Assembly (NCBI GenBank): GCA_022842935.1
Contig: JALHOP010000004.1
Coordinates: 62,001-126,000 of the forward strand
DNA from: Myxococcota bacterium
GTDB taxonomy: Bacteria > Myxococcota > XYA12-FULL-58-9 > JALHOP01
DNA: 64,000 nt
Reading direction: 5' to 3'
In this document: positions 1-64,000 of the stretch, piece after piece
Layout: each line of letters opens with the position of its first letter
How positions within the stretch are numbered: position 1 is the stretch's first letter
Notes under the pieces: model-generated
What the model was told of the DNA's origin: nothing
The model's database searches: none
What the model saw: the letters and a program-made list of their open reading frames with translations, nothing else
Program-made: the position numbers and the translations under genes

Positions 1-1383
1 CTCAACAGACGAGCTTTTCTCCGCGGCGCCTCGGGCGTTGCCATGGCCTTGCCATTTCTCGACGCGATGACGCCGCTGTCCGCTAGCGCGGCCGTCGACC
101 CGAGCCGCCCCCGCCGCATCATCTTCGTCTTCAAACCGAACGGCGACGACGACGCAGCTGGGCGCATGACCAACACCAGCGAAACCGGTTTCGCCTTTAA
201 CCCGGTGCGCGCGGCGCTCAGTCCGTATCGGTCCGACCTCATTGTCCTCGAGAACGTCGACAAGAGGCACGGCCGTCTCCCGCCCGGCGAGCGGGCGGAC
301 GGGCATCAGCAGGGCGGCAGTGCGCTCGGCCCCTGGAAGTCTGGCGAAGGGTCGTTCCCTATCGGTGGCGCCCCGGGCCAGTTCATCGGCTACATCAAGG
401 GCCCGACCATCGACGTTGAGCTCGGCAACCGCATTCGCGCCGAGGTCCCGTCGATGCCACGCAGCCACCTCTATATGCGCGTCGGCGACACTGGGAACAA
501 CATCTGGAACGTCCACTCCCACAACGGGCCTGTGGGCAATCAAGCGCCCGCGAACCCGTCGACCAATCCCTACACGCTGTATCAGTCGCTGTTCGGCAAC
601 TTACAGGCTGGCGAAGAGGCGGACCCCGCGCTCGTGCGTCGTATCGCGAAGCAACAGTCAGCTCTCGACCTCGTGAATGGAGAGCTCACGAGCTTGAAGG
701 CACGTCTTGGCGCCGCCGACCGCGCGCGTCTCGACCGGCACACCGAAGCGATGCGTGACATCGAGCGCTCGCTTGCACTCCCCGAGGTGAACAACGCCTG
801 CGCGCCGGTGGCGATGGGCACGCAGATCGACCCCTACTCATCGGCGAACTACGCGACGATGGGGGAGCTCTTCTTCAAGATCTCCGCGCTCGCATTCGCG
901 TGCGACACGACGCGCGTTGTGAACTTCAACTGGAGCGGCAACACCAACAACCGCACCTATTCGAACCTGGGCTTGACGAATCCAGGCTCCGGGCACCACG
1001 ACCTGTCGCACATCAACAACGATGCGGCCTTCGAGGACATTCGTAGGATCAACGCCGAGCTGTGGCGGCAAACGGTGAAGCTCTACGAGCTACTCAAGAA
1101 CACCGAGGACGGCGACGGTACCCTCTGGGACCACACCCTTGTCGTTCACTGGAACGAGCTGGGACGCGGCTACGCGCACAGCAACCACGACAACATGGTC
1201 ATCTTCGCAGGCGTCGCGCACAACTACTTCCGGCGCGGACGCTACCTAAACCTCCAGAGCGCGAGCACCAAGGGCTTCAGCGACGTCCTGGTCTCCTGCA
1301 TGCACTACATGGGCTACGAGAACGTGACGACGTTTGGCGAGCCCGAGCTCTGTACGGGTGGACCGGTCACCGGCCTCACCTGA
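1..1383 (+). CDS. DUF1552 family secreted protein (5' end outside window)
   Basis: The frame is open from base 1, so the start lies upstream. The first visible residues (N-R-R-A-F-L-R-G, then a hydrophobic run ending near A-S-A) look like a twin-arginine export signal. The body shows the DUF1552 pattern: an early RRIIFVFKPNG strand, a central E-N-V segment, and a C-terminal VVHWNELGRG followed by H-S-N-H-D. The visible 460 residues match two other DUF1552 proteins in this window (37898-39283 and 50925-52370). Those two are preceded by a DUF1592 gene; any partner here would be off the edge. Family function is unknown, and a folded exported periplasmic protein is inferred. greA follows after 45 bases. 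Confidence 0.85.
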   Translation, partial: LNRRAFLRGASGVAMALPFLDAMTPLSASAAVDPSRPRRIIFVFKPNGDDDAAGRMTNTSETGFAFNPVRAALSPYRSDLIVLENVDKRHGRLPPGERADGHQQGGSALGPWKSGEGSFPIGGAPGQFIGYIKGPTIDVELGNRIRAEVPSMPRSHLYMRVGDTGNNIWNVHSHNGPVGNQAPANPSTNPYTLYQSLFGNLQAGEEADPALVRRIAKQQSALDLVNGELTSLKARLGAADRARLDRHTEAMRDIERSLALPEVNNACAPVAMGTQIDPYSSANYATMGELFFKISALAFACDTTRVVNFNWSGNTNNRTYSNLGLTNPGSGHHDLSHINNDAAFEDIRRINAELWRQTVKLYELLKNTEDGDGTLWDHTLVVHWNELGRGYAHSNHDNMVIFAGVAHNYFRRGRYLNLQSASTKGFSDVLVSCMHYMGYENVTTFGEPELCTGGPVTGLT

Positions 1384-1391
1384 CGTTGGGG

Positions 1392-1420
1392 TTGCGGCGG
1401 CGCATTCGGGGCGATAGGTT
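1392..1420 (+). promoter_or_regulatory. Candidate greA promoter, leaderless type
   Basis: TTGCGG (1392-1397), a 17-base spacer and TAGGTT (1415-1420) end only 8 bases before the greA ATG. No Shine-Dalgarno sequence is present in those 8 bases. If used, this promoter would give a transcript starting at or next to the start codon. Confidence 0.4.
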
Positions 1421-1428
1421 CCGGCCCC

Positions 1429-1902
1429 ATGTCGAGCTTCCCGATCACACCCGAAGGGCTTGAGCGTCTCAAGAGCGAGCTGCACAACCTCAAGGCACAC
1501 GAGCGTCCGAAGATCAGCAAGGAGATCGGAGAGGCGCGCGAGCTCGGTGATCTGTCCGAGAACTTCGAGTACCACGCAGCCAAGGACCGCCAAGGCCTCG
1601 TCGAGGCGAAGATCCGCGATCTCGAGGACAAGGCGGCGCGCGCACAGGTCATCGACCCCAAGAAGCTTTCGGGGGAGCGTGTCGTCTTCGGCGCCACGGT
1701 GACCATCGAGGACCTCGAAGATGGCGCCGTGAAGAAGTACCAGATCCTCGGTGAATACGAGGCCGACGTCGACAACGGCAAGATCAACGTCAACTCACCA
1801 CTTGCGCGTGCGCTCATCGGCAAAGAGGTCGGCGACGAGGTGAAGATCCCTGGCAAGGGTGGCCAGCGCACCGTCGAGATCAGTGACATCAGCTTCAAGT
1901 GA
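1429..1902 (+). CDS. greA: Transcription elongation factor GreA
   Basis: GreA binds the secondary channel of RNA polymerase and stimulates cleavage of backtracked RNA. The 157-residue product has the normal family length. An N-terminal coiled coil carries the tip motif A-R-E-L-G-D-L-S-E-N (about residues 36-45) with the acidic D and E that position the catalytic magnesium. The C-terminal FKBP-like domain includes I-G-K-E-V-G-D-E-V. The ATG at 1429 fits the family start. No ribosome binding site precedes it, but a promoter-like -10 box ends 8 bases upstream. The recG frame overlaps the last 44 bases, suggesting co-transcription. Confidence 0.97.
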   Translation: MSSFPITPEGLERLKSELHNLKAHERPKISKEIGEARELGDLSENFEYHAAKDRQGLVEAKIRDLEDKAARAQVIDPKKLSGERVVFGATVTIEDLEDGAVKKYQILGEYEADVDNGKINVNSPLARALIGKEVGDEVKIPGKGGQRTVEISDISFK

Positions 1903-4474
1903 GGAGCTCGCGCAGCTCCTCACGCCGCTGCGCAACCCGCTGACCTTCGCGGCGCGCAACGACTTCGAGAACGTCGAGCGTATCAAGGACCTCGAGAAGA
2001 CCTTGATCGCGGCGGCGACACGGCTGATGGGTGTTGTCCGTGATGGCGGTGTAAAGCAGCGCCTCGCAACCGTCGTGCGGGTGCTCGAGGCGCCTGGCGC
2101 GCGCAAAGAGAAGGTGCGGCGGGTGATCGCCGAAGTCGAGGCGATTGCGGCTGGGCGTCCTCCGATTGTCGATGACCGACGACCGACGTCCGATGGCCGA
2201 AAGCCGGCGCTTGAGAGCCGAGCTCCCTTGGCGGGTGGCCGGTCGGCAGGAACTCGCTCGGCGAAGACGGACAGCCGAAAACCGAAGTCCGGCCTCTCCC
2301 TCGACTCCGAGGTGCAATACATCGCCGGTGTCGGCCCCGGCATCGCAAAGCTCTTGAACGACAAGAGCCTCGTCACCGTCGAGGATCTCCTCCGCTTCCT
2401 GCCGCGCCGCTACGAGGACCGCAGCTTGCGTGGCAGCATCCGCGATCTCACGGTCGGCGAGGGCGCGACCGTGCAGGGCACCATCCTCGCGAAGTCCGCC
2501 AAGAACTTCCGCGGACGGCGCTCTCTCGAGGTCGCTATCGGCGACGCTACGGGCACACTGAGGCTGACCTGGTTCCGCTCGCTGGGGGCCGACTGGGCCG
2601 AGCGTTTCGAGAAAGGCAAGCGCGTCCAGGTGTCGGGCGTCGTGAAGAGCTTTCGTGGGCAACTTCAAATGGCGCACCCCGAGGTGCGCATCTTCGAGGA
2701 CGGAGCGCCCGCGTCCGATGCGCCCAGCGTCATGGAGCCAGGGCGAGCCGCACCACAGGTGCAAGAGCCGAGCGGGAGTCCAACAGGGGCCGCGCAACTG
2801 GTGCCCATCTACAGCGAGATCGAAGGTCTGCGCCCACAGCAGCTGCGCCGGGTCATCGACAACATCCTGCCGCTCGCGGCGCGTCTGACCGATTGCATCC
2901 CAACGTCTATTGCGGAGCGTCACGAGTTGCCCGGCCTGGGTACCTCCGTTGCCTTGCTGCATCGTCCCCCGCGTGAGACCGCTATCGAAGACCTGCTTGC
3001 GATGGCTACACCCTGGCACAAGCGGCTCATCTACGAAGAGCTCTTCCTGCTCCAGCTCGTCGTCTTGCAGCGAAAGGCGAAGGCCGCGGCCGAGCCGGGG
3101 AGGGCGGTCGCTTTCGCCGCGACGCTCGCCGAGGAAGCCAAGCGCCTCTTCCCGTTCGCGCTCACCCACGCGCAGAGTCGGGTGCTCCGCGAAATCGAGC
3201 TCGACATGGCAAGGCCCTTGCCCATGCACCGCCTGCTCCAGGGCGATGTTGGTAGCGGCAAGACCGCGGTCGCCATGTCCGCGGCGGCAGCCATTGCCCA
3301 CGCTGGTATGCAGGTGGCCATCATGGCGCCGACCGAGCTGCTCGCCGAGCAACATGCGCGTACCGCGCTCGCAAGTCTGCCCAAGGCTGGCGTACGCGTC
3401 GACGTGCTCACTGGCTCTGTCTCCGCGGCCGAGCGGCGGCGTATCCTTGCCCAGCTCGCGAGCGGCCACATTCACGTCGTCGTGGGTACGCACGCGCTCA
3501 TCCAGGCCGATGTTCGCTTTAGCAAGCTCGCCCTCGGCATCATCGACGAGCAGCACCGCTTCGGCGTCTTGCAACGCGCGCGTCTGCTCGAACAGGGTCG
3601 CGAGTCACTCGGCGCGACGCCGCACGTACTGGTCATGACCGCGACGCCGATCCCGCGCACTCTCGCGCTGACCGTCTACGGGGACCTCGACGTATCCATC
3701 ATCGACGAGCTTCCACCGGGGCGAACGCCAGTAAAGACCGTCCTGTTTCGCGAGAAGCAGCGCGAGCAGGTTTATCGACGCGTTCGTCATGCGGTCGAGC
3801 AAGGTCGGCAGGCCTACGTCGTCTTCCCTCTCGTCGAAGAGTCCGACAAGGAGGGCATGGCGGACATTCGCGCCGTCACCAGCGAAGCCGAAGACCTGGC
3901 GAACGGCGCGCTGCACGGCCTACGTATTGGACTCCTGCACGGGCGCCTCGACGTGAGCGCCAAAGAGCAGGTCATGCGCGCGTTCCTCAACAAGCAGATC
4001 GACGTCCTCGTAGCGACCACCGTCGTCGAGGTCGGTATCGATGTGCCGAACGCCACCGTGATGGTCATCGAACATGCCGAGCGTTTTGGCCTCTCGCAGC
4101 TTCATCAGCTTCGCGGCCGGGTGGGGCGTGGTGCACACGCGAGCGAATGCTTGCTGGTGACCTCTGGTACGTCGAGCGATGACGCTTGGCGCCGACTCGG
4201 GGTGATGGAGGAGACCACGGACGGCTTCAAGATCGCGGAAGCTGACCTCGAAATCCGCGGACCGGGAGACTTCATCGGCACGCGCCAGTCCGGTTTGCCA
4301 TTGCTTTCTCTTGCGAACCTCGCGCGCGACCAGAAGATCCTCGCGGCGGCCCGCCACGACGCGCAGGCTCTGCTCGCCGCTGACCCCACGCTCGGTCATC
4401 CGGAGCACACGCGCTTGCGCCAGGCACTCGAGGGTCGCTGGCATGACAAGTTGGGCCTCGCGCAGATCGGCTAA
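1859..4474 (+). CDS. recG: ATP-dependent DNA helicase RecG
   Basis: RecG remodels stalled forks and branched recombination intermediates. Recognisable parts are the helix-hairpin-helix-like V-G-P-G-I-A-K-L-L before the wedge/OB domain, Walker A G-D-V-G-S-G-K-T, the D-E-Q-H box, M-T-A-T-P-I-P-R-T and the C-terminal Q-L-R-G-R-V-G-R-G. At 871 residues it is longer than the classical protein of about 690. The extra length is a helical N-terminal region (about residues 10-95) and a basic low-complexity linker (about 98-142) encoded by heptanucleotide repeats. The start is uncertain: GTG 1859 overlaps greA by 44 bases and GTG 1883 is an alternative. Identity is secure. Confidence 0.96.
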   Translation: MASAPSRSVTSASSEELAQLLTPLRNPLTFAARNDFENVERIKDLEKTLIAAATRLMGVVRDGGVKQRLATVVRVLEAPGARKEKVRRVIAEVEAIAAGRPPIVDDRRPTSDGRKPALESRAPLAGGRSAGTRSAKTDSRKPKSGLSLDSEVQYIAGVGPGIAKLLNDKSLVTVEDLLRFLPRRYEDRSLRGSIRDLTVGEGATVQGTILAKSAKNFRGRRSLEVAIGDATGTLRLTWFRSLGADWAERFEKGKRVQVSGVVKSFRGQLQMAHPEVRIFEDGAPASDAPSVMEPGRAAPQVQEPSGSPTGAAQLVPIYSEIEGLRPQQLRRVIDNILPLAARLTDCIPTSIAERHELPGLGTSVALLHRPPRETAIEDLLAMATPWHKRLIYEELFLLQLVVLQRKAKAAAEPGRAVAFAATLAEEAKRLFPFALTHAQSRVLREIELDMARPLPMHRLLQGDVGSGKTAVAMSAAAAIAHAGMQVAIMAPTELLAEQHARTALASLPKAGVRVDVLTGSVSAAERRRILAQLASGHIHVVVGTHALIQADVRFSKLALGIIDEQHRFGVLQRARLLEQGRESLGATPHVLVMTATPIPRTLALTVYGDLDVSIIDELPPGRTPVKTVLFREKQREQVYRRVRHAVEQGRQAYVVFPLVEESDKEGMADIRAVTSEAEDLANGALHGLRIGLLHGRLDVSAKEQVMRAFLNKQIDVLVATTVVEVGIDVPNATVMVIEHAERFGLSQLHQLRGRVGRGAHASECLLVTSGTSSDDAWRRLGVMEETTDGFKIAEADLEIRGPGDFIGTRQSGLPLLSLANLARDQKILAAARHDAQALLAADPTLGHPEHTRLRQALEGRWHDKLGLAQIG
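2162..2295 (+). repeat. Degenerate heptanucleotide repeat inside recG
   Basis: Seven adjacent 7-base units run from 2162 to 2210 (CCGATTG, TCGATGA, CCGACGA, CCGACGT, CCGATGG, CCGAAAG, CCGGCGC). Three more lie at 2275-2295 (CCGAAAA, CCGAAGT, CCGGCCT). The core is CCGA plus three variable bases. Seven is not a multiple of three, so successive units are read in different frames, giving an Arg/Pro/Asp/Ser-rich linker between the N-terminal helical part and the wedge domain of RecG. Confidence 0.75.
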
Positions 4475-4486
4475 ACTCTTCTGACC

Positions 4487-4744
4487 ATGGCGCGAACGAC
4501 ACCACGTTGCCCGCACTGTGCATCCCCCAAGCTCGAGGGAGGCATCTGCCGCGCCTGCGGGCGCCGCATCGACGAGGTCCCCGACCTGCCGCGACTCGAA
4601 GGCATCGAGGCCACGCAGCTCGAGCCGCGAACGCTGACCAGGCGACAGGGCGCTGCGACCGTCGAGCGGGTCGTCTGTGGTGAATGCAGTGTTCCCAACC
4701 CTCCGACGCGGGCGCTCTGCCTCGCCTGTGGAAAGCGCTTGTGA
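4487..4744 (+). CDS. Small double zinc-ribbon protein
   Basis: The 85-residue protein has two zinc-ribbon halves: C-P-H-C with C-R-A-C near the N terminus (about residues 8-23), and C-G-E-C with C-L-A-C near the C terminus (about 64-82). The two are joined by an acidic linker. Such proteins usually bind one or two zinc ions in protein or nucleic acid contacts, but nothing here shows the partner. It starts 12 bases after recG. TAAACT, a possible -10 box, ends 9 bases before the ATG, and no Shine-Dalgarno sequence is seen. The next gene begins 16 bases after its stop. Confidence 0.8.
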   Translation: MARTTPRCPHCASPKLEGGICRACGRRIDEVPDLPRLEGIEATQLEPRTLTRRQGAATVERVVCGECSVPNPPTRALCLACGKRL

Positions 4745-4760
4745 TAGCGTCCGCGCGATC

Positions 4761-5183
4761 ATGAGCCGCGCAGAAGAAACCATCGTCATTGACGCGCCGG
4801 CGGCCAAGGTGTGGAGCGTCGTCACCGACTACGAGCGCTACCCTGAGTTCTTACCGGAGATGACTTCGGTAACCATCCTCAGTCGCCACGAAAACGTGGT
4901 GGTTGCACGCTTCGACCTCGAGCTCATGATGCGTTTTTCGTACACCTTGCGTCTCCAAGAGGAGCCGCCGACGGCCTTGCGGTGGACGCTCGAGTCGGCC
5001 GGCATGATGGTGGCCAATAGCGGCGGCTGGCAGCTTACGGCCGAAGGGCAAAAGACGCGGGCGACTTACGTCCTCGACGTCGAGCTCAAGGGGCTCATTC
5101 CCAAGTCGGTGCGGGACCGCCTTCTGGGTATGACGCTGCCCCAGACGCTCGAGCGCTTCAAGAAGCGCGCCGAGAGCCGTTGA
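4761..5183 (+). CDS. SRPBCC (START-like) domain protein, RatA/cyclase type
   Basis: The 140-residue protein is a single lipid- or ligand-binding SRPBCC fold. It opens with E-E-T-I-V-I-D-A-P-A-A-K-V-W, then D-Y-E-R-Y-P-E-F-L, and ends in a long helix with L-P-Q-T-L-E-R-F-K-K. This pattern is shared with the polyketide cyclase/dehydrase and RatA groups. No catalytic residues can be assigned. The ATG at 4761 matches the domain start. The frame stays open upstream, but there it would overlap the zinc-ribbon gene. A TAGCGT box lies 10 bases before the ATG and no ribosome binding site is evident. The role is unknown. Confidence 0.85.
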   Translation: MSRAEETIVIDAPAAKVWSVVTDYERYPEFLPEMTSVTILSRHENVVVARFDLELMMRFSYTLRLQEEPPTALRWTLESAGMMVANSGGWQLTAEGQKTRATYVLDVELKGLIPKSVRDRLLGMTLPQTLERFKKRAESR

Positions 5184-5478
5184 GCGCCGTCACCGCTGCA
5201 GGCCCACATTGCGAAACCTAAGCCCACCGCCTACGATAACGTAAGTAACTGGGCGTGGTGTGCCGTTACGATCGTGAGAAGGCGAGAAAACGGCCGTAGC
5301 TAAAGGGTTTTCGAGCACCGTGCCAGCGAAACAGTTGCTAGTGCGCTGGGATCAGGCAGGATGTATTGAGTAGGACAGCCCGTTTGTCGTCTAAGCGGGA
5401 ATGTTCTAGTAGCGCTCCTGGTGGCAGTACTCCTCTTAGGCGCGTGCCCCCACGTGTCGTAGAGGGTAGGAGAAGCAC
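5184..5478 (+). other. Non-coding region with candidate promoter and leader of the small protein gene
   Basis: About 295 bases hold no plausible gene. TTGAGT (5366-5371), an 18-base spacer and TCTAAG (5390-5395) form a moderate promoter. It would give a leader of roughly 75 bases. A small hairpin (CCCGTT and AAGCGGG arms, about 5380-5400) overlaps the promoter. A good AGGAG ribosome binding site lies about 7 bases before the ATG at 5479. Confidence 0.45.
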
Positions 5479-5667
5479 ATGTTGGACGCTTTCATCATCG
5501 AGGAGCTCCGGCGTCGGGAAGAGGCCGAGAAGCGCAAGCAAGAGCGCCCGCGGCTCGAGTTGCCGCTCCATGACGGGTCCAGCTACGGCCGGACCGAACC
5601 GTCGCGTGATGAGGATGCCGAAGAGAAGCCCAAGAGTGACCGCGGCGTCATCATCATCGAATACTGA
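5479..5667 (+). CDS. Small charged hypothetical protein
   Basis: The 62-residue product starts with M-L-D-A-F-I-I-E-E-L-R-R-R-E-E, a charged helix. It continues with a Pro/Arg-rich middle and an acidic stretch and ends in G-V-I-I-I-E-Y. AGGAG is correctly spaced before the ATG and a strong terminator follows, so it behaves as an independent one-gene unit. No known domain, signal peptide or membrane segment is recognised. The short amphipathic ends separated by a disordered middle suggest a protein-binding or regulatory role, which is inference only. Confidence 0.75.
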   Translation: MLDAFIIEELRRREEAEKRKQERPRLELPLHDGSSYGRTEPSRDEDAEEKPKSDRGVIIIEY

Positions 5668-5722
5668 GACCCTCTCTCCGGGCCTCGCGGTGGCGAGCCC
5701 GCTCAGTCAAACCTTTCGCAAA

Positions 5723-5750
5723 AACGCGCCGTTATCACCGGCGCGTTTTT
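5723..5750. terminator. Bidirectional intrinsic terminator
   Basis: A 9-bp perfect stem (AACGCGCCG at 5723-5731 with CGGCGCGTT at 5739-5747) encloses a 7-base loop. A T-run follows on the plus strand and an A-run precedes it. It can therefore stop both the small protein gene (+) and trpD (-), which converge here. Confidence 0.85.
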
Positions 5751-5754
5751 CTTT

Positions 5755-6753
5755 TCAGGTGCAAAGACGCGCGAGCAGATCCCGCGCCGCGCCTCTCGAT
5801 AACGTCTTGCGCGCGGCCTCGATTCCGTTCTGAAGCGACGCAACGGCCCCGGCGATGTACAGAGCAGCTCCCGCGTTCAGGAGGACGATGTCGGTCAGCG
5901 GCCCCGGCCGGGCGCCGTCGAGGATCTCGCGCAACATCGCCGCGTTTTCCTTGGGACCGCCGCCGCGGATGCTCTCGGGTGGAGCGAGCTGCAGGCCGTG
6001 GTCGCGGGGGTCGATGGTGAAGGTCGAAACGGCACCGTTCTCGAACGCGACGACTTTGCTGGTCGCAGACAGCGACAGTTCGTCGACACCGTCGTTGCCA
6101 CGAACCACCCAAACACGCTCCCTCCCGAGCTCACCCGCCGCCTGCGCGATCGGCAGCATGTGTGATTCGGAGTAGGCGCCAATGAGCTGATAGCGGGGAG
6201 CCATCGGACTGACGATCGGGGTGACGACGTCGATGCTCGTTCGGACTTCGAGGGCCGATGCGGCTGCTGCGAGCGCCTCGAGCGCTGGGAGAGTATGCTC
6301 GCGCGCGACGAAGGCGAGATGATGGTGGGCGATGGCGCTGGTGATTTCGGGACAGTCGGTCGCGAGTCGCACGCCGAGCTCTTGGAGGACCTCGAGGCTT
6401 CCTGTGCGCGAGGAGAGGCGCGGGGCGACGTGTTTGACCACGCGCGTACCAGAGGCGGCGACGACGAAAGCGGATGCGGTGGAGACGTTGAAGGTGCTCT
6501 GCTGATCGCCCCCGGTGCCGCAGGTGTCCACGACGTCGGTTACCTGATGATTGAGGCGCGTTCGCTCGAGCACTGCGCGCACGAAGCCTTGAAGCTCATC
6601 GGCTGTCTCGCCCTTCAAGCGTAGGGCGGTGAGGATGGCACCGACCTGTATGGGCGACGCTTTGCCGTCGAGCATGGCGCCGAACAGCTCGCGCGCCTCG
6701 GGCTCGTCGAGGGGGGCCCCGCGCAAGAGGCGCTTGATGTGGCCGGTGATCAT
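5755..6753 (-). CDS. trpD: Anthranilate phosphoribosyltransferase-like protein, atypical TrpD
   Basis: The 332-residue length and fold match TrpD, which joins anthranilate to PRPP in tryptophan synthesis. The PRPP loop G-T-G-G-D (79-83), the N-V-S-T segment after it, K107-H108 and the metal-binding D224-E225 are present. The family's K-H-G-N-R-A reads K-H-V-A-P-R here, placing Ala at the anthranilate-contacting Asn and Pro at the Arg. The usual F-N-L-L-G-P-L-T-N-P reads I-D-V-V-T-P-I-V-S-P. No other trp gene is nearby; lptD is upstream. It may be a true but divergent TrpD or a paralogue with another substrate. Confidence 0.8.
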   Translation of the reverse strand: MITGHIKRLLRGAPLDEPEARELFGAMLDGKASPIQVGAILTALRLKGETADELQGFVRAVLERTRLNHQVTDVVDTCGTGGDQQSTFNVSTASAFVVAASGTRVVKHVAPRLSSRTGSLEVLQELGVRLATDCPEITSAIAHHHLAFVAREHTLPALEALAAAASALEVRTSIDVVTPIVSPMAPRYQLIGAYSESHMLPIAQAAGELGRERVWVVRGNDGVDELSLSATSKVVAFENGAVSTFTIDPRDHGLQLAPPESIRGGGPKENAAMLREILDGARPGPLTDIVLLNAGAALYIAGAVASLQNGIEAARKTLSRGAARDLLARLCT

Positions 6754-6789
6754 GCGTTCTGCCGGGAGCGTAACATAGCCACAGGCGGG

Positions 6790-9240
6790 CTAACGATTTC
6801 CCAGGCTATAGCCGCCGATGTCGAAGAGGATGTTGATGCGTTTGTTGTCCCACCAGAATTCGTTGTTGGGGAACGCCATCATGGCGGATACACCCCAGCA
6901 GTTACAGGGCGAGCGGTAGGCGAGAGTACCCCGATGTTCTGTGAAAGAACGGCGGTTTGCTGGAACTTCCGACAGGGGAGTCCCCTCGGGCAGGTCCGCC
7001 GGCAGCGTTTGTACGGGTAGCTGATCGTCACGCAGGGGCAACAGGTAGTCAGTGCTGTAGGACAGCGACACGCGGCGGATGTTGGTGCTGATGCTCGCGC
7101 TCAGCGAGTGAATGGGGCGCAAGATGCTGCTTACATCGCCGGACTCGTACGGTGCCGCGAGCTCGTAGAGGCTACGTACGAAGCGGTCTGCGTTCACTTG
7201 CCAACGTGCATAGCCGAGACCCACGCTCAGGTAGCGCGTCGACAGCTGGCTGGTCGCGGACAGCTCTCGCACCGGTTCGTCTTGGCCTGGCGCGATGCTG
7301 ACCCGCGCGGTGCCGGTGAGGTAGCTTGGGGCCCGCCATTGTAGTTCCGCCTGCGACTGCAAGACGTGGCCGCCATCGAGGTCGAAGGGCTGACGAAGGC
7401 TGAGGTTCAAGATGGGTAATGCCGACAAGGGCCCGCGGACCCAGAGCGCCTGATCGACGGCGATCATGACCTGATGGAACGTCCGCCGTTGCAGACGAGC
7501 GTCGTAGTACAGCAACGTGTTGTCCGCCGTTGCCGAACGAATCTCGGGTAAGGTCCCCGACTGCGTTGGGATGCTTCGGTACTCGAGGCGCGGCGTGATG
7601 GTATGCGTGAACCTCGTGAAGGCGCGCGACAGTCTGGTGTCGACCTTGGCGGACAACATCAACGAGTTGATGCCGTGATTCTCGTCACCGTTCGCGGCGA
7701 AAAGTGCGTCGGTGCCAGCTCGCGCATGCACGTTGAAGTGCCCAAGACGGTCAGCGTAGGCGACTCCGGCGACCAGATTGCCGACATTGAGGGCATCGAG
7801 CACGGCGCCCGCTTCTGGATTTGGGTTAGGGCCAGCCAGTCTTCCGTAGCGGACGAAGCTCGCGTCCGCGTCCACCATCAGGCCGCCGGCCACAGGCAGC
7901 GGCTCCATGGTCAAGCGCACGAACGGTAGTCGGTGCATGGTGTTGCGTTCAAGCCCGCGCGTGTTCGAGAAGTCGGTCGAGCTCGCGTTGTTGGTGAGCA
8001 CGAAGTAGTCGGTGCTCGCCAGAGCCGAGAAACCATCGGGCCGATAGAGAAACTCGGTGCGACTCGGCAGGTAGTTCGATGCGGCATCCCGGATGTTCGC
8101 CGCGAAGTCCCGGAGGATGGCGTCGTCGGAAACCCAGCTGAGCGAACCTGACCAGTCGAGGTTGGGCGCGATGGTGGCTCGTTGGAAGCCGTTCAAGGCG
8201 ACGCGCTCGGTGAGGCGCTCAGATCCCCTGACCTCTTGTGAGCTCGCGATCTGCTCTTCGGTGAGCGTGCCCAGCTTCGCCAGGTTCTGTGCCGCGATCT
8301 TCGAGCGCCAGTTGCCACCGTCGTGCGTGTAGTCCCAGGCGAGCTCACCAAACCAGGTGTCCGTCGCGGCGTAACGCACGCGTCCGCCAAGACGGGGGGC
8401 TCCCCAGGTCGACGGGGCGAGCTTCGTGGGCGGCGCCCAGTCCATGCGCGTGCCGGGGATGAGCGTGAGGTCCACCGAGTCGCCGATGGGGACGAAAATG
8501 GGAAAATCGATGAGGGGTCGGCCGCCGAGGAAACGGGGGTTGGGTGGCAAGATACCGAAGGCCCGACGGGAGAGTGGCATCGAAATGGGGGCCATCGGGA
8601 TCGGGAGCTCGAAGAGACTGAATGGCCGCAAGCGGAACACTGGCCACCACAGGGTCGCGCGCTTGCCGAGGTGCGCGTCGATTTCGCGCGCCGTAAAGCG
8701 CCAGGACGGCGGCTCGAGCCCGCAATCGCAGAGCGTGAAGTCGCCGCTATAGACCTTGTAATCCTGTTCGCTCGTGCGCTCGATGTCGCCGCTGAAGCTC
8801 GCCATGTTGCGTCCGGGCGGGACGCCGGGCTTCGCGAGGTCGGGTGGGGTGAGCTTGACGTTGAACAGCGCGTCGTCGACGCGGCCCTGAATGTGGTCCT
8901 GGCCGACATTGAGCGCGGTGCAGGTCATGACATGGCGACCGCGCACGTAGATGACGTGACCCCTCGCGCGTGCGCCCATGAACCGTTGGCTCTCGTCGTA
9001 GTCGACCTCTACGATGTCGGCGTTCAAGCGCGTGGTGGCGCAGCGCAGCTCGGCGTTACCGGCGATGACGCAGGTCCCGTCCACGCAGTCCATCGTGTCG
9101 CCAGCGATGCGGATGACTTTGCAGTCTTCAGCCGTCGGCGCTTGGGGCTGACCACCCAGCTGCATGGGCTGCGCGGGCCCGGAGATCTGGGCCGCAGCCG
9201 TGCCAGGAATGAGCACAAGCGCGAGCAGGAGACGACGCAC
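6790..9240 (-). CDS. lptD: LPS-assembly outer-membrane protein LptD
   Basis: LptD forms the outer-membrane barrel that, with LptE, inserts lipopolysaccharide into the outer leaflet. The 816-residue protein has a signal peptide ending in A-A-A-Q. An OstA/LptA-like N-terminal domain follows (about 35-200), with strands such as A-D-I-V-E-V-D-Y and a C-D-C-G segment near the domain boundary. The rest is a long beta-rich barrel. The barrel part is less conserved, so the assignment rests on N-terminal domain, size and order. The AMIN gene lies 82 bases upstream and trpD 36 bases downstream. lpxK at 23.2 kb also supports an LPS-bearing outer membrane. Confidence 0.85.
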   Translation of the reverse strand: MRRLLLALVLIPGTAAAQISGPAQPMQLGGQPQAPTAEDCKVIRIAGDTMDCVDGTCVIAGNAELRCATTRLNADIVEVDYDESQRFMGARARGHVIYVRGRHVMTCTALNVGQDHIQGRVDDALFNVKLTPPDLAKPGVPPGRNMASFSGDIERTSEQDYKVYSGDFTLCDCGLEPPSWRFTAREIDAHLGKRATLWWPVFRLRPFSLFELPIPMAPISMPLSRRAFGILPPNPRFLGGRPLIDFPIFVPIGDSVDLTLIPGTRMDWAPPTKLAPSTWGAPRLGGRVRYAATDTWFGELAWDYTHDGGNWRSKIAAQNLAKLGTLTEEQIASSQEVRGSERLTERVALNGFQRATIAPNLDWSGSLSWVSDDAILRDFAANIRDAASNYLPSRTEFLYRPDGFSALASTDYFVLTNNASSTDFSNTRGLERNTMHRLPFVRLTMEPLPVAGGLMVDADASFVRYGRLAGPNPNPEAGAVLDALNVGNLVAGVAYADRLGHFNVHARAGTDALFAANGDENHGINSLMLSAKVDTRLSRAFTRFTHTITPRLEYRSIPTQSGTLPEIRSATADNTLLYYDARLQRRTFHQVMIAVDQALWVRGPLSALPILNLSLRQPFDLDGGHVLQSQAELQWRAPSYLTGTARVSIAPGQDEPVRELSATSQLSTRYLSVGLGYARWQVNADRFVRSLYELAAPYESGDVSSILRPIHSLSASISTNIRRVSLSYSTDYLLPLRDDQLPVQTLPADLPEGTPLSEVPANRRSFTEHRGTLAYRSPCNCWGVSAMMAFPNNEFWWDNKRINILFDIGGYSLGNR

Positions 9241-9322
9241 GCGCGCTAAAGAGCACTAATGTTTTCCCGAAGGCAAACAAGTCGAAGAGAGCAAATTTCG
9301 GAAGAGCCGCGCTCTTTGGGGG

Positions 9323-9727
9323 TCAGTTCCGAGGGAAGTCGAGCGTAATCACGTTGTCTTGCTGCGACTGTTTCACGTTCACGGTTTGGCGCACGTAGAT
9401 GTCAATCTGGATGTTGCTGTTCGATGCGCCCTCGATGACGCGGGGCATGACCATGGACACTGGTCCGTCGAAGAGGTGGGTATCCAGGTGGCGCAGATTG
9501 TTCATGACCTGGCAGCCCGTGTTGTCGAGCGTGATGCTGACGACACCGTCGCGTTGGCTGACCCGATAGCGGGCTGGCTCGTTGGTGCGGACGAAGACGC
9601 GCGACACCTCGCGAAACTGTTGGAAGCCCACGAATTCGAGGTTGCGGGGCGCGTCTTCCATGTCCTGGCTCGCCGCCGGGGAGGCGAGAAAGAGCGAGAC
9701 CAAGGCTAAGGCGATGCGAGTGCGCAT
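9323..9727 (-). CDS. Secreted AMIN-domain protein
   Basis: The 134-residue protein begins with a clear signal peptide (M-R-T-R-I-A-L-A-L-V to S-P-A-A-S-Q). It is otherwise one AMIN-like beta domain: alternating short strands such as S-R-V-F-V-R-T, V-V-S-I-T-L-D-N and N-V-I-T-L-D-F ending in P-R-N. AMIN domains anchor periplasmic machines such as amidases and secretin complexes to peptidoglycan or septal sites. No catalytic domain is attached. It lies directly upstream of lptD on the same strand, suggesting an envelope role. Confidence 0.75.
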   Translation of the reverse strand: MRTRIALALVSLFLASPAASQDMEDAPRNLEFVGFQQFREVSRVFVRTNEPARYRVSQRDGVVSITLDNTGCQVMNNLRHLDTHLFDGPVSMVMPRVIEGASNSNIQIDIYVRQTVNVKQSQQDNVITLDFPRN

Positions 9728-9922
9728 GGTTTCACGGTAACACGGCGACGGTAGCGCGCAAAAAAGCCGGCGCGACCGTCACCGCGCGACGGTCAAACGC
9801 GGGCCTCGTCCCGAGCGCAACGAGAACGGTGAGGCCGCTGGACTCCACGAGGCCTGTGATCTGGGTATTGAGTGAGCCGCTCTGGTGGCGAGAGGCGTGT
9901 TGTGGGGCATGCAGCGGGGCGG
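9728..9922 (-). other. Non-coding spacer with weak folC terminator
   Basis: This 195-base gap has no convincing gene. On the minus strand a GACCGT/ACGGTC hairpin (9774-9794) is followed after a GC-rich stretch by a run of six T (9760-9765). This could end folC transcription, but the T-run is 8 bases from the stem, so it is a weak terminator at best. The promoter of the AMIN gene would also lie here. Confidence 0.35.
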
Positions 9923-11140
9923 TCACCAATCGATGGGTGGGTCACGCAACGCCCCCGTCATGACTGCCAACGCGTCCGCTACCAGCAACAGCGAGCCGGT
10001 CACGAGCACGAAACCAGCATCCCGCCCGGCACGCCGACTCGCTTCGACGAGGGCCTGCGCGATGCCACCCACCACCGGATGCCCGAGGCCTTCGAGATCG
10101 GCCAACGACCGTGAGCGCGCGGAACCTACCGGAACGAGCTGGATGCTCGCCGTTCGCTTGGCCAGTGGGCCGAGTATCATGGCGGGGTCTTTGTCCGCTA
10201 AAACAGTCGCAACGAGGTGCATCGGGCGCCCTCGCGCTTGTTCGTCATTGTCGAGGGCGGTGAGAAGAGCGTCGACGCCGTGACCGTTGTGGGCGCCGTC
10301 GAGGAGGATGTCTCCCAGCCACTGATAGCGACCGGGCCAGCGAAACTCGCGACAGGCCCGAGTCAGGTGGTCGACGCCGACGCCGAGGCCTGCTCGCCGG
10401 AGCATCTGGAGGGAGGCCGCCGCAGTGGCAACATTGGTTCGCTGATAGGTTCCCGGAGGCGAGGTCGATGGGAAGGGGGGCGCACGAAAAAGGGGCGCAT
10501 CGAGCATGCGCGCCTGTGCCTCCAGGACGTCCCATACGACAGGGTCCTGCGGTGCGCTCACCACGGGGACGTCGCGTTGTATGATGCCAGCCTTCTCTGA
10601 CGCGATAGCGGACAGAGTCGACCCCAGGTGTCGCTCGTGATCGATGCCGATCGGTGTGATTACCGACAGCATGCGGTCGACGACATTGACCGCGTCGAGT
10701 CGGCCCCCCATACCCACCTCGAGCACGGCGATATCGACGCGCTCCTCTGCGAAGACCAAAAGACCCATGAGCGTTGCGACCTCGAAGAAGCTCAGAGGCT
10801 GCGGCAGGCGACGCTCAGCCGATGCGATAGCCGCGTAAAGCGTGACCACGCGCCCCGATTCGATCTCGGCACCGTCGACGCGAATACGTTCCGTGAACCG
10901 GAGGAGGTGCGGCGATGTGTAGTGGCCGACTTTATGGTCGGCGTGGCGCAGAGCGTCCGCGATGAGCGTGGACGTCGAGCCCTTGCCGTTGGTGCCCGCG
11001 ACGACCACGTGCCTGACGCGTTTTTGCGGGTCACCGAACAACGCGAGAGCAGCGCGCATGTTGGTGAGCCCCAGCTTGGTGCCCGTCGCCGCACGCGCGA
11101 ACATGGCGCCGAGCGTTGCGGCATATTCGGTGCGCGTCAT
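9923..11140 (-). CDS. folC: Folylpolyglutamate synthase / dihydrofolate synthase
   Basis: FolC adds glutamate to dihydropteroate or reduced folates using ATP. The 405-residue protein has the normal length. It carries the P-loop G-T-N-G-K-G-S-T (about 50-57), the H-Y-T-S-P-H-L motif that follows it, G-G-R-L-D-A-V-N and the C-terminal-domain start D-G-A-H-N. The Mur-ligase fold is therefore complete. It lies 56 bases after the phosphodiesterase gene on the same strand. Whether it is read from the upstream signalling genes cannot be told. Confidence 0.93.
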   Translation of the reverse strand: MTRTEYAATLGAMFARAATGTKLGLTNMRAALALFGDPQKRVRHVVVAGTNGKGSTSTLIADALRHADHKVGHYTSPHLLRFTERIRVDGAEIESGRVVTLYAAIASAERRLPQPLSFFEVATLMGLLVFAEERVDIAVLEVGMGGRLDAVNVVDRMLSVITPIGIDHERHLGSTLSAIASEKAGIIQRDVPVVSAPQDPVVWDVLEAQARMLDAPLFRAPPFPSTSPPGTYQRTNVATAAASLQMLRRAGLGVGVDHLTRACREFRWPGRYQWLGDILLDGAHNGHGVDALLTALDNDEQARGRPMHLVATVLADKDPAMILGPLAKRTASIQLVPVGSARSRSLADLEGLGHPVVGGIAQALVEASRRAGRDAGFVLVTGSLLLVADALAVMTGALRDPPIDW

Positions 11141-11196
11141 GGCTGCAGGTGCCCGAGCGGGGCCGTCAGGTACGACCTAGAAGGTTGCCTCATCCA

Positions 11197-11976
11197 TCAG
11201 AACGTGAACTCGTCCATCGGCTTCAAGATGGTGATCCGCGAGTCCTTCAGATCAGCGATCTGCTGCTTCACGACATCGTAAAACGCGGGCTTGAGGTGGT
11301 AGATGAGCACCGGCACTTGGCCCTTGACCTTCAACTTCTTGAGCTCGGTCTGGAGCATGAGCGGTGTCAGGTGACCCGAGACCTTGGCGAGGCCCTCCAT
11401 GGCGTTGGGAAAGCTGACCTCGGTGATGAAGGCGCGCAGATCTTCCGTTTTGTTCGCCTCCTCGTAGAGCAGGTCGGTCGGTCCGGTGTCGCCCGAGTAG
11501 ACGATGGTGCCGGTCTTGTCGCGGACGAAGAGCGCGTGGGTTTCGACCGTGTGATTCACCAGCACGGTTTTGATTTGGTAGGGCCCGATCTCGATCGTCG
11601 CGCCCGGCTTGAACCGGTTGACTTGCAGGGTGGGGCGCTTCTCAGGGTCACCCGGGTTGGGAATCTTGGAGAAGTCTGGCCAGATCACGTTGTTCAAGAT
11701 GTGCTTGAACAGGGCGTCGGCCGTGAAATCGGTGCAGTGAACCTGCAGCGGTTGTTTGCGTGCTCCGATGATGTTGTCGCAAAGCAGCGCGATGTCCCGG
11801 ACGTGGTCGAGATGCACGTGCGAGATCACGATGTGATCGATGGCGATCTGCTCTTGGACCGTGAGGCTGCGCGTCGCCGAGCCGGCGTCGAGCAACACGA
11901 CATCGTCGATGAGGAATGAGCTCGCTCGATGAGTCGCCGATTCGCCGCCGTGGCAGCCGAGTACGCGAAAGCGCAT
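11197..11976 (-). CDS. Metallo-beta-lactamase-fold cyclic-nucleotide phosphodiesterase (class II type)
   Basis: The 259-residue protein has the MBL zinc signature S-H-V-H-L-D-H (H53, H55, D57, H58), a later N-H-T-V-E-T-H, S-G-D-T-G and S-G-H-L-T-P. This arrangement fits class II 3',5'-cyclic-nucleotide phosphodiesterases, which open cAMP to AMP, more closely than the tRNase Z exosite type. No signal peptide is visible, so it should act in the cytoplasm. GGAG stands about 10 bases before the ATG. It lies 93 bases after a Crp-type regulator and an adenylate cyclase, which supports cAMP as substrate. Substrate is inferred from family and context. Confidence 0.75.
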   Translation of the reverse strand: MRFRVLGCHGGESATHRASSFLIDDVVLLDAGSATRSLTVQEQIAIDHIVISHVHLDHVRDIALLCDNIIGARKQPLQVHCTDFTADALFKHILNNVIWPDFSKIPNPGDPEKRPTLQVNRFKPGATIEIGPYQIKTVLVNHTVETHALFVRDKTGTIVYSGDTGPTDLLYEEANKTEDLRAFITEVSFPNAMEGLAKVSGHLTPLMLQTELKKLKVKGQVPVLIYHLKPAFYDVVKQQIADLKDSRITILKPMDEFTF

Positions 11977-12069
11977 TGAGGGGGAAATCTCCTTGGTCTG
12001 CCGTCAGGTCGAGCCGGCCTCGATTGGCCGGCGAACGAAAACGTCTCCCCGAAGAAAATTCAGTCTAAG

Positions 12070-12717
12070 CTAAATATCTCCGAACTTCTCTTTCATCTCC
12101 AGGAACTCGAGGAACTCGCGCAGCTTGTTCACGTCGTGAATGACGACACCGCTCTCGGTGAGCTTCACGAGCCGAGATCGGATGAGCTTGTTCATCACCT
12201 CGTTCACCGGCTCGATTTCGAGACCTATCTTCTGGGCGATGTCCTTGAGGGTGATCTCGAGCTGCAGCCCCTCTGCGGTCTGGGAGCCTTGCTTGGCGGC
12301 AATGTGGCTCAAGAAGTGGACAACCCGCGAGTTGTGATCACGCAGGAGGAGGTTTTCGATCTGGTCATCGGTCTCTTGAAGACGCGTGGCGAGCTTCTTG
12401 ATGAGACGCACGGCGATCTCGGCGTTACCGCGCACCATCGCCTCGAAGGTCTTGGGGTCGATTACCAGGAGTCTTGCTGGTTCCTCGACGGTCGCCGACG
12501 CCGAGCGCGGCTTGTTGTTAAGGATCGACATCTCACCGAAGAACTCGCCGGGCCCGAGGATCGCCAGGACCTTCTCGACGTCGCGCACGTTCTTGTGGAT
12601 GCGAACCTTGCCCGATTGAACGACGAACATCTCCTTACCGGCTTCGCCGTCCTTGAATAGGGCGTGTCCCTTGGGAAACTCGCGACCGAACCGTTCGTAC
12701 AATTTGTCGTCTGCCAT
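12070..12717 (-). CDS. Crp/Fnr-family cyclic-nucleotide-binding regulator
   Basis: The 215-residue protein has an N-terminal cNMP-binding barrel and a C-terminal winged helix. The phosphate-binding cassette reads F-F-G-E-M-S (G61, E62) and P-R-S-A-S (R71, S72), the residues that hold cAMP in E. coli Crp. The DNA-binding part includes T-L-K-D-I-A-Q-K-I-G with recognition helix E-P-V-N-E-V-M-N-K-L. An acidic, Glu/Phe-rich C-terminal tail is unusual. It starts 28 bases after the adenylate cyclase gene, so it is the likely reader of the cAMP made by its neighbour. Target promoters are unknown. Confidence 0.85.
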   Translation of the reverse strand: MADDKLYERFGREFPKGHALFKDGEAGKEMFVVQSGKVRIHKNVRDVEKVLAILGPGEFFGEMSILNNKPRSASATVEEPARLLVIDPKTFEAMVRGNAEIAVRLIKKLATRLQETDDQIENLLLRDHNSRVVHFLSHIAAKQGSQTAEGLQLEITLKDIAQKIGLEIEPVNEVMNKLIRSRLVKLTESGVVIHDVNKLREFLEFLEMKEKFGDI

Positions 12718-12745
12718 GGCGACCCTCGATCCGTAAGAGCTATCG

Positions 12746-15322
12746 CTACTTCGTGGTCATCGTCCAGACGCCGTCCCAGTTCGGGCCCGGCGGCTCGGCG
12801 CGCATGATCTCGCACCGCTCAATGTACGTCTCGCTGGGGCCGTCACCAATTTTGATCTGGGTACGGATCATGTCGAAGATGGTGATGGCGTCGTCCCACT
12901 TCTGGTTGCGGTACAAGTTCAAGCCGCGGGCCCAGGAGTCGAGCAGGTCCTTGGCGATCCCAACGGGAGCACCCTTACCGACGAGCTCGTAGATATGAAC
13001 GGGGTCGTTTTTGCCCTTGACCTTGACCAGGTCCATCTCGCGCACGTGGATGTGGTCCTTGGCGAGGGCGTGGGTCGACTGGCTGATGATGATGTTGGTG
13101 CCGTATTCTTTGTTGATGCCCTCGAGACGGCTGCCGAGGTTTACCGTGTCGCCCATCGCTGTATAGTTGAAGTAGTTCGGCGTACCCATGTTGCCGACGA
13201 CCATCGGGCCCGAGTTGAGGCCGATGCCGATGTCGATGTGATGGGTCATGCCCTCTGCCGCCCATGCTTTGCGCAGGCGCTCGAGCTCGACCATCATATC
13301 GACCGAGACGTGACAGGCGCGAATGGCGTGGTCGCTCTGATCGATTGGCGCGTTGAAGAACGCCATGATCGCGTCGCCGATGTATTTGTCGAGCGTGCCA
13401 TCGTACTTGAAGATGAGGTCGGTCATTGGGGTGAGGTAGGTGTTGAGCACGTGCACGAGTTGCTCGGGCGCGAGCTTCTCCGAGAGCGTCGTGAACCCGC
13501 GCACGTCGCTAAAGAAGACCGTGCACTCGCGGCGCTCGCCACCGAGCTTCAAGCGCGATGGGTCCTTGATGACCATGTCGACGACGGTCTTGTTCAGATA
13601 GTGCTGGAAGGCGCGGCGGATCTGGCGCTTCTCGCGACCCTCGGTGAGGAACTTGTAGATGATGATGGCGACCGCAGTGAGAGTCGCTTGCATGAACGGC
13701 AAGACGTTGAGCACCCAGTAACCGTTCGAGAAGATGAGCTTGACGTCGACGATGTAGAGGATGGCACCGAAAAGGAAGGTTCCCGTGATGGTCGCCCACG
13801 CAGGCAGGCGGCCGAAGCCGACCCCCATCAAGATGCCGAGCAAGATGAACCCGATAAGCTCGAACATGACGATGAACTCCTGGCGAACCAGGAAGCGGCC
13901 ATCGAGGATGTTCTGAATGGTGGCGGCGTGGATGTAGACGCCAGGCGTGACGGGCGAGAAGGGGGTCACGCGAAAGTCGTAGGTTCCGATGGCGGTCATG
14001 CCGACGAGCACGACCTTGTCCTTGAATGACGTGGCCGGGGCTGTGCCGTCGAGAATGTCGGCGACGCTTAGCGTTGGAATGTACTGCTGCGGCACGCCGT
14101 AATAGTCGACGAGCATCTCGCCGCGCTCGGTCGTGGGGATGCGCACGTCACCAAGGTCGACGTGACCGATGGTAACCTTCGGCCACATCCCCTCGACGGG
14201 ATAGACCGTTTGGTCGAGGTACTTGGCGGCGCTCGCGAGCGACAGGGCAGGGTAGAAGGCGCCGTCGTAGGCGACCAGCATTGGCGCTTTGCGCGCGACG
14301 CCATCCTGATCGGGCAGGACGTTGAAGTTGCCGAACCCCTTTGCCTGTTCGGCGATCTTCGGCAGCACCGCGCGCACGCCGATGAACTTCTCGCCACGGA
14401 ACTTCGAGAAATCGGTCGCGGTTGGCTCAATTACGACTCCGTAAGGAGCCTCTTTTTCGATGAAAAGCGAGGGGACCGCCGCGCGCTTTAGCGGAACCGA
14501 AGCTGCCTTCATCACTTCGGGCGAGATGCTTTTCAGGTCTTCGGACGACTTGAGGAAGAAGTAGCCGAGAATCGTCTGGGGCGAGCGGGCCACGGCGCGC
14601 GCAAGAGCCTCGTCGGGGGAAAGATCCGAGATCTCGCGACTCATCAACTCGTAGAACTTGCCGGAACGGTCGTTCCAATCGACTGCGAGGTCGCGCGCGC
14701 GCCCAAGGTTTTTGCTCGACTTTTCGGTCTGCGCCTTCAGCCGCTGAAGGGTCAACAACGCGCCGGGCGGTGGTGGCTGCCTGTCCTCGCGAGCCTTGAG
14801 CTTGTTTTCGAGCTCCGCGAGCGTGGCTCTGAGCTCGACCTGGACCGCGCTAGTGGTGCGCAGCTCGTCGATCATCTCTTTGGAGAGCTGCGAACCTGGA
14901 GAGAGGGCGCGCTCGTCGTAAGCCGTCATAAAGCGGCGTACGCTCTGATACGACGAGTTGCGGTCCTCGTCGCCAAACACGATATCGAATCCGATCACCT
15001 TGGCGCCGCCTTCGGTGAGCCGATCGACGAGGTCGGCGATGATGCGGCGGTTCCACGGAAACAAGCCGTAGCGTTCGATGCTCTTCTCGTCGACTGCGGC
15101 AACGACCACCTTGGGGTCGGTGGTGACGGGCCTGCCGCGCGCGTGGAATTTCAGGTCGAGCGACTTCAGGTCGAGCAGGCGGATGAAACCGTTCCGCGAT
15201 AGCGGCCCTGTCGCGTTGGGCGCGCTCAGCTCGATGGTCGCGTGGATGATGCAGAAGAGGAGGGCGATGACGAGAGCGATACGGAGGGGGGTGACACGCC
15301 GTAGGAAGCTCGGGATTTTCAC
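12746..15322 (-). CDS. CHASE2-domain class III adenylate cyclase
   Basis: The order is one N-terminal membrane helix (about 14-32), a large periplasmic CHASE2 sensor (about 40-440, with D-E-K-S-I-E-R-Y-G and F-D-I-V-F-G-D-E-D), three membrane helices (about 470-560) and a class III cyclase domain (about 590-770). Both metal sites are present (F-S-D-V-R-G-F and K-Y-I-G-D-A-I-M). The Lys in D-K-Y-I-G-D and the Asp in M-G-D-T-V-N are the adenine-selecting pair, so ATP is the likely substrate. At 858 residues all parts look intact. The GTG start at 15322 has AAGG upstream. The Crp-type gene follows by 28 bases. Confidence 0.9.
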   Translation of the reverse strand: MKIPSFLRRVTPLRIALVIALLFCIIHATIELSAPNATGPLSRNGFIRLLDLKSLDLKFHARGRPVTTDPKVVVAAVDEKSIERYGLFPWNRRIIADLVDRLTEGGAKVIGFDIVFGDEDRNSSYQSVRRFMTAYDERALSPGSQLSKEMIDELRTTSAVQVELRATLAELENKLKAREDRQPPPPGALLTLQRLKAQTEKSSKNLGRARDLAVDWNDRSGKFYELMSREISDLSPDEALARAVARSPQTILGYFFLKSSEDLKSISPEVMKAASVPLKRAAVPSLFIEKEAPYGVVIEPTATDFSKFRGEKFIGVRAVLPKIAEQAKGFGNFNVLPDQDGVARKAPMLVAYDGAFYPALSLASAAKYLDQTVYPVEGMWPKVTIGHVDLGDVRIPTTERGEMLVDYYGVPQQYIPTLSVADILDGTAPATSFKDKVVLVGMTAIGTYDFRVTPFSPVTPGVYIHAATIQNILDGRFLVRQEFIVMFELIGFILLGILMGVGFGRLPAWATITGTFLFGAILYIVDVKLIFSNGYWVLNVLPFMQATLTAVAIIIYKFLTEGREKRQIRRAFQHYLNKTVVDMVIKDPSRLKLGGERRECTVFFSDVRGFTTLSEKLAPEQLVHVLNTYLTPMTDLIFKYDGTLDKYIGDAIMAFFNAPIDQSDHAIRACHVSVDMMVELERLRKAWAAEGMTHHIDIGIGLNSGPMVVGNMGTPNYFNYTAMGDTVNLGSRLEGINKEYGTNIIISQSTHALAKDHIHVREMDLVKVKGKNDPVHIYELVGKGAPVGIAKDLLDSWARGLNLYRNQKWDDAITIFDMIRTQIKIGDGPSETYIERCEIMRAEPPGPNWDGVWTMTTK

Positions 15323-15389
15323 GCCTGTACCTTACACGGAGAGGGACTTCGTGTCGCATTCCTTGCACGCGGTTCGGCTGGGCCCGCGA

Positions 15390-15785
15390 TCAGGCTTCTG
15401 TCGTCATGCCCGGGCGCCGCAACAGCAAGAGGCGGTCGAGCTGCTCTGAGAGAAGGCTCACGTCGTTGGACTTGATGATGTAGCCGTCGGCGCCGCTCTT
15501 GGCCGCGAGCTGTTGCAGCTCGTCTTCCGGCATGGATGAATAGAGCGCCACGAGGACGTCTTTGGTCTGCGGGCTCTCCTTGAGCATTCTGCACACCAAG
15601 TCGCCATTCAGGGCCGGCATGTTGACGTCGAGGAGCACCAGCTTGGGTTGGTTCTTGCGGACGAAGGCCTGGATGCCGAGCGAGGCGTTGTACGTGACGA
15701 CCTCGAAGCCCAAGGGGGCCAAGGCCTCGCGCGCCCACTCGAGCGCTACGAGACTGTCGTCCACCAGAACGATCTTCGTACCCAT
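15390..15785 (-). CDS. Single-domain response regulator (receiver)
   Basis: The 131-residue protein is a receiver domain with no output domain. The acidic pair D9-D10, phospho-acceptor D53 (L-L-D-V-N-M-P), S83 and K105 are all in place. The ATG at 15785 is preferred because GGGG lies about 8 bases upstream; a GTG two codons earlier is possible. It sits between cheR (94 bases upstream) and the cyclase (67 bases downstream). It is a natural phosphate acceptor for the CheA encoded in the same run and could carry the signal towards the cyclase, but no direct link is shown. Confidence 0.88.
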   Translation of the reverse strand: MGTKIVLVDDSLVALEWAREALAPLGFEVVTYNASLGIQAFVRKNQPKLVLLDVNMPALNGDLVCRMLKESPQTKDVLVALYSSMPEDELQQLAAKSGADGYIIKSNDVSLLSEQLDRLLLLRRPGMTTEA

Positions 15786-15878
15786 GAACACCCCAAGGCG
15801 AGGCTAAGGACTTTCCATTGTCCTGGTCAAGAAACCACCACGCCTACCTGTGCATACACGACACGCTGTCAGGGCAAA

Positions 15879-17420
15879 TTAGCGCCCCGCAATTCTACTC
15901 GAAGTTTGAGGAGTTAGCCGCTGTCTCGCACGTTCTTTGTTCGTTCGGCAAAGTTCCACGATGAACGAGTCGTTGATCCAGAAGGTCTCGCTCGATCCTT
16001 CGGCTCGCTCGCGCAGACGCTGGTTGACGCGCGGGTCCGACGCCGCCTGCTCCGCGCGAGCGTACTCGCGGACCGCCTCGTCGAACTGGCCCGCTCGGTG
16101 CAACGTCAGAGCTAGCTCGTAGCGCGCGAAGGTGAACCCGGGCTCCAGAAAAAGGGCACGGCGCAGGGCCTGGCGTGCCGCTTCGACGTCACCCCGGGCG
16201 AGCGAGAGCCAGCCAACGTAGAAATAGAGATCGAACGCCAGAGGGTCCGCTGCGATGGCATCGTCGAGCGCGGCGCAGGACTCTTCGAATCGCTTCTCGT
16301 TGAAGAGCAGCATGCCGAGAGCGCGCAAGACACGCGGATGGTCGGGATGCTGCTCACGGAGCTCAACGAGGCGACTGATCGCCATCTCCCGGGCTCCCCC
16401 AGCGGCGGCCGCGAGGAGCTTCTCGACTTCGAAACTCGTTTGGTCGGCCTCGTCGAAGGTCTGTGTGATGCGGCGTGGCCGCTTGGCATCTTCGGATGCG
16501 GGGGACTTGCCGTCGGCGGGAGGCGCTGCACGCGCGCTTGCTGTGGGTGTCTTTTCGTCGCGCGACGGCGCTGTCGCCACAGCTTCGAGCCAATACACGC
16601 GCATCGCGGGGGTCCAAGCACCGCGTAGGAAACCGTAGGCTTTGCCAAAGCGCGCAGCAACGAGCCGTCGGTCGTAGGTGGCTGGGTTCTCCGCGCCGCC
16701 CAGGAAGAGGACGGCGTCTTGATCCATGGCGTCGCAAAACCTGTCGAGCGTCCGCGCTACGCCTTGTCCGCTAAAGTAGATGAGGACGTTGGCGCAGATG
16801 ATGATGTGCCAGCTGCCTGGCTCGGGTAACGGGTCGCTCGCGAGATTCAGGCGGTCGAAGCTGATGCGCTGACGAATCTCCTCTTTGACCGCGATGGTGT
16901 GGTGCTCGACGGACACGTACTTGCGGACGTCGTGCGGCAAACGATCGATGCGCGCGTGGCCGTAACGCCCGGCGCGTGCGCGGTCGAGCGCGTTCGTGTT
17001 GATATCGGTCGCGAGGATGCGGATTCGCCGCTTGTCGAACCATCCCCCTTCGGTCAGCGCCATCGCCAAGGAGTAGGGCTCTTCGCCGGTCGAACAGCCG
17101 GCGCTCCAAATGTTGATGCCGCGAGCGGGATGTAGCTGCGCATGCAGGGCCGGCATGATGGTGTTCACGATGGCGGACATCGTGTCCGGGTAGCGGTAGA
17201 ACGCGGTCTTGCCAACGGTGACGACGTTGACAAGGGTCTGCATCTCCGCAGCAGCGATGTTCTTCTCGATGCTGTCGACGTAGGCGTCGGGGTTTGGGTG
17301 ACCTAGCGTCTCGGCGCGTGCACGTAAGACCCCGCCGACGCGTTGGACGTTCTGTCTGTTCAGCCGGATGCCGGTGCGAGCTTCGAGGATGGCCGCGAAT
17401 CGATCGGCGAACGAGGTCAC
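15879..17420 (-). CDS. cheR: CheR-type protein methyltransferase with C-terminal TPR repeats
   Basis: CheR methylates receptor glutamates with S-adenosylmethionine. Of the 513 residues, the first 280 or so hold the CheR alpha and Rossmann domains, with W-S-A-G-C-S-T-G-E-E-P-Y-S-L-A-M (SAM site) and F-D-R-L-N-L. A disordered Lys/Pro/Ala linker follows, then about four TPR repeats (about 370-490). TPR-tailed CheR proteins usually belong to alternative chemosensory systems. The GTG start at 17420 overlaps the cheB stop by 4 bases, so translation is probably coupled. No receptor substrate is encoded in the window. Confidence 0.92.
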   Translation of the reverse strand: MTSFADRFAAILEARTGIRLNRQNVQRVGGVLRARAETLGHPNPDAYVDSIEKNIAAAEMQTLVNVVTVGKTAFYRYPDTMSAIVNTIMPALHAQLHPARGINIWSAGCSTGEEPYSLAMALTEGGWFDKRRIRILATDINTNALDRARAGRYGHARIDRLPHDVRKYVSVEHHTIAVKEEIRQRISFDRLNLASDPLPEPGSWHIIICANVLIYFSGQGVARTLDRFCDAMDQDAVLFLGGAENPATYDRRLVAARFGKAYGFLRGAWTPAMRVYWLEAVATAPSRDEKTPTASARAAPPADGKSPASEDAKRPRRITQTFDEADQTSFEVEKLLAAAAGGAREMAISRLVELREQHPDHPRVLRALGMLLFNEKRFEESCAALDDAIAADPLAFDLYFYVGWLSLARGDVEAARQALRRALFLEPGFTFARYELALTLHRAGQFDEAVREYARAEQAASDPRVNQRLRERAEGSSETFWINDSFIVELCRTNKERARQRLTPQTSSRIAGR

Positions 17421-18580
17421 ATCCGCACCTTGCCGGAGACGCCGAGCCACTCGCAGATAGTGGCCGGCATCTCGTGGGGAGCTTGTTGAACCCCGACTGC
17501 GCCAAGCTCGAAGGCAACCCGGGGCATGCCGTACACGAGGCTCGAAGCCTCGTCTTGTCCCAAGGTCAGCGCACCGCTCCTGCGCATGGCAAGCAAACCG
17601 TCGGCGCCGTCCGCGCCCATGCCGGTCAGGATACAGCCGATCGCCGTTCGCCCGTAGACGCGCGCCACAGACCACAACAAATAGTCGAGCGACGGGCTGT
17701 AGGTCGAGTCGGGGAGCTGGTCGAAGATACGTACGCGGCCACGGCTGACGACCTCGACGTGTTTGCGTCCTGGCGCCACATAGATGTTGCCGGGCTCGAA
17801 GCTGCCTTGGTCGAGGAGCTCGACAACTGGTGCCCGCAAGACCTGACCCAGAAAGCCCGCAAACGACGCCCCCATATGCCGACCCAGATGCAACGCGATC
17901 AGAATAGGAACGCGTAAAGGAAACGCAGGCGCCAGCCCTTCGAGGAGCGTTCGTACGGCTTTGGGGCCGCCGGCCGAAGCAACGACGACGAGCAGCTCCA
18001 TGCCGGCCGCGGGACTCGGTTGCGCTGCTTGGAGCGGACGCGGCGCGGGTCGCGGAGTGGTTGGTGTTGGTGTGGGTTCGTTTCGCTCCATGGCCTGCGC
18101 GCGGAGGCGATCCGTGCGTTGCTTGATGCGGTCGAGGACATGCGGAATGACGGGCGAGCGGGCGATGAAGCGCAGCTGCCGCTGGATGCGCTTACGCCAT
18201 TCTTTGTCGTTGAGGTCGGAGAGCTCGGGCTTCTCGATCACGTCCATGGCTCCGAGGGTGAGCGCATGGAACGCGTCCTTTCGCCACTTGGGTCGCAAGG
18301 TTGCGGTTAGCATGATAACGGGAGTCGGCTGCTCCGCCATGACGGAGCGCACGACCTCGAATCCGTCGATGTCCGGAAGACCGATGTCGCAGGTGACGAG
18401 ATCCGGCTTGAGCGTTTTGACGCGCTCGACACCTTCTTTGCCAGTGCCGACTGCCGCGACGACCTGGATATTCGGATCTTCCTCGAAGAGATCGACGAGC
18501 GCCTCGCGCTGGATGGGGGAGTCCTCGATGACCACGAGGCGGATTGGCTTGTCCTTGTATTCGCCGGGGGTCGGGCTCAT
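17417..18580 (-). CDS. cheB: CheB-type protein-glutamate methylesterase/response regulator
   Basis: The 387-residue protein has an N-terminal receiver (acidic E19-D20, phospho-acceptor D65). A Pro/Thr-rich linker of about 40 residues follows, then the methylesterase domain with the catalytic triad in place: S202 in V-A-S-A-G-G-P, H231 in A-L-H-L-G and D324 in T-G-M-G-A-D-G. It removes methyl groups from, or deamidates, chemoreceptors when phosphorylated by CheA. It overlaps cheA upstream and cheR downstream by 4 bases each. No pentapeptide tether is obvious at its end. Confidence 0.94.
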   Translation of the reverse strand: MSPTPGEYKDKPIRLVVIEDSPIQREALVDLFEEDPNIQVVAAVGTGKEGVERVKTLKPDLVTCDIGLPDIDGFEVVRSVMAEQPTPVIMLTATLRPKWRKDAFHALTLGAMDVIEKPELSDLNDKEWRKRIQRQLRFIARSPVIPHVLDRIKQRTDRLRAQAMERNEPTPTPTTPRPAPRPLQAAQPSPAAGMELLVVVASAGGPKAVRTLLEGLAPAFPLRVPILIALHLGRHMGASFAGFLGQVLRAPVVELLDQGSFEPGNIYVAPGRKHVEVVSRGRVRIFDQLPDSTYSPSLDYLLWSVARVYGRTAIGCILTGMGADGADGLLAMRRSGALTLGQDEASSLVYGMPRVAFELGAVGVQQAPHEMPATICEWLGVSGKVRM

Positions 18581-20826
18581 CGAATGACATGACCGATCGT
18601 GGAGATGAGAGTGTCGGCGGCGAAGCTCGATTTTACGAGGTACGCGTCGGCGCCCGCGTCCAGCGCCATGCGTTTGGCCTCCGGCGTATCGAGCGTGGAC
18701 ATGACCACGATGGGAAGGTTCTTGAGGCGCGGATCTTTGCGCACTTGGGCGCAGAGTTTGAATCCATCCATGCGCGGCATCTGGAGATCGGTGAGGAGTA
18801 GGTCGAAGCGGTCAGCCTGTAAGCGGTCGAGGGCCTCGACTCCATCCGATGCCTCGACGACCTGGAAGCCACGCGCACGCAAGACGCCCGCGGCATACTC
18901 GCGCGTGATCATCGAGTCCTCGACGTACAAGATGCGTCGCTCACTTCCATCGCCGCGCGCTTCGCTACCGCCGCCACGGCTGCGCCGGGTGTCTTGCAGC
19001 GAGCGTAGCAAGTCCGGTGGGTGCAGGATGAGCACCACGTCTCCGTTCTCCATGAGCGTCACGCCGCTCGCCATGTTGGCCCGTCCTACGTAGTGCCCAA
19101 GAGGTCGCGCGACGATCTCGCGTTCGCCGATCAGATTGTCGACGACGAAGCCAGCGATGTCGTCACCGGAGCGCAGGACGACGACGCCAACCTTGTTGAC
19201 GAAGATGTCCTTGATACCCTTGAGGCCGAGCGCTTCGCGAAGTCGCACGAGTGGCAAAAGCTTGCCGCGGAAACTCGTGGTTTCGCGACCTTCGATCGTG
19301 CGGATCTCGCGAACGGGTAGGCGATAGACCTCTACGACGGCGGCGTTGGGCACAGCGAAGATCTGATCTGCCGTCTCGAGGAAGAGGGCACGTGTGAGTG
19401 ATAGCGACACTGGCACTTGCAAAACGAACTTCGTGCCGACACCGTCGATCGTCTCCAGCGTCACGGTGCCGCCCATGCGATCGATGACGGTGCTGACGAC
19501 GTCGAGACCGACGCCACGTCCCGCGAGCTCGGTGGTGGTCTGTGCGGTCGACAACCCGCTCGTGAAGACGAGTCGCGCGAGCTCTTCGGGGTTTAAGCGT
19601 CCTGCGTGCTCCTCGTCGATTGTGCCCATGGCGATCGCGCGACGACGGACGCGGTCGATATCGATGCCGCGGCCGTCGTCGGAGAACTCGATGCGTACGA
19701 GCTCACCGTCCTGACGGGCGTGGATGCTGACGAGGCCCTCCTCCCGTTTGCCTGCGCGGCGTCGACCCTCGGGCGTCTCGATGCCGTGCACTACGGCGTT
19801 GCGCAGAAGATGCAGGCAAGGCTCGCCGATCTCGTCGAGGACGCGCTGGTCGATACCAAGCTCTTCCCCGCTCGTCTCGACGCGGATGCGTTTGCCCTCG
19901 AGGCGCGCGACACTGCGCACGAACGACGGGTAGCCTGCAAAGACGCTGCGAAGAGGCTGTAGCCGTGCCTCACGCATGTGCTCGGATAGCTCGGAAAAGG
20001 ACAGGTCGAGGCGGAAGTGATGCTCGCGAAACTCGCGGAGCTCGGTCGTGATGCGGCCTGGGAGAGCGGCTAGCTTCTCCTTTGCGGCGACACGTTCGAC
20101 ATCGTCGTGACGGTTGCCGCCCTCGCTCGAAACGCGCATCAACTCGCGGAGGTCGTCGACCATCGCGGTGAGTCGCGCGAGGTATTGCCGGTTGCGGACG
20201 AGCGAGCCCGAAAGGTTGCTGACCTCGTCGGTCATGTTGTCGAGCAAATCGGTCGCGACGTGCATGCTGCGACCATTACCTAGGCGGCGATCGGACCCAT
20301 CCGCTTCAGCGGCCTTGGTTTCGGCGCTCGCGTCGTCCCTTTCGGAGGCTTGCTCGCGGGGCTGCGCAAGCTCGATGTCGTCGTCTCCCAAATGCAAGCC
20401 GTCGTCCGAAGGGGCGGGGCTGGCTGCGGGTTTGCCGACGCTCTCTGGCAAGACGTTGTCGCGCAGACGCCTGATGACGGCTTCGATCTCTGGATCGCTG
20501 ACGGTGACACCCTCGCCGCGCGCCTGGACGCAGGTGAAGATCGTGTCTATCGCTTCGTAGAGAAGCTGCTCGGTGAGCTCGGTGATCTGCCTCGCTCGGT
20601 GGTGGCTAAACAGCATGTCTTCGCTTGCGTGAGCGACCCGTTCGATTTCCGGCAGTCCCAGGAGGCGAGCTTCACCCTTGAGGGTGTGGAGGTCGCGGCC
20701 GATGCGTTTGACGACCTCGTTCACGTCGCCGGCGCTGCGCAGAGTCGACAGGACCTGACCCATCTGGGTGAGACGGTCGCTCGCGGTCGCGAGGAACCGG
20801 GTGAGCAGGGCGCTGATCCCGCTCAC
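18577..20826 (-). CDS. cheA: Hybrid CheA histidine kinase with C-terminal receiver
   Basis: Domain order in 749 residues: HPt (phospho-acceptor H47 in L-H-T-L-K-G-E-A-R), an acidic variable linker (about 130-190), a dimerisation helix pair, a HATPase domain (H-L-L-R-N-A-V-V-H-G, D-D-G-R-G-I-D, G-R-G-V-G-L-D), a CheW-like domain (about 495-620) and a receiver (phospho-acceptor D680 in L-L-T-D-L-Q-M-P, K732). The usual P2 CheY-docking domain is not obvious. The fused receiver suggests internal phosphotransfer or a phosphate sink, as in Frz-type and other alternative systems. It overlaps cheB and the cheW-like gene by 4 bases each. Confidence 0.93.
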   Translation of the reverse strand: MSGISALLTRFLATASDRLTQMGQVLSTLRSAGDVNEVVKRIGRDLHTLKGEARLLGLPEIERVAHASEDMLFSHHRARQITELTEQLLYEAIDTIFTCVQARGEGVTVSDPEIEAVIRRLRDNVLPESVGKPAASPAPSDDGLHLGDDDIELAQPREQASERDDASAETKAAEADGSDRRLGNGRSMHVATDLLDNMTDEVSNLSGSLVRNRQYLARLTAMVDDLRELMRVSSEGGNRHDDVERVAAKEKLAALPGRITTELREFREHHFRLDLSFSELSEHMREARLQPLRSVFAGYPSFVRSVARLEGKRIRVETSGEELGIDQRVLDEIGEPCLHLLRNAVVHGIETPEGRRRAGKREEGLVSIHARQDGELVRIEFSDDGRGIDIDRVRRRAIAMGTIDEEHAGRLNPEELARLVFTSGLSTAQTTTELAGRGVGLDVVSTVIDRMGGTVTLETIDGVGTKFVLQVPVSLSLTRALFLETADQIFAVPNAAVVEVYRLPVREIRTIEGRETTSFRGKLLPLVRLREALGLKGIKDIFVNKVGVVVLRSGDDIAGFVVDNLIGEREIVARPLGHYVGRANMASGVTLMENGDVVLILHPPDLLRSLQDTRRSRGGGSEARGDGSERRILYVEDSMITREYAAGVLRARGFQVVEASDGVEALDRLQADRFDLLLTDLQMPRMDGFKLCAQVRKDPRLKNLPIVVMSTLDTPEAKRMALDAGADAYLVKSSFAADTLISTIGHVIR

Positions 20827-21215
20827 GCGGCCACGTTTCCGGTTGACGCTAAAACGGACAGGTCCAGCAAGAGCACCAACTCGCCGTCAATCAGGGTGGT
20901 GCCAACCCACCACGGCGGGGCGCCGTGCCTCTCCAACACGGGGGACAGGGGCTGGATGTCGGCGAGCCCGAGGTTTCGCGTGCCCAAAGCCCCGTCGATG
21001 CCGAAGGTCACCGCTCCGTCGGTGTCGATCTCGACGACGCGCCGCGTTTCTGCGTCGCCTGGAGGTGCGGCGTCGCCGACATGCAGGAACTTTCCGAGGT
21101 CAACGGGCGCGTCGAAAGCGTTCGGATGTCTGATGCCGCGAACCGATAGCGCGTCGACGCCGACGGTCCAGGTCCCGCAGCGCATCAGCAGAATTCCGAT
21201 GGTGGTGTCGCGCAA
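20823..21215 (-). CDS. Short CheW-like scaffold protein
   Basis: The 130-residue protein has a divergent CheW fold: a strand G-T-W-T-V-G-V-D-A-L, an R-R-V-V-E-I-D segment and the C-terminal E-L-V-L-L-L-D-L strand. It starts 4 bases after the stop of the larger cheW and overlaps cheA by 4 bases, so it is part of the operon. It probably acts as a second coupling protein between receptor and CheA. The sequence is weakly conserved and the fold is inferred from pattern and position. Confidence 0.7.
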   Translation of the reverse strand: MRDTTIGILLMRCGTWTVGVDALSVRGIRHPNAFDAPVDLGKFLHVGDAAPPGDAETRRVVEIDTDGAVTFGIDGALGTRNLGLADIQPLSPVLERHGAPPWWVGTTLIDGELVLLLDLSVLASTGNVAA

Positions 21216-21219
21216 GCGG

Positions 21220-21756
21220 TTATCCCCGGCGCACGCGGCTGTTCTCGAGCAAGATCCGGGCGTCGAGCACCGAGAGGATCCCGCCGTCCGCGTCGATCTG
21301 TCCCGTGACGAACGCGAGCTCTCCTACGAGGTGAGCGAGTGGTGGTTCGATCGCCGACATCCGTACTTGCACGAGGCCCACCACCTCACTCACTGGAACC
21401 GCTGCCTCGAGCTGCTCGTGCTGCACGACGACCAGGCGCTTGGGCGACTCTTCGCCCTCGATCCCAGAGAACGCCGCGAGGTCGAGCACCGCGGTAATCT
21501 TGCCATGCCGGTTGAAGACGCCGCGCACATGGTCCGGCATGTGGGGGACGCGCGTCACAGTGGTCGGCGACAACACTTCGGCCACCTGGCCAATCGGGAT
21601 CGCGTATCGGCGATCGCGAAGGCGCACACAGAGGTACTCAGCCTCTGGCTCGACCTCGTCGGCGATCGCCTGGTCGCCGAGGGCTCGTTTGACCGCTAGA
21701 GCCTCGTTAAGACCGATGGACGAGGTTTTTGCATCGTCGTTGCCTGATGCACCCAT
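21220..21756 (-). CDS. cheW: CheW-type coupling protein
   Basis: The 178-residue protein has an acidic N-terminal extension of about 35 residues, then a full CheW domain: E-Y-L-C-V-R-L-R-D-R-R-Y-A-I-P-I, the V-T-R-V-P-H-M-P-D-H-V-R-G-V-F-N-R core and K-I-T-A-V-L-D-L. CheW bridges receptor tips and CheA. It is the first gene of the minus-strand chemosensory operon. An imperfect palindrome lies just before its ATG at 21756. Confidence 0.9.
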   Translation of the reverse strand: MGASGNDDAKTSSIGLNEALAVKRALGDQAIADEVEPEAEYLCVRLRDRRYAIPIGQVAEVLSPTTVTRVPHMPDHVRGVFNRHGKITAVLDLAAFSGIEGEESPKRLVVVQHEQLEAAVPVSEVVGLVQVRMSAIEPPLAHLVGELAFVTGQIDADGGILSVLDARILLENSRVRRG

Positions 21757-21761
21757 CTCTT

Positions 21762-21782
21762 GGCGGTACCACAGGTTCCGCC
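21762..21782 (-). promoter_or_regulatory. Imperfect palindrome in front of cheW
   Basis: GGCGGTACC and GGTTCCGCC form 9-base arms with one mismatch around a 3-base centre. It lies 5 bases upstream of the cheW ATG, over the expected ribosome binding region. It could be an operator or a hairpin that limits translation of the first operon gene. Confidence 0.4.
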
Positions 21783-21917
21783 ATGGTATGCACTTTTTGA
21801 CGGGGCGAGGTGACGTAGTGGCAGGGGTTTACGAGCATCGCCCCACTGTTTCGCGCGATAAATACAGAGAATGGCTGAGTTCCGCCCTAAAGCCGGGGCA
21901 AGGGGTTGCGTAACGCG

Positions 21918-22634
21918 ATGTCAGTAACAGCGACACCAGGAGCGGTAACCACTCCCTACCCAGCGCCCGCCGTCGATGGCAGCCAGCCGTACGCGGCTCC
22001 CGCGGCTGTCGATCCAGGGGTCGTGCAACCTCTCAATGTCCCCCGTGAGCACCTGGAGGCAGCCCAATCGCGCCTCGACGGACTGCGTCAGGAAGCCATT
22101 GCCGGCGATGACGCGGCGACGCGGCCAAGCTTCTGGCAGAAGGCCCTTGAGGTCTTCGAGTTCATCATCCGGTGCTTCCCGGGCATCGGCTCGATCATCA
22201 GCATGGCCTCGGCGGCCATCCGCGTGTGCCGCATGGCGCTCGCCCTCCTCTCTGGAGAGGACCGTGAGCATATCGACTGGACGAAAGAGCTCACGCGACT
22301 ATCCGGCGACTTGTTGGGAATCATCTACCCGCTGGGTGGTGCGATCGCCAACGCGGGCCTGAACTACTGGTTCGATGCGCAAAGCGACACCCGGCAGGGT
22401 GTGCAGATTCTCGGCGGCGCCAACTACCTGGCCCCTGAGAGCTGGGGGCTCGGCCCCAACCGACGCGGCGTGGTGAACGACACCCTGACGATGGTGCGCA
22501 GACAGTTTGCGGGAGTCATGTCAGGCCCCACCCAGCCTTACGTCGACCCGTACGCGAGCGGCGCGCTACAGCCGCAGCCCGGTCTCGGGTCGGTGCCACC
22601 GGGTGCCGTGCCTTTTGCCCCGGCAGCAATATAG
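21918..22634 (+). CDS. Hypothetical protein with central hydrophobic helices
   Basis: The 238-residue protein has a Pro/Ala-rich N terminus (about 1-40), a charged helix, then two hydrophobic stretches: about 70-110 with F-I-I-R-C-F-P-G-I-G-S-I-I-S-M and 132-150 with L-L-G-I-I-Y-P-L-G-G-A-I. The C terminus is Pro/Gly/Tyr-rich. It has no recognised domain and no clear signal peptide. The ATG at 21918 is chosen over an in-frame TTG at 21906. AAGGGG lies 13 bases upstream, rather far. It is divergent from the chemosensory operon and shares its 160-base upstream region. It may be a small pore- or membrane-associated protein, but this is not shown. Confidence 0.6.
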   Translation: MSVTATPGAVTTPYPAPAVDGSQPYAAPAAVDPGVVQPLNVPREHLEAAQSRLDGLRQEAIAGDDAATRPSFWQKALEVFEFIIRCFPGIGSIISMASAAIRVCRMALALLSGEDREHIDWTKELTRLSGDLLGIIYPLGGAIANAGLNYWFDAQSDTRQGVQILGGANYLAPESWGLGPNRRGVVNDTLTMVRRQFAGVMSGPTQPYVDPYASGALQPQPGLGSVPPGAVPFAPAAI

Positions 22635-22704
22635 ATTAGAACCTTCGGCATGCCGTGCGTGGGGCGCTCTGCCTCAGCCCGGGTCATGCGATACGATCTC
22701 GCGG

Positions 22705-23178
22705 GTGAAACAGCAGTTGGTTAAGCCGCAGCCGAACGCCGAAGAAGTGCGCGCTCAGACCGAGCAGTTCATGCAACTGCTTCGTGACCTCCAGGCCGAC
22801 AAGACGCCTCAGGCTCAACGTCTGCGTCAGACGCTCGTCGAGACCATCGAGCGCTGGGGCAACGCCCCCGACACGGCGCACGCCCAGTCCGAGCTGGTGG
22901 GCGCGCTTCTCGGCATCGAAGCAGGCGTTGCTGAGGTTCTTCTCGGGACCGTGCAACCGCTGAGTGAGCGGTTGTACAAAGAAGGCAAGCGTGTCGGGAG
23001 TGGCTCCCCGCACGGCAAGTCGATCCGCGCGATGACGCGCGCACTGGGGACCCTGGCCGAGGGTCTGCAGCAGATCATCGACGCGGTCAGTGAAGGCGAT
23101 CAGGAACTCCGTTCTAGCGCACACAAGCGCATCGACGAGGCCAAGGAGCTGCTGCGCGCCGTCGGTATGCGCGGCTAG
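22705..23178 (+). CDS. Hypothetical soluble helical protein
   Basis: The 157-residue protein is Gln/Glu/Ala-rich and predicted mostly helical (A-E-E-V-R-A-Q-T-E-Q-F, then long amphipathic helices ending in D-E-A-K-E-L-L-R). It has no signal peptide or membrane segment and no recognised family. The GTG at 22705 is preferred because TACGAT, a good -10 box, ends 7 bases before it and no ribosome binding site exists; upstream codons in the frame look non-coding. It ends 7 bases before lpxK, so the two are probably co-transcribed. Confidence 0.6.
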   Translation: MKQQLVKPQPNAEEVRAQTEQFMQLLRDLQADKTPQAQRLRQTLVETIERWGNAPDTAHAQSELVGALLGIEAGVAEVLLGTVQPLSERLYKEGKRVGSGSPHGKSIRAMTRALGTLAEGLQQIIDAVSEGDQELRSSAHKRIDEAKELLRAVGMRG

Positions 23179-23185
23179 GGCGCCC

Positions 23186-24208
23186 ATGGCTCCGCATGCG
23201 GAGAGGCCTTGGGGGCCCGTGGCGGCGCCGCTCGCGTGGGCATTTGCCGCAGCCGCGCACACGCGACGCTTTGCATATGACTGCGGCGTCTTGAGCGCGC
23301 GCGACGCGGGAGTGCTCACCGTCTCCGTCGGTGGGATCGAAGCAGGTGGCAGCGGCAAGACGCCCGTTGCCGGCTGGGTGCTCGACGCTTGCATCGAGCT
23401 CGGCATGCAGCCGGGGCTCTTGACGCGCGGCTATGGGCGCGCGACCCGCGGCTTGGTCTTGGAAGAAGGCGCCCTCGCGAGCCCTGTGCGCGTGGGTGAT
23501 GAGCCGGCGATGCTGGCGCGCGAGCGTCGCATTCCGGTCGCCGCCTCGGAGCGTCGGTACCCGGGGGCCGTTGCCCTGCGTGAGCGAGGTTGCAATGTGG
23601 TCGTGCTCGATGACGGCTTTAGCCACCGCGCCTTGAAGCGCGACCTCGACATCGTTGTGCTGCGGGGCGAGGCGCCGCTGGGAAATGGCTATCTGCTGCC
23701 CGCCGGTACGCTTCGGGAGTCGGAGGAGGGCCTTCGGCGAGCGCACGTCGTATGGGCGCACAGCCGGACCGGGGGGCGAGACGAAGAGCTCCTCGCCCGG
23801 CTCGCCGACGAAGCGTTGCTGGTGCTTAGTCAGGATGGGCCGGTGACCGTGACGACACGTGAGGGTGTCCCTGTCGACCTTACGGGCAAGCGAGTCCTCG
23901 CCGCCTGTGGAATAGCGCGTCCGGCGGCGTTCGTTGCGACTCTCGAGCGATCTGAAGCGGAGGTCGTTGACCTAGTGGGCTTTCCTGATCACGTTCGCTA
24001 CACTCCGAAGGATATGGGGGTATTGGCCCGACGCGTCACCGACGAACAGGCAGATGCCTTGGTGGTTACGGCCAAGGACGCGGTGAAGATCGAAGGGCTC
24101 GCGGTCGACGCCCCGGTCTGGGTGGCGCGGGTAGGACTCGAGGTGACGCGCGGAGCTGCTGAGCTGCGGGAGCGGCTGCGCGATGCGCGTGAGAAGCGGA
24201 CGGCATGA
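23186..24208 (+). CDS. lpxK: Tetraacyldisaccharide 4'-kinase LpxK
   Basis: LpxK phosphorylates the 4' position of the lipid A disaccharide at the inner membrane. The 340-residue protein shows V-S-V-G-G-I-E-A-G-G-S-G-K-T-P (P-loop, about 46-60), T-R-G-Y-G-R, V-G-D-E-P, V-L-D-D-G-F-S-H and T-A-K-D-A-V-K, all typical of the family. The ATG at 23186 begins the usual N-terminal membrane-associated helix. It overlaps the next gene by 4 bases. Together with lptD it shows an LPS-containing outer membrane. Confidence 0.95.
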   Translation: MAPHAERPWGPVAAPLAWAFAAAAHTRRFAYDCGVLSARDAGVLTVSVGGIEAGGSGKTPVAGWVLDACIELGMQPGLLTRGYGRATRGLVLEEGALASPVRVGDEPAMLARERRIPVAASERRYPGAVALRERGCNVVVLDDGFSHRALKRDLDIVVLRGEAPLGNGYLLPAGTLRESEEGLRRAHVVWAHSRTGGRDEELLARLADEALLVLSQDGPVTVTTREGVPVDLTGKRVLAACGIARPAAFVATLERSEAEVVDLVGFPDHVRYTPKDMGVLARRVTDEQADALVVTAKDAVKIEGLAVDAPVWVARVGLEVTRGAAELRERLRDAREKRTA

Positions 24209-25269
24209 AGTACGTGGTCCTCGCATTGCTGATGGCCCAGGTGGCGGTCGGTGGACGCCCAGCGGCGGCCTCCGAGTCGCGCCCGCCTGTACAGCCCTCG
24301 GGCTACGTTCATCTCGTGCAGCCAAGCGATCGCCTGCCACGCCTCGCTGCCCTCTACGGAGTGACCGAGGCGGCGCTTCGGGAAGTCAACGCGGAGCTGT
24401 TTGCCTACAACGAGTCGCAGACCGGTCACCGGATGATCATCAATGAGCCCATCCTCTTGCCGATGGGCTGCGTCATCCCGCGCAACGCTACTTGGGCACG
24501 ACGCGCCGAGAACCTCGAGAAGCAGGCCGAGCCCACCCTCATCACCACGCCTGATACACCGGCGTCCCAGGACGGTCTGCGCACCGGCAGCGGGTGGTCG
24601 CAGCAGGTCTCCGCAGGCGGACGCAGGTCGCGCGTGCCGCCGTTCAAGCCTGCGGCGCCGACGCTGGTCCCGCCCGTGGCGGGCTCGAAGAGCGGTTCGA
24701 AGCAGAACTCCGCGAGTGCTCCACTTGCCTATGGAGTGACCACCTCGGAGCTGCCCAGTCCCAAGAGCACTGTCGGCAGCGTCCCCAATCGTCGCGCGCG
24801 CCTCTCGAGCGTTTTCGGATGGCGCAGCGGCCGTCGACACAAAGGGATCGACATCCCCATGGACGCGAACACACCCGTCGCGGCGGCGCATGATGGCGTG
24901 GTCGAGCGCGCTGACCATGACCTCTTTGGCTACGGCAACTTCGTGATCATCAATCACGGCCGCTACGAGACGCGCTACGCGCACTTGAACCGCATCATGG
25001 TGAAGCCCGGCCAGCACGTGAGCGGCGGCAGGACCATCATTGGGCTCTCCGGTGACACTGGCCACTCGACGGGTCCCCACCTGCACTACGAGCTGCGGCG
25101 CGACGGCGAGCCGGTCGACCCGGTCGGTACCGACCTGCCTGGGGTTCAAGCGATGCTGGCAGGGAGCGCCGCTGCAGCGGGCCGCAACGAGCTGAGCAGC
25201 GGCGGCATCGGTTCGCTCAACTACACCTTCGAAGGCGACCGGCGCTGGCAGCTGCAGGGCGGTTGGTAG
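24205..25269 (+). CDS. Secreted LysM and M23-family peptidase
   Basis: The 354-residue protein has a signal peptide (M-K-Y-V-V-L-A-L-L-M to P-A-A-A-S), one LysM-like domain (about 34-90, with L-P-R-L-A-A-L-Y-G-V-T), a long Pro/Ser-rich linker and a C-terminal M23 lysostaphin-type domain. The zinc ligands are visible: H-K-G-I-D (H and D) and H-L-H-Y-E. It should cut or bind peptide cross-links of peptidoglycan in the periplasm. It overlaps lpxK by 4 bases. Confidence 0.92.
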   Translation: MKYVVLALLMAQVAVGGRPAAASESRPPVQPSGYVHLVQPSDRLPRLAALYGVTEAALREVNAELFAYNESQTGHRMIINEPILLPMGCVIPRNATWARRAENLEKQAEPTLITTPDTPASQDGLRTGSGWSQQVSAGGRRSRVPPFKPAAPTLVPPVAGSKSGSKQNSASAPLAYGVTTSELPSPKSTVGSVPNRRARLSSVFGWRSGRRHKGIDIPMDANTPVAAAHDGVVERADHDLFGYGNFVIINHGRYETRYAHLNRIMVKPGQHVSGGRTIIGLSGDTGHSTGPHLHYELRRDGEPVDPVGTDLPGVQAMLAGSAAAAGRNELSSGGIGSLNYTFEGDRRWQLQGGW

Positions 25270-25396
25270 TGGCTTGTATTGGTGGTTTCCTCAACGACAG
25301 CAAGTGTTTACGGGGGCCAACACTTTTTTCGGAAACCTTTGGGAGCGCATGCCGATACTAGTCTTGAGCTTCGCTGGGCTTGATTACAATTGAATG

Positions 25397-25477
25397 GCGG
25401 CTCGTGGTAGGTTCAGCGAAGTTCGATTAGTACTTGGACGGCCGTTCTCATGGTGGGTGCGGCCGTCCTTTTTTTTT
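25397..25477 (+). ncRNA. Candidate small RNA between promoter and terminator
   Basis: TTGAGC (25364-25369) and TACAAT (25385-25390, five of six consensus bases) are separated by 15 bases. A transcript from about 25397 would end at the terminator near 25477, about 80 bases. It contains no start codon with a ribosome binding site. The short spacer weakens the promoter. Confidence 0.3.
25436..25477 (+). terminator. Intrinsic terminator
   Basis: GGACGGCCG (25436-25444) pairs perfectly with CGGCCGTCC (25460-25468) across a 15-base loop and is followed by nine T (25469-25477). It ends the peptidase transcript or the candidate small RNA upstream. Confidence 0.9.
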
Positions 25478-25653
25478 GGCCCTGTGCCGACCTGAAGGGT
25501 CGCCGGCCACCTTTGCGCTGCTTCCTGCGCTCTGCGGCTCGGGATGCGTGCCGCGTTTCGTCGGACGGCTCGTCGGCTTGACCGACGTCATGCTGCGACC
25601 TTGGCGATCGCCTGAGATTCGCTGGGGAGCCGGGATGCGTTACACTGGTTGGC

Positions 25654-27192
25654 GTGAACGATCCGGAGACCATCGACCGCTACGAGATACGCGGCATCCT
25701 TGGTCACGGCGCGATGGGAAACGTGTATCGCGCCTGGGATCCGAAGCTCCATCGCGAAGTTGCGATGAAAGTCGTCGCTCAGAGCTTGTCGCGCGACGCC
25801 AAAGGCAGACAGCGTTTTCATCGCGAAGCGCGCGCCATTGCGGCGCTGCGACACTCGAACATCGTCGAGATCTACGACTACTCTGGCGTCGAATCCGAGC
25901 ACCTCTACCTGGTCATGGAGAAGCTCGAGGGCGACGACCTGTTCAACATCATGAACAGCAAGGGCATGATGCCCGAGCCCGCTGCCGCCGCAGTTGGTCA
26001 TGAGCTCTGCGCGGCGCTCCAGGTCGCGCACGAAGCAGGCGTCATTCACCGTGACTTGAAGCCCGAAAATGTCTTCATGGACGGGCAGGGGCGCGTCGTG
26101 TTGACGGACTTCGGCGTCGTCAAGGCGATCCGCGAGGACAGCGCCGTCGATGGCTGGCAAGCCGATACGGATGTCATCGGAACGCCGGGGTTCATGGCAC
26201 CCGAGCTCATGATGAACCGCGCCCTAGGCCCGCGCACCGACATCTTTGCGCTCGGCGCGCTGCTCTACAACATCGCGACTGGCGAGCTGCCCTACGAAGG
26301 CGACAGCCCAGTCGAGATGTTCCGCAACGTCGTCTCCGGTCGTATCCGTGACGCGCGCCAGTTCAATCCATCGTTGTCCCAGGAGTTCTGCGATCTCCTC
26401 GGCGAGTGCCTCCAAGCCAAGCCCAAGAAGCGCTTCCGCTCGGTCGAGATGGTGCGCGAGCGCTTGAAGCTCATCCTCGAGCAGAACGGGGTCTCCGATC
26501 TGCGTGACGACCTGCGCGACTACATGCGGGACCCCAAGGCGTACGCGCAGCTCGCGCGACGTCGCGTCGTTTCGTACCTGACGTCGCGCTTGAAGGTCGC
26601 CATCAAGGACCATGACGAGCAGGCCGCCGTCTCCTTGCGCGCTCGCTTGCTCGAGGTCGACCCTGAGAACGACGAGGTGCACGCGATCAGCGGTGTGACC
26701 ACGCCCGGAATGAAGGCGCTCCGCAGCAACACCGAGCTCTTGTCGCGCGGCCAAGGTAGAACCGGCGGCTGGCTCTATGCAGTTGTTGGAGTGCTTGCGG
26801 GGCTTGCGGTCTTGCTTGCTGGGTACCTTGTTTTTCAGCCGCGCCCGCTGACCGATTCCACGAAACGTACCGACGAAGCCGCTAAAGCGGACGACGATGG
26901 TCAGGACGAGCAAAAGGACAAGCCCGAGCAACCAGCGGTCGGCAAGAACCTGCCGCCCGAGAAGTCGGGGCCGGGAAACATCGAGATCGTCGTGCGTGGG
27001 GGCAGGGGCACGCTCACCGTCGACGGAAAAAAGTACGGCAAGATCACCCGAAAGACCCTCAAGCTAACGCCTGGTAAACATGTCATCGAGATCCGGGGGG
27101 CTGGGCGGCGGCTCAAGCAGACGGTGGACGTCAGCACCGGCGGCGTGAGTCTCATCGCCGACCTTGGTCGAGGACGAATCACCCGCGAATAG
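25654..27192 (+). CDS. Membrane Ser/Thr protein kinase with PEGA-like tail
   Basis: The 512-residue protein has an N-terminal Hanks-type kinase domain (about 10-270). The Gly-rich loop is G-H-G-A-M-G-N-V; K39, D134 (H-R-D-L-K-P-E-N), D152 (D-F-G) and the G-T-P-G-F-M-A-P-E activation segment end are all intact. A helical juxtamembrane region, one membrane helix (about 370-392), a Lys/Asp-rich stretch and a C-terminal PEGA-like beta domain (about 445-510) outside the membrane follow. The kinase is probably active and senses through the external domain. The GTG at 25654 matches the domain start. TACACT ends 7 bases upstream and no ribosome binding site is seen. Confidence 0.93.
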   Translation: MNDPETIDRYEIRGILGHGAMGNVYRAWDPKLHREVAMKVVAQSLSRDAKGRQRFHREARAIAALRHSNIVEIYDYSGVESEHLYLVMEKLEGDDLFNIMNSKGMMPEPAAAAVGHELCAALQVAHEAGVIHRDLKPENVFMDGQGRVVLTDFGVVKAIREDSAVDGWQADTDVIGTPGFMAPELMMNRALGPRTDIFALGALLYNIATGELPYEGDSPVEMFRNVVSGRIRDARQFNPSLSQEFCDLLGECLQAKPKKRFRSVEMVRERLKLILEQNGVSDLRDDLRDYMRDPKAYAQLARRRVVSYLTSRLKVAIKDHDEQAAVSLRARLLEVDPENDEVHAISGVTTPGMKALRSNTELLSRGQGRTGGWLYAVVGVLAGLAVLLAGYLVFQPRPLTDSTKRTDEAAKADDDGQDEQKDKPEQPAVGKNLPPEKSGPGNIEIVVRGGRGTLTVDGKKYGKITRKTLKLTPGKHVIEIRGAGRRLKQTVDVSTGGVSLIADLGRGRITRE

Positions 27193-27206
27193 TGTAGGAG
27201 CACGCC

Positions 27207-27968
27207 GTGGCAAACCCCGTTGTTCCTGCCGACCGCGCTCCGCACGCAGCAACCGAGCGCGTAGCTGCGCCGCCCTATGGCTTGCTTGCGGTGCTCCTCG
27301 GCCAAGACGTCGTTGCGGTGCGCGAGCGCCCAGAGTATTTGGCCGCGGCCAACGAGCAGATGCGCGCCTTCGTGGGACGCTATTTTGGCCAGGGCGCGTC
27401 ACCGACGGAAAACGACCTCAGGGCTCGCGTCGCCGCTGAGCTCTCTCGCCATGTGTCCGCGATGGCGGGGGCCCCCAATTTGGGTGCGCTGCGCGGGGCA
27501 TTGGTCGATCGTCTCGGAGCCCGGCAGGATGCGCGGCTACTCGAGCTCCTGGCTGAGGCCGAACGACGCTGGCCGGTCCGTCAGCCTATCGGTCCCCAGC
27601 GTAGCTTGATCGCACCGGAGCCGCCGAACGGCGTGAGGCTCGACCCACCGCGCCCGCCCGCGCTCATTCCACCGCGCGCTGGCGAAGCGGAACAGGCGCG
27701 TGCCGAGGAGATGCATCGGGCCGCTCAGATCGAAGCGCGGCGACAACGCGATCTGGCGGACATCATCGCCCTATGGAGGACACTGCCCGCCGACACGACC
27801 GTCCATGAGGTTCAGAAAGACGAGTATCGATCGCACGCGCTCGGCGAGTTGGCGCGGCTGTACGGAAGCCGCGCCGAAGGCTTGCAGGCGGTCGCTGACA
27901 TCGACGCGGTCCTCGCGGACGAGATGGCCCGTTGGGTTCGTCCGCCGCTTCCGTCTGTTCGTCGTTAG
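27207..27968 (+). CDS. Hypothetical Ala/Arg-rich protein
   Basis: The 253-residue protein has two helical regions (about 25-125 and 165-250) joined by a Pro-rich linker (about 130-165). No family, signal peptide or membrane segment is recognised. GGAG lies 7 bases before the GTG start and the gene follows the kinase by 14 bases, so they probably form one unit. It might be a kinase substrate or partner, which is inference from position. Confidence 0.65.
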   Translation: MANPVVPADRAPHAATERVAAPPYGLLAVLLGQDVVAVRERPEYLAAANEQMRAFVGRYFGQGASPTENDLRARVAAELSRHVSAMAGAPNLGALRGALVDRLGARQDARLLELLAEAERRWPVRQPIGPQRSLIAPEPPNGVRLDPPRPPALIPPRAGEAEQARAEEMHRAAQIEARRQRDLADIIALWRTLPADTTVHEVQKDEYRSHALGELARLYGSRAEGLQAVADIDAVLADEMARWVRPPLPSVRR

Positions 27969-27994
27969 GTCGGGGCTCGCGTCTTGAGGCCGCG

Positions 27995-28651
27995 CTAGTC
28001 TTCGAACGTCACGTTGCTCGCGGCTTCGTAGCTGATGGTGAAACGGGAGTTACCTGAGCCACCGTCGAGATCGACGCTGTTCGATCGCTCGATGTGGATG
28101 ACATCGTCGCCGATACGAAGCAGCTCCCGCGGCACTTCGACCTCGCCACGGTCGCGGTTGGTTTCGCCCCGGTAGTCGGAGCCGTCGAGGCTGATTGCGA
28201 CGTCATCGGCGCGGATGCCGTCGGAGACCGTCCAGTTGACTTCGAGCGGGTCTCCACCGAGCTCGACAGTCGTGCCGTCGAACGGGTTCGAGATGAAGTG
28301 TTCGCCCGGCCCTTCGAGCTTGGCGTCGAGGTTGTCTTCGCCGCGCTCGACCTTGAGCTCGAGCTTACGGCGGTAACCGCCGGCGATCGTCGCGCGGTAG
28401 AAGTTTCCGTCCACGTCGAGCGGGAAGACTGCTTCGGTGGCCTCATCGCGCAGCGTCACGAGCGCACCCTGCACCTGGGCACCGTTCTGGACCACCGAGA
28501 CGCGCGCGTTCATGTTGGCGTTGCCAGCGACGAAGCTCACCCGCGCCTCGACGTCGAGGGTCTTGGTGCCGCCGCCGCCGTTCGTGAAGCCACCACAGGC
28601 CGCGAGGGTAGACAGCGCGGCGGCCACGATTGCGGACGGGACGGTTTTCAT
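27995..28651 (-). CDS. Putative lipoprotein with beta-sandwich domains
   Basis: The 218-residue product has a lipoprotein signal (L-A-A-C at residues 16-19) and a Gly-rich spacer. The remainder is beta-rich with repeated charged strands such as L-D-V-E-A-R-V-S-F and L-E-L-K-V-E-R. No family is recognised; the pattern resembles immunoglobulin-like or carboxypeptidase-regulatory-like domains. It overlaps the outer-membrane protein gene upstream by 4 bases, so both are probably made together and meet in the outer membrane. Confidence 0.7.
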   Translation of the reverse strand: MKTVPSAIVAAALSTLAACGGFTNGGGGTKTLDVEARVSFVAGNANMNARVSVVQNGAQVQGALVTLRDEATEAVFPLDVDGNFYRATIAGGYRRKLELKVERGEDNLDAKLEGPGEHFISNPFDGTTVELGGDPLEVNWTVSDGIRADDVAISLDGSDYRGETNRDRGEVEVPRELLRIGDDVIHIERSNSVDLDGGSGNSRFTISYEAASNVTFED

Positions 28652-29364
28652 GTGAACCAGATGATGCCCGCGCCGATGACGACGGCGTTGTTGTCCGACG
28701 CGTTGAAGACAATCCAGCGCTGCATGTCCGCGTAAATGTGGAGCGCAGTGTCACGGGTGAAAATGAGCTCGAACCCTGGTTGCAGATGGAACGCGCCGAT
28801 GTCGTTGTGAGGCAAGAATGCGTTCAGCGCGCTACTGATGCCGTCGCAAAAGTTTATCGCCGACCCCACGCATTGCTCGTCGGAGGCGGCAGTGAACGAG
28901 AACAAGTGCATGTACGACAGTGCGACCTGCACGTAGGGCCGGAAGCGGTCGGTAAAGATGACGTAACGCACGCCGATGGAGCCCTGCACGCCCAACAGAG
29001 TGCCAAGCGCGTCAGCGGCTGCTGCGTCGAACTGGGCGGATACGTCACCGTCTTCCGAACCGCCGTAGCGGAGAAAGCCGACATTGACCCGGCCCGTGAA
29101 CCACCAGTGGTCTTCGGACATCTTCACGCTGGTCTCGCCGCCGATACGCAGGCCGTTGGCGAGGCGCGTCGGGCGCTGATCCGCCGGCTTTACGGCGCCC
29201 TGGGCGTCGAGCAGGGATGGCTTCGTGATGAGCCACCCACCCAAATCGAGACCGAACGAGTTGTTTTTGTATTGAGCCTGCGCGACTCCGGGTGTGAGGA
29301 GCGCAGCGGCACACAAGAGGGCGGGGGCGGCGGCAAGCGCCACACGGGACCACATTCCACGCAT
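28648..29364 (-). CDS. Predicted outer-membrane beta-barrel protein
   Basis: The 238-residue protein has a signal peptide ending in A-Q-A-Q. It continues as alternating amphipathic strands: S-F-G-L-D-L-G-G-W-L, F-T-G-R-V-N-V-G-F-L-R-Y and G-S-I-G-V-R-Y-V-I-F, closing with G-A-G-I-I-W-F-T. A terminal Phe or aromatic near the last strand is typical of barrels. Two Cys residues lie in one loop. No named family is recognised. It is first in a two-gene unit with the lipoprotein. Confidence 0.7.
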   Translation of the reverse strand: MRGMWSRVALAAAPALLCAAALLTPGVAQAQYKNNSFGLDLGGWLITKPSLLDAQGAVKPADQRPTRLANGLRIGGETSVKMSEDHWWFTGRVNVGFLRYGGSEDGDVSAQFDAAAADALGTLLGVQGSIGVRYVIFTDRFRPYVQVALSYMHLFSFTAASDEQCVGSAINFCDGISSALNAFLPHNDIGAFHLQPGFELIFTRDTALHIYADMQRWIVFNASDNNAVVIGAGIIWFT

Positions 29365-29519
29365 GGAGAGTGGCTAAACGGTTCGGCGTGCGGTGTCAAT
29401 TCGCGCGGGCATCCCTCCCTCATGTCGTTCGGGGCGAGCCCGGTGGGTAAAGTGCTAAATTGACAGTACTTCTCCGCCCGCCTACAACTTTGCATCTGTT
29501 CCAAACGAGATCCCCCACT

Positions 29520-30605
29520 ATGCACAGCTGGACGAGACCCATTCGAATTCTAGGCCTCACCGTCGTTCTGGTGATGCCCGCAGCTTGCTCGTTTTGCGTG
29601 CCGTGGAAGCCGTCGCCACAGGCCGTCGAGAACAACACCTTCTGCGCGCAATACGTCCAGCAGGGCCTGCTCGACCAGGCCGAGGCGCGTTGCGACATCG
29701 CCATCGAATACACGGGGGGCAAATATGCCGAGCCCTGGAATCTCAAGGGGCAGATCGCAGCCTCGCGTGGTCACTACGATCTAGCGGTCGAATACTTCAA
29801 GCGCGCCATCTCGCGGCGCAACGACTTCGCCGAGGCGCACAACAATCTCGGCGTCATCTTCTTGAAGCGTCGCGAGACCGCAGCCGCGATGGACCAGTTC
29901 AAGCAGGCCATCGAATACGACCCCGGCTATCAGGGCGCCCGTCGTAACTACGGCAACGCGCTCCTCAACGAAGGCGAGCCCGATAAGGCGAAGCCCGAGT
30001 TCTTGAAGTGCATCGAGCTCGACCCCGGCTTCTGTGACTGCCGGATGGGTCTTGGGGTCATCGCGCTGGGCGCCGGTAACTTCGACGAGGCGCAAGGCCA
30101 CTTTGCCAAGCTCATCGAGGTCTGCCCGAACGACGCCATGGGCTACTACAACCTTTGCTACACTTACCTGCGCAAGCAGCTCTGTTCGGACGCCGTGACC
30201 GCGTGCGTCGCGGCCGTCGCTATCGACAAGGACTGTATCGAGTGCAAGAAAAACCTGACAGAGGGCTACGAGTGCCTGGCCCTCCAGGGCGGTGCGGTCA
30301 GCAAGTACATGGACGAAATCGCCAAGAATCCCGGGGATCCAGAGCCGCACTTTCGACTTGGCACGGTTTTCGAGGAGCAAAAGCTGTACGACAACGCAGG
30401 GGACGAATTCCTCTACGCAATCCGGCTAAGCGAGGGTAAACACAAGCTAGCGCACTACAGAGCCGCGCGAACGTTCGATCAATTGGCACGCAGTGAGCAG
30501 GTGATCGAAATGTGTCAGCGCTTCGTCGACCTATTGCGCGGCGAAGAGCTGTCCGAACAGCGAGAGTGGTGTGTCAACCGCGTCAAACAACTTCAGTTCC
30601 AGTGA
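29520..30605 (+). CDS. TPR-repeat lipoprotein
   Basis: The 361-residue protein has a lipoprotein signal (A-A-C-S, Cys near residue 23) and about seven tetratricopeptide repeats, for example A-E-A-H-N-N-L-G-V-I-F and A-H-Y-R-A-A-R-T-F. The size and TPR lipoprotein plan resemble Tgl, the myxobacterial type IV pilus secretin pilotin, but no pil gene is in view. Many Cys residues in the repeats (C-D-C, C-I-E-C) are unusual and may form disulfides. The ATG at 29520 gives a proper signal; an in-frame TTG at 29460 does not. The FHA gene overlaps its end by 35 bases. Confidence 0.8.
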   Translation: MHSWTRPIRILGLTVVLVMPAACSFCVPWKPSPQAVENNTFCAQYVQQGLLDQAEARCDIAIEYTGGKYAEPWNLKGQIAASRGHYDLAVEYFKRAISRRNDFAEAHNNLGVIFLKRRETAAAMDQFKQAIEYDPGYQGARRNYGNALLNEGEPDKAKPEFLKCIELDPGFCDCRMGLGVIALGAGNFDEAQGHFAKLIEVCPNDAMGYYNLCYTYLRKQLCSDAVTACVAAVAIDKDCIECKKNLTEGYECLALQGGAVSKYMDEIAKNPGDPEPHFRLGTVFEEQKLYDNAGDEFLYAIRLSEGKHKLAHYRAARTFDQLARSEQVIEMCQRFVDLLRGEELSEQREWCVNRVKQLQFQ

Positions 30606-31743
30606 TGGCGCGCCTGAGGCTTCTGAGCCTTCCGATGACAGTCATTGGGCGGGTCAGGGCTCGGGGGCAGGGCGAAGAAGAACACACGTGATTCGCCTCA
30701 ACGCCGTCATCGAGATCGAAGGACAGGCGCCACGCGCGTTGGCGCACGAGTCGACGGCGCAGGCCATCATTCTTGGACGCGATGGCTCGGCCGATTTCCA
30801 GATCCCACTGTCGACCATTTCGCGGCAGCACGCCCGGATTGCTGAAGCGGACGGCCTGTACGTCATCGAAGACCTGGGCTCGACCCATGGCACCATCGTC
30901 AATGGCCGCAAGCTCGCGAAGGGCGAAAAGAAGGTCTTGAAGGACGGCGACATCATCGAGCTCACCAAGGCCAAGGTGAAGGTCTCGATCGAGACCGAAA
31001 AGCTCATCGAGTCGGTTCCCGGTGAAGGCACGAAGGCCATCGCGGCCCGCGCGGTGCAGGGCATCTTGGGGCGGCTCGGTGAGGCGCGTAGCGAGGGTCC
31101 GTACTTCCGCGTCCTCAACGGCGCGGACGAGGGCACGCGCTTCACCATGCAGGGCAACTTCACAGAATGGAACTTCGGGCGTTCGAAGGACTGTGAGTTC
31201 GTCCTCAACGATCCGAACGTCTCGCGCCGCCACGCGCGCGTGAAGAAAGACTGGAGCGGCTTCATCATCGAGGACCTGGGCTCGAAGAATGGCGTCCTGG
31301 TCAACGAGCAGCTGGTGAAGAAGTCGCGCCGCCTGAAAGATCGCGACGAGGTGACCATCGGTCCCGTCAAAGCGGTCTACATCGACCCAGACGCCGATTT
31401 GCTACGCGCGCTCGAGGACGTACCGGGCTTCAAGGTCGAAGAGCCCATCGAGCCCGAGTCGAACGGTGGCGAAGCCTCTGTCATGGGTGCGCCCGATGAT
31501 GGCGGACCAGCCAGCATGGACAATCCAGGCACCGAAGGCGCGCTGCCGCCGCCACCGATGCCGGGCGAGGGTACCCTCAATCAGCAGCCTGAAGCGGACG
31601 ACGATGGGCTTGGCGATGTCGAGATCGATCCCGAGTTGCTCGCTGAGCGCCAGAGCAAGTTGCCGACTGAATGGATCGTCATTGGCCTCGTGACGCTGCT
31701 CATCGCCGCGAGCGTCACCCTCATTCTTGCGATCCTTACGTAG
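30571..31743 (+). CDS. Double FHA-domain membrane protein
   Basis: The 390-residue protein has two FHA phosphothreonine-binding domains. The first (about 65-135) has G-R-D-G-S-A-D, S-R-Q-H-A and L-G-S-T-H-G-T; the second (about 200-275) has G-R-S-K-D-C-E, S-R-R-H-A and L-G-S-K-N-G. A Pro/acidic linker and one C-terminal membrane helix (about 370-389) make it tail-anchored with the FHA domains in the cytoplasm. It may read phosphorylation by the kinase at 25654. GTG 30571 overlaps the TPR gene by 35 bases; GTG 30688 is an alternative start. Confidence 0.85.
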   Translation: MSTASNNFSSSDGAPEASEPSDDSHWAGQGSGAGRRRTHVIRLNAVIEIEGQAPRALAHESTAQAIILGRDGSADFQIPLSTISRQHARIAEADGLYVIEDLGSTHGTIVNGRKLAKGEKKVLKDGDIIELTKAKVKVSIETEKLIESVPGEGTKAIAARAVQGILGRLGEARSEGPYFRVLNGADEGTRFTMQGNFTEWNFGRSKDCEFVLNDPNVSRRHARVKKDWSGFIIEDLGSKNGVLVNEQLVKKSRRLKDRDEVTIGPVKAVYIDPDADLLRALEDVPGFKVEEPIEPESNGGEASVMGAPDDGGPASMDNPGTEGALPPPPMPGEGTLNQQPEADDDGLGDVEIDPELLAERQSKLPTEWIVIGLVTLLIAASVTLILAILT

Positions 31744-32314
31744 CCACATTCGGCGCGCTGACTTCGGTGCGCGGGGCGGGCAGGGCAGCTAGCTTGGCGG
31801 GGATGGCTGCGAGTGCCTTCTTGTTGTCGTTTTCTACTCCGTCCGCAACACCGGCCACAAAGACGAGCCCAATCATCCCGGCGCCGATGTCGATGATGAC
31901 CTGGGTAAACGCGTGAAGACCCGAGAACAGGGCGAGCGACGTTGCGCCGACTGCCGCGGCCGCGCCGGCGCAGAGCAAGAACTTGCCGAAGGTGCCGTTG
32001 TTGTCAGCGACTGACTTGTGGGCCGTTGCAACGACCTCGAAGCGGGCGAACTCCGCAGGATTCAGCACGGCATAGGCGTCGGCCGCGCTGACGGTGCAGC
32101 CCTGGTTGACCACCTTCGAGAAATCGAGGCGCGCGTGCAATGCCTCTGCGAGTGCGCCGTCGTGCGCTGCGACATCGGTGACCGCGAGACGAAACTCGTT
32201 TTTCGAGGTCTCAACCGGCCGTCGGTTGGTGGGAGCGGGCAGATTGGCGGCAGGGACGATGAGCGCGCGCTCTTCGACTGGCCGGACCGTGGTGGTGATG
32301 AGGGCGCTGGACAT
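31736..32314 (-). CDS. Hypothetical membrane protein
   Basis: The 192-residue protein has a disordered N terminus with P-A-P-T-N-R-R, a helical soluble part (about 40-110) and two hydrophobic helices (about 113-132 and 136-158, the latter with A-G-M-I-G-L-V-F-V-A-G-V). No family is recognised. CGGAG lies 9 bases before the ATG. Its end overlaps the convergent FHA gene by 8 bases. Confidence 0.65.
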   Translation of the reverse strand: MSSALITTTVRPVEERALIVPAANLPAPTNRRPVETSKNEFRLAVTDVAAHDGALAEALHARLDFSKVVNQGCTVSAADAYAVLNPAEFARFEVVATAHKSVADNNGTFGKFLLCAGAAAAVGATSLALFSGLHAFTQVIIDIGAGMIGLVFVAGVADGVENDNKKALAAIPAKLAALPAPRTEVSAPNVAT

Positions 32315-32401
32315 GGGCTGCTCCGATTCCCCGCTCGGGAGCGATAGTATCGGTCGCCTCGGCCCCAGGTTTTGTGACCGTTTGGCAGCGGTCAAAACGA
32401 A

Positions 32402-32436
32402 AAAAGCCGCGTCGCTTCGTGAGCCACGCGGCTTTT
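32402..32436 (-). terminator. Intrinsic terminator after rplC
   Basis: AAAAGCCGCGT (32402-32412) and ACGCGGCTTTT (32426-32436) form an 11-bp perfect stem with a 13-base loop. On the minus strand the stem runs into a T-run. It lies 23 bases after the rplC stop, making rplC a one-gene transcript. Confidence 0.88.
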
Positions 32437-32458
32437 CGCGATGCAATGCCCGAGGCGA

Positions 32459-33148
32459 TTAGGCCTGCGGATTGAACTTGATGGCTGGGCGGATGACCAC
32501 CAGCGAGCCCTTGCTCCCCGGCACCGAGCCATGGAGCAGGACGACGTTTTGCTCGGGGCGAACCTCGGCGATGCGGACGTTCTGGGTGGTGACGTTGTCG
32601 TCGCCCATGTGACCCGGCATGCGACGGCCCTTGATGACACGACCTGGCCACTTACGGCAGCCGATCGAGCCGCCGTGGCGGAAGTACTCGTGCGTACCGT
32701 GCGAGGAGTTGAAACCCGCGAACTTGTAGCGGCGCACGACGCCCTGAAAGCCCTTACCTTTGGTGCGACCCGCAACGTCGACGAGGTCGCCAGTCTTCCA
32801 CTCGACGTCCTTGAGCGAGATCTCGGCGCCGACTTCGAACTTCGACAGGGTCGCGTCGCTCACGCGGAGCTCGCGAACGAAGCGGCGCGCTTTCTCGTTG
32901 CCGCCCAAAGCCTTCACGACGCCCTTCTCGGGGCTCGAAAGCAGACGCTCTGGCTTGTTGCCGAAGCCGAGCTGGAGGGCGGTGTAACCGTCGGTACGGC
33001 CGTTCTTGTTGGTGGCCTTGGTGCGCTTGTTCATGACCAGGTTCGGACCGAGCTCGATGACGGTGACACCGATCGCGGTGCCCTCCGAATCGAACACCTG
33101 GGTCATACCGAGCTTGCGACCAATCAAACCGAGCTTACGCTCTTTCAT
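32459..33148 (-). CDS. rplC: 50S ribosomal protein L3, displaced from the S10 operon
   Basis: The 229-residue protein is a full-length L3, which organises 23S rRNA near the peptidyl transferase centre. Family segments include L-G-L-I-G-R-K-L-G-M-T-Q-V-F at the start, K-G-F-Q-G-V-V-R-R, H-G-T-H-E-Y-F-R-H-G-G-S-I-G and the G-R-R-M-P-G-H-M-G loop. In most bacteria rplC lies between rpsJ and rplD. Here those two genes (62774 and 63121) are adjacent without it, and this is the only copy seen. GGAGG precedes the ATG by about 8 bases. It has its own promoter and terminator. Confidence 0.97.
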   Translation of the reverse strand: MKERKLGLIGRKLGMTQVFDSEGTAIGVTVIELGPNLVMNKRTKATNKNGRTDGYTALQLGFGNKPERLLSSPEKGVVKALGGNEKARRFVRELRVSDATLSKFEVGAEISLKDVEWKTGDLVDVAGRTKGKGFQGVVRRYKFAGFNSSHGTHEYFRHGGSIGCRKWPGRVIKGRRMPGHMGDDNVTTQNVRIAEVRPEQNVVLLHGSVPGSKGSLVVIRPAIKFNPQA

Positions 33149-33215
33149 CGTACGAACCTCCGGGACACACGATTCACCTTACGGCAAACGGTTGGTCCCA
33201 CGTTGTAGGGCGCGC

Positions 33216-33244
33216 GGAATACGGGACGGGAGGCGATTTGTCAA
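33216..33244 (-). promoter_or_regulatory. rplC promoter with consensus -35 box
   Basis: On the minus strand a perfect TTGACA (33244-33239), a 17-base spacer and TATTCC (33221-33216) are followed at once by GCGCGCCC. The predicted start is near 33209, giving a leader of about 60 bases. The GC-rich stretch after the -10 box is shared with the rpsL and rpsJ promoters. Confidence 0.7.
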
Positions 33245-33269
33245 TTGGTTAGGGCGAGACAACCAACGC

Positions 33270-34913
33270 CTAGTCGAGCGGCTTTGCCGGGAAGGCGCTT
33301 GGCGGCGCCGGGACATTCAAGAGCTTGGCGACGGTATGCGTGAAGGTCGAGAACGAGAGCTCTTCGTCGATGACACGGCCAGCAGTGACGTGCTTGGGCG
33401 CGCGCACGAGGAATGGAACCGTGAGGTCGTACGTGTAGGGCATGCCGTGGGTTGCCCCCGAGCCGTCGCCGAAGCCGGCACCGGGCTTCAGGACCACCAT
33501 GATGTCGCCGTCGGACTCCGGTGGGTAGGCGTTGCAGACCAGCGCCTCGAGGCTCGCGTCGCTTGGGCAGGTGGCGGGTAGTTTGCCAACGTCGAACGCG
33601 GCGGCGATGCCTTGGTTGGCCTCGAGGGTCGCGAGTAGGCGAGGGACCAGGCGCTCGCGGACGCCGGCCGCGCGGCCTTCCGGAGTGAGCGCGACGAAGG
33701 CGCCAACGAAGCCGTATAGCCACTGTCCGGGTCCCAGGAGGGCGTTGGCGGTCTTCATCAGCTCCACGGTGATGGCCTCGCGCGACATGCGCTTCAAATC
33801 GCGACATGGTCGACCCCAGCGGTCCGCGGAAGCGGACTTGCACTCCGGCCGCAGGGGCTGCACCTCGGGGATCGGCTCGACACCATGGTCAGCCGACAAT
33901 GCTACAGCCCAGCCATCGGCGCCGAAGCGCTTGTCGAGACCATCGAACAGACGGGCGAGGGTTCCGTCGAGTCGGAGCAGCTCGTCCCAAGCTTCCCAGG
34001 CGTCTGGGCCGAAGGCGTGACCGATAATGTCATTTGCCGAAAGCGAAAGTGACAGGAGGGTCGGTTGGCCTTCGCGGCGCTCCGCGTCCAGCGCCGCGAG
34101 CGCCAGCTCGACCAGCATCATGTCGGACTGTGGGCTCAAGCGGACAGCAGCGCCGAGTGGCGCCTCACGGATGAGATCGTGGGGAAAAGCGCGCATGCTT
34201 GGCTCTTCGCCGTCTTGGTCATCAGGCGTGAGCACGTGTTTGGCGAGCCACGCTGGGTCGAGCGGGGTCCATGGTTGGGCTAGCCGTTCTGGAATGGTGC
34301 GCGAGATGTCGACTGCCCAGGGTGGCAACGCCTCGCTGTAGTATGTCGACGTGACGAGCTCGGCGGTCTCGATGTCGAACCAAACCGCGACCTTCGGTGC
34401 CTTGCCCACCGGCAAGATGGCGCCGCGGTCCTTGAGCGAGAGGCCGAGCACGAGCGCATCCGGATAGCCCGCGCGGAACATGTCGGCGACCCCATCGACG
34501 CGCAGGACCTTGGGCGAAGCACCGGCGCGCGCCGACACACCGCGGGTCGAGACCAGTCGGGTATCGTCGTCCATCATCGTGGACACCACGCGGCTGCCTC
34601 GGAGCGCCTCGTTCGACATCACGCCGGTGCGCGCGGGTGGTGCTCCCGTGAATAGCGCCGCGTGTCCGCAGGCCGTCTCCGTCGCGCCATGCGCGTAGCG
34701 GATCGCGCGTACGTACGTACCCTCGCGCCGCAGTCGTGCGAAGCCGCCGTCCGCTGGCAACGTCTCGAGTCGCTCACTTGCAACCCATGCGGCGAGCTGA
34801 TCGACGACAATGGTCACAACGACGGGCGCGGCTGCCGACTTCTTCGGCGCAGGCTCGCTGCGCAGGCTTCCACAGGCCACCACGGTAAGGCAGAGCAGGG
34901 GGAGGTACTTCAC
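33270..34913 (-). CDS. Alkaline-phosphatase-fold phosphodiesterase lipoprotein
   Basis: The 547-residue product starts with a lipoprotein signal (V-V-A-C, Cys at about residue 14). It has the type I phosphodiesterase/nucleotide pyrophosphatase layout: V-V-D-Q-L (first metal Asp), G-A-T-E-T-A-C-G-H (nucleophile Thr), N-D-I-I-G-H (Asp and His), S-A-D-H-G (Asp-His pair) and T-H-G-M (last His). Both zinc sites are therefore present. It should hydrolyse phosphoesters at the outer or inner membrane surface; the substrate is unknown. The GTG at 34913 places the signal peptide at the N terminus. Confidence 0.88.
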   Translation of the reverse strand: MKYLPLLCLTVVACGSLRSEPAPKKSAAAPVVVTIVVDQLAAWVASERLETLPADGGFARLRREGTYVRAIRYAHGATETACGHAALFTGAPPARTGVMSNEALRGSRVVSTMMDDDTRLVSTRGVSARAGASPKVLRVDGVADMFRAGYPDALVLGLSLKDRGAILPVGKAPKVAVWFDIETAELVTSTYYSEALPPWAVDISRTIPERLAQPWTPLDPAWLAKHVLTPDDQDGEEPSMRAFPHDLIREAPLGAAVRLSPQSDMMLVELALAALDAERREGQPTLLSLSLSANDIIGHAFGPDAWEAWDELLRLDGTLARLFDGLDKRFGADGWAVALSADHGVEPIPEVQPLRPECKSASADRWGRPCRDLKRMSREAITVELMKTANALLGPGQWLYGFVGAFVALTPEGRAAGVRERLVPRLLATLEANQGIAAAFDVGKLPATCPSDASLEALVCNAYPPESDGDIMVVLKPGAGFGDGSGATHGMPYTYDLTVPFLVRAPKHVTAGRVIDEELSFSTFTHTVAKLLNVPAPPSAFPAKPLD

Positions 34914-34968
34914 GGCGCGCCCTCTAGCCCAACCGCCGACCAGCGACAACTACGACGGGGCGAGGCCG

Positions 34969-35033
34969 AGAGCGTGTCTCATAACCCGCCACACGCCTCG
35001 AACGACCTCAGTGCGGGTTATGAGATACGCTCT
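34969..35033. repeat. 21-bp near-perfect inverted repeat
   Basis: The arms 34969-34989 and 35013-35033 are complementary except for one G-T position and enclose a 23-base loop. The core of each arm is TCTCATAACCCGC or its complement. It sits 4 bases after the end of the TonB gene and 55 bases before the phosphodiesterase start. It could end TonB transcription, but no T-run follows. The long arms also resemble paired transposon ends. Confidence 0.85.
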
Positions 35034-35036
35034 AGT

Positions 35037-36269
35037 CTAGAGCGGTAGCCGGAAGCCGCCGCCGTCTCTGAACTCGAGCGTAAAGCCGAACTGGAAGGTG
35101 ATGTTGCCGTTCCCGTCGGCGAGCGCTGGGGGGGGATTGTTGAAGGGCTCGGCCCTGCGGAACGCGTTGACCGCTTCGGCGTCGAGGAAGTCGAGTCCGC
35201 TCGAGCGCATGACGACGGCGTCTTTGAGCTTGCCGTCTTTGCCGAGCGTGATCTGCAACGTGGTCGTGCGCGTGAGCTGTCCAAAGACGTTGCCGCTCGG
35301 GTCGCGGCGACGGAACTCGCTCACCGGGTTCCAGTGCTGCGAGACGCCTTTTTTCATGCGGTTGAAAAAGCCGGCGTAGACGAACTCGCGCGACTTCAAG
35401 AAGGTGCCTTCGCCCTCCTGCTCGTCGATTGCGTCCGGGGCTGGGGCCCCAGCGACGCGCGAGAGGACCCCGATGGTTGGCACGAGGTCGGCGACCGCGC
35501 GGCCGAGCTTGGGGGCGCGACCGGGCTCGGCCTGTGCCTCTTGGCCCTCTTGACCGGGAGCGATGCGCAGCTTGGTTCCGTTGCCAGCGACCTCCTCCTT
35601 GGCCTCGCGGTTCTTCATGGTCCCCATGCGGGGATCGAGCGCAAGCGCCAAGCGGTCCTGCTCGGCGACCTTCGGGAACTCGAGTTGCGGCGCCTGTGCG
35701 GCCTTGGCGTCCTGCTTCTTCTTGTTCTTGGTCTGCTCTGACTTCGTGGAGTCGGGCCCGATCTCGAGGACGTTGGGGTTGCCGCCGACCTGGGGTGAGC
35801 TGACCCCTTCACTCTTCCGCGCGACGGTCAGCTCGTTCATCGCGTTGCCGTAGTTCTGCTGCTGATTGCGGCTGACTGTTTCTTTCTCGACGTTGGTGTT
35901 GTGCTCCGAGAGGTACTTCGCATCTTTGGGAGCGGTGCTGTCTGCGGTAGGGGGGACATCGACGATTTGCCCCTTCAAATCCTTTGGTAGCACCGGTTCG
36001 TCAGGCTTCTTCTCTGCTAATTTCTCTTTTTCCTTTTCGCGCTCGATTTGGTCCTTCGACTTCATGTTCGGCCGGGCGATTCGGCCGTCACCGGTCATGG
36101 GCACCATCTTGACCTTGGTGACCTTCTTGTCCGGCGTGTGTTGGCCAAAGCTGAAGAGCCTGATCGCCAATGGGACGGCGACGACGTGCAGCGCCAATGC
36201 CACGAGCAACGCCGCGGGTAGTGGCACCGGCGATCTGTCGAACCTGCGCTGGCGCTCGCGGTCGCCCAC
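35037..36269 (-). CDS. TonB-family energy-transducing protein
   Basis: The 410-residue protein has one N-terminal membrane helix (about 17-38) with short cytoplasmic basic residues. A long charged, disordered periplasmic region rich in Lys/Glu/Pro follows (about 45-300). The C-terminal TonB-like domain includes T-T-T-L-Q-I-T-L-G-K-D-G and V-V-M-R-S-S-G-L-D-F-L-D-A-E-A. TonB proteins pass proton-motive force from ExbB/ExbD to outer-membrane receptors or adventurous motility-like complexes. No exbBD is seen in the window. The periplasmic span is longer than in classical TonB. Confidence 0.85.
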   Translation of the reverse strand: MGDRERQRRFDRSPVPLPAALLVALALHVVAVPLAIRLFSFGQHTPDKKVTKVKMVPMTGDGRIARPNMKSKDQIEREKEKEKLAEKKPDEPVLPKDLKGQIVDVPPTADSTAPKDAKYLSEHNTNVEKETVSRNQQQNYGNAMNELTVARKSEGVSSPQVGGNPNVLEIGPDSTKSEQTKNKKKQDAKAAQAPQLEFPKVAEQDRLALALDPRMGTMKNREAKEEVAGNGTKLRIAPGQEGQEAQAEPGRAPKLGRAVADLVPTIGVLSRVAGAPAPDAIDEQEGEGTFLKSREFVYAGFFNRMKKGVSQHWNPVSEFRRRDPSGNVFGQLTRTTTLQITLGKDGKLKDAVVMRSSGLDFLDAEAVNAFRRAEPFNNPPPALADGNGNITFQFGFTLEFRDGGGFRLPL

Positions 36270-36464
36270 CGTGTGTTGCCTCTCCCATCGACGCTAGCGA
36301 CCGTGATTTAGGTCGTCAAGCTTGGCTGCGGCCGAGGCCCGTCAAACGTGGTTTTTCGGGGCCCCTGCGTATCCAGGAATCTTATCCCTAAATGGCGCGG
36401 CGGCCAGAGTCTCGCTCCCGGCGACGCTGACGCGGTGTGTTGGCGGGTCTTCGCGCGGGCGTCG

Positions 36465-37808
36465 TCAAAGCAACGTGCCCCGCAGAATGAGGGCGGCCGC
36501 AGAAAAGTAGATCGCAAGGCCACTTACGTCGACCAAGGTGGCCACCGCCGGTGCCGACGCGCTCGCCGGGTCGAGGCCAGCGCGTTTGAGCAGGAGCGGC
36601 AACATCGATCCGGCCAAGGTTCCGAAGAGCACGACGGCCACGAGGCTAATCGCGACCACACACGCAATGAGCACGTGATGTGGGCCATAAGCGTTGGTGA
36701 CGGTGCCCCAGATGACGATGCGGGCAAAGCCGATGGCGCCGAGCATGCCCCCGAGGACGAGTCCGGCGGCGATCTCCCGCCGCATCACTCGCCACCACTG
36801 CGCCATACCCACCTCGCCAAGCGCCATGGCGCGAATGACGAGCGTCGTCGCCTGCGAGCCCGAGTTGCCGCCGCTCGAGATGATGAGCGGCATGAACATC
36901 GACAGCACCACGGCCTTCGCAATTTCATGCTCGAAGTAGCCTAGCGTGGTCGCGGTGAGCATCTCACCGAGGAACAACACCGCGAGCCAGACGCCGCGTT
37001 TGCGCAGCAAGGGCCACAGCCTGATGGTCAAGTAGGGCTCGTCGAGGGCCTCGGTACCACCGAGCTTCTGGATGTCCTCGGTGGCTTCTTCTTGAAACAC
37101 GTCGACGATGTCGTCGACGGTGACGATGCCCTTGAGTCGGTTGTCTTTGTCGACGACGGGGATGGCGAGGAGTTGATGCTGACTGAACAGCCGGCTGACC
37201 TGTTCCTGGTCCATGTCTTCAGCGACCGTGACCATCTCGGTCTGCATGACATCGCGGACGCGGGCGGCTTGCTGCGCGGTGAACAAGTCGCCGAGCGATA
37301 CCACGCCGATCAGATGCTGTCCGTCATCGAGGACGTAGGCGTAGTAGACCGTGGCGAGGTTGTCGCGCGCTTGGCGCCGTAGATAGCTGATTGCTTCGTC
37401 GATGGTGAGATCGCCACGCACGGTCGCGTAGCGCGGGCTCATGAGGCCGCCAGCTTCGTCTTCGGCGTAAGCGAGCAGGACGCCCACCTCGCGGCGGGTG
37501 CGCACGTCTAGAGCCGCGAGAGCGGCCTCGCGTTCTTCGGGGGGGAGCTCTTGCACGACGTCAACAGCGTCTTCTGGGTCGAGCAGACGCAGCCAAGCGC
37601 GGCGCCGGGCCGGCTGGAGGGTCTGCAACATCTGAACTTGTTCGTGCGCGGTCAGCGTTACGAAGAGGTCTTCAGCGTCATCCGGCGGGAGCAGAGATAG
37701 GGCTTCGATGCGCTCGTCGAGCGACAGCGCGGGCCATGCGTCACGCACCTCTTCGAGGTCGGGCGTCTCTTCGATGGCGGCATCTGCCGATTCCTGGACG
37801 TCGCTCAT
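36465..37808 (-). CDS. mgtE: Magnesium transporter MgtE
   Basis: MgtE is a dimeric, Mg-gated Mg2+ channel of the inner membrane. The 447-residue protein has the MgtE N domain (about 20-125, with L-L-P-P-D-D-A-E-D-L), two CBS domains (about 135-260, with D-K-D-N-R-L-K-G-I-V-T-V-D-D) and five membrane helices (about 285-446). The pore signature I-S-S-G-G-N-S-G-S-Q-A-T-T is intact. The short upstream gap shows no M-box-like structure, so no riboswitch is called. Confidence 0.95.
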   Translation of the reverse strand: MSDVQESADAAIEETPDLEEVRDAWPALSLDERIEALSLLPPDDAEDLFVTLTAHEQVQMLQTLQPARRRAWLRLLDPEDAVDVVQELPPEEREAALAALDVRTRREVGVLLAYAEDEAGGLMSPRYATVRGDLTIDEAISYLRRQARDNLATVYYAYVLDDGQHLIGVVSLGDLFTAQQAARVRDVMQTEMVTVAEDMDQEQVSRLFSQHQLLAIPVVDKDNRLKGIVTVDDIVDVFQEEATEDIQKLGGTEALDEPYLTIRLWPLLRKRGVWLAVLFLGEMLTATTLGYFEHEIAKAVVLSMFMPLIISSGGNSGSQATTLVIRAMALGEVGMAQWWRVMRREIAAGLVLGGMLGAIGFARIVIWGTVTNAYGPHHVLIACVVAISLVAVVLFGTLAGSMLPLLLKRAGLDPASASAPAVATLVDVSGLAIYFSAAALILRGTLL

Positions 37809-37897
37809 TGGGCTTCCCGCGGCGCCGTCTCTTAGACGGACACGTCGCGGATGCCAAGACGATTCGAGGCTTCTGACCGATCGCTGAGGAGGCTCCT

Positions 37898-39283
37898 CTA
37901 AACTTCGAGCGCACCAATGCTGTCGGTTGCGAAACCTCCGCCGTTGCCGAAGCCGTTCGCGAGCGGCAAATCCACCGCTCGCATCGCAGTGATGAGCACC
38001 TTGGTGAGGTTCTCTCGCGTCGTCGAACGGTAGTGCACGTTGCCGCGAAGCGCTCCACCGGCGTGACCCGCGAGGAGCACCGGATAGTCATCGATGTTGT
38101 GCTCGCGTCCCTGCGTGACGTCGCTCGATGCCAGGATGGCGGACTGTTCGAGCAGGTTCGAGGCGCCTTCGGGGGTCGCGCGCAAACGTTCGAGAAAGAT
38201 CGCCAGGTGTTGCATCGTGATGGTCACACCGTGCGAGAGCTCGGGCTGGTCACCAGGCTCGTCGTGCGAGAGCGAGTGGCTGCCCTCAGTCACGCCGTCG
38301 TCGTCGAATGACGTGTAGCCAACGCTACCCGAATACATGATGCTGAAGACGCGGGAGCGATCGCAGGCGAGAGCCAGTGCGAGAACGTCCGCCATCGCGA
38401 TGGACAAATTCCGCAGCTGCTCGACGCCTTGCCGGTCGGGATACTCCGGGGGCTGTGCGGGGATGGTGCAGACGTTGGCGTTGTCCTCCTCGAGTGCTGC
38501 GATGCGGTTCTGCAGCTCGCTGACGCTGGTAAGGTGCTGGTCGAGGCGGCGGCGGTCGTTTGCGCTCACCTTTTTTTGCAATGCGGTCGCGTCGGCGTGC
38601 ACCGCATCGAGGATCTGCCGGCGAAGGGCGAGCTTGGGGTCGACGGTGCCCGCGTTGCTGGCAATGAAATCCGGCGCGAAGACGCGCTGGAATAGAGCGC
38701 GCGCCGAATAGAGGGGGCGGTTCACATCGTTAGGGCCATTGTGCGACAGGAAGTTGAGCGTGGTCCCTTCGCCGGTAATGACGCGCTTCGAAATGCCGAT
38801 CTCAAGCGAACGGAAAGCGGTGCGCTTGGCCGCGTCTTGCCCGTAAGCCGCTGCAACGACCTGATCGATGCTGGGCTTGCTGAACGTCGAGGAATAGCCG
38901 GCGTTACCCGGGTCCTGAGGAATCATCGGCGAGGCTGAAAGAAAGCCGACGCAGCCGGCGTGATGCCCGCGTTCATTCCCGGTCTTCACCTCGGTGCCCG
39001 AGACGACGGAAACGTAGCTCTGCAGGGGGGCCAAGGGCTGCAAGTTCGTCTTCAGGTCATAGTTGCTGCCTGTGCGGCTTGGCGTCCACGCCGGCAAGCG
39101 CACGCCGTTGCCCCAGAAGAACAACCCGAAGCGCTTGGCCAGCGGCGTGCCGTCCGCGAAAGCGTTGCCATTGGCGTTGAGCATGGTCTCGAACACCGGT
39201 AGGGCGAGCGTCGCCCCGAGACCAAAGGCCGCGCCGCGCAGGACCGTGCGGCGATCGATGAAGCGGCGCTTGAGCGGAATCAT
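37898..39283 (-). CDS. DUF1552 family protein, second copy
   Basis: The 461-residue protein begins with R-R-T-V-L-R-G-A-A-F-G and a hydrophobic stretch, a twin-arginine-like signal. It shares with the other copies the R-F-G-L-F-F-W-G-N-G strand, G-H-H-A-G-C, and the A-D-V-L-A-L-A-L-A-C-D-R-S-R-V helix, followed by H-S-L-S-H-D. It starts 4 bases inside the end of the DUF1592 gene, so the two are translated together. Function is unknown; export and partnership with the c-type-heme-motif DUF1592 protein are inferred. Confidence 0.9.
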   Translation of the reverse strand: MIPLKRRFIDRRTVLRGAAFGLGATLALPVFETMLNANGNAFADGTPLAKRFGLFFWGNGVRLPAWTPSRTGSNYDLKTNLQPLAPLQSYVSVVSGTEVKTGNERGHHAGCVGFLSASPMIPQDPGNAGYSSTFSKPSIDQVVAAAYGQDAAKRTAFRSLEIGISKRVITGEGTTLNFLSHNGPNDVNRPLYSARALFQRVFAPDFIASNAGTVDPKLALRRQILDAVHADATALQKKVSANDRRRLDQHLTSVSELQNRIAALEEDNANVCTIPAQPPEYPDRQGVEQLRNLSIAMADVLALALACDRSRVFSIMYSGSVGYTSFDDDGVTEGSHSLSHDEPGDQPELSHGVTITMQHLAIFLERLRATPEGASNLLEQSAILASSDVTQGREHNIDDYPVLLAGHAGGALRGNVHYRSTTRENLTKVLITAMRAVDLPLANGFGNGGGFATDSIGALEV

Positions 39284-40920
39284 TGGACCTCCGCGAGGCT
39301 TGCGTAGCGGAAGCCATCGCTCGAGGCGATCGCTTCCATGAGCGCTTTGACGGCGTAATTGCCAGCGGCGAACTGAGCGTCGATAGCGACGATGGTCGCC
39401 TCTTCGTTACGCGACTCCACGCGACCCACCGCGTAGCGGTACATCGTACGGGCGCCGCACGTCGTGGTCCGATCGTCTCCCGCGATAACCTCGGCAAGGC
39501 TTGCGAGACCGTCGAAGGTTTTCTCCTCGATATTGCCGGAGAGGTCGAGGGTGGCTCCGTTGTCGGTCGTGCGGTAGGCGCCGACGCCGTCGAAGCTCTC
39601 GAGGGCGAGGCCGATAGGGTCCATCAGGCTGTGGCACGCGGCACACGTTGCGTTGGTGCGGTGACTCGCGAGTCGGTCGCGCATGGTCGGAGCGTCCGCG
39701 TCCGGCTCGGGCACGACGGTCTCGACGTCGGGCGGTGGCGCGGCGACCGCCTCGCAGAGGACCGCCTCGCGAATGAACTTGCCTCGAAGGGTTGGTGAGG
39801 AGCGCTCGCTCGTCGCGTAGAGCGCGAGGAATCCGGGCTTGCCGAGTAGACCAAGGCGACCTTGACCTGCCGGGACATCGATTTGTCGGGTGTCACCTGT
39901 CACCGAGACGCCGTAGACCTGGCCGAGCGCGGCCGAGGCGAATGCGACATCGCTCGTGAACAGGTCCCGGTAGTCGCCATCGCCGTCACCAATGACCGCG
40001 GCGATGCTGCGTAGGATGTCCTCACGCATCGCGGGTCCGAGCTCTGCGCTCGTTGCTGGAAAGATGTCGCGGTTCTTGGTGAGGTCATCGAGCCGCTCGA
40101 GGCGCAACCAGTCGCGGAAGAAGTCGTCGAGTGCACTCTCGCGGCCGGAGCTCGCGAGTAATCGCCCGGCCTGCGCCTTTACCGTGGCCAGGTCGGTGAG
40201 TGCGTCTTCGTCCGCCAAAGCGGATAGCTCCTCGTCTGGCGGTGCGTGCGTGAGGAAATACGAGAGCCGTGTCGCCATGGCGTAGCTGTCGTAGCGGCCA
40301 CGGCTCGGATCGTCGGGATCGGCCTCGGGCAGCTCGACGCGGAAGAGAAAGCTCGGGGATTCGAGCAGGGCACTGATGATGAAGGCTACGCCTTGCCAGA
40401 CGTCGCTCGCGAGCGCGTTGGTCGCCGACGGCCCAATCGCGGCGAAGCGCGCTACTTCGTCGCTGCTGAGAGGTCGGCGGAAGATCTTGCGCCCGAGCGT
40501 GGTGGTGAGGCTGGTCCAGCACGCAGTGTCGCCCGCGTTCTGCGGCGTGCAGATGCCGAGGCGGGCCCGGCGGCTTGCGGCGGTCGCCTGAGCGCCGACG
40601 TCGAGGGCCGCGAGCTCGAGCTTTTCGACGGCGTTGGCCGAAAGCGTCGTCGACCCGGCACCGATGGCCTCGAGGCCGTTGATGATGGTGTCGCCCTCGA
40701 GGTCGGTGGGCACGACGATGTCGTTACCGAAGAGGTATCGCAAGCTGTTTTGGTATTCGGTGACCGTGAGGCGACGCAGCTGCGCGGGCGCGGCGACGAA
40801 GGGGCGAGGCCCATCGGCGCTCTCGCGCGTTACGGCGTCGTCGGCGTAGTCGCCGATGACGCCGACGCCACACCCAACCAGGGTGACCGCTGCAACAGCT
40901 AGGAATGACGAGCGCAACAC
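39280..40920 (-). CDS. DUF1592/DUF1588-type lipoprotein with heme motif
   Basis: The 546-residue product has a lipoprotein signal (L-V-G-C, Cys near 17). The multi-domain DUF1587-1595-1592-1588-1585 order of the planctomycete/myxobacterial family follows: R-R-L-T-V-T-E-Y-Q-N-S-L, Y-A-M-A-T-R-L-S-Y-F-L, then C-A-A-C-H in the DUF1588 part. C-x-x-C-H is the c-type heme attachment motif, so a periplasmic heme protein is possible. It comes first in a two-gene unit with DUF1552. The GTG at 40920 places the lipobox correctly. Confidence 0.88.
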   Translation of the reverse strand: MLRSSFLAVAAVTLVGCGVGVIGDYADDAVTRESADGPRPFVAAPAQLRRLTVTEYQNSLRYLFGNDIVVPTDLEGDTIINGLEAIGAGSTTLSANAVEKLELAALDVGAQATAASRRARLGICTPQNAGDTACWTSLTTTLGRKIFRRPLSSDEVARFAAIGPSATNALASDVWQGVAFIISALLESPSFLFRVELPEADPDDPSRGRYDSYAMATRLSYFLTHAPPDEELSALADEDALTDLATVKAQAGRLLASSGRESALDDFFRDWLRLERLDDLTKNRDIFPATSAELGPAMREDILRSIAAVIGDGDGDYRDLFTSDVAFASAALGQVYGVSVTGDTRQIDVPAGQGRLGLLGKPGFLALYATSERSSPTLRGKFIREAVLCEAVAAPPPDVETVVPEPDADAPTMRDRLASHRTNATCAACHSLMDPIGLALESFDGVGAYRTTDNGATLDLSGNIEEKTFDGLASLAEVIAGDDRTTTCGARTMYRYAVGRVESRNEEATIVAIDAQFAAGNYAVKALMEAIASSDGFRYASLAEVQ

Positions 40921-41428
40921 GTGACCGAAGCCTCCAGCCGCTCGGCGAGGGCGACCCGCGCGGCCGGCATGGTGACCGTGCGGGTCGAGCTCACCTCCGT
41001 TCCGAGAAGAAACCACAGGGTCTCCGGGGCGCGGCGGCGCCGCGGATGCTGAGAGAAGAAACGAGCTCGGCGGCTATCGGCGTCGGGGTCGCCGCAAGAC
41101 CCCGACGCCGAAGCTCACCATGGCAGACCGTCGGTAAGTCGGTCTGGAATGGGGGTCCAGTAACCCATTCGACGTTCCATTCAGCATTGACCGTGCCAGC
41201 GCTTGTCGGCGGCGAGAGGCGGCCAGATCGACGATCTGAGGCGACACGTGCAGCGGCGCGCGTAGGCGATTGTCCACGCTTGCGGATGATGACCCACACT
41301 CATCGTGCAAGGGGCGGCGGCAGGTTAAGGACGGCCCGCCGCAGTCGCCGATAGGGGACGGTCGCGGCCGGCGATCGACGACGCCTTGCCCGCGATGGCT
41401 GAGATCAAGAGCCACGTGGCGTATCTGC
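40921..41428. other. Non-coding region with a strong hairpin
   Basis: About 500 bases between the divergent DUF1592 and rpsL genes show no credible coding frame. The main structure is a 13-bp perfect stem (41078-41090 with 41098-41110) and a 7-base loop. It has no T-run, so it is not a normal terminator. The rest holds nothing recognised up to the rpsL promoter. Confidence 0.6.
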
Positions 41429-41458
41429 TTGACAGTTTGACCAGGCAGTCGTTAGAAG
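41429..41458 (+). promoter_or_regulatory. rpsL promoter
   Basis: TTGACA (41429-41434, perfect consensus), an 18-base spacer and TAGAAG (41453-41458) are followed directly by GCGCGC. The block GTTAGAAG plus CGCGC recurs before rpsJ. The rpsL ATG lies about 34 bases downstream. Confidence 0.7.
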
Positions 41459-41491
41459 GCGCGCTCCAAATTTAGGACGTTGCGAGTAACG

Positions 41492-41863
41492 ATGCCTACG
41501 ATTAACCAGCTGGTGCGAAAGCGCCGCGATGAGAAGCTGACCAAGAACAAGACGCCGGCCATGGAAGGCTGCCCGCAAAAGCGCGGCGTTTGTGTTCGCG
41601 TCTACACCTCGACCCCGAAGAAGCCGAATTCGGCGCTTCGCAAGGTCGCACGTGTGCGTTTGACCAACGGCTTCGAAGTGACCTCTTACATTCCTGGCGT
41701 GGGTCACAACCTCCAAGAGCACTCCGTCGTCTTGATTCGTGGTGGCCGCGTCAAGGACCTTCCTGGCGTTCGTTACCACATCATTCGAGGCACCCTCGAC
41801 GCGACTGGCGTTGAAGGTCGTCGCCAGGGCCGCTCGAAGTACGGCGCGAAAAGGCCGCAGTAG
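41492..41863 (+). CDS. rpsL: 30S ribosomal protein S12
   Basis: The 123-residue S12 sits at the decoding centre and helps control accuracy. The conserved [11 protein letters not shown] loop and [10 protein letters not shown] loop are present. The lysines at E. coli positions 42 and 87 are retained, so no streptomycin-resistance change is seen. The ATG at 41492 gives the family N terminus M-P-T-I-N-Q-L-V-R. rpsG follows 123 bases later. Confidence 0.99.
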
Positions 41864-41918
41864 CACTGCTCGTATGTGATGCCGATGGCCTCACGGCCGC
41901 TTCGGTGCAACGTTTTTC

Positions 41919-41966
41919 GCATCGCTGGTGCGATGCTCGTTTCTCGGGTCGGCTTAAACCGGCCCG
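41919..41966 (+). promoter_or_regulatory. Two hairpins in the rpsL-rpsG spacer
   Basis: A 7-bp perfect stem with a TGGT loop (41919-41936) is followed by an 8-bp stem with one G-T pair (41945-41966). Neither has a T-run. In E. coli, S7 represses its operon by binding structured RNA between rpsL and rpsG. These hairpins occupy the matching place; S7 binding here is inference. Confidence 0.45.
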
Positions 41967-41986
41967 ATGTTGAGAGTGAGAAGTAA

Positions 41987-42460
<474 letters not shown>

Positions 42461-42517
42461 ACGCGTCTTTCAGTCAGGCCGCGATGCTCTACTAGGGTGT
42501 CGGTCTGTTCGTTAAAG

Positions 42518-42544
42518 CGGCCGGTTATCCCGGCCGTTTTTTTT
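42518..42544 (+). terminator. Intrinsic terminator after rpsG
   Basis: CGGCCGG (42518-42524) pairs with CCGGCCG (42530-42536) around a 5-base loop and is followed by eight T (42537-42544). It marks the end of the rpsL-rpsG transcript. Confidence 0.92.
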
Positions 42545-42672
42545 GACGTTTTATGGGCCGTCGCAAGTGCGGGTTGCACGCCTCTTTTTCCTGCCCTACG
42601 CTGAAAAAAGAGTGGCTGCCGTAAGCGCGTTGGATCCACTTTTTCTTCTCGCGTCGCTGGAGGGTGCGGAGC

Positions 42673-43791
42673 ATGTCTCAGACACGTGGTGTTGCAAGCT
42701 GTCGGCCCTGCGTATTCGTCGTCGTTTCCGCGCTCGCCATCGTCGTCGCGTGCGACGGGGCCACAGGCACCGCTGGCCCTGTTGGCCCGGAAGGTCCACG
42801 GGGTGCCGAAGGCCCTCAAGGCCCCGCCGGCGATCCGAGTGACGGCGGCGCGAGGCTCCGCCTGTACGGCGACGGACGCGACGGTGCCCTGGTGGTTGGT
42901 GCTGGCGAGACCGCCTTTGTGCCCGTGGAGAGCACAGGACAGTACACGTCTATCACTATCGCGACGGGGGGTACGCTTTCCCTCCTGAGCGGAACGCTGC
43001 TTCGGGTCACGGGTGACGTCGATAATGACGGCACGATCAGCGTAAGCCCAGGGACGTACACGGGCGTGCAGCGCTACGGCTCGCCGATGGTGGACCTCGC
43101 GCCGTCGCAGGCGCCAGCTCACCCCGGCGTTGCTCTCAGCAGCGCCGAGTTTGGGTCTGTCGATATGACCGCGCCATTCGTCGCCTATGGCGGACAAGGC
43201 GGGAGAGGAATCGCCCGCGCTGCGCGCTGGGCAACTCAACTCCTTCCCTACGCGGGTGGCGCGGGAGGGGTGTCGTGGCCTTTCTTGGTAACGTCGACGC
43301 AGTCTGGGGGCGGCTCGCTGCACATACGGAGTGGTGGTGAGATTCGCAACGCCGGCACTATCGAAGCGCGAGGCGTCTCCGGAGGAACTCTCGGCGGCAG
43401 TGATTGCGGTACCGGTGGCGGTGGCGGTGGCGGTGTGCTCCTCGCGGCTGCGATCCAGATCGACAACGGTGGCGGTGTCGTTAACGTTCGCGGAGGCGAC
43501 GGGGCGCCTTCTGACTCCGACCAATGTGGAGCCGGTGGGGGCGGCGGCGGCGGTTTCGTTCACCTCATCGCGCCGGAGATCGACGTTGGCGAGCTCCAGG
43601 TTGACGGAGGTCAAGCGGGCACCGCTGGTGTTTACGGGACCCTACGCTGGATTGGCGGCAGCGGCGGGGGCGGCTCCGCCGGCAGTGGCGGCCGTGGCAC
43701 CGGCCGCGTCGACGTCACCGTATCCGCAGCAAATGGCGGCGGCGCTGGCGAATCGTTCGTGATCACGGCGGACCCCGCTTCGGTGCTCTGA
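42673..43791 (+). CDS. Collagen-like, glycine-rich lipoprotein
   Basis: The 372-residue protein has a lipoprotein signal (V-V-A-C, Cys near 27) followed directly by nine Gly-X-Y triplets, such as G-P-V-G-P-E-G-P-R. A beta-rich body and several poly-Gly clusters (up to seven Gly) come next. It is a likely surface protein whose collagen-like stalk lifts the Gly-rich domain off the outer membrane. GGAG precedes the ATG at 42673. It lies in the gap between rpsG and fusA. Its last 160 bases overlap the convergent gene at 43632-44312 on the opposite strand. Confidence 0.8.
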   Translation: MSQTRGVASCRPCVFVVVSALAIVVACDGATGTAGPVGPEGPRGAEGPQGPAGDPSDGGARLRLYGDGRDGALVVGAGETAFVPVESTGQYTSITIATGGTLSLLSGTLLRVTGDVDNDGTISVSPGTYTGVQRYGSPMVDLAPSQAPAHPGVALSSAEFGSVDMTAPFVAYGGQGGRGIARAARWATQLLPYAGGAGGVSWPFLVTSTQSGGGSLHIRSGGEIRNAGTIEARGVSGGTLGGSDCGTGGGGGGGVLLAAAIQIDNGGGVVNVRGGDGAPSDSDQCGAGGGGGGGFVHLIAPEIDVGELQVDGGQAGTAGVYGTLRWIGGSGGGGSAGSGGRGTGRVDVTVSAANGGGAGESFVITADPASVL

Positions 43792-44312
43792 TCGGCCTCT
43801 GCAGGGGGCAGCGTGCTGCGCGCCTCGAACGTCGCAAAGGCACCGAACTCCATCGCCTCGATGGAAATCGCGATCTCGTTGGCCCGCAGCACGCCGATGA
43901 GGACGTTACCCGAGCGTAGCGCATGGGTGTGGCCCCGTTGCTTCATATGCGCTCGAGCCGTCGCGAGCGTCGCCGGCGACGTGCCGGCAAGCTTGTGTAA
44001 CTCGGTGCGCGGAATGGCATCGCCGAAGCGATAGACCTTCGGGTCGCGCACAGGTGGCGCTGCGTACGAGACGCTCCCCGCCGTCGCCGTTTCGACCCAG
44101 AAATAGTAGAAGCCGTCCATCCCACGCGTTCGCATGAGCTCGGCGGCGTGTTTTTCAGGGTCGCGCACGGTGACGCGAAGAGGCGCGAGCTTGCCGTGAT
44201 AGCGGTGTATCGGTTGAATGTAGAGCGTCGTGTAGACCGTCGCATTCATCGCATCACAAGTTGAGTATCGGGTCGACGCCGCGATGGTTGTCGGGGCCCC
44301 GCCCGACGCCAT
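43632..44312 (-). CDS. Hypothetical protein with Pro-rich tail
   Basis: The 226-residue protein has a mixed alpha/beta body (about 20-160) with T-L-Y-I-Q-P-I-H-R-Y and M-R-T-R-G-M-D-G-F-Y-Y-F-W. It ends in a Pro/Ala-rich tail. No family is recognised. CGGAG stands 9 bases before the ATG at 44312, and the gene starts 14 bases after the membrane regulator, so it is third in the sigma-factor operon. The Pro-rich tail is encoded by the strand opposite the Gly-rich end of the collagen-like gene, so the true protein may be shorter if that gene is the older one. Confidence 0.6.
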   Translation of the reverse strand: MASGGAPTTIAASTRYSTCDAMNATVYTTLYIQPIHRYHGKLAPLRVTVRDPEKHAAELMRTRGMDGFYYFWVETATAGSVSYAAPPVRDPKVYRFGDAIPRTELHKLAGTSPATLATARAHMKQRGHTHALRSGNVLIGVLRANEIAISIEAMEFGAFATFEARSTLPPAEADQSTEAGSAVITNDSPAPPPFAADTVTSTRPVPRPPLPAEPPPPLPPIQRRVP

Positions 44313-44326
44313 GGCAGGACACTCCG

Positions 44327-46627
44327 TCAGGGGGTTGGCTCCCGCGCGAGGCGCACATCCAACAGCGCCTTCGGGTCGCGGCCGACTAGCTGGACCCTCG
44401 CAGGCGCGTATCCTGAGGCCTCGATGACGACCTCCGGCAGTGACGCCGGTGTGCTGAAGGTGGTCGTGCCCTCGTCGCTGACGCTGACGCTCGAGGTGAT
44501 GAGGGTGCGGTGGTTCTCACCATGCTGCACCTCGTAACGCATGACCGGTTCGCGAACGAAATTGCCTGCTGCATCCGTGACCCGGGCTGTCCACGTGAGG
44601 AGACGTTCGCCCTCGACGTGGACCTCGACGGGCGCGCGCGCGGGCACATCGACGTAGGTCTCGGCGAGCTTGAGGCTGCGTAGACGGTTTCCGATACCTG
44701 CAATGCGATAGCGGCCCGCGGGGATGTGCTCGACCTCGAAGGTTCCATCGCCCTGACACTTGAGCGGATAAAACGCGTCTTCGCCGACGCGCGTCGCTCC
44801 GATCCCGTCGCACATGCCTTGCACCATCGGGAATGCCTCACGGTCATGCACATCGATGAAGCGCCCATGGATCTCGTTCGTGGCCAAGACGAAGTTCGCT
44901 TCGACCTCCCGGGGCGTATCGAGCGCCACCGTGCCGAGCGGCTGCTCGTCGTCGCCACGAGCCAAGCGAATGCGGTAGGCCGCGTGGGCTGGCAGGTCGT
45001 CGATGCGATAGCGGCCGCCTGCGTCGGTCGTGGTTTCGGCAGGGAAGGTTTGGTGGTCGCGTTTGCTCCACCCCATGGTGTTGGCGATGAGCAGACGCGC
45101 GCCGACGACAGGAGCGCCGTCTGCTTCGCTGATGCGCCCCACCAGGCGCCCGGTCTCCATGGCCAAGAAGAAGTCCTTGTTGAGCTCCGCGGTGTGCGTC
45201 TTAGCGGTCGCCCAACGTACCGGCTCGGCGCCGCGCTCCTCTGGGTAACTCTCCATCTCGACGGGCGGTGTGCCAGTGACGACGCGGACCACCGGGTGTC
45301 CTTCGAGCGGTACGAAGAGCTCGTAGGCCCCGCTGTCGTCGGTGAGCGTCGAGGCCTCGCCACCCTTCACCAGGGCGCCCGCGACGGGGGCGTGTTCGGG
45401 GCCACGGTAGACATGCCCGGTGACCTTGAGGATGCCGCTCAAGACGACGTGGACGTGTTCGGTCGCGCCTTCGGCGACACGCAGGTTTGGCAGCATCGCG
45501 TTGCCGTAGCGCGGGTGACTCGCGGCGAGCGTGAAGGGCGTGTCTTCGGGGGCGCTCTTCAGGACGAAGTTGCCCTTGCCGTCGCTTGTGGTGGTGCCGC
45601 ACGACGCCTTGCAGTTGCCAAGACCGATCTCGGCACCTTCGACGGGCTCACCCCGGGTGTCGACGACCGTACCGGTGAGCTTGGCCCCCGAGGTGAGTGG
45701 CACCACCAGATAGGGGTCGTCCGCCACCGCCGCGAGTGTGAGCAGCTGACGCGACGGTGCGTAGCCAGCGGCGCGTACGGTGATGTGCCACGCGCCGAGG
45801 CTGATACCATCGACGAGAAAATGGCCATCGGTGGCCCCGGTCACCCGGTGATTGCGCGGACCGCTCGAGGCGCGATCCGCAGGCGCGACCTGGACCTCGA
45901 AGATGTCGATAGGTCTCCCCGATGAGGCATCGAAGACTTCGCCGGCGAGTCGGAATCGCACGGCCCCCCGTGACGCGTCCCAGTATCCGCCGCTCGGTAT
46001 CTCGCCAGCCGCGTTTCCTGGTTGGTCGAAAGGCCCATGTCCGCGATCACGTACGGTGATGCCGCCTTCGGCGCCGCCGGTGAGGTTCTCTGCCTCGCTC
46101 GCCGCGATGGGGTAGGCCTTGCCGTCGCGGTCGAGCACGGCGGCGGCTGGTGCTCGCAGCGCGACGCCTGGTTCGCTGAAGGAAAGAACACCGGCATAAA
46201 CCACGATGACAGCCACCGCGCCCGTGAGCGCCGCCGACCGCTTTTTCACGTTATCCTCCGAAAGCCACGCGAACGCCGCTTCGCCGTGGCCAGCGAGGGT
46301 CGCCGTCCAGTTGGAGCTGCGCATGATGATGGGGTGCTCGTTGCTACGCACGGTGAAGTCGCCCCGCAGTGTGCTCTCGCGCGGGAGTGTGGTCTGCCCA
46401 GTGGGAGTGACGAGCCATCCGTCTTCGGCGACGATCGTGACCGAACGCGCCAACGCGAGATCGCGCCAGACCAGCATCGCGATGAGCGCTGCCGCCGCAA
46501 GCGGTAGCCAGCGAATCGCTCGTCGGCGGCGGGTCCGCAGCATGACTGCGGCGCTGACATCGACCGCGGCCATGGCGTCCTCGGTCGATGCACGCAAAGC
46601 GGCGAAGGCTTTCTCGAAGTCGCTCAT
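44327..46627 (-). CDS. Membrane regulator of an ECF sigma factor with regulatory-like beta domains
   Basis: The 766-residue protein has a short cytoplasmic N terminus (about 1-36), a membrane helix (37-55), about 75 residues, then a second hydrophobic helix (about 133-151). The rest is a series of carboxypeptidase-regulatory-like (CarboxypepD_reg) beta domains; T-G-T-V-V-D-T-R-G-E-P-V-E-G-A-E and V-T-G-H-V-Y are typical starts. It overlaps the sigma factor by 4 bases, the standard position of an anti-sigma factor, but no zinc-type anti-sigma motif is seen. The signal could be sensed by the beta domains outside the membrane. Confidence 0.7.
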   Translation of the reverse strand: MSDFEKAFAALRASTEDAMAAVDVSAAVMLRTRRRRAIRWLPLAAAALIAMLVWRDLALARSVTIVAEDGWLVTPTGQTTLPRESTLRGDFTVRSNEHPIIMRSSNWTATLAGHGEAAFAWLSEDNVKKRSAALTGAVAVIVVYAGVLSFSEPGVALRAPAAAVLDRDGKAYPIAASEAENLTGGAEGGITVRDRGHGPFDQPGNAAGEIPSGGYWDASRGAVRFRLAGEVFDASSGRPIDIFEVQVAPADRASSGPRNHRVTGATDGHFLVDGISLGAWHITVRAAGYAPSRQLLTLAAVADDPYLVVPLTSGAKLTGTVVDTRGEPVEGAEIGLGNCKASCGTTTSDGKGNFVLKSAPEDTPFTLAASHPRYGNAMLPNLRVAEGATEHVHVVLSGILKVTGHVYRGPEHAPVAGALVKGGEASTLTDDSGAYELFVPLEGHPVVRVVTGTPPVEMESYPEERGAEPVRWATAKTHTAELNKDFFLAMETGRLVGRISEADGAPVVGARLLIANTMGWSKRDHQTFPAETTTDAGGRYRIDDLPAHAAYRIRLARGDDEQPLGTVALDTPREVEANFVLATNEIHGRFIDVHDREAFPMVQGMCDGIGATRVGEDAFYPLKCQGDGTFEVEHIPAGRYRIAGIGNRLRSLKLAETYVDVPARAPVEVHVEGERLLTWTARVTDAAGNFVREPVMRYEVQHGENHRTLITSSVSVSDEGTTTFSTPASLPEVVIEASGYAPARVQLVGRDPKALLDVRLAREPTP

Positions 46628-47133
46628 GGGTACACCTTGCGCAGCTCGGCGGCGGCGCGATGCAGGCGGGACTTGACGGTGCCTTCCGGTACGCCGGTGA
46701 GCTCGGCGATCTCTTGCACGGACATCTCTTCGAGATGCCGGAGTACGAGAACATCGGCGTGTTCGGGTGCCAACTTGGCCAGGGCCCGTTCGAGGTCGCG
46801 AGCCACAGCGCCTGCGTCCGCGCTGTCGCCAGCCAGCCGCACGTCCACATCCAGCGCGACGAATCGTCCGTTGCGTTCGAGGTAGCGCAGACACCTGTGC
46901 CGCGCGATAGCGAGCAAGTAGCGTCCCAACTTGCCTTCGTGCCGGTAGCTCGCTCGCGCTTCCCACAGCGCGACGAACACGTCTTGCGTTAGCTCGGCGG
47001 CGATCGCGGCACTTCCGGTGTACCGTCGACAGAGACGCAGCACCGCCTGCTGGTGGTTGCCGATGATCGCGCGCAACGCCCCATGCTCCCCTCGCGCGAG
47101 GCCCGCGGCATCGTCATCGGGGGAGTCGTTCAT
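46624..47133 (-). CDS. ECF-type RNA polymerase sigma factor
   Basis: The 169-residue protein has sigma region 2 (about 22-90, with E-L-T-Q-D-V-F-V-A-L-W and A-R-H-R-C-L-R-Y-L) and region 4 (about 115-165, with V-L-V-L-R-H-L-E-E-M-S-V-Q-E-I-A and the recognition helix P-E-G-T-V-K-S-R-L-H). Region 3 is absent, as in ECF factors. The ATG at 47133 is preferred; an ATG at 47163 would add ten residues. The gene is divergent from fusA with about 130 bases between them, and sits inside the split str cluster. Confidence 0.88.
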   Translation of the reverse strand: MNDSPDDDAAGLARGEHGALRAIIGNHQQAVLRLCRRYTGSAAIAAELTQDVFVALWEARASYRHEGKLGRYLLAIARHRCLRYLERNGRFVALDVDVRLAGDSADAGAVARDLERALAKLAPEHADVLVLRHLEEMSVQEIAELTGVPEGTVKSRLHRAAAELRKVYP

Positions 47134-47263
47134 GGGGTCCAGGCGCGCGAGCGCAGCCGTCATGCCACAGTAGCCGCGCAGGACGGCAAAACGTTCCACG
47201 GCTCCCGTCGATTTCGTGCCGGCGTGTTGCGGAACGCGTTCGCAAGGCGTAAGGAACGCGCCC

Positions 47264-49336
<2,073 letters not shown>

Positions 49337-49398
49337 CGCACGCGACCGGGGGTCTAGCGAGCCGCCGGGTGGTCGGTTGTGGTACAACACGTCTCGCG

Positions 49399-50904
49399 AT
49401 GGCCCGTTTGTACGCCCCTGGACCCTGGCTGTTCATCCTGAGCTGCGCGGCCCTTTCTGCATGTCCGCTCTCGCGGCTCTTCGAGAGCACCGGGGCGCCA
49501 TGCCGCTCAGAGGCCAACTGTCCGACGGGTCAGTCGTGCTGCGCCGGAAAATGCTCGAGCGCCTGCGAGAGCGGCAGCGCCATCGTCGCCTCGATCACTC
49601 TATCGACCGACTATGTGCCAGGCTACGAGTTCGATGAGGTCGCCGTCGTGCTCGACGGCGAGACGCGCGTAGTTGCCGCCAACGTCACCGCCGTTTTCTT
49701 CGCCGCGGCGCCCATCGGCCAGTTTCTCGAGGTCGTACCCGACAGCCCGCACGTGGTCGTCGTCTCGCTGCGCCTCGCGGGGGTGACAGTCGCCGAGCGA
49801 ACTGCAGCCTTCACCGCGTCAGCGGACATCCTCGTGCCCGTCGTCCTCAGTCGCGATTGTGCGCAGGTTGCCTGCGATGCTCCCAGCCAATGTCTGGGCG
49901 GCCGTTGCGAGAGTGCCGCCTGCTTCGAACGCGACGCTGCTGCCTGTCTAGCGCCGCTGTGTGCGAGCGATGCGCAGTGCCCGGCCTTGGTCGACTGCAC
50001 GACGGGGGTCTGCACGAGCGGAGTCTGCCTGCAGCGCCGCGACGACGCGCTCTGCGGGCCCGATGAACGTTGCCTTCCGGGGGTGGGGTGCATGGCGCGA
50101 GAGGTCGAGTGCGCCGAGCCCGCCGATTGCGAGGATAACTACCTCTGCACGCGCGAGAGCTGCGAGCGTGGCCGCTGCAGCGTGACCGCCGACAGCGCGA
50201 ACTGCGCAGGAACGCTCTGCGCGCCAGGTGCGTTCGATGCCGATCCCGTTACGGGGTGTACCACGCAGCCATTTCTTCTTTTTGCTTGTGCCGACGGCGT
50301 GCAGACCATCCGCCTCGACTGGCGCTGCGACGGTTTCGCCAACTGCGCGGATGTGAGCGACGAGCTAGGCTGCGGCTATGCGCTCTTCACGTGCGCAGAC
50401 GGCACTCGGACCATCCGCGCCGACTGGCGCTGCGACGGCTTCATCAACTGCGTCGATCGAAGCGACGAGGGGGGCTGCGGCTACGAGACCTTCGCGTGTG
50501 CGGATGGCGCGCACGTGACGCGCCTCGCGTGGGTCTGCGACGGCTCGACGACCTGTCCCGACTTCAGCGACGAGGCGGGTTGTGGCTACGCGCTATTCAC
50601 ATGCGCGAGCGGCCTGCAGGCCATTCGTACGGAGTGGGTGTGCGATAGCTTCATCAACTGCGCTGATCAGAGCGACGAAACCGCCTGCGGCTACAACGTC
50701 TTCGTTTGCGCCGATGGCTTGCGGGTGACGCGGCTCGAGTGGCGTTGCGACGGGTCGACGACCTGCCCTGATCGTAGTGACGAGCTGGGCTGCGGCTATG
50801 AGCTGTTCGTGTGCGCCGACCAAGCCTACGCCATCCGCGCCGACTGGCGTTGCGACGGTACGACCAATTGCGCGGACGCTTCCGACGAAGCCGGCTGTCC
50901 CTAG
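49399..50904 (+). CDS. Lipoprotein with LDL-receptor class A-like repeats
   Basis: The 501-residue product has a lipoprotein signal (L-S-A-C, Cys near 22) and a beta domain (about 60-150). A Cys-rich middle of Dickkopf-like C-x-x-G-x-C pattern follows (about 155-290), then six tandem 35-residue LDL-receptor class A-like repeats to the end. Each repeat keeps F-x-C, W-x-C-D, N/T-C and S-D-E-x-x-C but has four cysteines, not six. It should be exported and rich in disulfides, suited to calcium-dependent binding at the cell surface. TACAAC ends 10 bases before the ATG; no Shine-Dalgarno is seen. Confidence 0.85.
   Translation: MARLYAPGPWLFILSCAALSACPLSRLFESTGAPCRSEANCPTGQSCCAGKCSSACESGSAIVASITLSTDYVPGYEFDEVAVVLDGETRVVAANVTAVFFAAAPIGQFLEVVPDSPHVVVVSLRLAGVTVAERTAAFTASADILVPVVLSRDCAQVACDAPSQCLGGRCESAACFERDAAACLAPLCASDAQCPALVDCTTGVCTSGVCLQRRDDALCGPDERCLPGVGCMAREVECAEPADCEDNYLCTRESCERGRCSVTADSANCAGTLCAPGAFDADPVTGCTTQPFLLFACADGVQTIRLDWRCDGFANCADVSDELGCGYALFTCADGTRTIRADWRCDGFINCVDRSDEGGCGYETFACADGAHVTRLAWVCDGSTTCPDFSDEAGCGYALFTCASGLQAIRTEWVCDSFINCADQSDETACGYNVFVCADGLRVTRLEWRCDGSTTCPDRSDELGCGYELFVCADQAYAIRADWRCDGTTNCADASDEAGCP
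50278..50901 (+). repeat. Six coding tandem repeats of 105 bases
   Basis: Units start at 50278, 50383, 50488, 50593, 50698 and 50803, an exact 105-base period. Each encodes one LDL-receptor class A-like unit. Units 3 and 5 share S-T-T-C-P-D and units 2 and 4 share F-I-N-C, hinting at duplication in pairs. Copies have diverged at DNA level, so the array is not recent. Confidence 0.9.
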
Positions 50905-50924
50905 TGTGCAAGAGACGGGGGAGG

Positions 50925-52370
50925 CTAGGTGAGTCGTGGCAGCGGACCGGGGTCGACTTCTTCGTCGACATCGTTGTAGTCGCCGAACGTGGTCACCGGT
51001 GAGTTGAAGCCGTTCAACATGCTCACGGCGAGTTGGTGCAGGCCAGGTCGGTCGCGGTTGCGCCATGAGTCGGTCGGGTTGTTGGTGTCGAGCGCAAGGC
51101 TCAGGTGGCGACCCATGGCGACGTTGCCGAAGTTGCCCCCGATGGTCACGGTCAGATTGCCAGCCGCGTGTCCGCCGCCGTTGCCAAACTCGCCGAGCCA
51201 GACGAGCATCGTATTGTCGAGCGCCGACTTGCCGTCTCCTTCGTCGATCTCGGACAACCCCTGCATCATGCGCGCGACGATGCTCGCCTTCCAGCGTCCG
51301 ATGGCAATCCACGTCCTCTCGGTGTCGCCGCGTTCTCCTGCATCGCTATAGAGGTGCCAGGCGCCATGGTAGTTGGCACCGCCACGCTCGAACGTCGTGC
51401 CGAGCGTCGGCTCATTGAGGAACGCGAACTGGTCGGCGCCTGGCTGACCAAACGTATACGTGCCGACATCGGCGCGGCCGCACGCCAAGGCATGTACGAG
51501 GAGGTCGGCATGCGCTTCAGCGTACCGTCTGAAGTCGTACGAGCCGACGCCGCTGATCGTGGGCGGCGTACCGCAGCTGGTCGGGAGATCGGCTGGGTCG
51601 ACGGGCTCACGTACGAGCCCCGCCTCGATGGTGCGGATCTTGTCGGCATGGACATCGAGCCGTTGGCGGTCCTCGCTAGCGACGCGGCTGCGCAGTCTGT
51701 TGAACTGCTCGAGCACCGCGTCGAGGACGCTTCTGCGGCGCAGCGCGAGCGTGTCGACCGTTGGCTCGGTCGGCGTTGTTGGAGTGACGGTGCCGAAGAG
51801 GGTGTCGAATACCTTTTGCGGTCGGTTCTGCTGCGAGACCGGGTCCTGAAACCCTGCATAGAAGAGCTGCGAGTCCGTGACGTCGTTACCTGGTTCGTCT
51901 GGCACGCGCAGGTCGAGCCGTCGGGGCGCGCCGCCGTCGGCGATGAGGGTGCCGATGACGTGGTCGACCGAGGGTCCCGCGCCCGTGATCTGCCAGTTTT
52001 GCGTGCCCCAGTGATGCTCGCGGCGGCAGGTGAGGGCTGTCTGCACGTTGCCTTCGTGGCCGCCGGTTACTTTGTGGTCGATACCCCCGAGGACGAGCGT
52101 CTTGCTCTGGAGGCCGGCGCTCGCGAACGGGGCGAGCACCTGGCGGTAGCTGCCATCTGGGTTCGGCCACCATTGGTCCATGACCAACCCGTGCGGATGC
52201 CAGACCACGAGCAGGCGCTTCGGTCCGTTGGCGAGCGGCGTCCAGGCGCTCGCGCGCCGCGGCGTCGCGAGCGTCGCAAGAAACGGCAGCGCGACCGCGA
52301 CGCCACCGGCACCGACGAGGAAGCTACGCCGGGACGTGCGGCGGACGAGCAAATCGAAGCCTTTGGTCAT
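50925..52370 (-). CDS. DUF1552 family protein, third copy
   Basis: The 481-residue protein opens with R-R-T-S-R-R-S-F-L-V-G-A-G-G, a good twin-arginine signal, cleaved after A-S-A. It shares the K-R-L-L-V-V-W-H-P-H-G strand and late L-V-W-L-G-E-F-G-N-G-G-G-H-A with the family. It differs in inserting a G-G-H-E-G-N loop and an H-H-W-G-T segment. The ATG overlaps the DUF1592 stop by 4 bases, the same coupling as at 39280. Function is unknown. Confidence 0.88.
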   Translation of the reverse strand: MTKGFDLLVRRTSRRSFLVGAGGVAVALPFLATLATPRRASAWTPLANGPKRLLVVWHPHGLVMDQWWPNPDGSYRQVLAPFASAGLQSKTLVLGGIDHKVTGGHEGNVQTALTCRREHHWGTQNWQITGAGPSVDHVIGTLIADGGAPRRLDLRVPDEPGNDVTDSQLFYAGFQDPVSQQNRPQKVFDTLFGTVTPTTPTEPTVDTLALRRRSVLDAVLEQFNRLRSRVASEDRQRLDVHADKIRTIEAGLVREPVDPADLPTSCGTPPTISGVGSYDFRRYAEAHADLLVHALACGRADVGTYTFGQPGADQFAFLNEPTLGTTFERGGANYHGAWHLYSDAGERGDTERTWIAIGRWKASIVARMMQGLSEIDEGDGKSALDNTMLVWLGEFGNGGGHAAGNLTVTIGGNFGNVAMGRHLSLALDTNNPTDSWRNRDRPGLHQLAVSMLNGFNSPVTTFGDYNDVDEEVDPGPLPRLT

Positions 52371-54016
52371 GGCAGCGCCTCCGTGGCGTAAAGCATGAGG
52401 TCGGAGCTCGCCAGCTCGACGATTGCGGCGCGAATCGAGCTTGTCGCGGTCGCGGCGATGCGCGCGATGCCGCAACGCTCTTCCGCTGTAGCAGACCGGC
52501 CGACCGACCATTCGAGCCAACGTTTGGCGTAGCACTGGGCGACGTCGGTGTCCGTCGCGAGGTGATCGATAAGCTCGGAAGCATCGGCGAAGGCACGGCC
52601 ATCGCTCAGCTGACCGGCGCTCTCGATGGCCTCCCCACTTGCGTAGCGCGTCGCATAGCTGCCAATGCCGTCGTAGACCTCGAAGGCAAAACCAAGGGGG
52701 TCAATCTGCGTGTGGCACGAAGCACAGCGCGCCTCGGAGGCATGCGCCGCGAAGATCTCCTTCTTCGTTCGTGGCTCATCACCGGGCTCGGGCGAGGGCA
52801 GGGTGATGTCGACGTCGTCGGGCGGCGTGAGGCTCGTGCACAAGACCTTCGCGAGAATCGCCACCCCGCGTTTGACGGGCGAGGTGCCGGTGGCGCTCGC
52901 GTTCGAGGCGAGATAGGCGCCGCGCGTCAAGATGCCGCGGCGCTCCTCGCCGAGAGTGACGTAGTGCCAAGCGTCGTTGCCAGCGGTCGGTGCGTCGACC
53001 CCGTAGAAGTCGGCAACGCGTGCGTTGACCAGGGCGCCACGGTCGGTGAGCAGCTGCGCGATGCCGCCGCCGTCGTCCCATACGACCCGGTCGACAAAGG
53101 CAGAGAGCTCGGTCTCCAAGTCCCGCGCGAGCTCGGTGGTGAACGTCGGGAACACCTCGGTACTCTTTTGCAGGTCCTGCGGTTCCTTCACTGCAAGCCA
53201 CTCGTGGTGAAAGCGCTGTAGCGTCACGCGGGCGCGTGGGTCATCGAGCATCCGCTCGACTTGAACGCGAAGCTGTTCGGTGGTTTGCAGCGCGTCCGCA
53301 TCGGCGGCGGCGCGCAGCGTGGCGTCGGGCATCGACCCCCACAAAAAATACGAGAGGCGGCGCGCGACGGCGTGTCCCGTGAAGCGCAGGCGCCCGTTGT
53401 CGTCCTCCCGAGCATCCGCGGTGATGTAGACGAAATCGGGCGATTGGATGCCAAGCTCGATGATGGCGCGCACGCCCGCGCGGGCGTTGTCGACCGCTCG
53501 GACGGCATCGTAGGTTCGCATGAAGCTTGCGACCTCCTCGTTGGTCACGTGCCGCTGGAGCGTAAGGCTCGCGTAGCGCCGAGCGAAGCTCTCGACGCAA
53601 CCCGTGGTCGATGGCGAGCAACCGAGCAAGCCGGGGAGGTCGTTGGTTAGCCGCTCCGAAATGCGCTCCGCCGCATCCATGAGCTGGTTTGCGGTGAGTT
53701 GGGAGACTGTGTTTTGCCTCGTGTTGTTCGAGAAAAAGTCGCCACTTCCGGGGTCCGGAAAGGCGGATGGTCCCGGGTCGAGGTCGTCAACGCCAAGCGC
53801 CGCGCCGAGGTCGCGTAGGGTCGTCGTGAGCTCGTTCTGTGACAGACGGCGCAGCGGTGCCGGGTCGGTGAGAGCCAGCGGCAACGAGGCGCAGGCGTTG
53901 ATGTCGATCTCCGCCGGGGTCGGACCGACCAGGCGGTCCGAGATCGTTCCACCGCCGCAAGCTGCGGCAGTGGCTAGCAGCAGAAGAACGCCGGCGCGCA
54001 CGCGGGGATGTGCCAT
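52367..54016 (-). CDS. DUF1592/DUF1588-type lipoprotein with heme motif, second copy
   Basis: The 549-residue product has a lipobox (A-A-A-C, Cys near 20) and the same domain order as the protein at 39280: L-R-R-L-S-Q-N-E-L, V-A-R-R-L-S-Y-F-L-W and, in the DUF1588 part, C-A-S-C-H. That is a C-x-x-C-H heme-type motif. The ATG at 54016 fits the lipoprotein signal. It is first of a pair with the DUF1552 gene. Two such pairs 10 kb apart suggest duplication of a two-component secreted module. Confidence 0.87.
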   Translation of the reverse strand: MAHPRVRAGVLLLLATAAACGGGTISDRLVGPTPAEIDINACASLPLALTDPAPLRRLSQNELTTTLRDLGAALGVDDLDPGPSAFPDPGSGDFFSNNTRQNTVSQLTANQLMDAAERISERLTNDLPGLLGCSPSTTGCVESFARRYASLTLQRHVTNEEVASFMRTYDAVRAVDNARAGVRAIIELGIQSPDFVYITADAREDDNGRLRFTGHAVARRLSYFLWGSMPDATLRAAADADALQTTEQLRVQVERMLDDPRARVTLQRFHHEWLAVKEPQDLQKSTEVFPTFTTELARDLETELSAFVDRVVWDDGGGIAQLLTDRGALVNARVADFYGVDAPTAGNDAWHYVTLGEERRGILTRGAYLASNASATGTSPVKRGVAILAKVLCTSLTPPDDVDITLPSPEPGDEPRTKKEIFAAHASEARCASCHTQIDPLGFAFEVYDGIGSYATRYASGEAIESAGQLSDGRAFADASELIDHLATDTDVAQCYAKRWLEWSVGRSATAEERCGIARIAATATSSIRAAIVELASSDLMLYATEALP

Positions 54017-54069
54017 CGGAAGGGTGACGCCGACAGCCGTCAAAACGGCTCAAAAAAACGATGCGCTGC

Positions 54070-54966
54070 TCAGAACAGCTCGAGCTTGGCTGCCTGGTGT
54101 AGGGCGACGATGGCGGGGTGCTTCAAGCGACGCTCGGGGGAAACCACGTAAAAGCGCTCGCTTACGCCATCGAGCCGGCCGAGCTCGACGACGTCGTACT
54201 GCTTGACGATAGTCGCTGCGATGGCCGACGGGGCCACGAACAGGCCAGCGCCATCCTCCCCAAAGGCCTTCATGAGGGCTGTGTCATCGAACTCGGCGAC
54301 GATGTCCGGGACGAGCTTGTGCCGCTCGAACCAGAGGTCGAGCGATCGCCGCAGCGACGTCCCTTCGGAGGGTAGCAGGAACGGCGCTCCGTCGAGCGAC
54401 TCGGGGAACTTGGCCTTGAGGCTCCCCGCGAGCTTCGCAGTTGCATAGACCCCAACGTCGCTTTCGCCCAGCAGGTGGTTGAAGAGGCGCACCGGGGTAC
54501 CGCCAGGGACGGGGGCGTCGGTGATGAGCGCGTCGAGCGTGTGGGCGGCGACGTCGGCGAGGAGGTGATCGGTCTGTCCCTCACGGCAGGCAAGCTGGAG
54601 CTGCGGCATCGCCAAACGCGCTGGCTTGAGAAGCTCGCGGACGATGAGCTTCGGTACCGAGTCGGCTATTCCCAACACGAGGCGCGGACGGCGCGTCCCC
54701 ACGCCGTCGCGAACCGCGCTGGTCAACTCTGCCCCGAGCGAGAAAATCTGGTCTGCGTAGTCGTAGACCAAGCGGCCCACGTCCGTGAGCGCCAGTCGCC
54801 GGCCCTGCCTCTGGAACAAGCGTTCGCCGAAGTCGTCTTCTAGCTTCTTGACCTGTCCGCTCAGCGTCGGAATGGCGAGTCGTAATTTCTTCGCGGCGGG
54901 AGCAACGCCGCCCTCGCGCGCGATCATCCAGAAGTAGAGAAGGTGATGGTAGTTGAGCCAATGCAT
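54070..54966 (-). CDS. NhaR-type LysR transcriptional regulator
   Basis: The 298-residue protein has the NhaR-like start H-W-L-N-Y-H-H-L-L-Y-F-W, a LysR winged helix (A-A-K-K-L-R-L-A-I-P-T-L-S-G-Q-V-K-K-L-E) and the substrate-binding-like domain with G-I-A-D-S-V-P-K and T-D-A-P-V-P. NhaR in E. coli answers to sodium and activates nhaA; no antiporter gene is in view. Its ATG shares one base with the tolC-like stop, so it is fourth in the exporter operon and probably controls it. A paralogue lies at 60857. Confidence 0.9.
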   Translation of the reverse strand: MHWLNYHHLLYFWMIAREGGVAPAAKKLRLAIPTLSGQVKKLEDDFGERLFQRQGRRLALTDVGRLVYDYADQIFSLGAELTSAVRDGVGTRRPRLVLGIADSVPKLIVRELLKPARLAMPQLQLACREGQTDHLLADVAAHTLDALITDAPVPGGTPVRLFNHLLGESDVGVYATAKLAGSLKAKFPESLDGAPFLLPSEGTSLRRSLDLWFERHKLVPDIVAEFDDTALMKAFGEDGAGLFVAPSAIAATIVKQYDVVELGRLDGVSERFYVVSPERRLKHPAIVALHQAAKLELF

Positions 54967-56324
54967 CAAGGATACCCAAAGTCGCGAAGGGCAAGGGCAG
55001 CTTTGAGGTCGGCGCGCGCGCGGTGATGGTCGAGCAAGGCCTCGACGACGCGCGCCTCGGCGTCGGCGGTGGCTTGTTCGCGCAAGTTCACGAGCAGGAG
55101 GTTGCTGTCACCGGCCAACGCCTTGACGCGCTCGCCATTCTCGACGGCGCGGGCCTTGTCCACTTCGATGCGTAGCGTCGCTAACCGGTCGATCGCGACG
55201 GTTGCCGTCTGCCATGCATCGATCGCGAGCATGCGGATGCGATCGCGGGCGAGTCGCTCGTTTTCGCCGACCCGCGACAGGGTGCTCAAGGCAGCTTCTT
55301 CGCGTCCACGCGGGGTGCGACGCACGAAGGGGAGCTCGAAGGTTAAGCCAAGGCGTAGCTCGGGACGACCGCGCTTCGTGTCGCCTTCACCCAGGTCCTG
55401 AGCAACGAGAACGCGCGCGTCGAGTCGCGGCATGCCGAGGTTGCGCGCGAGGTCGACTTCGATGCTCAGTTGGCGCCGTTGCGCCGACAGCCTCGATAGC
55501 TCGGGGTGTTGCGTGAACGCCGTCTCGAAGTCGTCGTCGGTTGGTGGGGCGAGCACTTGCGGCTCAGGCAGAGCACCAGGCACCTCGGTTGCCGCGAGGA
55601 CGCGGGGGTTGCCTTGCGCATCGCGATAAAAGATCGAAAGCTCGTTTGCCGCCTTGGCGAGAGCACGCTCGGCCGAGAGCACCAATGCGCGCCGCTGCTG
55701 CACCAAACGCTCGTTGTCCGTCGCTTCGATCGCCGCGATGTCACCGGCGGTGCTGCGCTTGACGGTGGCGTCTTGACGGTCGTCAGCCAGACGCAACAGA
55801 GCCCTTGCGATGCGCAGCCGCTCGCCGGCTGCCACCCACTCCCAGTAGCGCTGGGCTGCCGCACGCTTGATGTCGAGCAAGGTGAGCTCGAGTGTCGCGC
55901 CGGCCGCGTCGAGCGCGGCCTCGCTTGCTGCGAGACGCCCGCGTCGCTCGTCGAGACGGCGGTTGCGCAGCAGCGACACTTCGATGCCGGCGCGGAGCTC
56001 GCCGATACTGTTGGTCTCGAGTTTCCCGTCGTACGGGCCGAACTCGCCGTGACCGAACCGGTAGCCGGCGATAGCGCGCGCCGAGAACGGTGCGATCGGT
56101 TGCTCGACCCACGTGTCGAAGACGCCGTTCGGATACTGGCCAGACGGCACGGCCTCCGCTTGCGCGCGCAGCGACGGGTCGAAAGCACCACTCGCCGCGA
56201 GCACATCGGCGCTAGCTCGGTCACGATCGCGCTCGGCGGCGATGATCGTCGGCGAGTGTCGCTCGGCGCTCTCGAGCACATCGTCATACGTGACCGCGAG
56301 CAGCAGGCTCACTAACAGCATCAT
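54966..56324 (-). CDS. TolC-family outer-membrane efflux protein
   Basis: The 452-residue protein has a short hydrophobic signal (M-M-L-L-V-S-L-L-L-A-V) and long alternating coiled helices typical of the TolC/OEP fold (for example A-A-E-R-D-R-D-R-A-S-A and A-R-A-D-L-K-A-A-L-A-L). There is no lipobox. It would form the outer-membrane channel for the adaptor and ABC protein encoded upstream; it overlaps the adaptor gene by 4 bases. The cargo is unknown. Confidence 0.88.
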   Translation of the reverse strand: MMLLVSLLLAVTYDDVLESAERHSPTIIAAERDRDRASADVLAASGAFDPSLRAQAEAVPSGQYPNGVFDTWVEQPIAPFSARAIAGYRFGHGEFGPYDGKLETNSIGELRAGIEVSLLRNRRLDERRGRLAASEAALDAAGATLELTLLDIKRAAAQRYWEWVAAGERLRIARALLRLADDRQDATVKRSTAGDIAAIEATDNERLVQQRRALVLSAERALAKAANELSIFYRDAQGNPRVLAATEVPGALPEPQVLAPPTDDDFETAFTQHPELSRLSAQRRQLSIEVDLARNLGMPRLDARVLVAQDLGEGDTKRGRPELRLGLTFELPFVRRTPRGREEAALSTLSRVGENERLARDRIRMLAIDAWQTATVAIDRLATLRIEVDKARAVENGERVKALAGDSNLLLVNLREQATADAEARVVEALLDHHRARADLKAALALRDFGYP

Positions 56325-57346
56325 GACTTGTCTTTCGCCGCGCCGCCTTTGGTGAGCTGCACCATTGGCAGTGGGGGGAAGCCGTTGAATCGGCGCCACA
56401 GCTCGTAGCCAAGGCTGACTTGTTGTGCGAGCAGGAACCCTTGGGTGCGGACCCCCTGACGGGCGACCAGCTGGGGTGGCCAGTCACCTTCATGCGGGGG
56501 GACGATGAGCACCCGAAAGCGTCCCTGGCCGTCGTCGGCTTGATCGACGACTTGGACCTTTCCGACGAACGTTCCGACAGCGATGCTCGGCCAACCAGCC
56601 GCCTGGATTGCTGGCCAGCCTTCGAATTGCAACCGGGCCTCTTGGCCTACATAGGCCAAGGTGAGGTCGTTTCCCGAAAGCCAAAGCTCGACAGCCGGCG
56701 GAACGTTGTTCGGCACCAGCGTCGCCAAGGTCTCACCCGCCTTTACGAAGATTGCGCCTTGCCCCGCGGTGCGCTGCAAGATGATGCCGTCATGGGGCGC
56801 GCGTACCGTTTGGTTGTCCTGTCGAGCAAGGCGCGTGTCCAATCGAACGATCTCGGCGTCGGCCGCGGCCTCGTCGGCTGCCATACGGGCCCGCTCCTGG
56901 ATGGCCACTTCATAGGCGCGCCGAGCGGCGAGTCCTTGCGCGTGCAGATCGCGTTGTCGCTCGACATTCAATGCAGCAGTGCTCTTGCCGAGCCGTGCCG
57001 CCTCGCGGCGGCTCAGCAATGCACGGCGTTCGGCCCGCAGGCGCTCCATGACGCTCGGGTCGTTGTCCACGAGCTCGACGATGGGCTCGCCTTCTCGCAC
57101 CTGCGAGCCTTCGACGACGAACCATTTGGCAATGCGGCCATCGACCGGGGCGTCAATGTCATGCCTGCGCTGTGTTGGAGAGAGAGCCACAACGCGACCT
57201 TCCCCCGTTGCGGTCTGCTGCCAGGGGGCAAGAAGGAGACCTGCGATGAACGCTGCCATCGTCATCGCGAGGGTCCAAGCAGCTCCGCGGAAGCGGTGCG
57301 TCTTCGACTCTTGCGTGGGCACATCGAGCGAGCCGATCGTGGTCAT
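56321..57346 (-). CDS. HlyD-family periplasmic adaptor
   Basis: The 341-residue protein has one N-terminal membrane helix (about 22-42), a split biotinyl-lipoyl domain (D-A-P-V-D-G-R-I and later R-A-P-H-D-G-I-I), a short helical hairpin (about 95-175) and a beta-barrel domain. It links an inner-membrane ABC exporter to TolC. The hairpin is shorter than in HlyD itself. It overlaps both neighbours by 4 bases. Confidence 0.92.
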   Translation of the reverse strand: MTTIGSLDVPTQESKTHRFRGAAWTLAMTMAAFIAGLLLAPWQQTATGEGRVVALSPTQRRHDIDAPVDGRIAKWFVVEGSQVREGEPIVELVDNDPSVMERLRAERRALLSRREAARLGKSTAALNVERQRDLHAQGLAARRAYEVAIQERARMAADEAAADAEIVRLDTRLARQDNQTVRAPHDGIILQRTAGQGAIFVKAGETLATLVPNNVPPAVELWLSGNDLTLAYVGQEARLQFEGWPAIQAAGWPSIAVGTFVGKVQVVDQADDGQGRFRVLIVPPHEGDWPPQLVARQGVRTQGFLLAQQVSLGYELWRRFNGFPPLPMVQLTKGGAAKDKS

Positions 57347-58995
57347 GCCGACCTTGCCTCCTGGGCGCTGTCTAGCTCGACGACTGTGCCGACTCGCTCG
57401 GCCAGCTCGCGCGAACGCGTCATCAACACGAACGTCCAAGACACCGAGGGTGCGGTGAGCTTGGCCAGCAAACGCTTGGCTTCAGTTGGGTCGAGGGTGT
57501 CGAAGAGACCGTCGATGATAAACAACCGTGGTGCCTGCGCGATGGCGCGGGCGAGACACAGTCGCACGCATTCGCTTTCAGAAAGAGGCACATCGCTCGC
57601 CCCTAGCTGGGTGTGGGCGCCTTCGGGAAGCGCTGCGACCGCGTCGAGTAGCTCGACGTCGCGCAAGATGGCGTAAACGTCTTCGATCGGCAGCGATCGG
57701 CCGAGACGCATATTGTCGATGATGGTTCCGCCAATCAGCTCGCAGCGGGAAAGCAAAACCACCCGGTCGCGTAGCGCTTGCCATTCGCGGCCATCGATAC
57801 CGTCGATCGTGACATGGCCGGCCTCGGGCTGAGCTTGCAGGGCCAAGATGCTCGCGATTGCGGACTTGCCACTCCCCGCATCGCCCAAGACTGCCACGTG
57901 CTCTCCAGCTGCGATGCTCAGCGCGAAGTCGCGCACAATAGGCTTGGCGGCTCCAGGGTAGCTGAAGCGCACGTTGCGTGCGTCGAGCCCCGATGGTCGC
58001 ACGGGTGGCGTCGTTCCTCCTCCGCGATCGGGCTCGACGGAAAGGGCGAGAACATCACCAAGTTTCGTGCTCGATGCGACGAGGTCGTAATACGACTCGA
58101 GGTACTTGGCGAAGCGGCTGGCACCGGCAAGCACGGCGGTGACCACGATCTCCGCCGCCACGAGCTGACCCAAAGATAGCTGCTGCTTGAGCACCATGGT
58201 GCCGCCTACCGCGAGCAGGGCTGCGCTCGCCACCGCCTGCAGCACGACGACGCCGATGTGCTGCCGCAGAATGACGCGGAAGTGGCCGGCACGCGCCTTG
58301 ACCCACAGTTCAGAAGCCTCGCTGAGTCGCGCGCGTGCGTACTCTGCGGTTTGCGGCGAGCGAAAAAGCCCAGGATTGCGGGTCAGGTCGTCGATCTGAC
58401 TGTGAATCGCATACTTCTTCTTGCTCTCGGCGAGGGCCGTGTCCACGCCGCCGCGCGCTAGACCCACAATGATAATCGCAAGAATAGCGACCAACACGAT
58501 GTCGAAGGCCAGCAGCGCCGGATGGTAGAAGGCAAGCAAGACCATACCGAGCAGGGTCTGCAGGACGGTCGAGACCCCATCGAGAAGGAGTGTCGAGATC
58601 ACCTTCTGGATGGTCAAAATCTCGAAGAAGCGCGCCGAAAGCGCGGAGGCTCGCCATGTTGAATAGGCTTCCGGGGTCACACGCGGCAGACCAACGCCGA
58701 GCCGTGCGACTAGGCGCACGAAGATGCGCCGCTGCAGCATTTCGACGGCGACTGACTGGGAGACCTTGGCGAACCCCGAGATGGTCAGCACGGCAGCCAC
58801 GACGGAGGTCAATAGAACCAGCGGCTGCGTGAGTGCTGTGAAGGCGATGTTGTTGACGAAGGACTGAACCGCCACAGGGACGACGAGCGAGAGCCCGCCC
58901 GCCACGGCGCCGAACAAGATGATGACAGCGATGTCGGTGCGATCCGGCATCAGCAGCCTTGCTGTCTTCCCAAAACTGACTTTGTGTTCACCCAT
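57343..58995 (-). CDS. ABC exporter with degenerate ATPase motifs
   Basis: The 550-residue protein fuses a six-helix membrane domain (about 20-310) with a nucleotide-binding domain. Walker A is intact (G-D-A-G-S-G-K-S, 371-378) and the Walker B Asp is present (D495). The Q-loop Gln is Ser416, the signature reads L-S-E-S-E (471-475) in place of L-S-G-G-Q, the catalytic Glu is Gly496 and the H-loop His is Arg527. ATP may bind, but hydrolysis should be weak. No peptidase C39 domain precedes it. It is the first gene of the exporter operon. Confidence 0.92.
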   Translation of the reverse strand: MGEHKVSFGKTARLLMPDRTDIAVIILFGAVAGGLSLVVPVAVQSFVNNIAFTALTQPLVLLTSVVAAVLTISGFAKVSQSVAVEMLQRRIFVRLVARLGVGLPRVTPEAYSTWRASALSARFFEILTIQKVISTLLLDGVSTVLQTLLGMVLLAFYHPALLAFDIVLVAILAIIIVGLARGGVDTALAESKKKYAIHSQIDDLTRNPGLFRSPQTAEYARARLSEASELWVKARAGHFRVILRQHIGVVVLQAVASAALLAVGGTMVLKQQLSLGQLVAAEIVVTAVLAGASRFAKYLESYYDLVASSTKLGDVLALSVEPDRGGGTTPPVRPSGLDARNVRFSYPGAAKPIVRDFALSIAAGEHVAVLGDAGSGKSAIASILALQAQPEAGHVTIDGIDGREWQALRDRVVLLSRCELIGGTIIDNMRLGRSLPIEDVYAILRDVELLDAVAALPEGAHTQLGASDVPLSESECVRLCLARAIAQAPRLFIIDGLFDTLDPTEAKRLLAKLTAPSVSWTFVLMTRSRELAERVGTVVELDSAQEARSA

Positions 58996-59012
58996 GACTT
59001 GCCGAAGTTAAC

Positions 59013-59023
59013 CTTGATTCAAG
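59013..59023. promoter_or_regulatory. Palindrome upstream of the exporter operon
   Basis: CTTGATTCAAG is a near-perfect 11-base palindrome in an AT-richer patch 18 bases upstream of the ABC gene start. It resembles the core of a LysR-type operator (T-N11-A class sites usually hold a short dyad). The NhaR-type regulator of the operon is a candidate binder. Confidence 0.35.
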
Positions 59024-59105
59024 CGATGTAAAAACGAGCGCCATCAGAAGTCGTGGTCATGCCGGTCAAGGCTGGTGCTCGCGGGCGGTGAAGAGCAGCC
59101 GACCT

Positions 59106-59513
59106 CTAACACGCATGCCTACTCATCGACGACGAACGGCGGTCTTGGGTCGGGATCTTCCAGCCCGCGACCAAGATCCAGGTGGGATTGGGATGAAGGG
59201 TGGGCCCCGCGATGAGATTGCGGAGCCCGTGGTTGCCCGAAAACACTCCGCTACGGCGGACAAGCCATGGAGGGTCTTGGCGCCAAGCGCTAGCGTCGAG
59301 TTGCCGGTCCCGCCCCAGTAACGCTTTTCGACCGACTTTCGGATCTGGGACTTGTGCATTCCGAAGAACTTGGTTGCTTTCGTGACGTCCGCCGAGCGGA
59401 CGGTCACGATGGCCTTGTTGCGCGCGGCCTATCTCGAGCCACGGGGACGCAGCAAGGGTCGAGAGCAACAATGTCCAAGCGCGTCCGGGGTCGACGCACG
59501 AAACAGCTTTCAC
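59106..59513 (-). pseudogene. Possible frameshifted secreted protein
   Basis: Coding-like base use moves between frames on this strand. A signal-like start near 59513 (A-W-T-L-L-L-S-T-L-A-A-S) is in one frame. A second frame from about 59420 to 59280 (K-A-T-K-F-F-G-M-H-K-S-Q-I-R) carries GC-rich third positions. Coding character then returns to the first frame to 59106 (P-T-W-I-L-V-A-G-W-K-I-P, which looks like the end of a LysM-like unit). This fits a decayed gene or two sequencing frameshifts. Confidence 0.35.
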
Positions 59514-59516
59514 TTA

Positions 59517-59816
59517 CTAGGGTCCGTCGAACGTTATGGTCAGAAGGGGAATGCCCATGGTCGAACGCCACCCGACGTCGGAGTCGAGTGTGCCGCGAAA
59601 GCCGCGAAGACCAAGTTGATCAATGGAGTGACGCCAGGGCTCGCTCACGGGTGGAAACGACTGCCACCAGTGGGGTTTGCGCGGCTCTATCACCAAGGGC
59701 TCGAAAGGTGAAAGCGCGATCGTGTTGTCGGGCGGGCCGACGAAGTCCGGTCGAGCACGTTGATGATGAGTCGCGCTCACCAGGGTGCTGACGACGAGCA
59801 TCAAGATGCCTGGCAT
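59517..59816 (-). CDS. Small secreted hypothetical protein
   Basis: The 99-residue protein has a short hydrophobic N terminus (M-P-G-I-L-M-L-V-V-S-T-L-V-S-A) and a Pro/Trp-rich body (P-H-W-W-Q-S-F-P-P). Third codon positions are strongly GC-rich, supporting a real gene. It overlaps the GGDEF-type gene by 16 bases and is third in that small operon. No family is recognised. Confidence 0.55.
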   Translation of the reverse strand: MPGILMLVVSTLVSATHHQRARPDFVGPPDNTIALSPFEPLVIEPRKPHWWQSFPPVSEPWRHSIDQLGLRGFRGTLDSDVGWRSTMGIPLLTITFDGP

Positions 59817-60379
59817 TGGACACCTCCGTGAGCTGCCGGGTGGGTTGGCCCATGCGTTGCGGGGGAAGACGCTTCCGTGCTCTTGAGCGTCGCGAGGGCG
59901 ACTCGGAGACTCGTTGCGTCCCGGCCGATGGTCGCCGCTGCGCGACGCGTGCGCTTCGCGGCGCACATCGCATTCTCGGCGAGCGCGACCGCGTCTTCGA
60001 GTGGCTTTTCCGCGTCGAGGCTGACGATGCCTACCGACAAGCCGAGCGACAAGGAGCTCCACTCAGCCGGCAGCATCGGCTCGGCGAAGACGCGGCGAAT
60101 CGCTCGCAGCGCTTGCAACCGTGTTGCGCCAACGAACAAGACCGCGAGCTCATCACCTTCCACGCGCCACACCGTGTCGCGATAGCGTCGCGTTCGCAGC
60201 CTGAGCGAAAGCTCGACTTGACGCAGCAAGGCGTCTCCGGCCTTGCGACCGAAGCTTGCGTTGAGCTGACTCAAGCCGTTGACCTCGAGGTGAACGAGGC
60301 TTCTCGCGCGCCGTGTTGGCCCATGCTCGCTGATTCGCGTCAGACGCTCGCCCACGGTCGATTGCCTTGTCAGGGTCAT
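59801..60379 (-). CDS. Short GGDEF-like domain protein, degenerate active site
   Basis: The 192-residue protein is a lone GGDEF-type domain with no sensor. The signature reads E-G-D-E-L (74-78) in place of G-G-D-E-F, and the first metal Asp region reads L-E-V-N-G-L-S. Diguanylate cyclase activity is therefore doubtful; it may bind GTP or partners. It overlaps the hibernation-factor-like gene upstream by 4 bases. The C terminus is Ala/Thr/His-rich and disordered. Confidence 0.7.
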   Translation of the reverse strand: MTLTRQSTVGERLTRISEHGPTRRARSLVHLEVNGLSQLNASFGRKAGDALLRQVELSLRLRTRRYRDTVWRVEGDELAVLFVGATRLQALRAIRRVFAEPMLPAEWSSLSLGLSVGIVSLDAEKPLEDAVALAENAMCAAKRTRRAAATIGRDATSLRVALATLKSTEASSPATHGPTHPAAHGGVQCQAS

Positions 60380-60738
60380 CGTGAGTCCCCCTTTTCGCGG
60401 GCAGCGGGGACTTGGCGCTCACGTCCGGTTCGCAGGTTTCGAGCCCTACCGAGGGCCCGTGTGAGATTGAACGTCGCCCGGTCGAGCGCCACGTCCACGG
60501 CGGCTTTCAGGCTAGCGGCGCGCTCATCGATCAAGACCGTGACTCCGGTCCGCGCGACGATCATGAGATGGCACGCGACATCGACGCCGCCGCGTGGTCC
60601 GTTGATGTCCCGGACACGCGCCCTGACCACATGAATCTGCTCGTAGAAGCGACCCAGCCCCGAGGCAATGCGCTCCTCCAGGTCGACGCGTTCGGTGGGA
60701 GTCAGCTCGAGCTCGGTGCTACGCACTTCAATCTTCAT
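60376..60738 (-). CDS. HPF/RaiA-type ribosome-associated protein
   Basis: The 120-residue protein resembles the sigma-54 modulation/S30AE family that binds idle 30S subunits at the A and P sites. It has the start M-K-I-E-V-R-S, an L-E-E-R-I-A-S-G-L-G-R-F helix and strands A-R-V-R-D-I-N-G and C-H-L-M-I-V. The C terminus is short, so it is not the long dimerising HPF. GGAGG precedes the ATG at 60738. It is divergent from a NhaR-type regulator 118 bases away. Confidence 0.78.
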   Translation of the reverse strand: MKIEVRSTELELTPTERVDLEERIASGLGRFYEQIHVVRARVRDINGPRGGVDVACHLMIVARTGVTVLIDERAASLKAAVDVALDRATFNLTRALGRARNLRTGRERQVPAAREKGDSR

Positions 60739-60856
60739 CTCTAGCCTCCGCCGGGGCCGCCATTGGCCATCGTGCAAAGCGAATATCCGCCTCACGAAGG
60801 ACGTAGGCCATAACGAAAGGTTGAAGAGTAATGTAATTAAAAGCTACGGTCGGGGT

Positions 60857-61759
60857 ATGGAGTGGCTCAACTACCACCACCTTTTCTATTTTTGGGTCAT
60901 TAGTCGCGAGGGCAGCCTCACGGCCGCCGGGCGAGTGCTGCGGGTATCGCACGCGACCTTGAGCACGCAGGTCAAGGCGCTGGAGGCGAGCCTCGGGCAC
61001 GAACTTTTCTCGCGCACCAAGGGGCGCCTCGTGCTCACCGTCGTGGGGCGGCGCGTCGCCGAATACGCCGCCGAGATCTTCGGTCTCGGGCGCGAGCTGC
61101 TCGACGACGTTCGCCGCGGGGCCGAAGCGCCGCGGTTACGGGCTTTTCAGGTCGGGCTCACCGAGTCGGTTCCGAAGCTCGTCGTGCGCAGACTCCTCGA
61201 CCCAGCCCTTCGGCTCGCTGACCCTGTGCGGCTCGTCTGCAAGGAGGCCGAACAAGGAGCGTTACTCGCCGAGCTCGCCCGCGGCACCCTCGATCTCGTC
61301 ATCGCAGACGCCCCGGTACCCCCCGGAAGCGCCGTCAAAGCGTTCACGCACGTCCTCGGCGAATCGGCCATGGGATGGTTCGCGAGTCCAGCCCTCGCAG
61401 ATCGCATGAGCGGAAAGTTCCCTCGAGCACTCCAAGGAATGCCGGTCTTGTTGCCGCTCGACGGCACGCCGCTGCGTCGCGCCATCGACCAGTGGCTCAG
61501 CGAGCATGATCTGCAGCCACGCATCGTCGGCGAGTTTCAGGACAGCGCTCTCATCAAGGCCTTCGGCCATGATGCGATCGGCGCCTTTCCGGGCCCCGTG
61601 GCGGTCGAGGCGGAGGTCGCCAACCTCTATGGGGTGTCCCTGCTCGGCACCATGCGTGGCGTCTCCGCGCGGGTGTTCGCCATTTCTGCAGAGCGTCGCG
61701 TTCGTCATCCGGCCGTAGCGGCCATCGTCGCAGGCGCGCGCGACGAGCTACTTGCTTGA
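60857..61759 (+). CDS. NhaR-type LysR transcriptional regulator, second copy
   Basis: The 300-residue protein starts E-W-L-N-Y-H-H-L-F-Y-F-W-V-I-S-R-E-G, very like NhaR and the copy at 54070. The helix-turn-helix reads V-L-R-V-S-H-A-T-L-S-T-Q-V-K, and the effector domain has G-L-T-E-S-V-P-K and A-D-A-P-V-P. It is divergent from the HPF-type operon, with an AT-rich patch (about 60826-60846) between them, a typical LysR arrangement in which it controls the divergent genes. Confidence 0.9.
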   Translation: MEWLNYHHLFYFWVISREGSLTAAGRVLRVSHATLSTQVKALEASLGHELFSRTKGRLVLTVVGRRVAEYAAEIFGLGRELLDDVRRGAEAPRLRAFQVGLTESVPKLVVRRLLDPALRLADPVRLVCKEAEQGALLAELARGTLDLVIADAPVPPGSAVKAFTHVLGESAMGWFASPALADRMSGKFPRALQGMPVLLPLDGTPLRRAIDQWLSEHDLQPRIVGEFQDSALIKAFGHDAIGAFPGPVAVEAEVANLYGVSLLGTMRGVSARVFAISAERRVRHPAVAAIVAGARDELLA

Positions 61760-62139
61760 GAACCCATGGGCGCGGTGCGGACGAGCCCCACACTTAGGTG
61801 AAGCTCGCCGCACCGCTCGAGGGACCGCGGCGCGTGTGCCCCTACGCGCCAGCGGGCGAAGTTCGCGCGCCGCATCCACGAACGGCGCAAGCTTCGCTGC
61901 GACTCTCAACTTGAATGGTATTTCGACGACAAGGTCAAAATGACTCCACGTTCGGCCAGTTCGTTGTGGTGATATCGGCCGATCGACGCCAGGGTTGCCC
62001 CGTAAAAGAGCGACTTTTTGACACCAGGGATCGCTTGTCCGCTAAAGCGACCAGGGGCCTCGCGACCAGCGCCATAGGCACCAAATCTGTGGCGCTGCCG
62101 ATAAGCAAAGATGCCGCCGATACAGGGCAGGGTTTGGCC
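61760..62139 (+). other. Non-coding region with hairpin and candidate promoter
   Basis: About 380 bases have no secure gene. A hairpin of about 13 bp with one bulge (61773-61786 with 61803-61815) follows the LysR gene without a T-run. TTGACA (62018-62023) with TAAAGC (62043-62048) is 19 bases apart, a weak promoter for the next gene. TTGTCCGCTAAA at 62035 is one of three copies in the window. Confidence 0.5.
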
Positions 62140-62568
62140 GTGTTGTTTGCAAGCCTCGTCATGACCGTCAGCCTCGCCGCCAGCGAAGACGCACGCTTTC
62201 ACCTGTTGGAGAGCCAACTTAGGGTGGCAGACCAGGCGCGCGCAGCGCCGGCCAGCACGACGTGCCTGACCCTCTACCCCAAGGTGGCGCCGCCGGCGCC
62301 CGCGGCGATGGCTACCCCGGCTCCCGACGTCTCCATCAAGAAGTCACTGGCGGACGCTTTCAGCGGCCGTGGTCGCGCGACGGCATGCGTCTACGGGGCT
62401 TCGGGCGTACGGCGTCAGGACCCCCGGTTCGGTATGCGCCAGATCACCCTCGAGCTCGCAACCCCGCTTGCATCACCGGGACCCCTGCGCTTGATGCTGC
62501 GCACGGTGGTGGAGCGCTTCGCTATGGGTCGCAACAACGCAGAGGTCTACGCGGGGATCAGCTACTGA
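62140..62568 (+). CDS. Hypothetical secreted protein
   Basis: From GTG 62140 the product is 142 residues with a hydrophobic start (V-L-F-A-S-L-V-M-T-V-S-L-A-A-S), a Pro/Ala-rich stretch and a C-terminal globular part (R-Q-I-T-L-E-L-A-T-P-L). AGGGCAGGG lies upstream as a possible ribosome binding site. The start is uncertain; ATG 62161 is possible. No positive charge precedes the hydrophobic part, so export is not certain. No family is recognised. Confidence 0.45.
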   Translation: MLFASLVMTVSLAASEDARFHLLESQLRVADQARAAPASTTCLTLYPKVAPPAPAAMATPAPDVSIKKSLADAFSGRGRATACVYGASGVRRQDPRFGMRQITLELATPLASPGPLRLMLRTVVERFAMGRNNAEVYAGISY

Positions 62569-62608
62569 GCAGCGGCTGAAAAATCGACACGCTGCCGTGA
62601 AAAAGTGC

Positions 62609-62637
62609 TCGACGGGGTCCGACTGTTTTGTTAGAAG
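62609..62637 (+). promoter_or_regulatory. rpsJ (S10 operon) promoter
   Basis: TCGACG (62609-62614), a 17-base spacer and TAGAAG (62632-62637) are followed by CCGCGCCCC. The stretch GTTAGAAG plus CGCGC is nearly identical to the rpsL promoter. The leader to the rpsJ ATG is about 130 bases, long enough for the L4-type autoregulation known from E. coli, though no such structure is identified. Confidence 0.55.
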
Positions 62638-62773
62638 CCGCGCCCCTGAGTTCAAAAGGCACCCGTCCTCGTGGCGGTGATGCGGTTTGACAACGCGGAA
62701 AGCGCCGTCCGGGCGCGTGATCGAAGGCTGCTAAAGGCCCTCGAGAGCGCACCCGATGCAAACGAGAGTTGAG

Positions 62774-63106
<333 letters not shown>

Positions 63107-63120
63107 GGCGGAGCACGTCA

Positions 63121-63753
63121 ATGAAAGTCGATGTCTTCAACCTAGAGAACAGCAAAGTCGGCAGCGTCGATCTGCCCGATGACGTGTTCGGCGCCGAGGT
63201 CAACGAGACCCTCCTTTGGGAGATGGTCAAGGCCCAGCGCGCGTCGCGTCGTCGCGGTACGCACAAGACCAAGCGCCGTGGCGAAGTTTCCGGCGGTGGT
63301 ATCAAGCCGTACAAGCAGAAGGGCACCGGCCGCGCTCGTCAGGGCTCGAGCCGCGCTCCGAATCACGTCGGTGGCGGCGTCGTCTTCGGCCCCAAGCCGC
63401 GTGACTACAGCTACCGTCTCCCGCGCTCGGCCCGCAAAGCCGCGCTTGCCAGCGCTTTGTCGCTGCGCGCCAAGGGCGGTTTGGTCATCGTCGACAAGAT
63501 GGACTTCAAGGCCCCGAAGACCTCGGGCGTCGTTGAGTTCATGGGCAAGCTCGGCACGACCACGTGTCTCATCATCGACGGTGAGAACGACAACCTCAAA
63601 CTGTCGGCGCGTAACCTCAAGAACGCGAAGTACCTCTTCGCTTCTGCGGTGAACGTGTACGACATCCTCGACTACGACAAGCTGGTCATCACCAAAGGCG
63701 CTCTCGAGCAGGTCATCGCTCGCGTCAAGAGTGAAGAAGCGAAGGCGGCGTAA
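63121..63753 (+). CDS. rplD: 50S ribosomal protein L4
   Basis: The 210-residue L4 has the long extended loop near the exit tunnel ([12 protein letters not shown] and [15 protein letters not shown]) and the globular part (V-I-V-D-K-M-D-F). In E. coli, L4 also represses its own operon. It starts 14 bases after rpsJ and 11 bases before rplW. Confidence 0.98.
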
Positions 63754-63764
63754 GGGTAACGACC

Positions 63765-64000
63765 ATGCAGAATCACGAAATCCTAGTCCGTCCAATCATC
63801 ACTGAGCGCGCTACTACGGCGCAGGAGCGTCTTGGTCAGTTCACGTTCGAGGTCAAGAAGGCCGCGAACAAGAACCAGATCAAGAGCGCCGTCGAGACCA
63901 TCTACGGCGTGTCCGTTACTGCGGTGCGCACGATGACCATGCCGGGCAAGCTCAAGCGCCGCGGCCAGAGCATCGGCAAGCGTCCCAACTGGAAGAAGGC
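63765..64000 (+). CDS. rplW: 50S ribosomal protein L23 (3' end outside window)
   Basis: The 78 visible codons read as L23: R-P-I-I-T-E-R-A near the start, F-E-V-K-K-A-A-N-K-N-Q-I-K, V-E-T-I-Y-G-V-S-V and the basic loop ending in R-P-N-W-K-K-A. It is the third gene of the S10 operon here and runs off the window. Confidence 0.97.
   Translation, partial: MQNHEILVRPIITERATTAQERLGQFTFEVKKAANKNQIKSAVETIYGVSVTAVRTMTMPGKLKRRGQSIGKRPNWKK

Follow-up and report, generated by a model that had tools for sequence, protein, structure and literature searches.

The window (the whole 64,000-nt stretch of DNA that was analysed), from an apparently uncultured member of the Myxococcota, carries a run of nine chemosensory and cAMP-related genes, all on the minus strand (Table 1). 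Open reading frame calls and Pfam matches agree with the sequence-only reading of this locus, which had placed nine genes with short gaps on one strand at the same coordinates. The chemosensory core is tightly packed, with junctions of +4, −4, −4 and −4 nt from cheW1 to cheR. The cheR frame as listed begins at 17675, but its true start is most likely the GTG at 17420, where cheR and the end of cheB share 4 nt. After the core the gaps measure 93 nt between cheR and the receiver (counted from ATG 15785, a possible alternative to 15791), 67 nt between the receiver and the cyclase, and then 28 and 93 nt; the first had been given as 94 nt, a difference that reflects the choice of start, and the other three are unchanged. 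Downstream of the phosphodiesterase (PDE) gene, folC, orf134 and lptD, which are absent from the sequence-only reading, carry on along the same strand (11140–6790). The G+C content is 0.63–0.65 over the che genes and 0.59–0.61 over most of the cAMP module.

Table 1. Genes of the chemosensory and cAMP modules and their flanks, in window coordinates
Feature	Coordinates	Strand	Evidence
cheW1 (FrzA position)	21220..21756	-	PF01584, 99.8 bits
cheW2, short divergent CheW-like (FrzB position)	20823..21215	-	PF01584, 29.6 bits, profile positions 52-134 only
Hybrid cheA, FrzE-like (Hpt, HATPase, CheW, REC)	18577..20826	-	Pfam; tree
cheB (FrzG position), with intact receiver and methylesterase	17417..18580	-	Pfam; motifs
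cheR with C-terminal TPR (FrzF-like)	15879..17420	-	Pfam CheR and TPR
Stand-alone receiver, 133 aa	15390..15791	-	PF00072, 54.9 bits
CHASE2 and class III adenylate cyclase	12746..15322	-	Pfam
cNMP-binding protein with HTH_Crp domain	12070..12717	-	Pfam; alignment of 27 homologues
Predicted metallo-beta-lactamase-fold class-II-type cyclic nucleotide phosphodiesterase	11197..11976	-	PF02112, 51.2 bits
folC, usually found downstream of the cAMP module	9923..11140	-	TIGR01499, 303.7 bits, above cut-off
orf134 and lptD-like gene, also conserved nearby in some relatives	6790..9727	-	
lpxK, flank on the far side of the che operon	23090..24208	+	PF02606, 263.5 bits

The chemosensory genes

The Frz system controls reversals in Myxococcus, and, judged by sequence, the cheW–cheW2–cheA–cheB–cheR–receiver set is a Frz-like operon related to it. 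This assignment is based on the hybrid CheA, the TPR-bearing CheR, a gene order as in Frz (also seen in L120, L132, L108 and L104) and the grouping of CheA with Frz-type CheAs. A hybrid CheA with a C-terminal receiver, CheB, CheR and CheW are encoded together in the window, as judged by Pfam and gene overlaps. In a quick CheA tree without bootstrap (52 of 72 gathered CheA rows), the window CheA sits on a long branch (1.45) and clusters with Frz-type CheAs including L120 and L132 (Pyxidicoccus; SH-aLRT 97, 19-row set), and the genome's other four CheAs fall outside this group. In the contig scan for CheAs, distant CheAs predominate among the matches listed. Passages of PMC4546325 describe the Frz core genes as ‘always clustered’ and as moving between genomes as single blocks, with FrzZ and FrzB confined to Cystobacterineae.

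Among the Frz-type genes compared, the best match to cheW1 is the FrzA-position CheW of L120 (34%). The second gene, cheW2, is homologous to cheW2 of L108 (29%, E 4e-7) and is present in 4 of 146 genomes, its own included. It has the FrzB position and a partial CheW match and may be a FrzB homologue, but BLAST did not link it to the L120 protein at the FrzB position. The 145-aa ORF that occupies the equivalent place in G005 gave no match to cheW2 either. The CheA Hpt His, N/G boxes and REC Asp look intact, as do the CheB catalytic motifs and the phospho-site Asp/Ser/Lys of the stand-alone receiver. This receiver is 33–34% identical to the single receivers of che clusters L104 and L109, and since a receiver comes after cheR in the Myxococcota Frz-type clusters L104, L105, L116 and L118, we assign it to the che genes. 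A FrzZ tandem receiver was not found in the window operon. A Wsp-type output was considered and rejected: there is no GGDEF domain and the receiver stands alone.

The window che operon contains no MCP gene, a lack that the sequence-only reading did not note. Relatives place a receptor gene between cheW2 and cheA, and in the window the cheW2 stop overlaps the cheA start by 4 nt. The nearest MCPs by class are encoded on contigs C15 and C6, and the best receptor candidates are two orphan transmembrane MCPs, at G000:C15:95293 and C6:22007. As regards control of motility reversals, the genome has five PilT-family ATPases over cut-off and one FliG; MglA was sought by an Arf-family search, which is not specific.

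The cyclase, Crp and phosphodiesterase genes

As far as homology indicates, the CHASE2 cyclase–Crp–class-II-type PDE set is old and widely shared in Myxococcota, and folC usually comes next. Asp606, Asp650, Lys646, Thr721, Asn728 and Arg732 of the cyclase are invariant in 21/21 homologues; we take Asp606 and Asp650 to be metal ligands, Lys646 and Thr721 to specify adenine, and Asn728 and Arg732 to be transition-state residues. The closest solved chains include the catalytic domain of P. aeruginosa CyaB (3r5g). Pfam assigns the cyclase a CHASE2 sensor of its own but no receiver domain.

The claim that the Crp-type protein has intact cAMP-binding residues held for the phosphate-binding Glu62 and Arg71, which are invariant in 27/27 homologues, but not for residue 116 (presumably the position of E. 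coli Thr127, by our alignment), which is Thr in the window alone and Ala in 25/27. HTH_Crp_2 matches 23 of the 27 family members. Recognition-helix positions 167–173 are poorly conserved, vary widely and lack the Arg/Arg of E. coli CRP. The C-terminal tail LREFLEFLEMKEKFGDI is strongly conserved. A single-sequence structure prediction (mean pLDDT 39.8) was not used for any reading.

The PDE metal ligands are conserved in 31–32 of 32 homologues, and the HXHXDH motif is present as SHVHLDH. PF02112 (PDEase_II) scores above cut-off in the window protein and is matched by 20/20 homologues. The best solved match to the Myxococcota family profile is 3′,5′-cyclic-nucleotide phosphodiesterase 1 (4ojv), and the window protein also matches YhfI (6kns). 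The enzyme probably destroys cAMP.

Two modules side by side

PDE loci were drawn from 151 other genomes, none from the window's own family, and 49 were mapped in two rounds (31 + 18), 41 of them with at least 6 kb upstream. A PDE match was found in 39 other genomes, with 31 neighbourhoods fetched; near-duplicates (G025, G031, G045, G053, G055, G057) and weak matches (G023, G052) were left out. Crp is adjacent in 43 of the 49 loci, the cyclase precedes in 30 and folC follows in 35. With the window's own proteins as tblastn queries and a 60-bit threshold, a che gene was detected within the fetched stretch of 0/49 loci; two weaker signals, from part of a cheA in L061 (54 bits) and from part of a cheB receiver in L059 (48 bits), fell short of it. 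Another hybrid cheA lies 20–27 kb upstream in the same orientation in Myxococcaceae-type G014, G031, G047 and G124, a distance that we did not count as linkage. Conversely, no cyclase, Crp or PDE gene was found near the Frz-type cheA at any of 20 whole-genome loci. These counts lend no support to one conserved chemosensory–cAMP system, and a single conserved nine-gene system is rejected; the gene order is not kept in these relatives, an outcome that the sequence-only reading had named as one that would refute it. What stands of the tandem arrangement is a chemosensory core without a receptor, and a cyclase–Crp–PDE set with intact catalytic residues.

In G005, which belongs to the same order as the window, lpxK lies directly beside the cyclase (L045), and its relative orientation is that of the window lpxK next to the che operon. 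Its Frz-like cluster (receiver–cheW–145-aa ORF–cheA–cheB–cheR/TPR–MCP) is on another contig among unrelated neighbours. In the window the che operon lies between lpxK and the cyclase. Together with the absence of che genes from the 49 loci, this makes the contiguity most likely a lineage-specific juxtaposition. Our preferred explanation, held at a probability of about 70%, is therefore two independent signalling modules in tandem, a Frz-like operon beside an old cAMP module. The G+C values and the junctions support this boundary: the che core genes overlap or abut, and the 93- and 67-nt gaps open there. An assembly or binning artefact at the che–cyclase junction is highly improbable; the draft assembly comprises 46 contigs and has an estimated contamination of 2.89%, but the junction is well away from the ends of its 442-kb contig, the modules are flanked by folC/lptD and lpxK as expected in the phylum and the changes in G+C are small.

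As to the signalling steps, the receptors, the output and the arrival of the che operon, we infer the following. Receptors encoded elsewhere would drive the hybrid CheA via CheW and be adapted by CheR-TPR and CheB, and CheA would pass phosphate both to the receiver that it carries and to the stand-alone one. As with Frz, the output would most likely be control of surface motility through type IV pili or polarity. Separately, the membrane cyclase with its periplasmic CHASE2 sensor would make cAMP, the Crp-type cNMP-binding protein would read it and the class-II-type metallohydrolase would remove it. The che operon would have come between lpxK and the cyclase by insertion, in the window's lineage only. 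An RNA element or tRNA as landing site for the insertion was considered and rejected, since the window gave neither an Rfam match nor a tRNA.

The chemosensory array might instead set the cAMP level, with the CHASE2 cyclase as the target of the phosphorylated receiver (or of that of CheA), and with Crp and PDE as dedicated effector and eraser. The contiguity on a shared strand, the stand-alone receiver with its intact phospho-site and the match of the cyclase catalytic domain to CyaB, a Chp-tied cyclase according to passages of PMC3019171, are all consistent with this. At L183, from a Polyangiaceae MAG, cheA is followed by a triple-receiver cyclase fusion, so che–cyclase coupling does occur in the phylum. 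We nevertheless consider this reading unlikely: che genes lie beside the module in none of the 49 relatives, the window cyclase has its own sensor and no receiver domain, and the receiver's relatives are found in che clusters without a cyclase. More doubtful still is a receptor-less Frz-like operon wired to the cAMP module such that the receiver gates the cyclase, reversal-type chemosensing feeds into cAMP and the Crp-like reader, in view of its variable recognition helix and strongly conserved tail, may have lost the usual mode of DNA binding. Since the modules lie apart in every relative examined, a joint device is conceivable but unsupported.

Could the modules be coupled through expression alone, with che read-through adding to cyclase–Crp–PDE transcription and the proteins making no signalling contact? 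No terminator-like site was found in the gaps, including the 67-nt receiver–cyclase gap, and with the shared strand and no large gap this makes read-through possible. A consensus promoter scan returned three sites against 1.6 expected by chance, none in the gaps, and no clear promoter common to the relatives was seen when the regions upstream of their cyclase genes were compared by eye. Weak promoter-like sites are present in the cheR–receiver gap (TTGACC-18-TAGCCT, 8 of 12) and the receiver–cyclase gap (GCGACA-17-TAAGGT, 7 of 12). As these sites argue against dependence on read-through, and relatives must express the cyclase without che, we regard coupling of this kind as very unlikely. By a rough estimate that assumes 5 che clusters, 8 cyclase loci and about 6000 genes, the chance of a che cluster just upstream of a same-orientation cyclase is about 0.3%. 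The placement may therefore not be neutral, which counts against two independent modules.

These results correct the tempting reading of gene contiguity at this locus as the reflection of a conserved chemosensory-to-cAMP circuit, and bring to light a Frz-like operon without a receptor gene. The cyclase–Crp–PDE set, present in most Myxococcota families sampled, offers a practical way into cAMP signalling in this phylum. Should the two modules interact in the window's lineage, a Frz-type system would there have gained a second-messenger output.

Comparison with known systems

In titles and abstracts of the open-access literature we found no description of a chemosensory–cyclase operon, Myxococcus CHASE2 or a myxobacterial cyclase/CRP/PDE set. 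The window operon resembles Myxococcus xanthus Frz (FrzA, FrzB, FrzCD, FrzE, FrzG, FrzF, FrzZ/FrzX) in its two CheW-type genes, hybrid CheA-receiver, CheB and CheR-TPR in the same order. It differs in having no receptor gene, a single receiver after cheR rather than the FrzZ tandem receiver and a CheB that retains its receiver domain, and identity is only about 30–35%. Pseudomonas aeruginosa likewise combines a chemosensory system (Chp), a class III cyclase (CyaB, whose structure 3r5g is matched by the window catalytic domain), a Crp-type protein (Vfr) and a PDE (CpdA) in one organism. The chemosensory system and cyclase are tied there, whereas the window linkage is one of gene position. Furthermore, we take the window PDE to be of class-II type and CpdA of class III, and the window CheA, with one Hpt domain by Pfam, to be unlike ChpA in this respect.

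For the cAMP module, the Sinorhizobium meliloti cyaD1–clr–spdA locus (passages of PMC4222275) similarly unites a receptor-type cyclase, the Crp-like Clr and a predicted PDE, in a proximity conserved in Sinorhizobium; chemosensory genes are not mentioned in those passages. SpdA is described there as a class III enzyme that hydrolyses 2′,3′- and not 3′,5′-cyclic nucleotides, which calls for caution over the 3′,5′-cAMP hydrolysis predicted for the window PDE. The window SHVHLDH conforms to the [T/S]HXHXDH motif of the atypical class-II PDEs Rv1339, YhfI and C. glutamicum CpdA (passages of PMC9293780), but the Myxococcota family profile matches the typical class-II PDE1 (4ojv) best.

Anatomy of the nine-gene stretch

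The sequence-only reading had suggested one contiguous chemosensory-to-cAMP system in the window. All nine of its ORFs were recovered from the minus strand, Pfam bears out the named domains, and the catalytic motifs known for the set are intact. cheA, cheB and cheR each overlap their upstream neighbour by 4 nt and cheW1 lies 4 nt from cheW2; the gaps downstream from cheR are 93, 67, 28 and 93 nt. The same strand continues 3′ of the phosphodiesterase (PDE) gene with folC (TIGR01499), a 134-aa ORF and an lptD-like gene, and lpxK and an M23 peptidase gene occupy the opposite strand upstream of the che operon.

Coordinates of features in the window and in related loci
Feature	Location	Strand
Nine-gene set, cheW1 to PDE	window 11197-21756	-
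Crp-like gene	window 12070-12717	-
242-aa ORF between lpxK and che operon, without any Pfam match	window 21906-22634	+
GAF-GAF-HD gene between cyclase and Crp, f8 family	L054:4884-6545	-
Hybrid cheA and receiver-cyclase ORF, Polyangiaceae MAG (JABFXY010000106.1)	L183:9422-13995	
Orphan Frz-type MCP gene, own genome (C15:95293)	L213:13147-15479	-
Second orphan MCP gene, own genome	C6:22007	

The cyclase combines CHASE2 with a class III domain (Pfam), has P. aeruginosa CyaB (3r5g) among its structure matches, and carries listed catalytic residues that are all invariant in 21/21. PDE matches PF02112 and PF12706 (20/20 homologues). The best solved match is 3′,5′-cyclic-nucleotide phosphodiesterase 1 (4ojv) for the family profile and YhfI (6kns) for the single sequence; PMC9293780 counts YhfI as an atypical class-II PDE. 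Within the Crp family the cNMP domain was matched in 27/27 and the HTH in 23/27; all members keep the phosphate-binding Glu and Arg, recognition-helix positions vary, and the C-terminal tail is conserved (LREFLEFLEMKEKFGDI in the window).

The cAMP module across the phylum

The cAMP module is an old gene set, separate from che in the relatives mapped. PDE is present in 152 of 195 Myxococcota genomes, the window's own counted (E 1e-30 or better), and its locus was mapped in 49 of the 151 others (31 + 18). Crp adjoins PDE in 43 of these 49 loci, the cyclase lies upstream in 30, in some with an extra gene separating it from Crp, and folC follows in 35. In none of the 49 stretches did a che gene exceed 60 bits, and upstream sequence of at least 6 kb was covered in 41. 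The genes upstream of the cyclase vary by group, being by eye purM-like in several families and nuo-like in same-order genomes; in the same-order genome G005 (L045) the cyclase sits directly beside lpxK, divergently. The related che cluster of G005 (receiver-cheW-145-aa ORF-cheA-cheB-cheR/TPR-MCP) has AAA, ABC and PspA-type neighbours and no cyclase among them, and therefore the two modules lie apart within one order. The juxtaposition in the window is real anatomy, but was over-read as a single system.

Four Myxococcaceae-type genomes (G014:C34, G031:C40, G047:C1 and G124:C1) carry another, different hybrid cheA at a distance of 20-27 kb upstream of PDE, oriented alike. The GAF-GAF-HD protein of the f8 family (HD_5; HD-GYP type by eye), with genes of similar size in the loci L063 and L067, hints at c-di-GMP/cAMP cross-talk in that family. 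The S. meliloti cyaD1 locus is a precedent for cyclase-Crp-PDE clustering, and the clustered PDE there is inactive on 3′,5′-cAMP, according to PMC4222275. In the open-access literature searched by listing, we found no description of the Myxococcota set or of its juxtaposition with che.

Two modules or chemosensory control of the cyclase

What is observed is which genes are present, how they are ordered, that their active sites are conserved and that the modules lie apart in relatives; the signalling steps are proposed. Receptors encoded elsewhere would signal via CheW to CheA, which would phosphorylate both its built-in receiver and the stand-alone one, with surface motility as the probable output; the genome carries five PilT-family genes over the cut-off and one FliG. 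Independently of che, the CHASE2 sensor would govern the cyclase, and the resulting cAMP would be read by Crp and removed by PDE.

The main rival is chemosensory control of the cyclase, which leans on the contiguity of che operon and cyclase, on the Chp-CyaB precedent (PMC3019171) and on the locus L183. The chance of such a placement is ~0.3% (a rough figure assuming five che clusters, eight cyclase loci and about 6000 genes), and adjacency is therefore uncommon, yet not decisive. We scanned 100 cheA loci for cAMP genes (20 whole-genome and 80 among the matches listed): a cyclase matched at L183 and L154, the PDE-like match at L124 was weak (27%, 42 bits), and Crp matched at none. At L183 the ORF downstream of a hybrid cheA combines three receiver domains with a class III cyclase domain, so che-cyclase coupling can arise in Myxococcota; this chemosensory cluster with built-in cyclase output is nearer the sequence-only idea than the window is.

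The che operon beside Frz

Taken as a module of its own, the che operon resembles Frz and appears to move independently of the cAMP module. Relatives of its CheA occur in 109 of 146 genomes, its own counted (E 1e-60 or better), the top-scoring being ~35% identical, and 20 neighbourhoods were read. In a quick 52-row tree with SH-aLRT support only, the window CheA falls in a 19-row set with the Frz-type CheAs of L120 and L132 (SH-aLRT 97), nearest to L109, L108 and L119 (90), and the genome's other four CheAs fall apart from it.

The genome has 8 MCP genes and five CheW/CheA loci. Three Frz-type MCP queries (L120, L104 and L108) all rank the C15 orphan first and the C6 orphan second (162 and 124 bits with the L120 query, others at most 104), and a simple hydropathy count predicts transmembrane segments in both, which we regard as candidates only for the receptors of the operon. 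The C15 MCP has HAMP, its gene is preceded with a 4-nt overlap by a YfiR/HmsC-like gene (PF13689, DUF4154), and another cyclase locus lies ~10 kb away with unrelated genes between.

The locus L120 (9-Mb genome G049) reads tandem receivers (opposite strand), cheW, short cheW, soluble MCP, hybrid cheA, cheB and cheR-TPR, with names assigned by cluster anatomy and not via a named M. xanthus sequence; L132 (Pyxidicoccus caerfyrddinensis) has this layout at the checked genes, the MCP not among them. It is the Frz set as given in PMC12077210 and PMC4546325, the latter describing Frz core genes as always clustered and moved horizontally as blocks. The window keeps this order, but lacks the MCP gene between cheW2 and cheA, and because this receptor gene is missing we describe the cluster as Frz-like without counting it among the members of Frz. 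It also differs in its single receiver after cheR, as do L104, L105, L116 and L118.

What the first reader, a model, noticed from the sequence alone, without database searches (positions are those of the whole stretch)
32459..33148. rplC has left the S10 operon and is a self-standing inverted gene
rpsJ (62774) and rplD (63121) lie 14 bases apart with no rplC between them, although rpsJ-rplC-rplD is one of the most conserved gene orders in bacteria. A complete rplC lies about 30 kb away on the other strand, with a perfect TTGACA promoter and a strong terminator of its own. L3 supply is therefore uncoupled from S10 operon control. The observation is direct; the effect on regulation is inferred.
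Basis: partly seen in the sequence, partly recalled or inferred. Interest (0 to 1): 0.7.

Follow-up and report, generated by a model that had tools for sequence, protein, structure and literature searches.

The report
Relocated L3 gene with rRNA-mimic leader
In an entire bacterial phylum (Myxococcota) the gene for ribosomal protein L3 sits alone outside its usual operon, and in many families, including the window's, its mRNA starts with a small conserved hairpin that in most of them closely copies a piece of 23S ribosomal RNA in L3's home domain, so L3 probably switches off its own synthesis when in excess, a control not described for L3 in the papers I could search.

Summary
In detail: one complete rplC lies at 32459-33148 (-), rpsJ and rplD are 14 nt apart, and the genome holds no second rplC. 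It is not peculiar to this genome or an assembly fault: the same detachment was seen in all 8 genomes of the class and in 29 of 31 families sampled across the phylum Myxococcota, while 63 of 64 rplC loci that carry S10-operon genes (other phyla) are contiguous with rpsJ and/or rplD. A protein tree is compatible with one ancient origin. It is conserved in all 8 class genomes, and related hairpins with compensatory changes precede rplC in many other families. A covariance model run over 195 whole genomes gave 18 hits, 15 of them directly before rplC. The hairpin's 5-bp stem, 3x1 internal loop and UGG/CCA stem match the Rfam bacterial consensus of 23S helix H96, in domain VI, where L3 binds. Best explanation: an autogenous L3 leader that replaces S10-operon control. 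L3 binding itself is untested. The class variant matches H96 less literally, and Myxococcus-like genera lack the motif.

The parts
32459..33148 (-). rplC, ribosomal protein L3 (uL3), 229 aa
   Evidence: TIGR03625 228 bits; only copy in genome
33162..33199 (-). conserved leader hairpin: GGGAC-CAA-C-CG-TTTGCC-GTAA-GGTGAA-T-CG-T-G-T-GTCCC; candidate L3-responsive r-leader
   Evidence: folds alone at -15.9 kcal/mol, z -3.44; class alignment A3 and pair counts; model R2 top hit in 7 of 8 class genomes, eighth found blind on a second contig
33157..33161 (-). Shine-Dalgarno GGAGG, directly abutting the 3' strand of the hairpin
   Evidence: sequence
33239..33244 (-). TTGACA, -35-like box, conserved in the class
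   Evidence: TTGACR in 6 of 6 class loci, 46-76 nt before the hairpin
33216..33221 (-). TATTCC, weak -10-like box (3 of 6), 17 nt from TTGACA; start near 33209 inferred
   Evidence: sequence; not reported by the consensus scan
32400..32437 (-). intrinsic terminator of rplC
   Evidence: 13-nt arms, 9-nt loop, T-run
62774..63106 (+). rpsJ (S10), first gene of the S10-spc operon
63107..63120 (+). 14-nt rpsJ-rplD junction where rplC would stand in most bacteria
   Evidence: same gene pair in the 31 junctions examined from 29 families (plus window)
63121..63753 (+). rplD (L4)

Best explanation
rplC was moved out of the S10 operon once, in or before the ancestor of Myxococcota, and has been a separately transcribed gene since. 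In many lineages sampled it is preceded by a short hairpin that copies a 23S rRNA helix just 3' of the sarcin-ricin loop (H96) in domain VI, L3's home domain. Free L3, when in excess over nascent 23S rRNA, is proposed to bind the hairpin, which abuts or nearly abuts the Shine-Dalgarno sequence, and so block translation of its own mRNA. When rRNA is plentiful L3 binds rRNA instead and translation resumes. Shown: relocation across the phylum, single copy, conserved hairpin with compensatory changes at a fixed place, near-exclusive association with rplC, likeness to the H96 consensus. Inferred: transcription from TTGACA, L3 binding, repression, one relocation event.
For: Relocation; other phyla contiguous; tree compatible with one origin (starred branches force only 1 change). 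Leader, class: invariant GGACCWAC...G.GTCC in 7 of 7 training sequences, 6 of 11 pairs with double-sided changes, 89.6% of cells paired, slides at most 59.7%; genome-wide top hit upstream of rplC in 7 of 8 genomes; eighth genome found blind, 22.8 bits. Leader, other families: 27 sequences, 98.8% of cells paired, 8 of 9 pairs with double-sided changes; 11 of 11 in families f27-f31, lower stem 100% paired, covariation 0.66 vs 0.23 in shuffles; strict descriptor 39 of 101 vs mean 0.68, max 4 in shuffles. Specificity: 15 of 18 genome-wide R1 hits directly precede rplC, one of them a contig-end fragment of rplC that the protein search had missed. Mimicry: the Rfam LSU model annotates gCGGAC-Cuc-ugG...Cca-u-GUCCGc with the same pairing; score 27.1 on the leader matrix, 0 of 300 shuffles reach it (max 13.3). 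uL3 is a primary binder important for stability of domains 0 and VI (PMC9687910).
Against: R1, built outside the class, does not find the window's class leaders, so joining the two forms rests on shared architecture and on the intermediate leader of G003 (GGGACCAAU...AUGUCCC). The window's own 23S H96 reads CGTAG-CGC-TGG/CTA-A-CTACG and is only weakly like the leaders (3.6; 9 of 60 shuffled sequences reach it). In several class members the minimum-energy fold differs or is no better than shuffles. Myxococcus-like genomes show no such motif. PMC9687910 reports that higher uL3 occupancy strengthened domain VI except H96. Part of the A2 set was chosen because it pairs, which inflates its counts. 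No binding or expression data.
Confidence: 0.75

Rival explanations
1. The hairpin is a conserved translation-initiation or mRNA-stability element, or binds another factor, and has nothing to do with L3.
For: Its 3' strand touches or nearly touches the Shine-Dalgarno sequence, so any hairpin there could tune initiation. No binding data exist; H96 may have other protein contacts, not checked here.
Against: Conservation lies in the internal loop and closing pairs, not in stability; loop and pairs equal the Rfam H96 consensus; the element is found almost only before rplC, where L3 is the only r-protein encoded.
Confidence: 0.2
2. Plain relocation: rplC drifted out of the operon and is expressed constitutively from its own promoter; the upstream conservation is incidental.
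For: Myxococcus-like and several other families keep a detached rplC without a recognisable leader. Conserved TTGACR in the class.
Against: Leader found in many families with compensatory changes and far above shuffles.
Confidence: 0.05
3. Xenologous replacement: the detached rplC was acquired from outside the phylum and the operon copy was then lost (compatible with the leader reading).
For: Single-gene tree is weak at the base; the label needs 4 changes in the best tree, with Binatota and Omnitrophota rows intermixed.
Against: Starred branches force only one change; nearly all detached copies are Myxococcota and none nests with support inside a distant phylum.
Confidence: 0.12
4. Assembly artefact or an undetected second rplC in the operon position.
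For: The assembly is a draft of 46 contigs, 97.4% complete.
Against: rpsJ and rplD are adjacent on one contig here and in the 31 junctions examined from 29 families, including single-contig genomes.
Confidence: 0.01

Closest known systems
Ribosomal protein leaders with rRNA mimicry (for example L20, S15, S4; Eckert and Weinberg 2020, PMC7247131)
   Same: Short structured 5' UTR element directly before an r-protein gene, covariation, likeness to an rRNA site, presumed feedback by the encoded protein
   Different: No L3 leader is in their Table 1 of 20 new types; here the presumed ligand is L3, the copied site is H96 of 23S domain VI, and the gene is one that left the S10 operon
L4-controlled S10 leader of E. 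coli and other gammaproteobacteria (reviewed in PMC10931766)
   Same: Feedback control that covers L3 synthesis where rplC is in the S10 operon
   Different: Ligand is L4 and the leader precedes rpsJ; in Myxococcota rplC is no longer on that transcript and its hairpin is unrelated
Other r-protein genes outside their usual clusters (general knowledge)
   Same: Single r-protein gene with its own promoter
   Different: rplC is rarely displaced: among 64 rplC loci with S10-operon genes on the contig, 63 are contiguous with rpsJ and/or rplD, the exception being an Opitutia contig with rpsJ 2.5 kb away

Membership tests
uL3 / RplC | score above the curated L3_bact cut-off over full length | tested here: met
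   TIGR03625 228.3 vs 142.9, residues 7-220
canonical S10 operon | rplC between rpsJ and rplD | tested here: not met
   14-nt junction without rplC; same pair in 31 junctions examined
ribosomal protein leader (r-leader) | located in the 5' UTR directly upstream of an r-protein gene, consistently across species | tested here: met
   7 of 8 class genomes by model plus the eighth blind; 15 of 18 R1 hits. That the hairpin is transcribed is inferred
ribosomal protein leader (r-leader) | conserved secondary structure supported by covariation | tested here: met
   partly biased by selection of pairing sequences
ribosomal protein leader (r-leader) | likeness to the ligand's rRNA site (optional feature) | tested here: met
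   Rfam LSU H96 consensus; weaker for the window's own 23S and class variant; that L3 contacts H96 was not verified
ribosomal protein leader (r-leader) | binding of the encoded protein and repression | not testable with these tools
   no binding or expression data
known r-leader or other Rfam families | match to a published family model | tested here: not met
   no match in the window; no credible match in 16 leader loci, best a miRNA model at E 0.54 not at a leader

The most novel reading that the evidence does not exclude
First L3-responsive ribosomal leader: a domain VI (H96) mimic fixed to the rplC gene of Myxococcota, which left the S10 operon in the ancestor of the phylum and exchanged operon-level control for its own feedback loop.
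Probability: 0.65. Interest if true: 0.7.

Novelty: new member of a known kind. Interest (0 to 1): 0.6.

Why it matters
rpsJ-rplC-rplD is among the most conserved gene orders in bacteria. Its loss across a phylum gives a clean genomic marker for Myxococcota and a natural experiment on how an essential early-assembly protein is kept in balance outside its operon. An L3 leader would add a ligand not in the r-leader lists I could read and a mimic of domain VI, directly testable in a reporter strain.

Tried and rejected
Second rplC in the genome (none). Misassembly (rejected by relatives). Known Rfam leader (none). Mimicry of the 23S 3'-terminal helix: considered from sequence, dropped for H96, which matches in loop geometry. 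One model for class and phylum: R1 does not reach the class leaders, kept apart. R1 finds nothing near canonical rplC of other phyla. Weaker R2 hits in G000, G005 and G007, and R1 hits in three f15 genomes, lie inside open frames and were taken as chance. The G001 C212 fragment is a weak, AT-rich rplC-like contig end, probably a contaminant. Ten literature searches found neither an L3 leader nor a report of the displacement; most subscription journals are not held.

Full report
Observation. rplC is a complete 229-codon gene at 32459-33148 on the minus strand, a full-length L3 by NCBIfam. rpsJ and rplD are 14 nt apart. The genome (6.28 Mb, 46 contigs) has one rplC and one rplD.

Not a private feature. 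The class of the window has 8 genomes held. In none does rplC stand next to rplD. I then searched 195 genomes of the phylum for both proteins, fetched regions from representatives of the families and located r-protein genes with tblastn. In all 31 rpsJ-rplD junctions (30 fetched plus the window, 29 of 31 families) S10 directly precedes L4; in all 31 rplC regions L3 is detached. Contigs shared with named records (JAHFED010000058.1, 38,005 bp, Myxococcales bacterium; JAUYRZ010000001.1, 51,878 bp, Archangium; JANQQN010000448.1, 15,874 bp, Myxococcota bacterium) identify the phylum as Myxococcota. A scan of named genomes returned 80 rplC loci: 16 without neighbouring S10-operon genes, nearly all Myxococcota or unplaced MAGs, plus one Omnitrophota; of the 64 others, from many phyla including Desulfobacterota, Bdellovibrionota and Nitrospinota, 63 are contiguous with rpsJ and/or rplD. 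An L3 tree groups detached copies mostly together; it needs four changes but forces only one. In several families an outer-membrane beta-barrel gene (TIGR04565) and TPR genes, one GltC-like but below its cut-off, lie downstream of rplC, which favours one ancestral site.

The leader. Upstream sequences of rplC showed a motif just before the Shine-Dalgarno sequence. In the class it reads GGGAC-CWA-C-[stem-loop]-Y-G-Y-GTCCC; in the window it is 33199-33162, followed at once by GGAGG and, 8 nt later, ATG. The window hairpin folds as drawn (-15.9 kcal/mol, z -3.44). Across seven class members 89.6% of pair cells are standard and 6 of 11 pairs have changes on both sides. A covariance model from these (R2), run over whole genomes, has its best hit directly 5' of rplC in seven of eight genomes; the others are weaker and lie in open frames. 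The eighth genome's rplC contig ends 16 nt upstream, but a second contig bearing an rplC start contains the leader, GGGACCAAUCGG...CAUGUCCC, which R2 scores at 22.8 bits as the best hit of that contig although it was not in the training set. There the otherwise invariant C-G pair next to the loop is U-A.

Other families. Many carry CGCAC-CUC-UGG...CCA-U-GUGCG and variants: CGGAC/GUCCG, GGGAC/GUCCC, GGAAC/GUUCC, GCAGC/GCUGC and GGCUC/GAGCC for the lower stem; UGG/CCA, CGG/CCG, CAG/CUG and UGC/GCA for the upper. A strict descriptor finds 39 of 101 upstream regions against a mean of 0.68 in dinucleotide shuffles; the descriptor was tuned on these data. In 27 sequences 98.8% of cells pair and 8 of 9 pairs show double changes (partly selected for pairing). 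Families f27-f31 have G(G/A)UC-CUC-UG...GAAU-GAYC, lower stem paired in 11 of 11 with covariation 0.66 against 0.23. Model R1 over 195 genomes gave 18 hits at E up to 0.05 (per genome): 14 precede an rplC placed by the protein search and one precedes a contig-end rplC fragment that the protein search missed. R1 finds nothing near rplC in other phyla and no Rfam family matches.

What it resembles. The Rfam bacterial LSU model, aligned to this genome's own 23S, shows just 3' of the sarcin-ricin loop the helix known as H96 (numbering from general knowledge): gCGGAC, unpaired Cuc, ugG..., Cca, unpaired u, GUCCGc. That is the leader: same lower stem, same 3x1 loop, same UGG/CCA. On the leader matrix this site scores 27.1 (best leaders 28.6), above all 300 shuffles; H96 is also the top site in the window's own 23S, though weak there (3.6). 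L3 is a primary binder important for stability of domains 0 and VI (PMC9687910); direct contact with H96 was not verified here. Eckert and Weinberg list no L3 leader among their 20 new types (PMC7247131).

Mechanism. By the logic of known r-leaders (single r-protein gene, element at the ribosome-binding site, rRNA likeness), excess L3 probably binds the hairpin and blocks initiation. Shown: location, conservation, covariation, specificity, likeness. Inferred: binding, repression, promoter use, single relocation.

Limits. R1 does not reach the class leaders, so the link between the two forms is architectural, with the G003 leader as an intermediate. Myxococcus-like genomes lack the motif and may regulate rplC otherwise. 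Families were sampled, not exhausted. The literature search covers only open papers.

Noticed in passing
L084, L224, L225, L226, L232, L233, L241 upstream of rplC: Myxococcus-like genomes (f19, several genera) lack the H96-like hairpin and instead have a short GCGC-type hairpin before GTGAGGACGAC-GTG; control of rplC there may differ.
   Followed up: partly
L081, L127, L130, L132 upstream of rplC: A further shared element ending in GTCC(A/T)ATGCGAGG (L081: GGACCAATGCGAGG) before the start codon, possibly another leader form.
   Followed up: no
L071, upstream of the leader hairpin: An extra GC-rich inverted repeat (GCGCTCCCCGTTTGGGGC) lies between the TTGACA box and the leader hairpin in G005.
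   Followed up: no
L146 and L201: An Omnitrophota MAG also has a detached rplC, and an Opitutia contig has rpsJ 2.5 kb from rplC, so displacement may have happened elsewhere.
   Followed up: no
G182 (L096): A single-contig 311,743-base genome placed in the same phylum (87% complete), strongly reduced, also with detached rplC.
   Followed up: no
window 60668-62755 and L002 16450-20000: The S10-spc operon is preceded by a LysR-type gene and not by str-operon genes, and after adk come non-ribosomal open frames.
   Followed up: no
window 32459-33148: L3 of the window's class carries short insertions (around KATNKNGRTDG and a GG before EKARR) not seen in other Myxococcota (alignment A1).
   Followed up: no
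L132 (CALQBK020000185.1): A record titled Bifidobacterium breve carries a Myxococcota-like detached rplC; probably a mislabelled or mixed bin.
   Followed up: no
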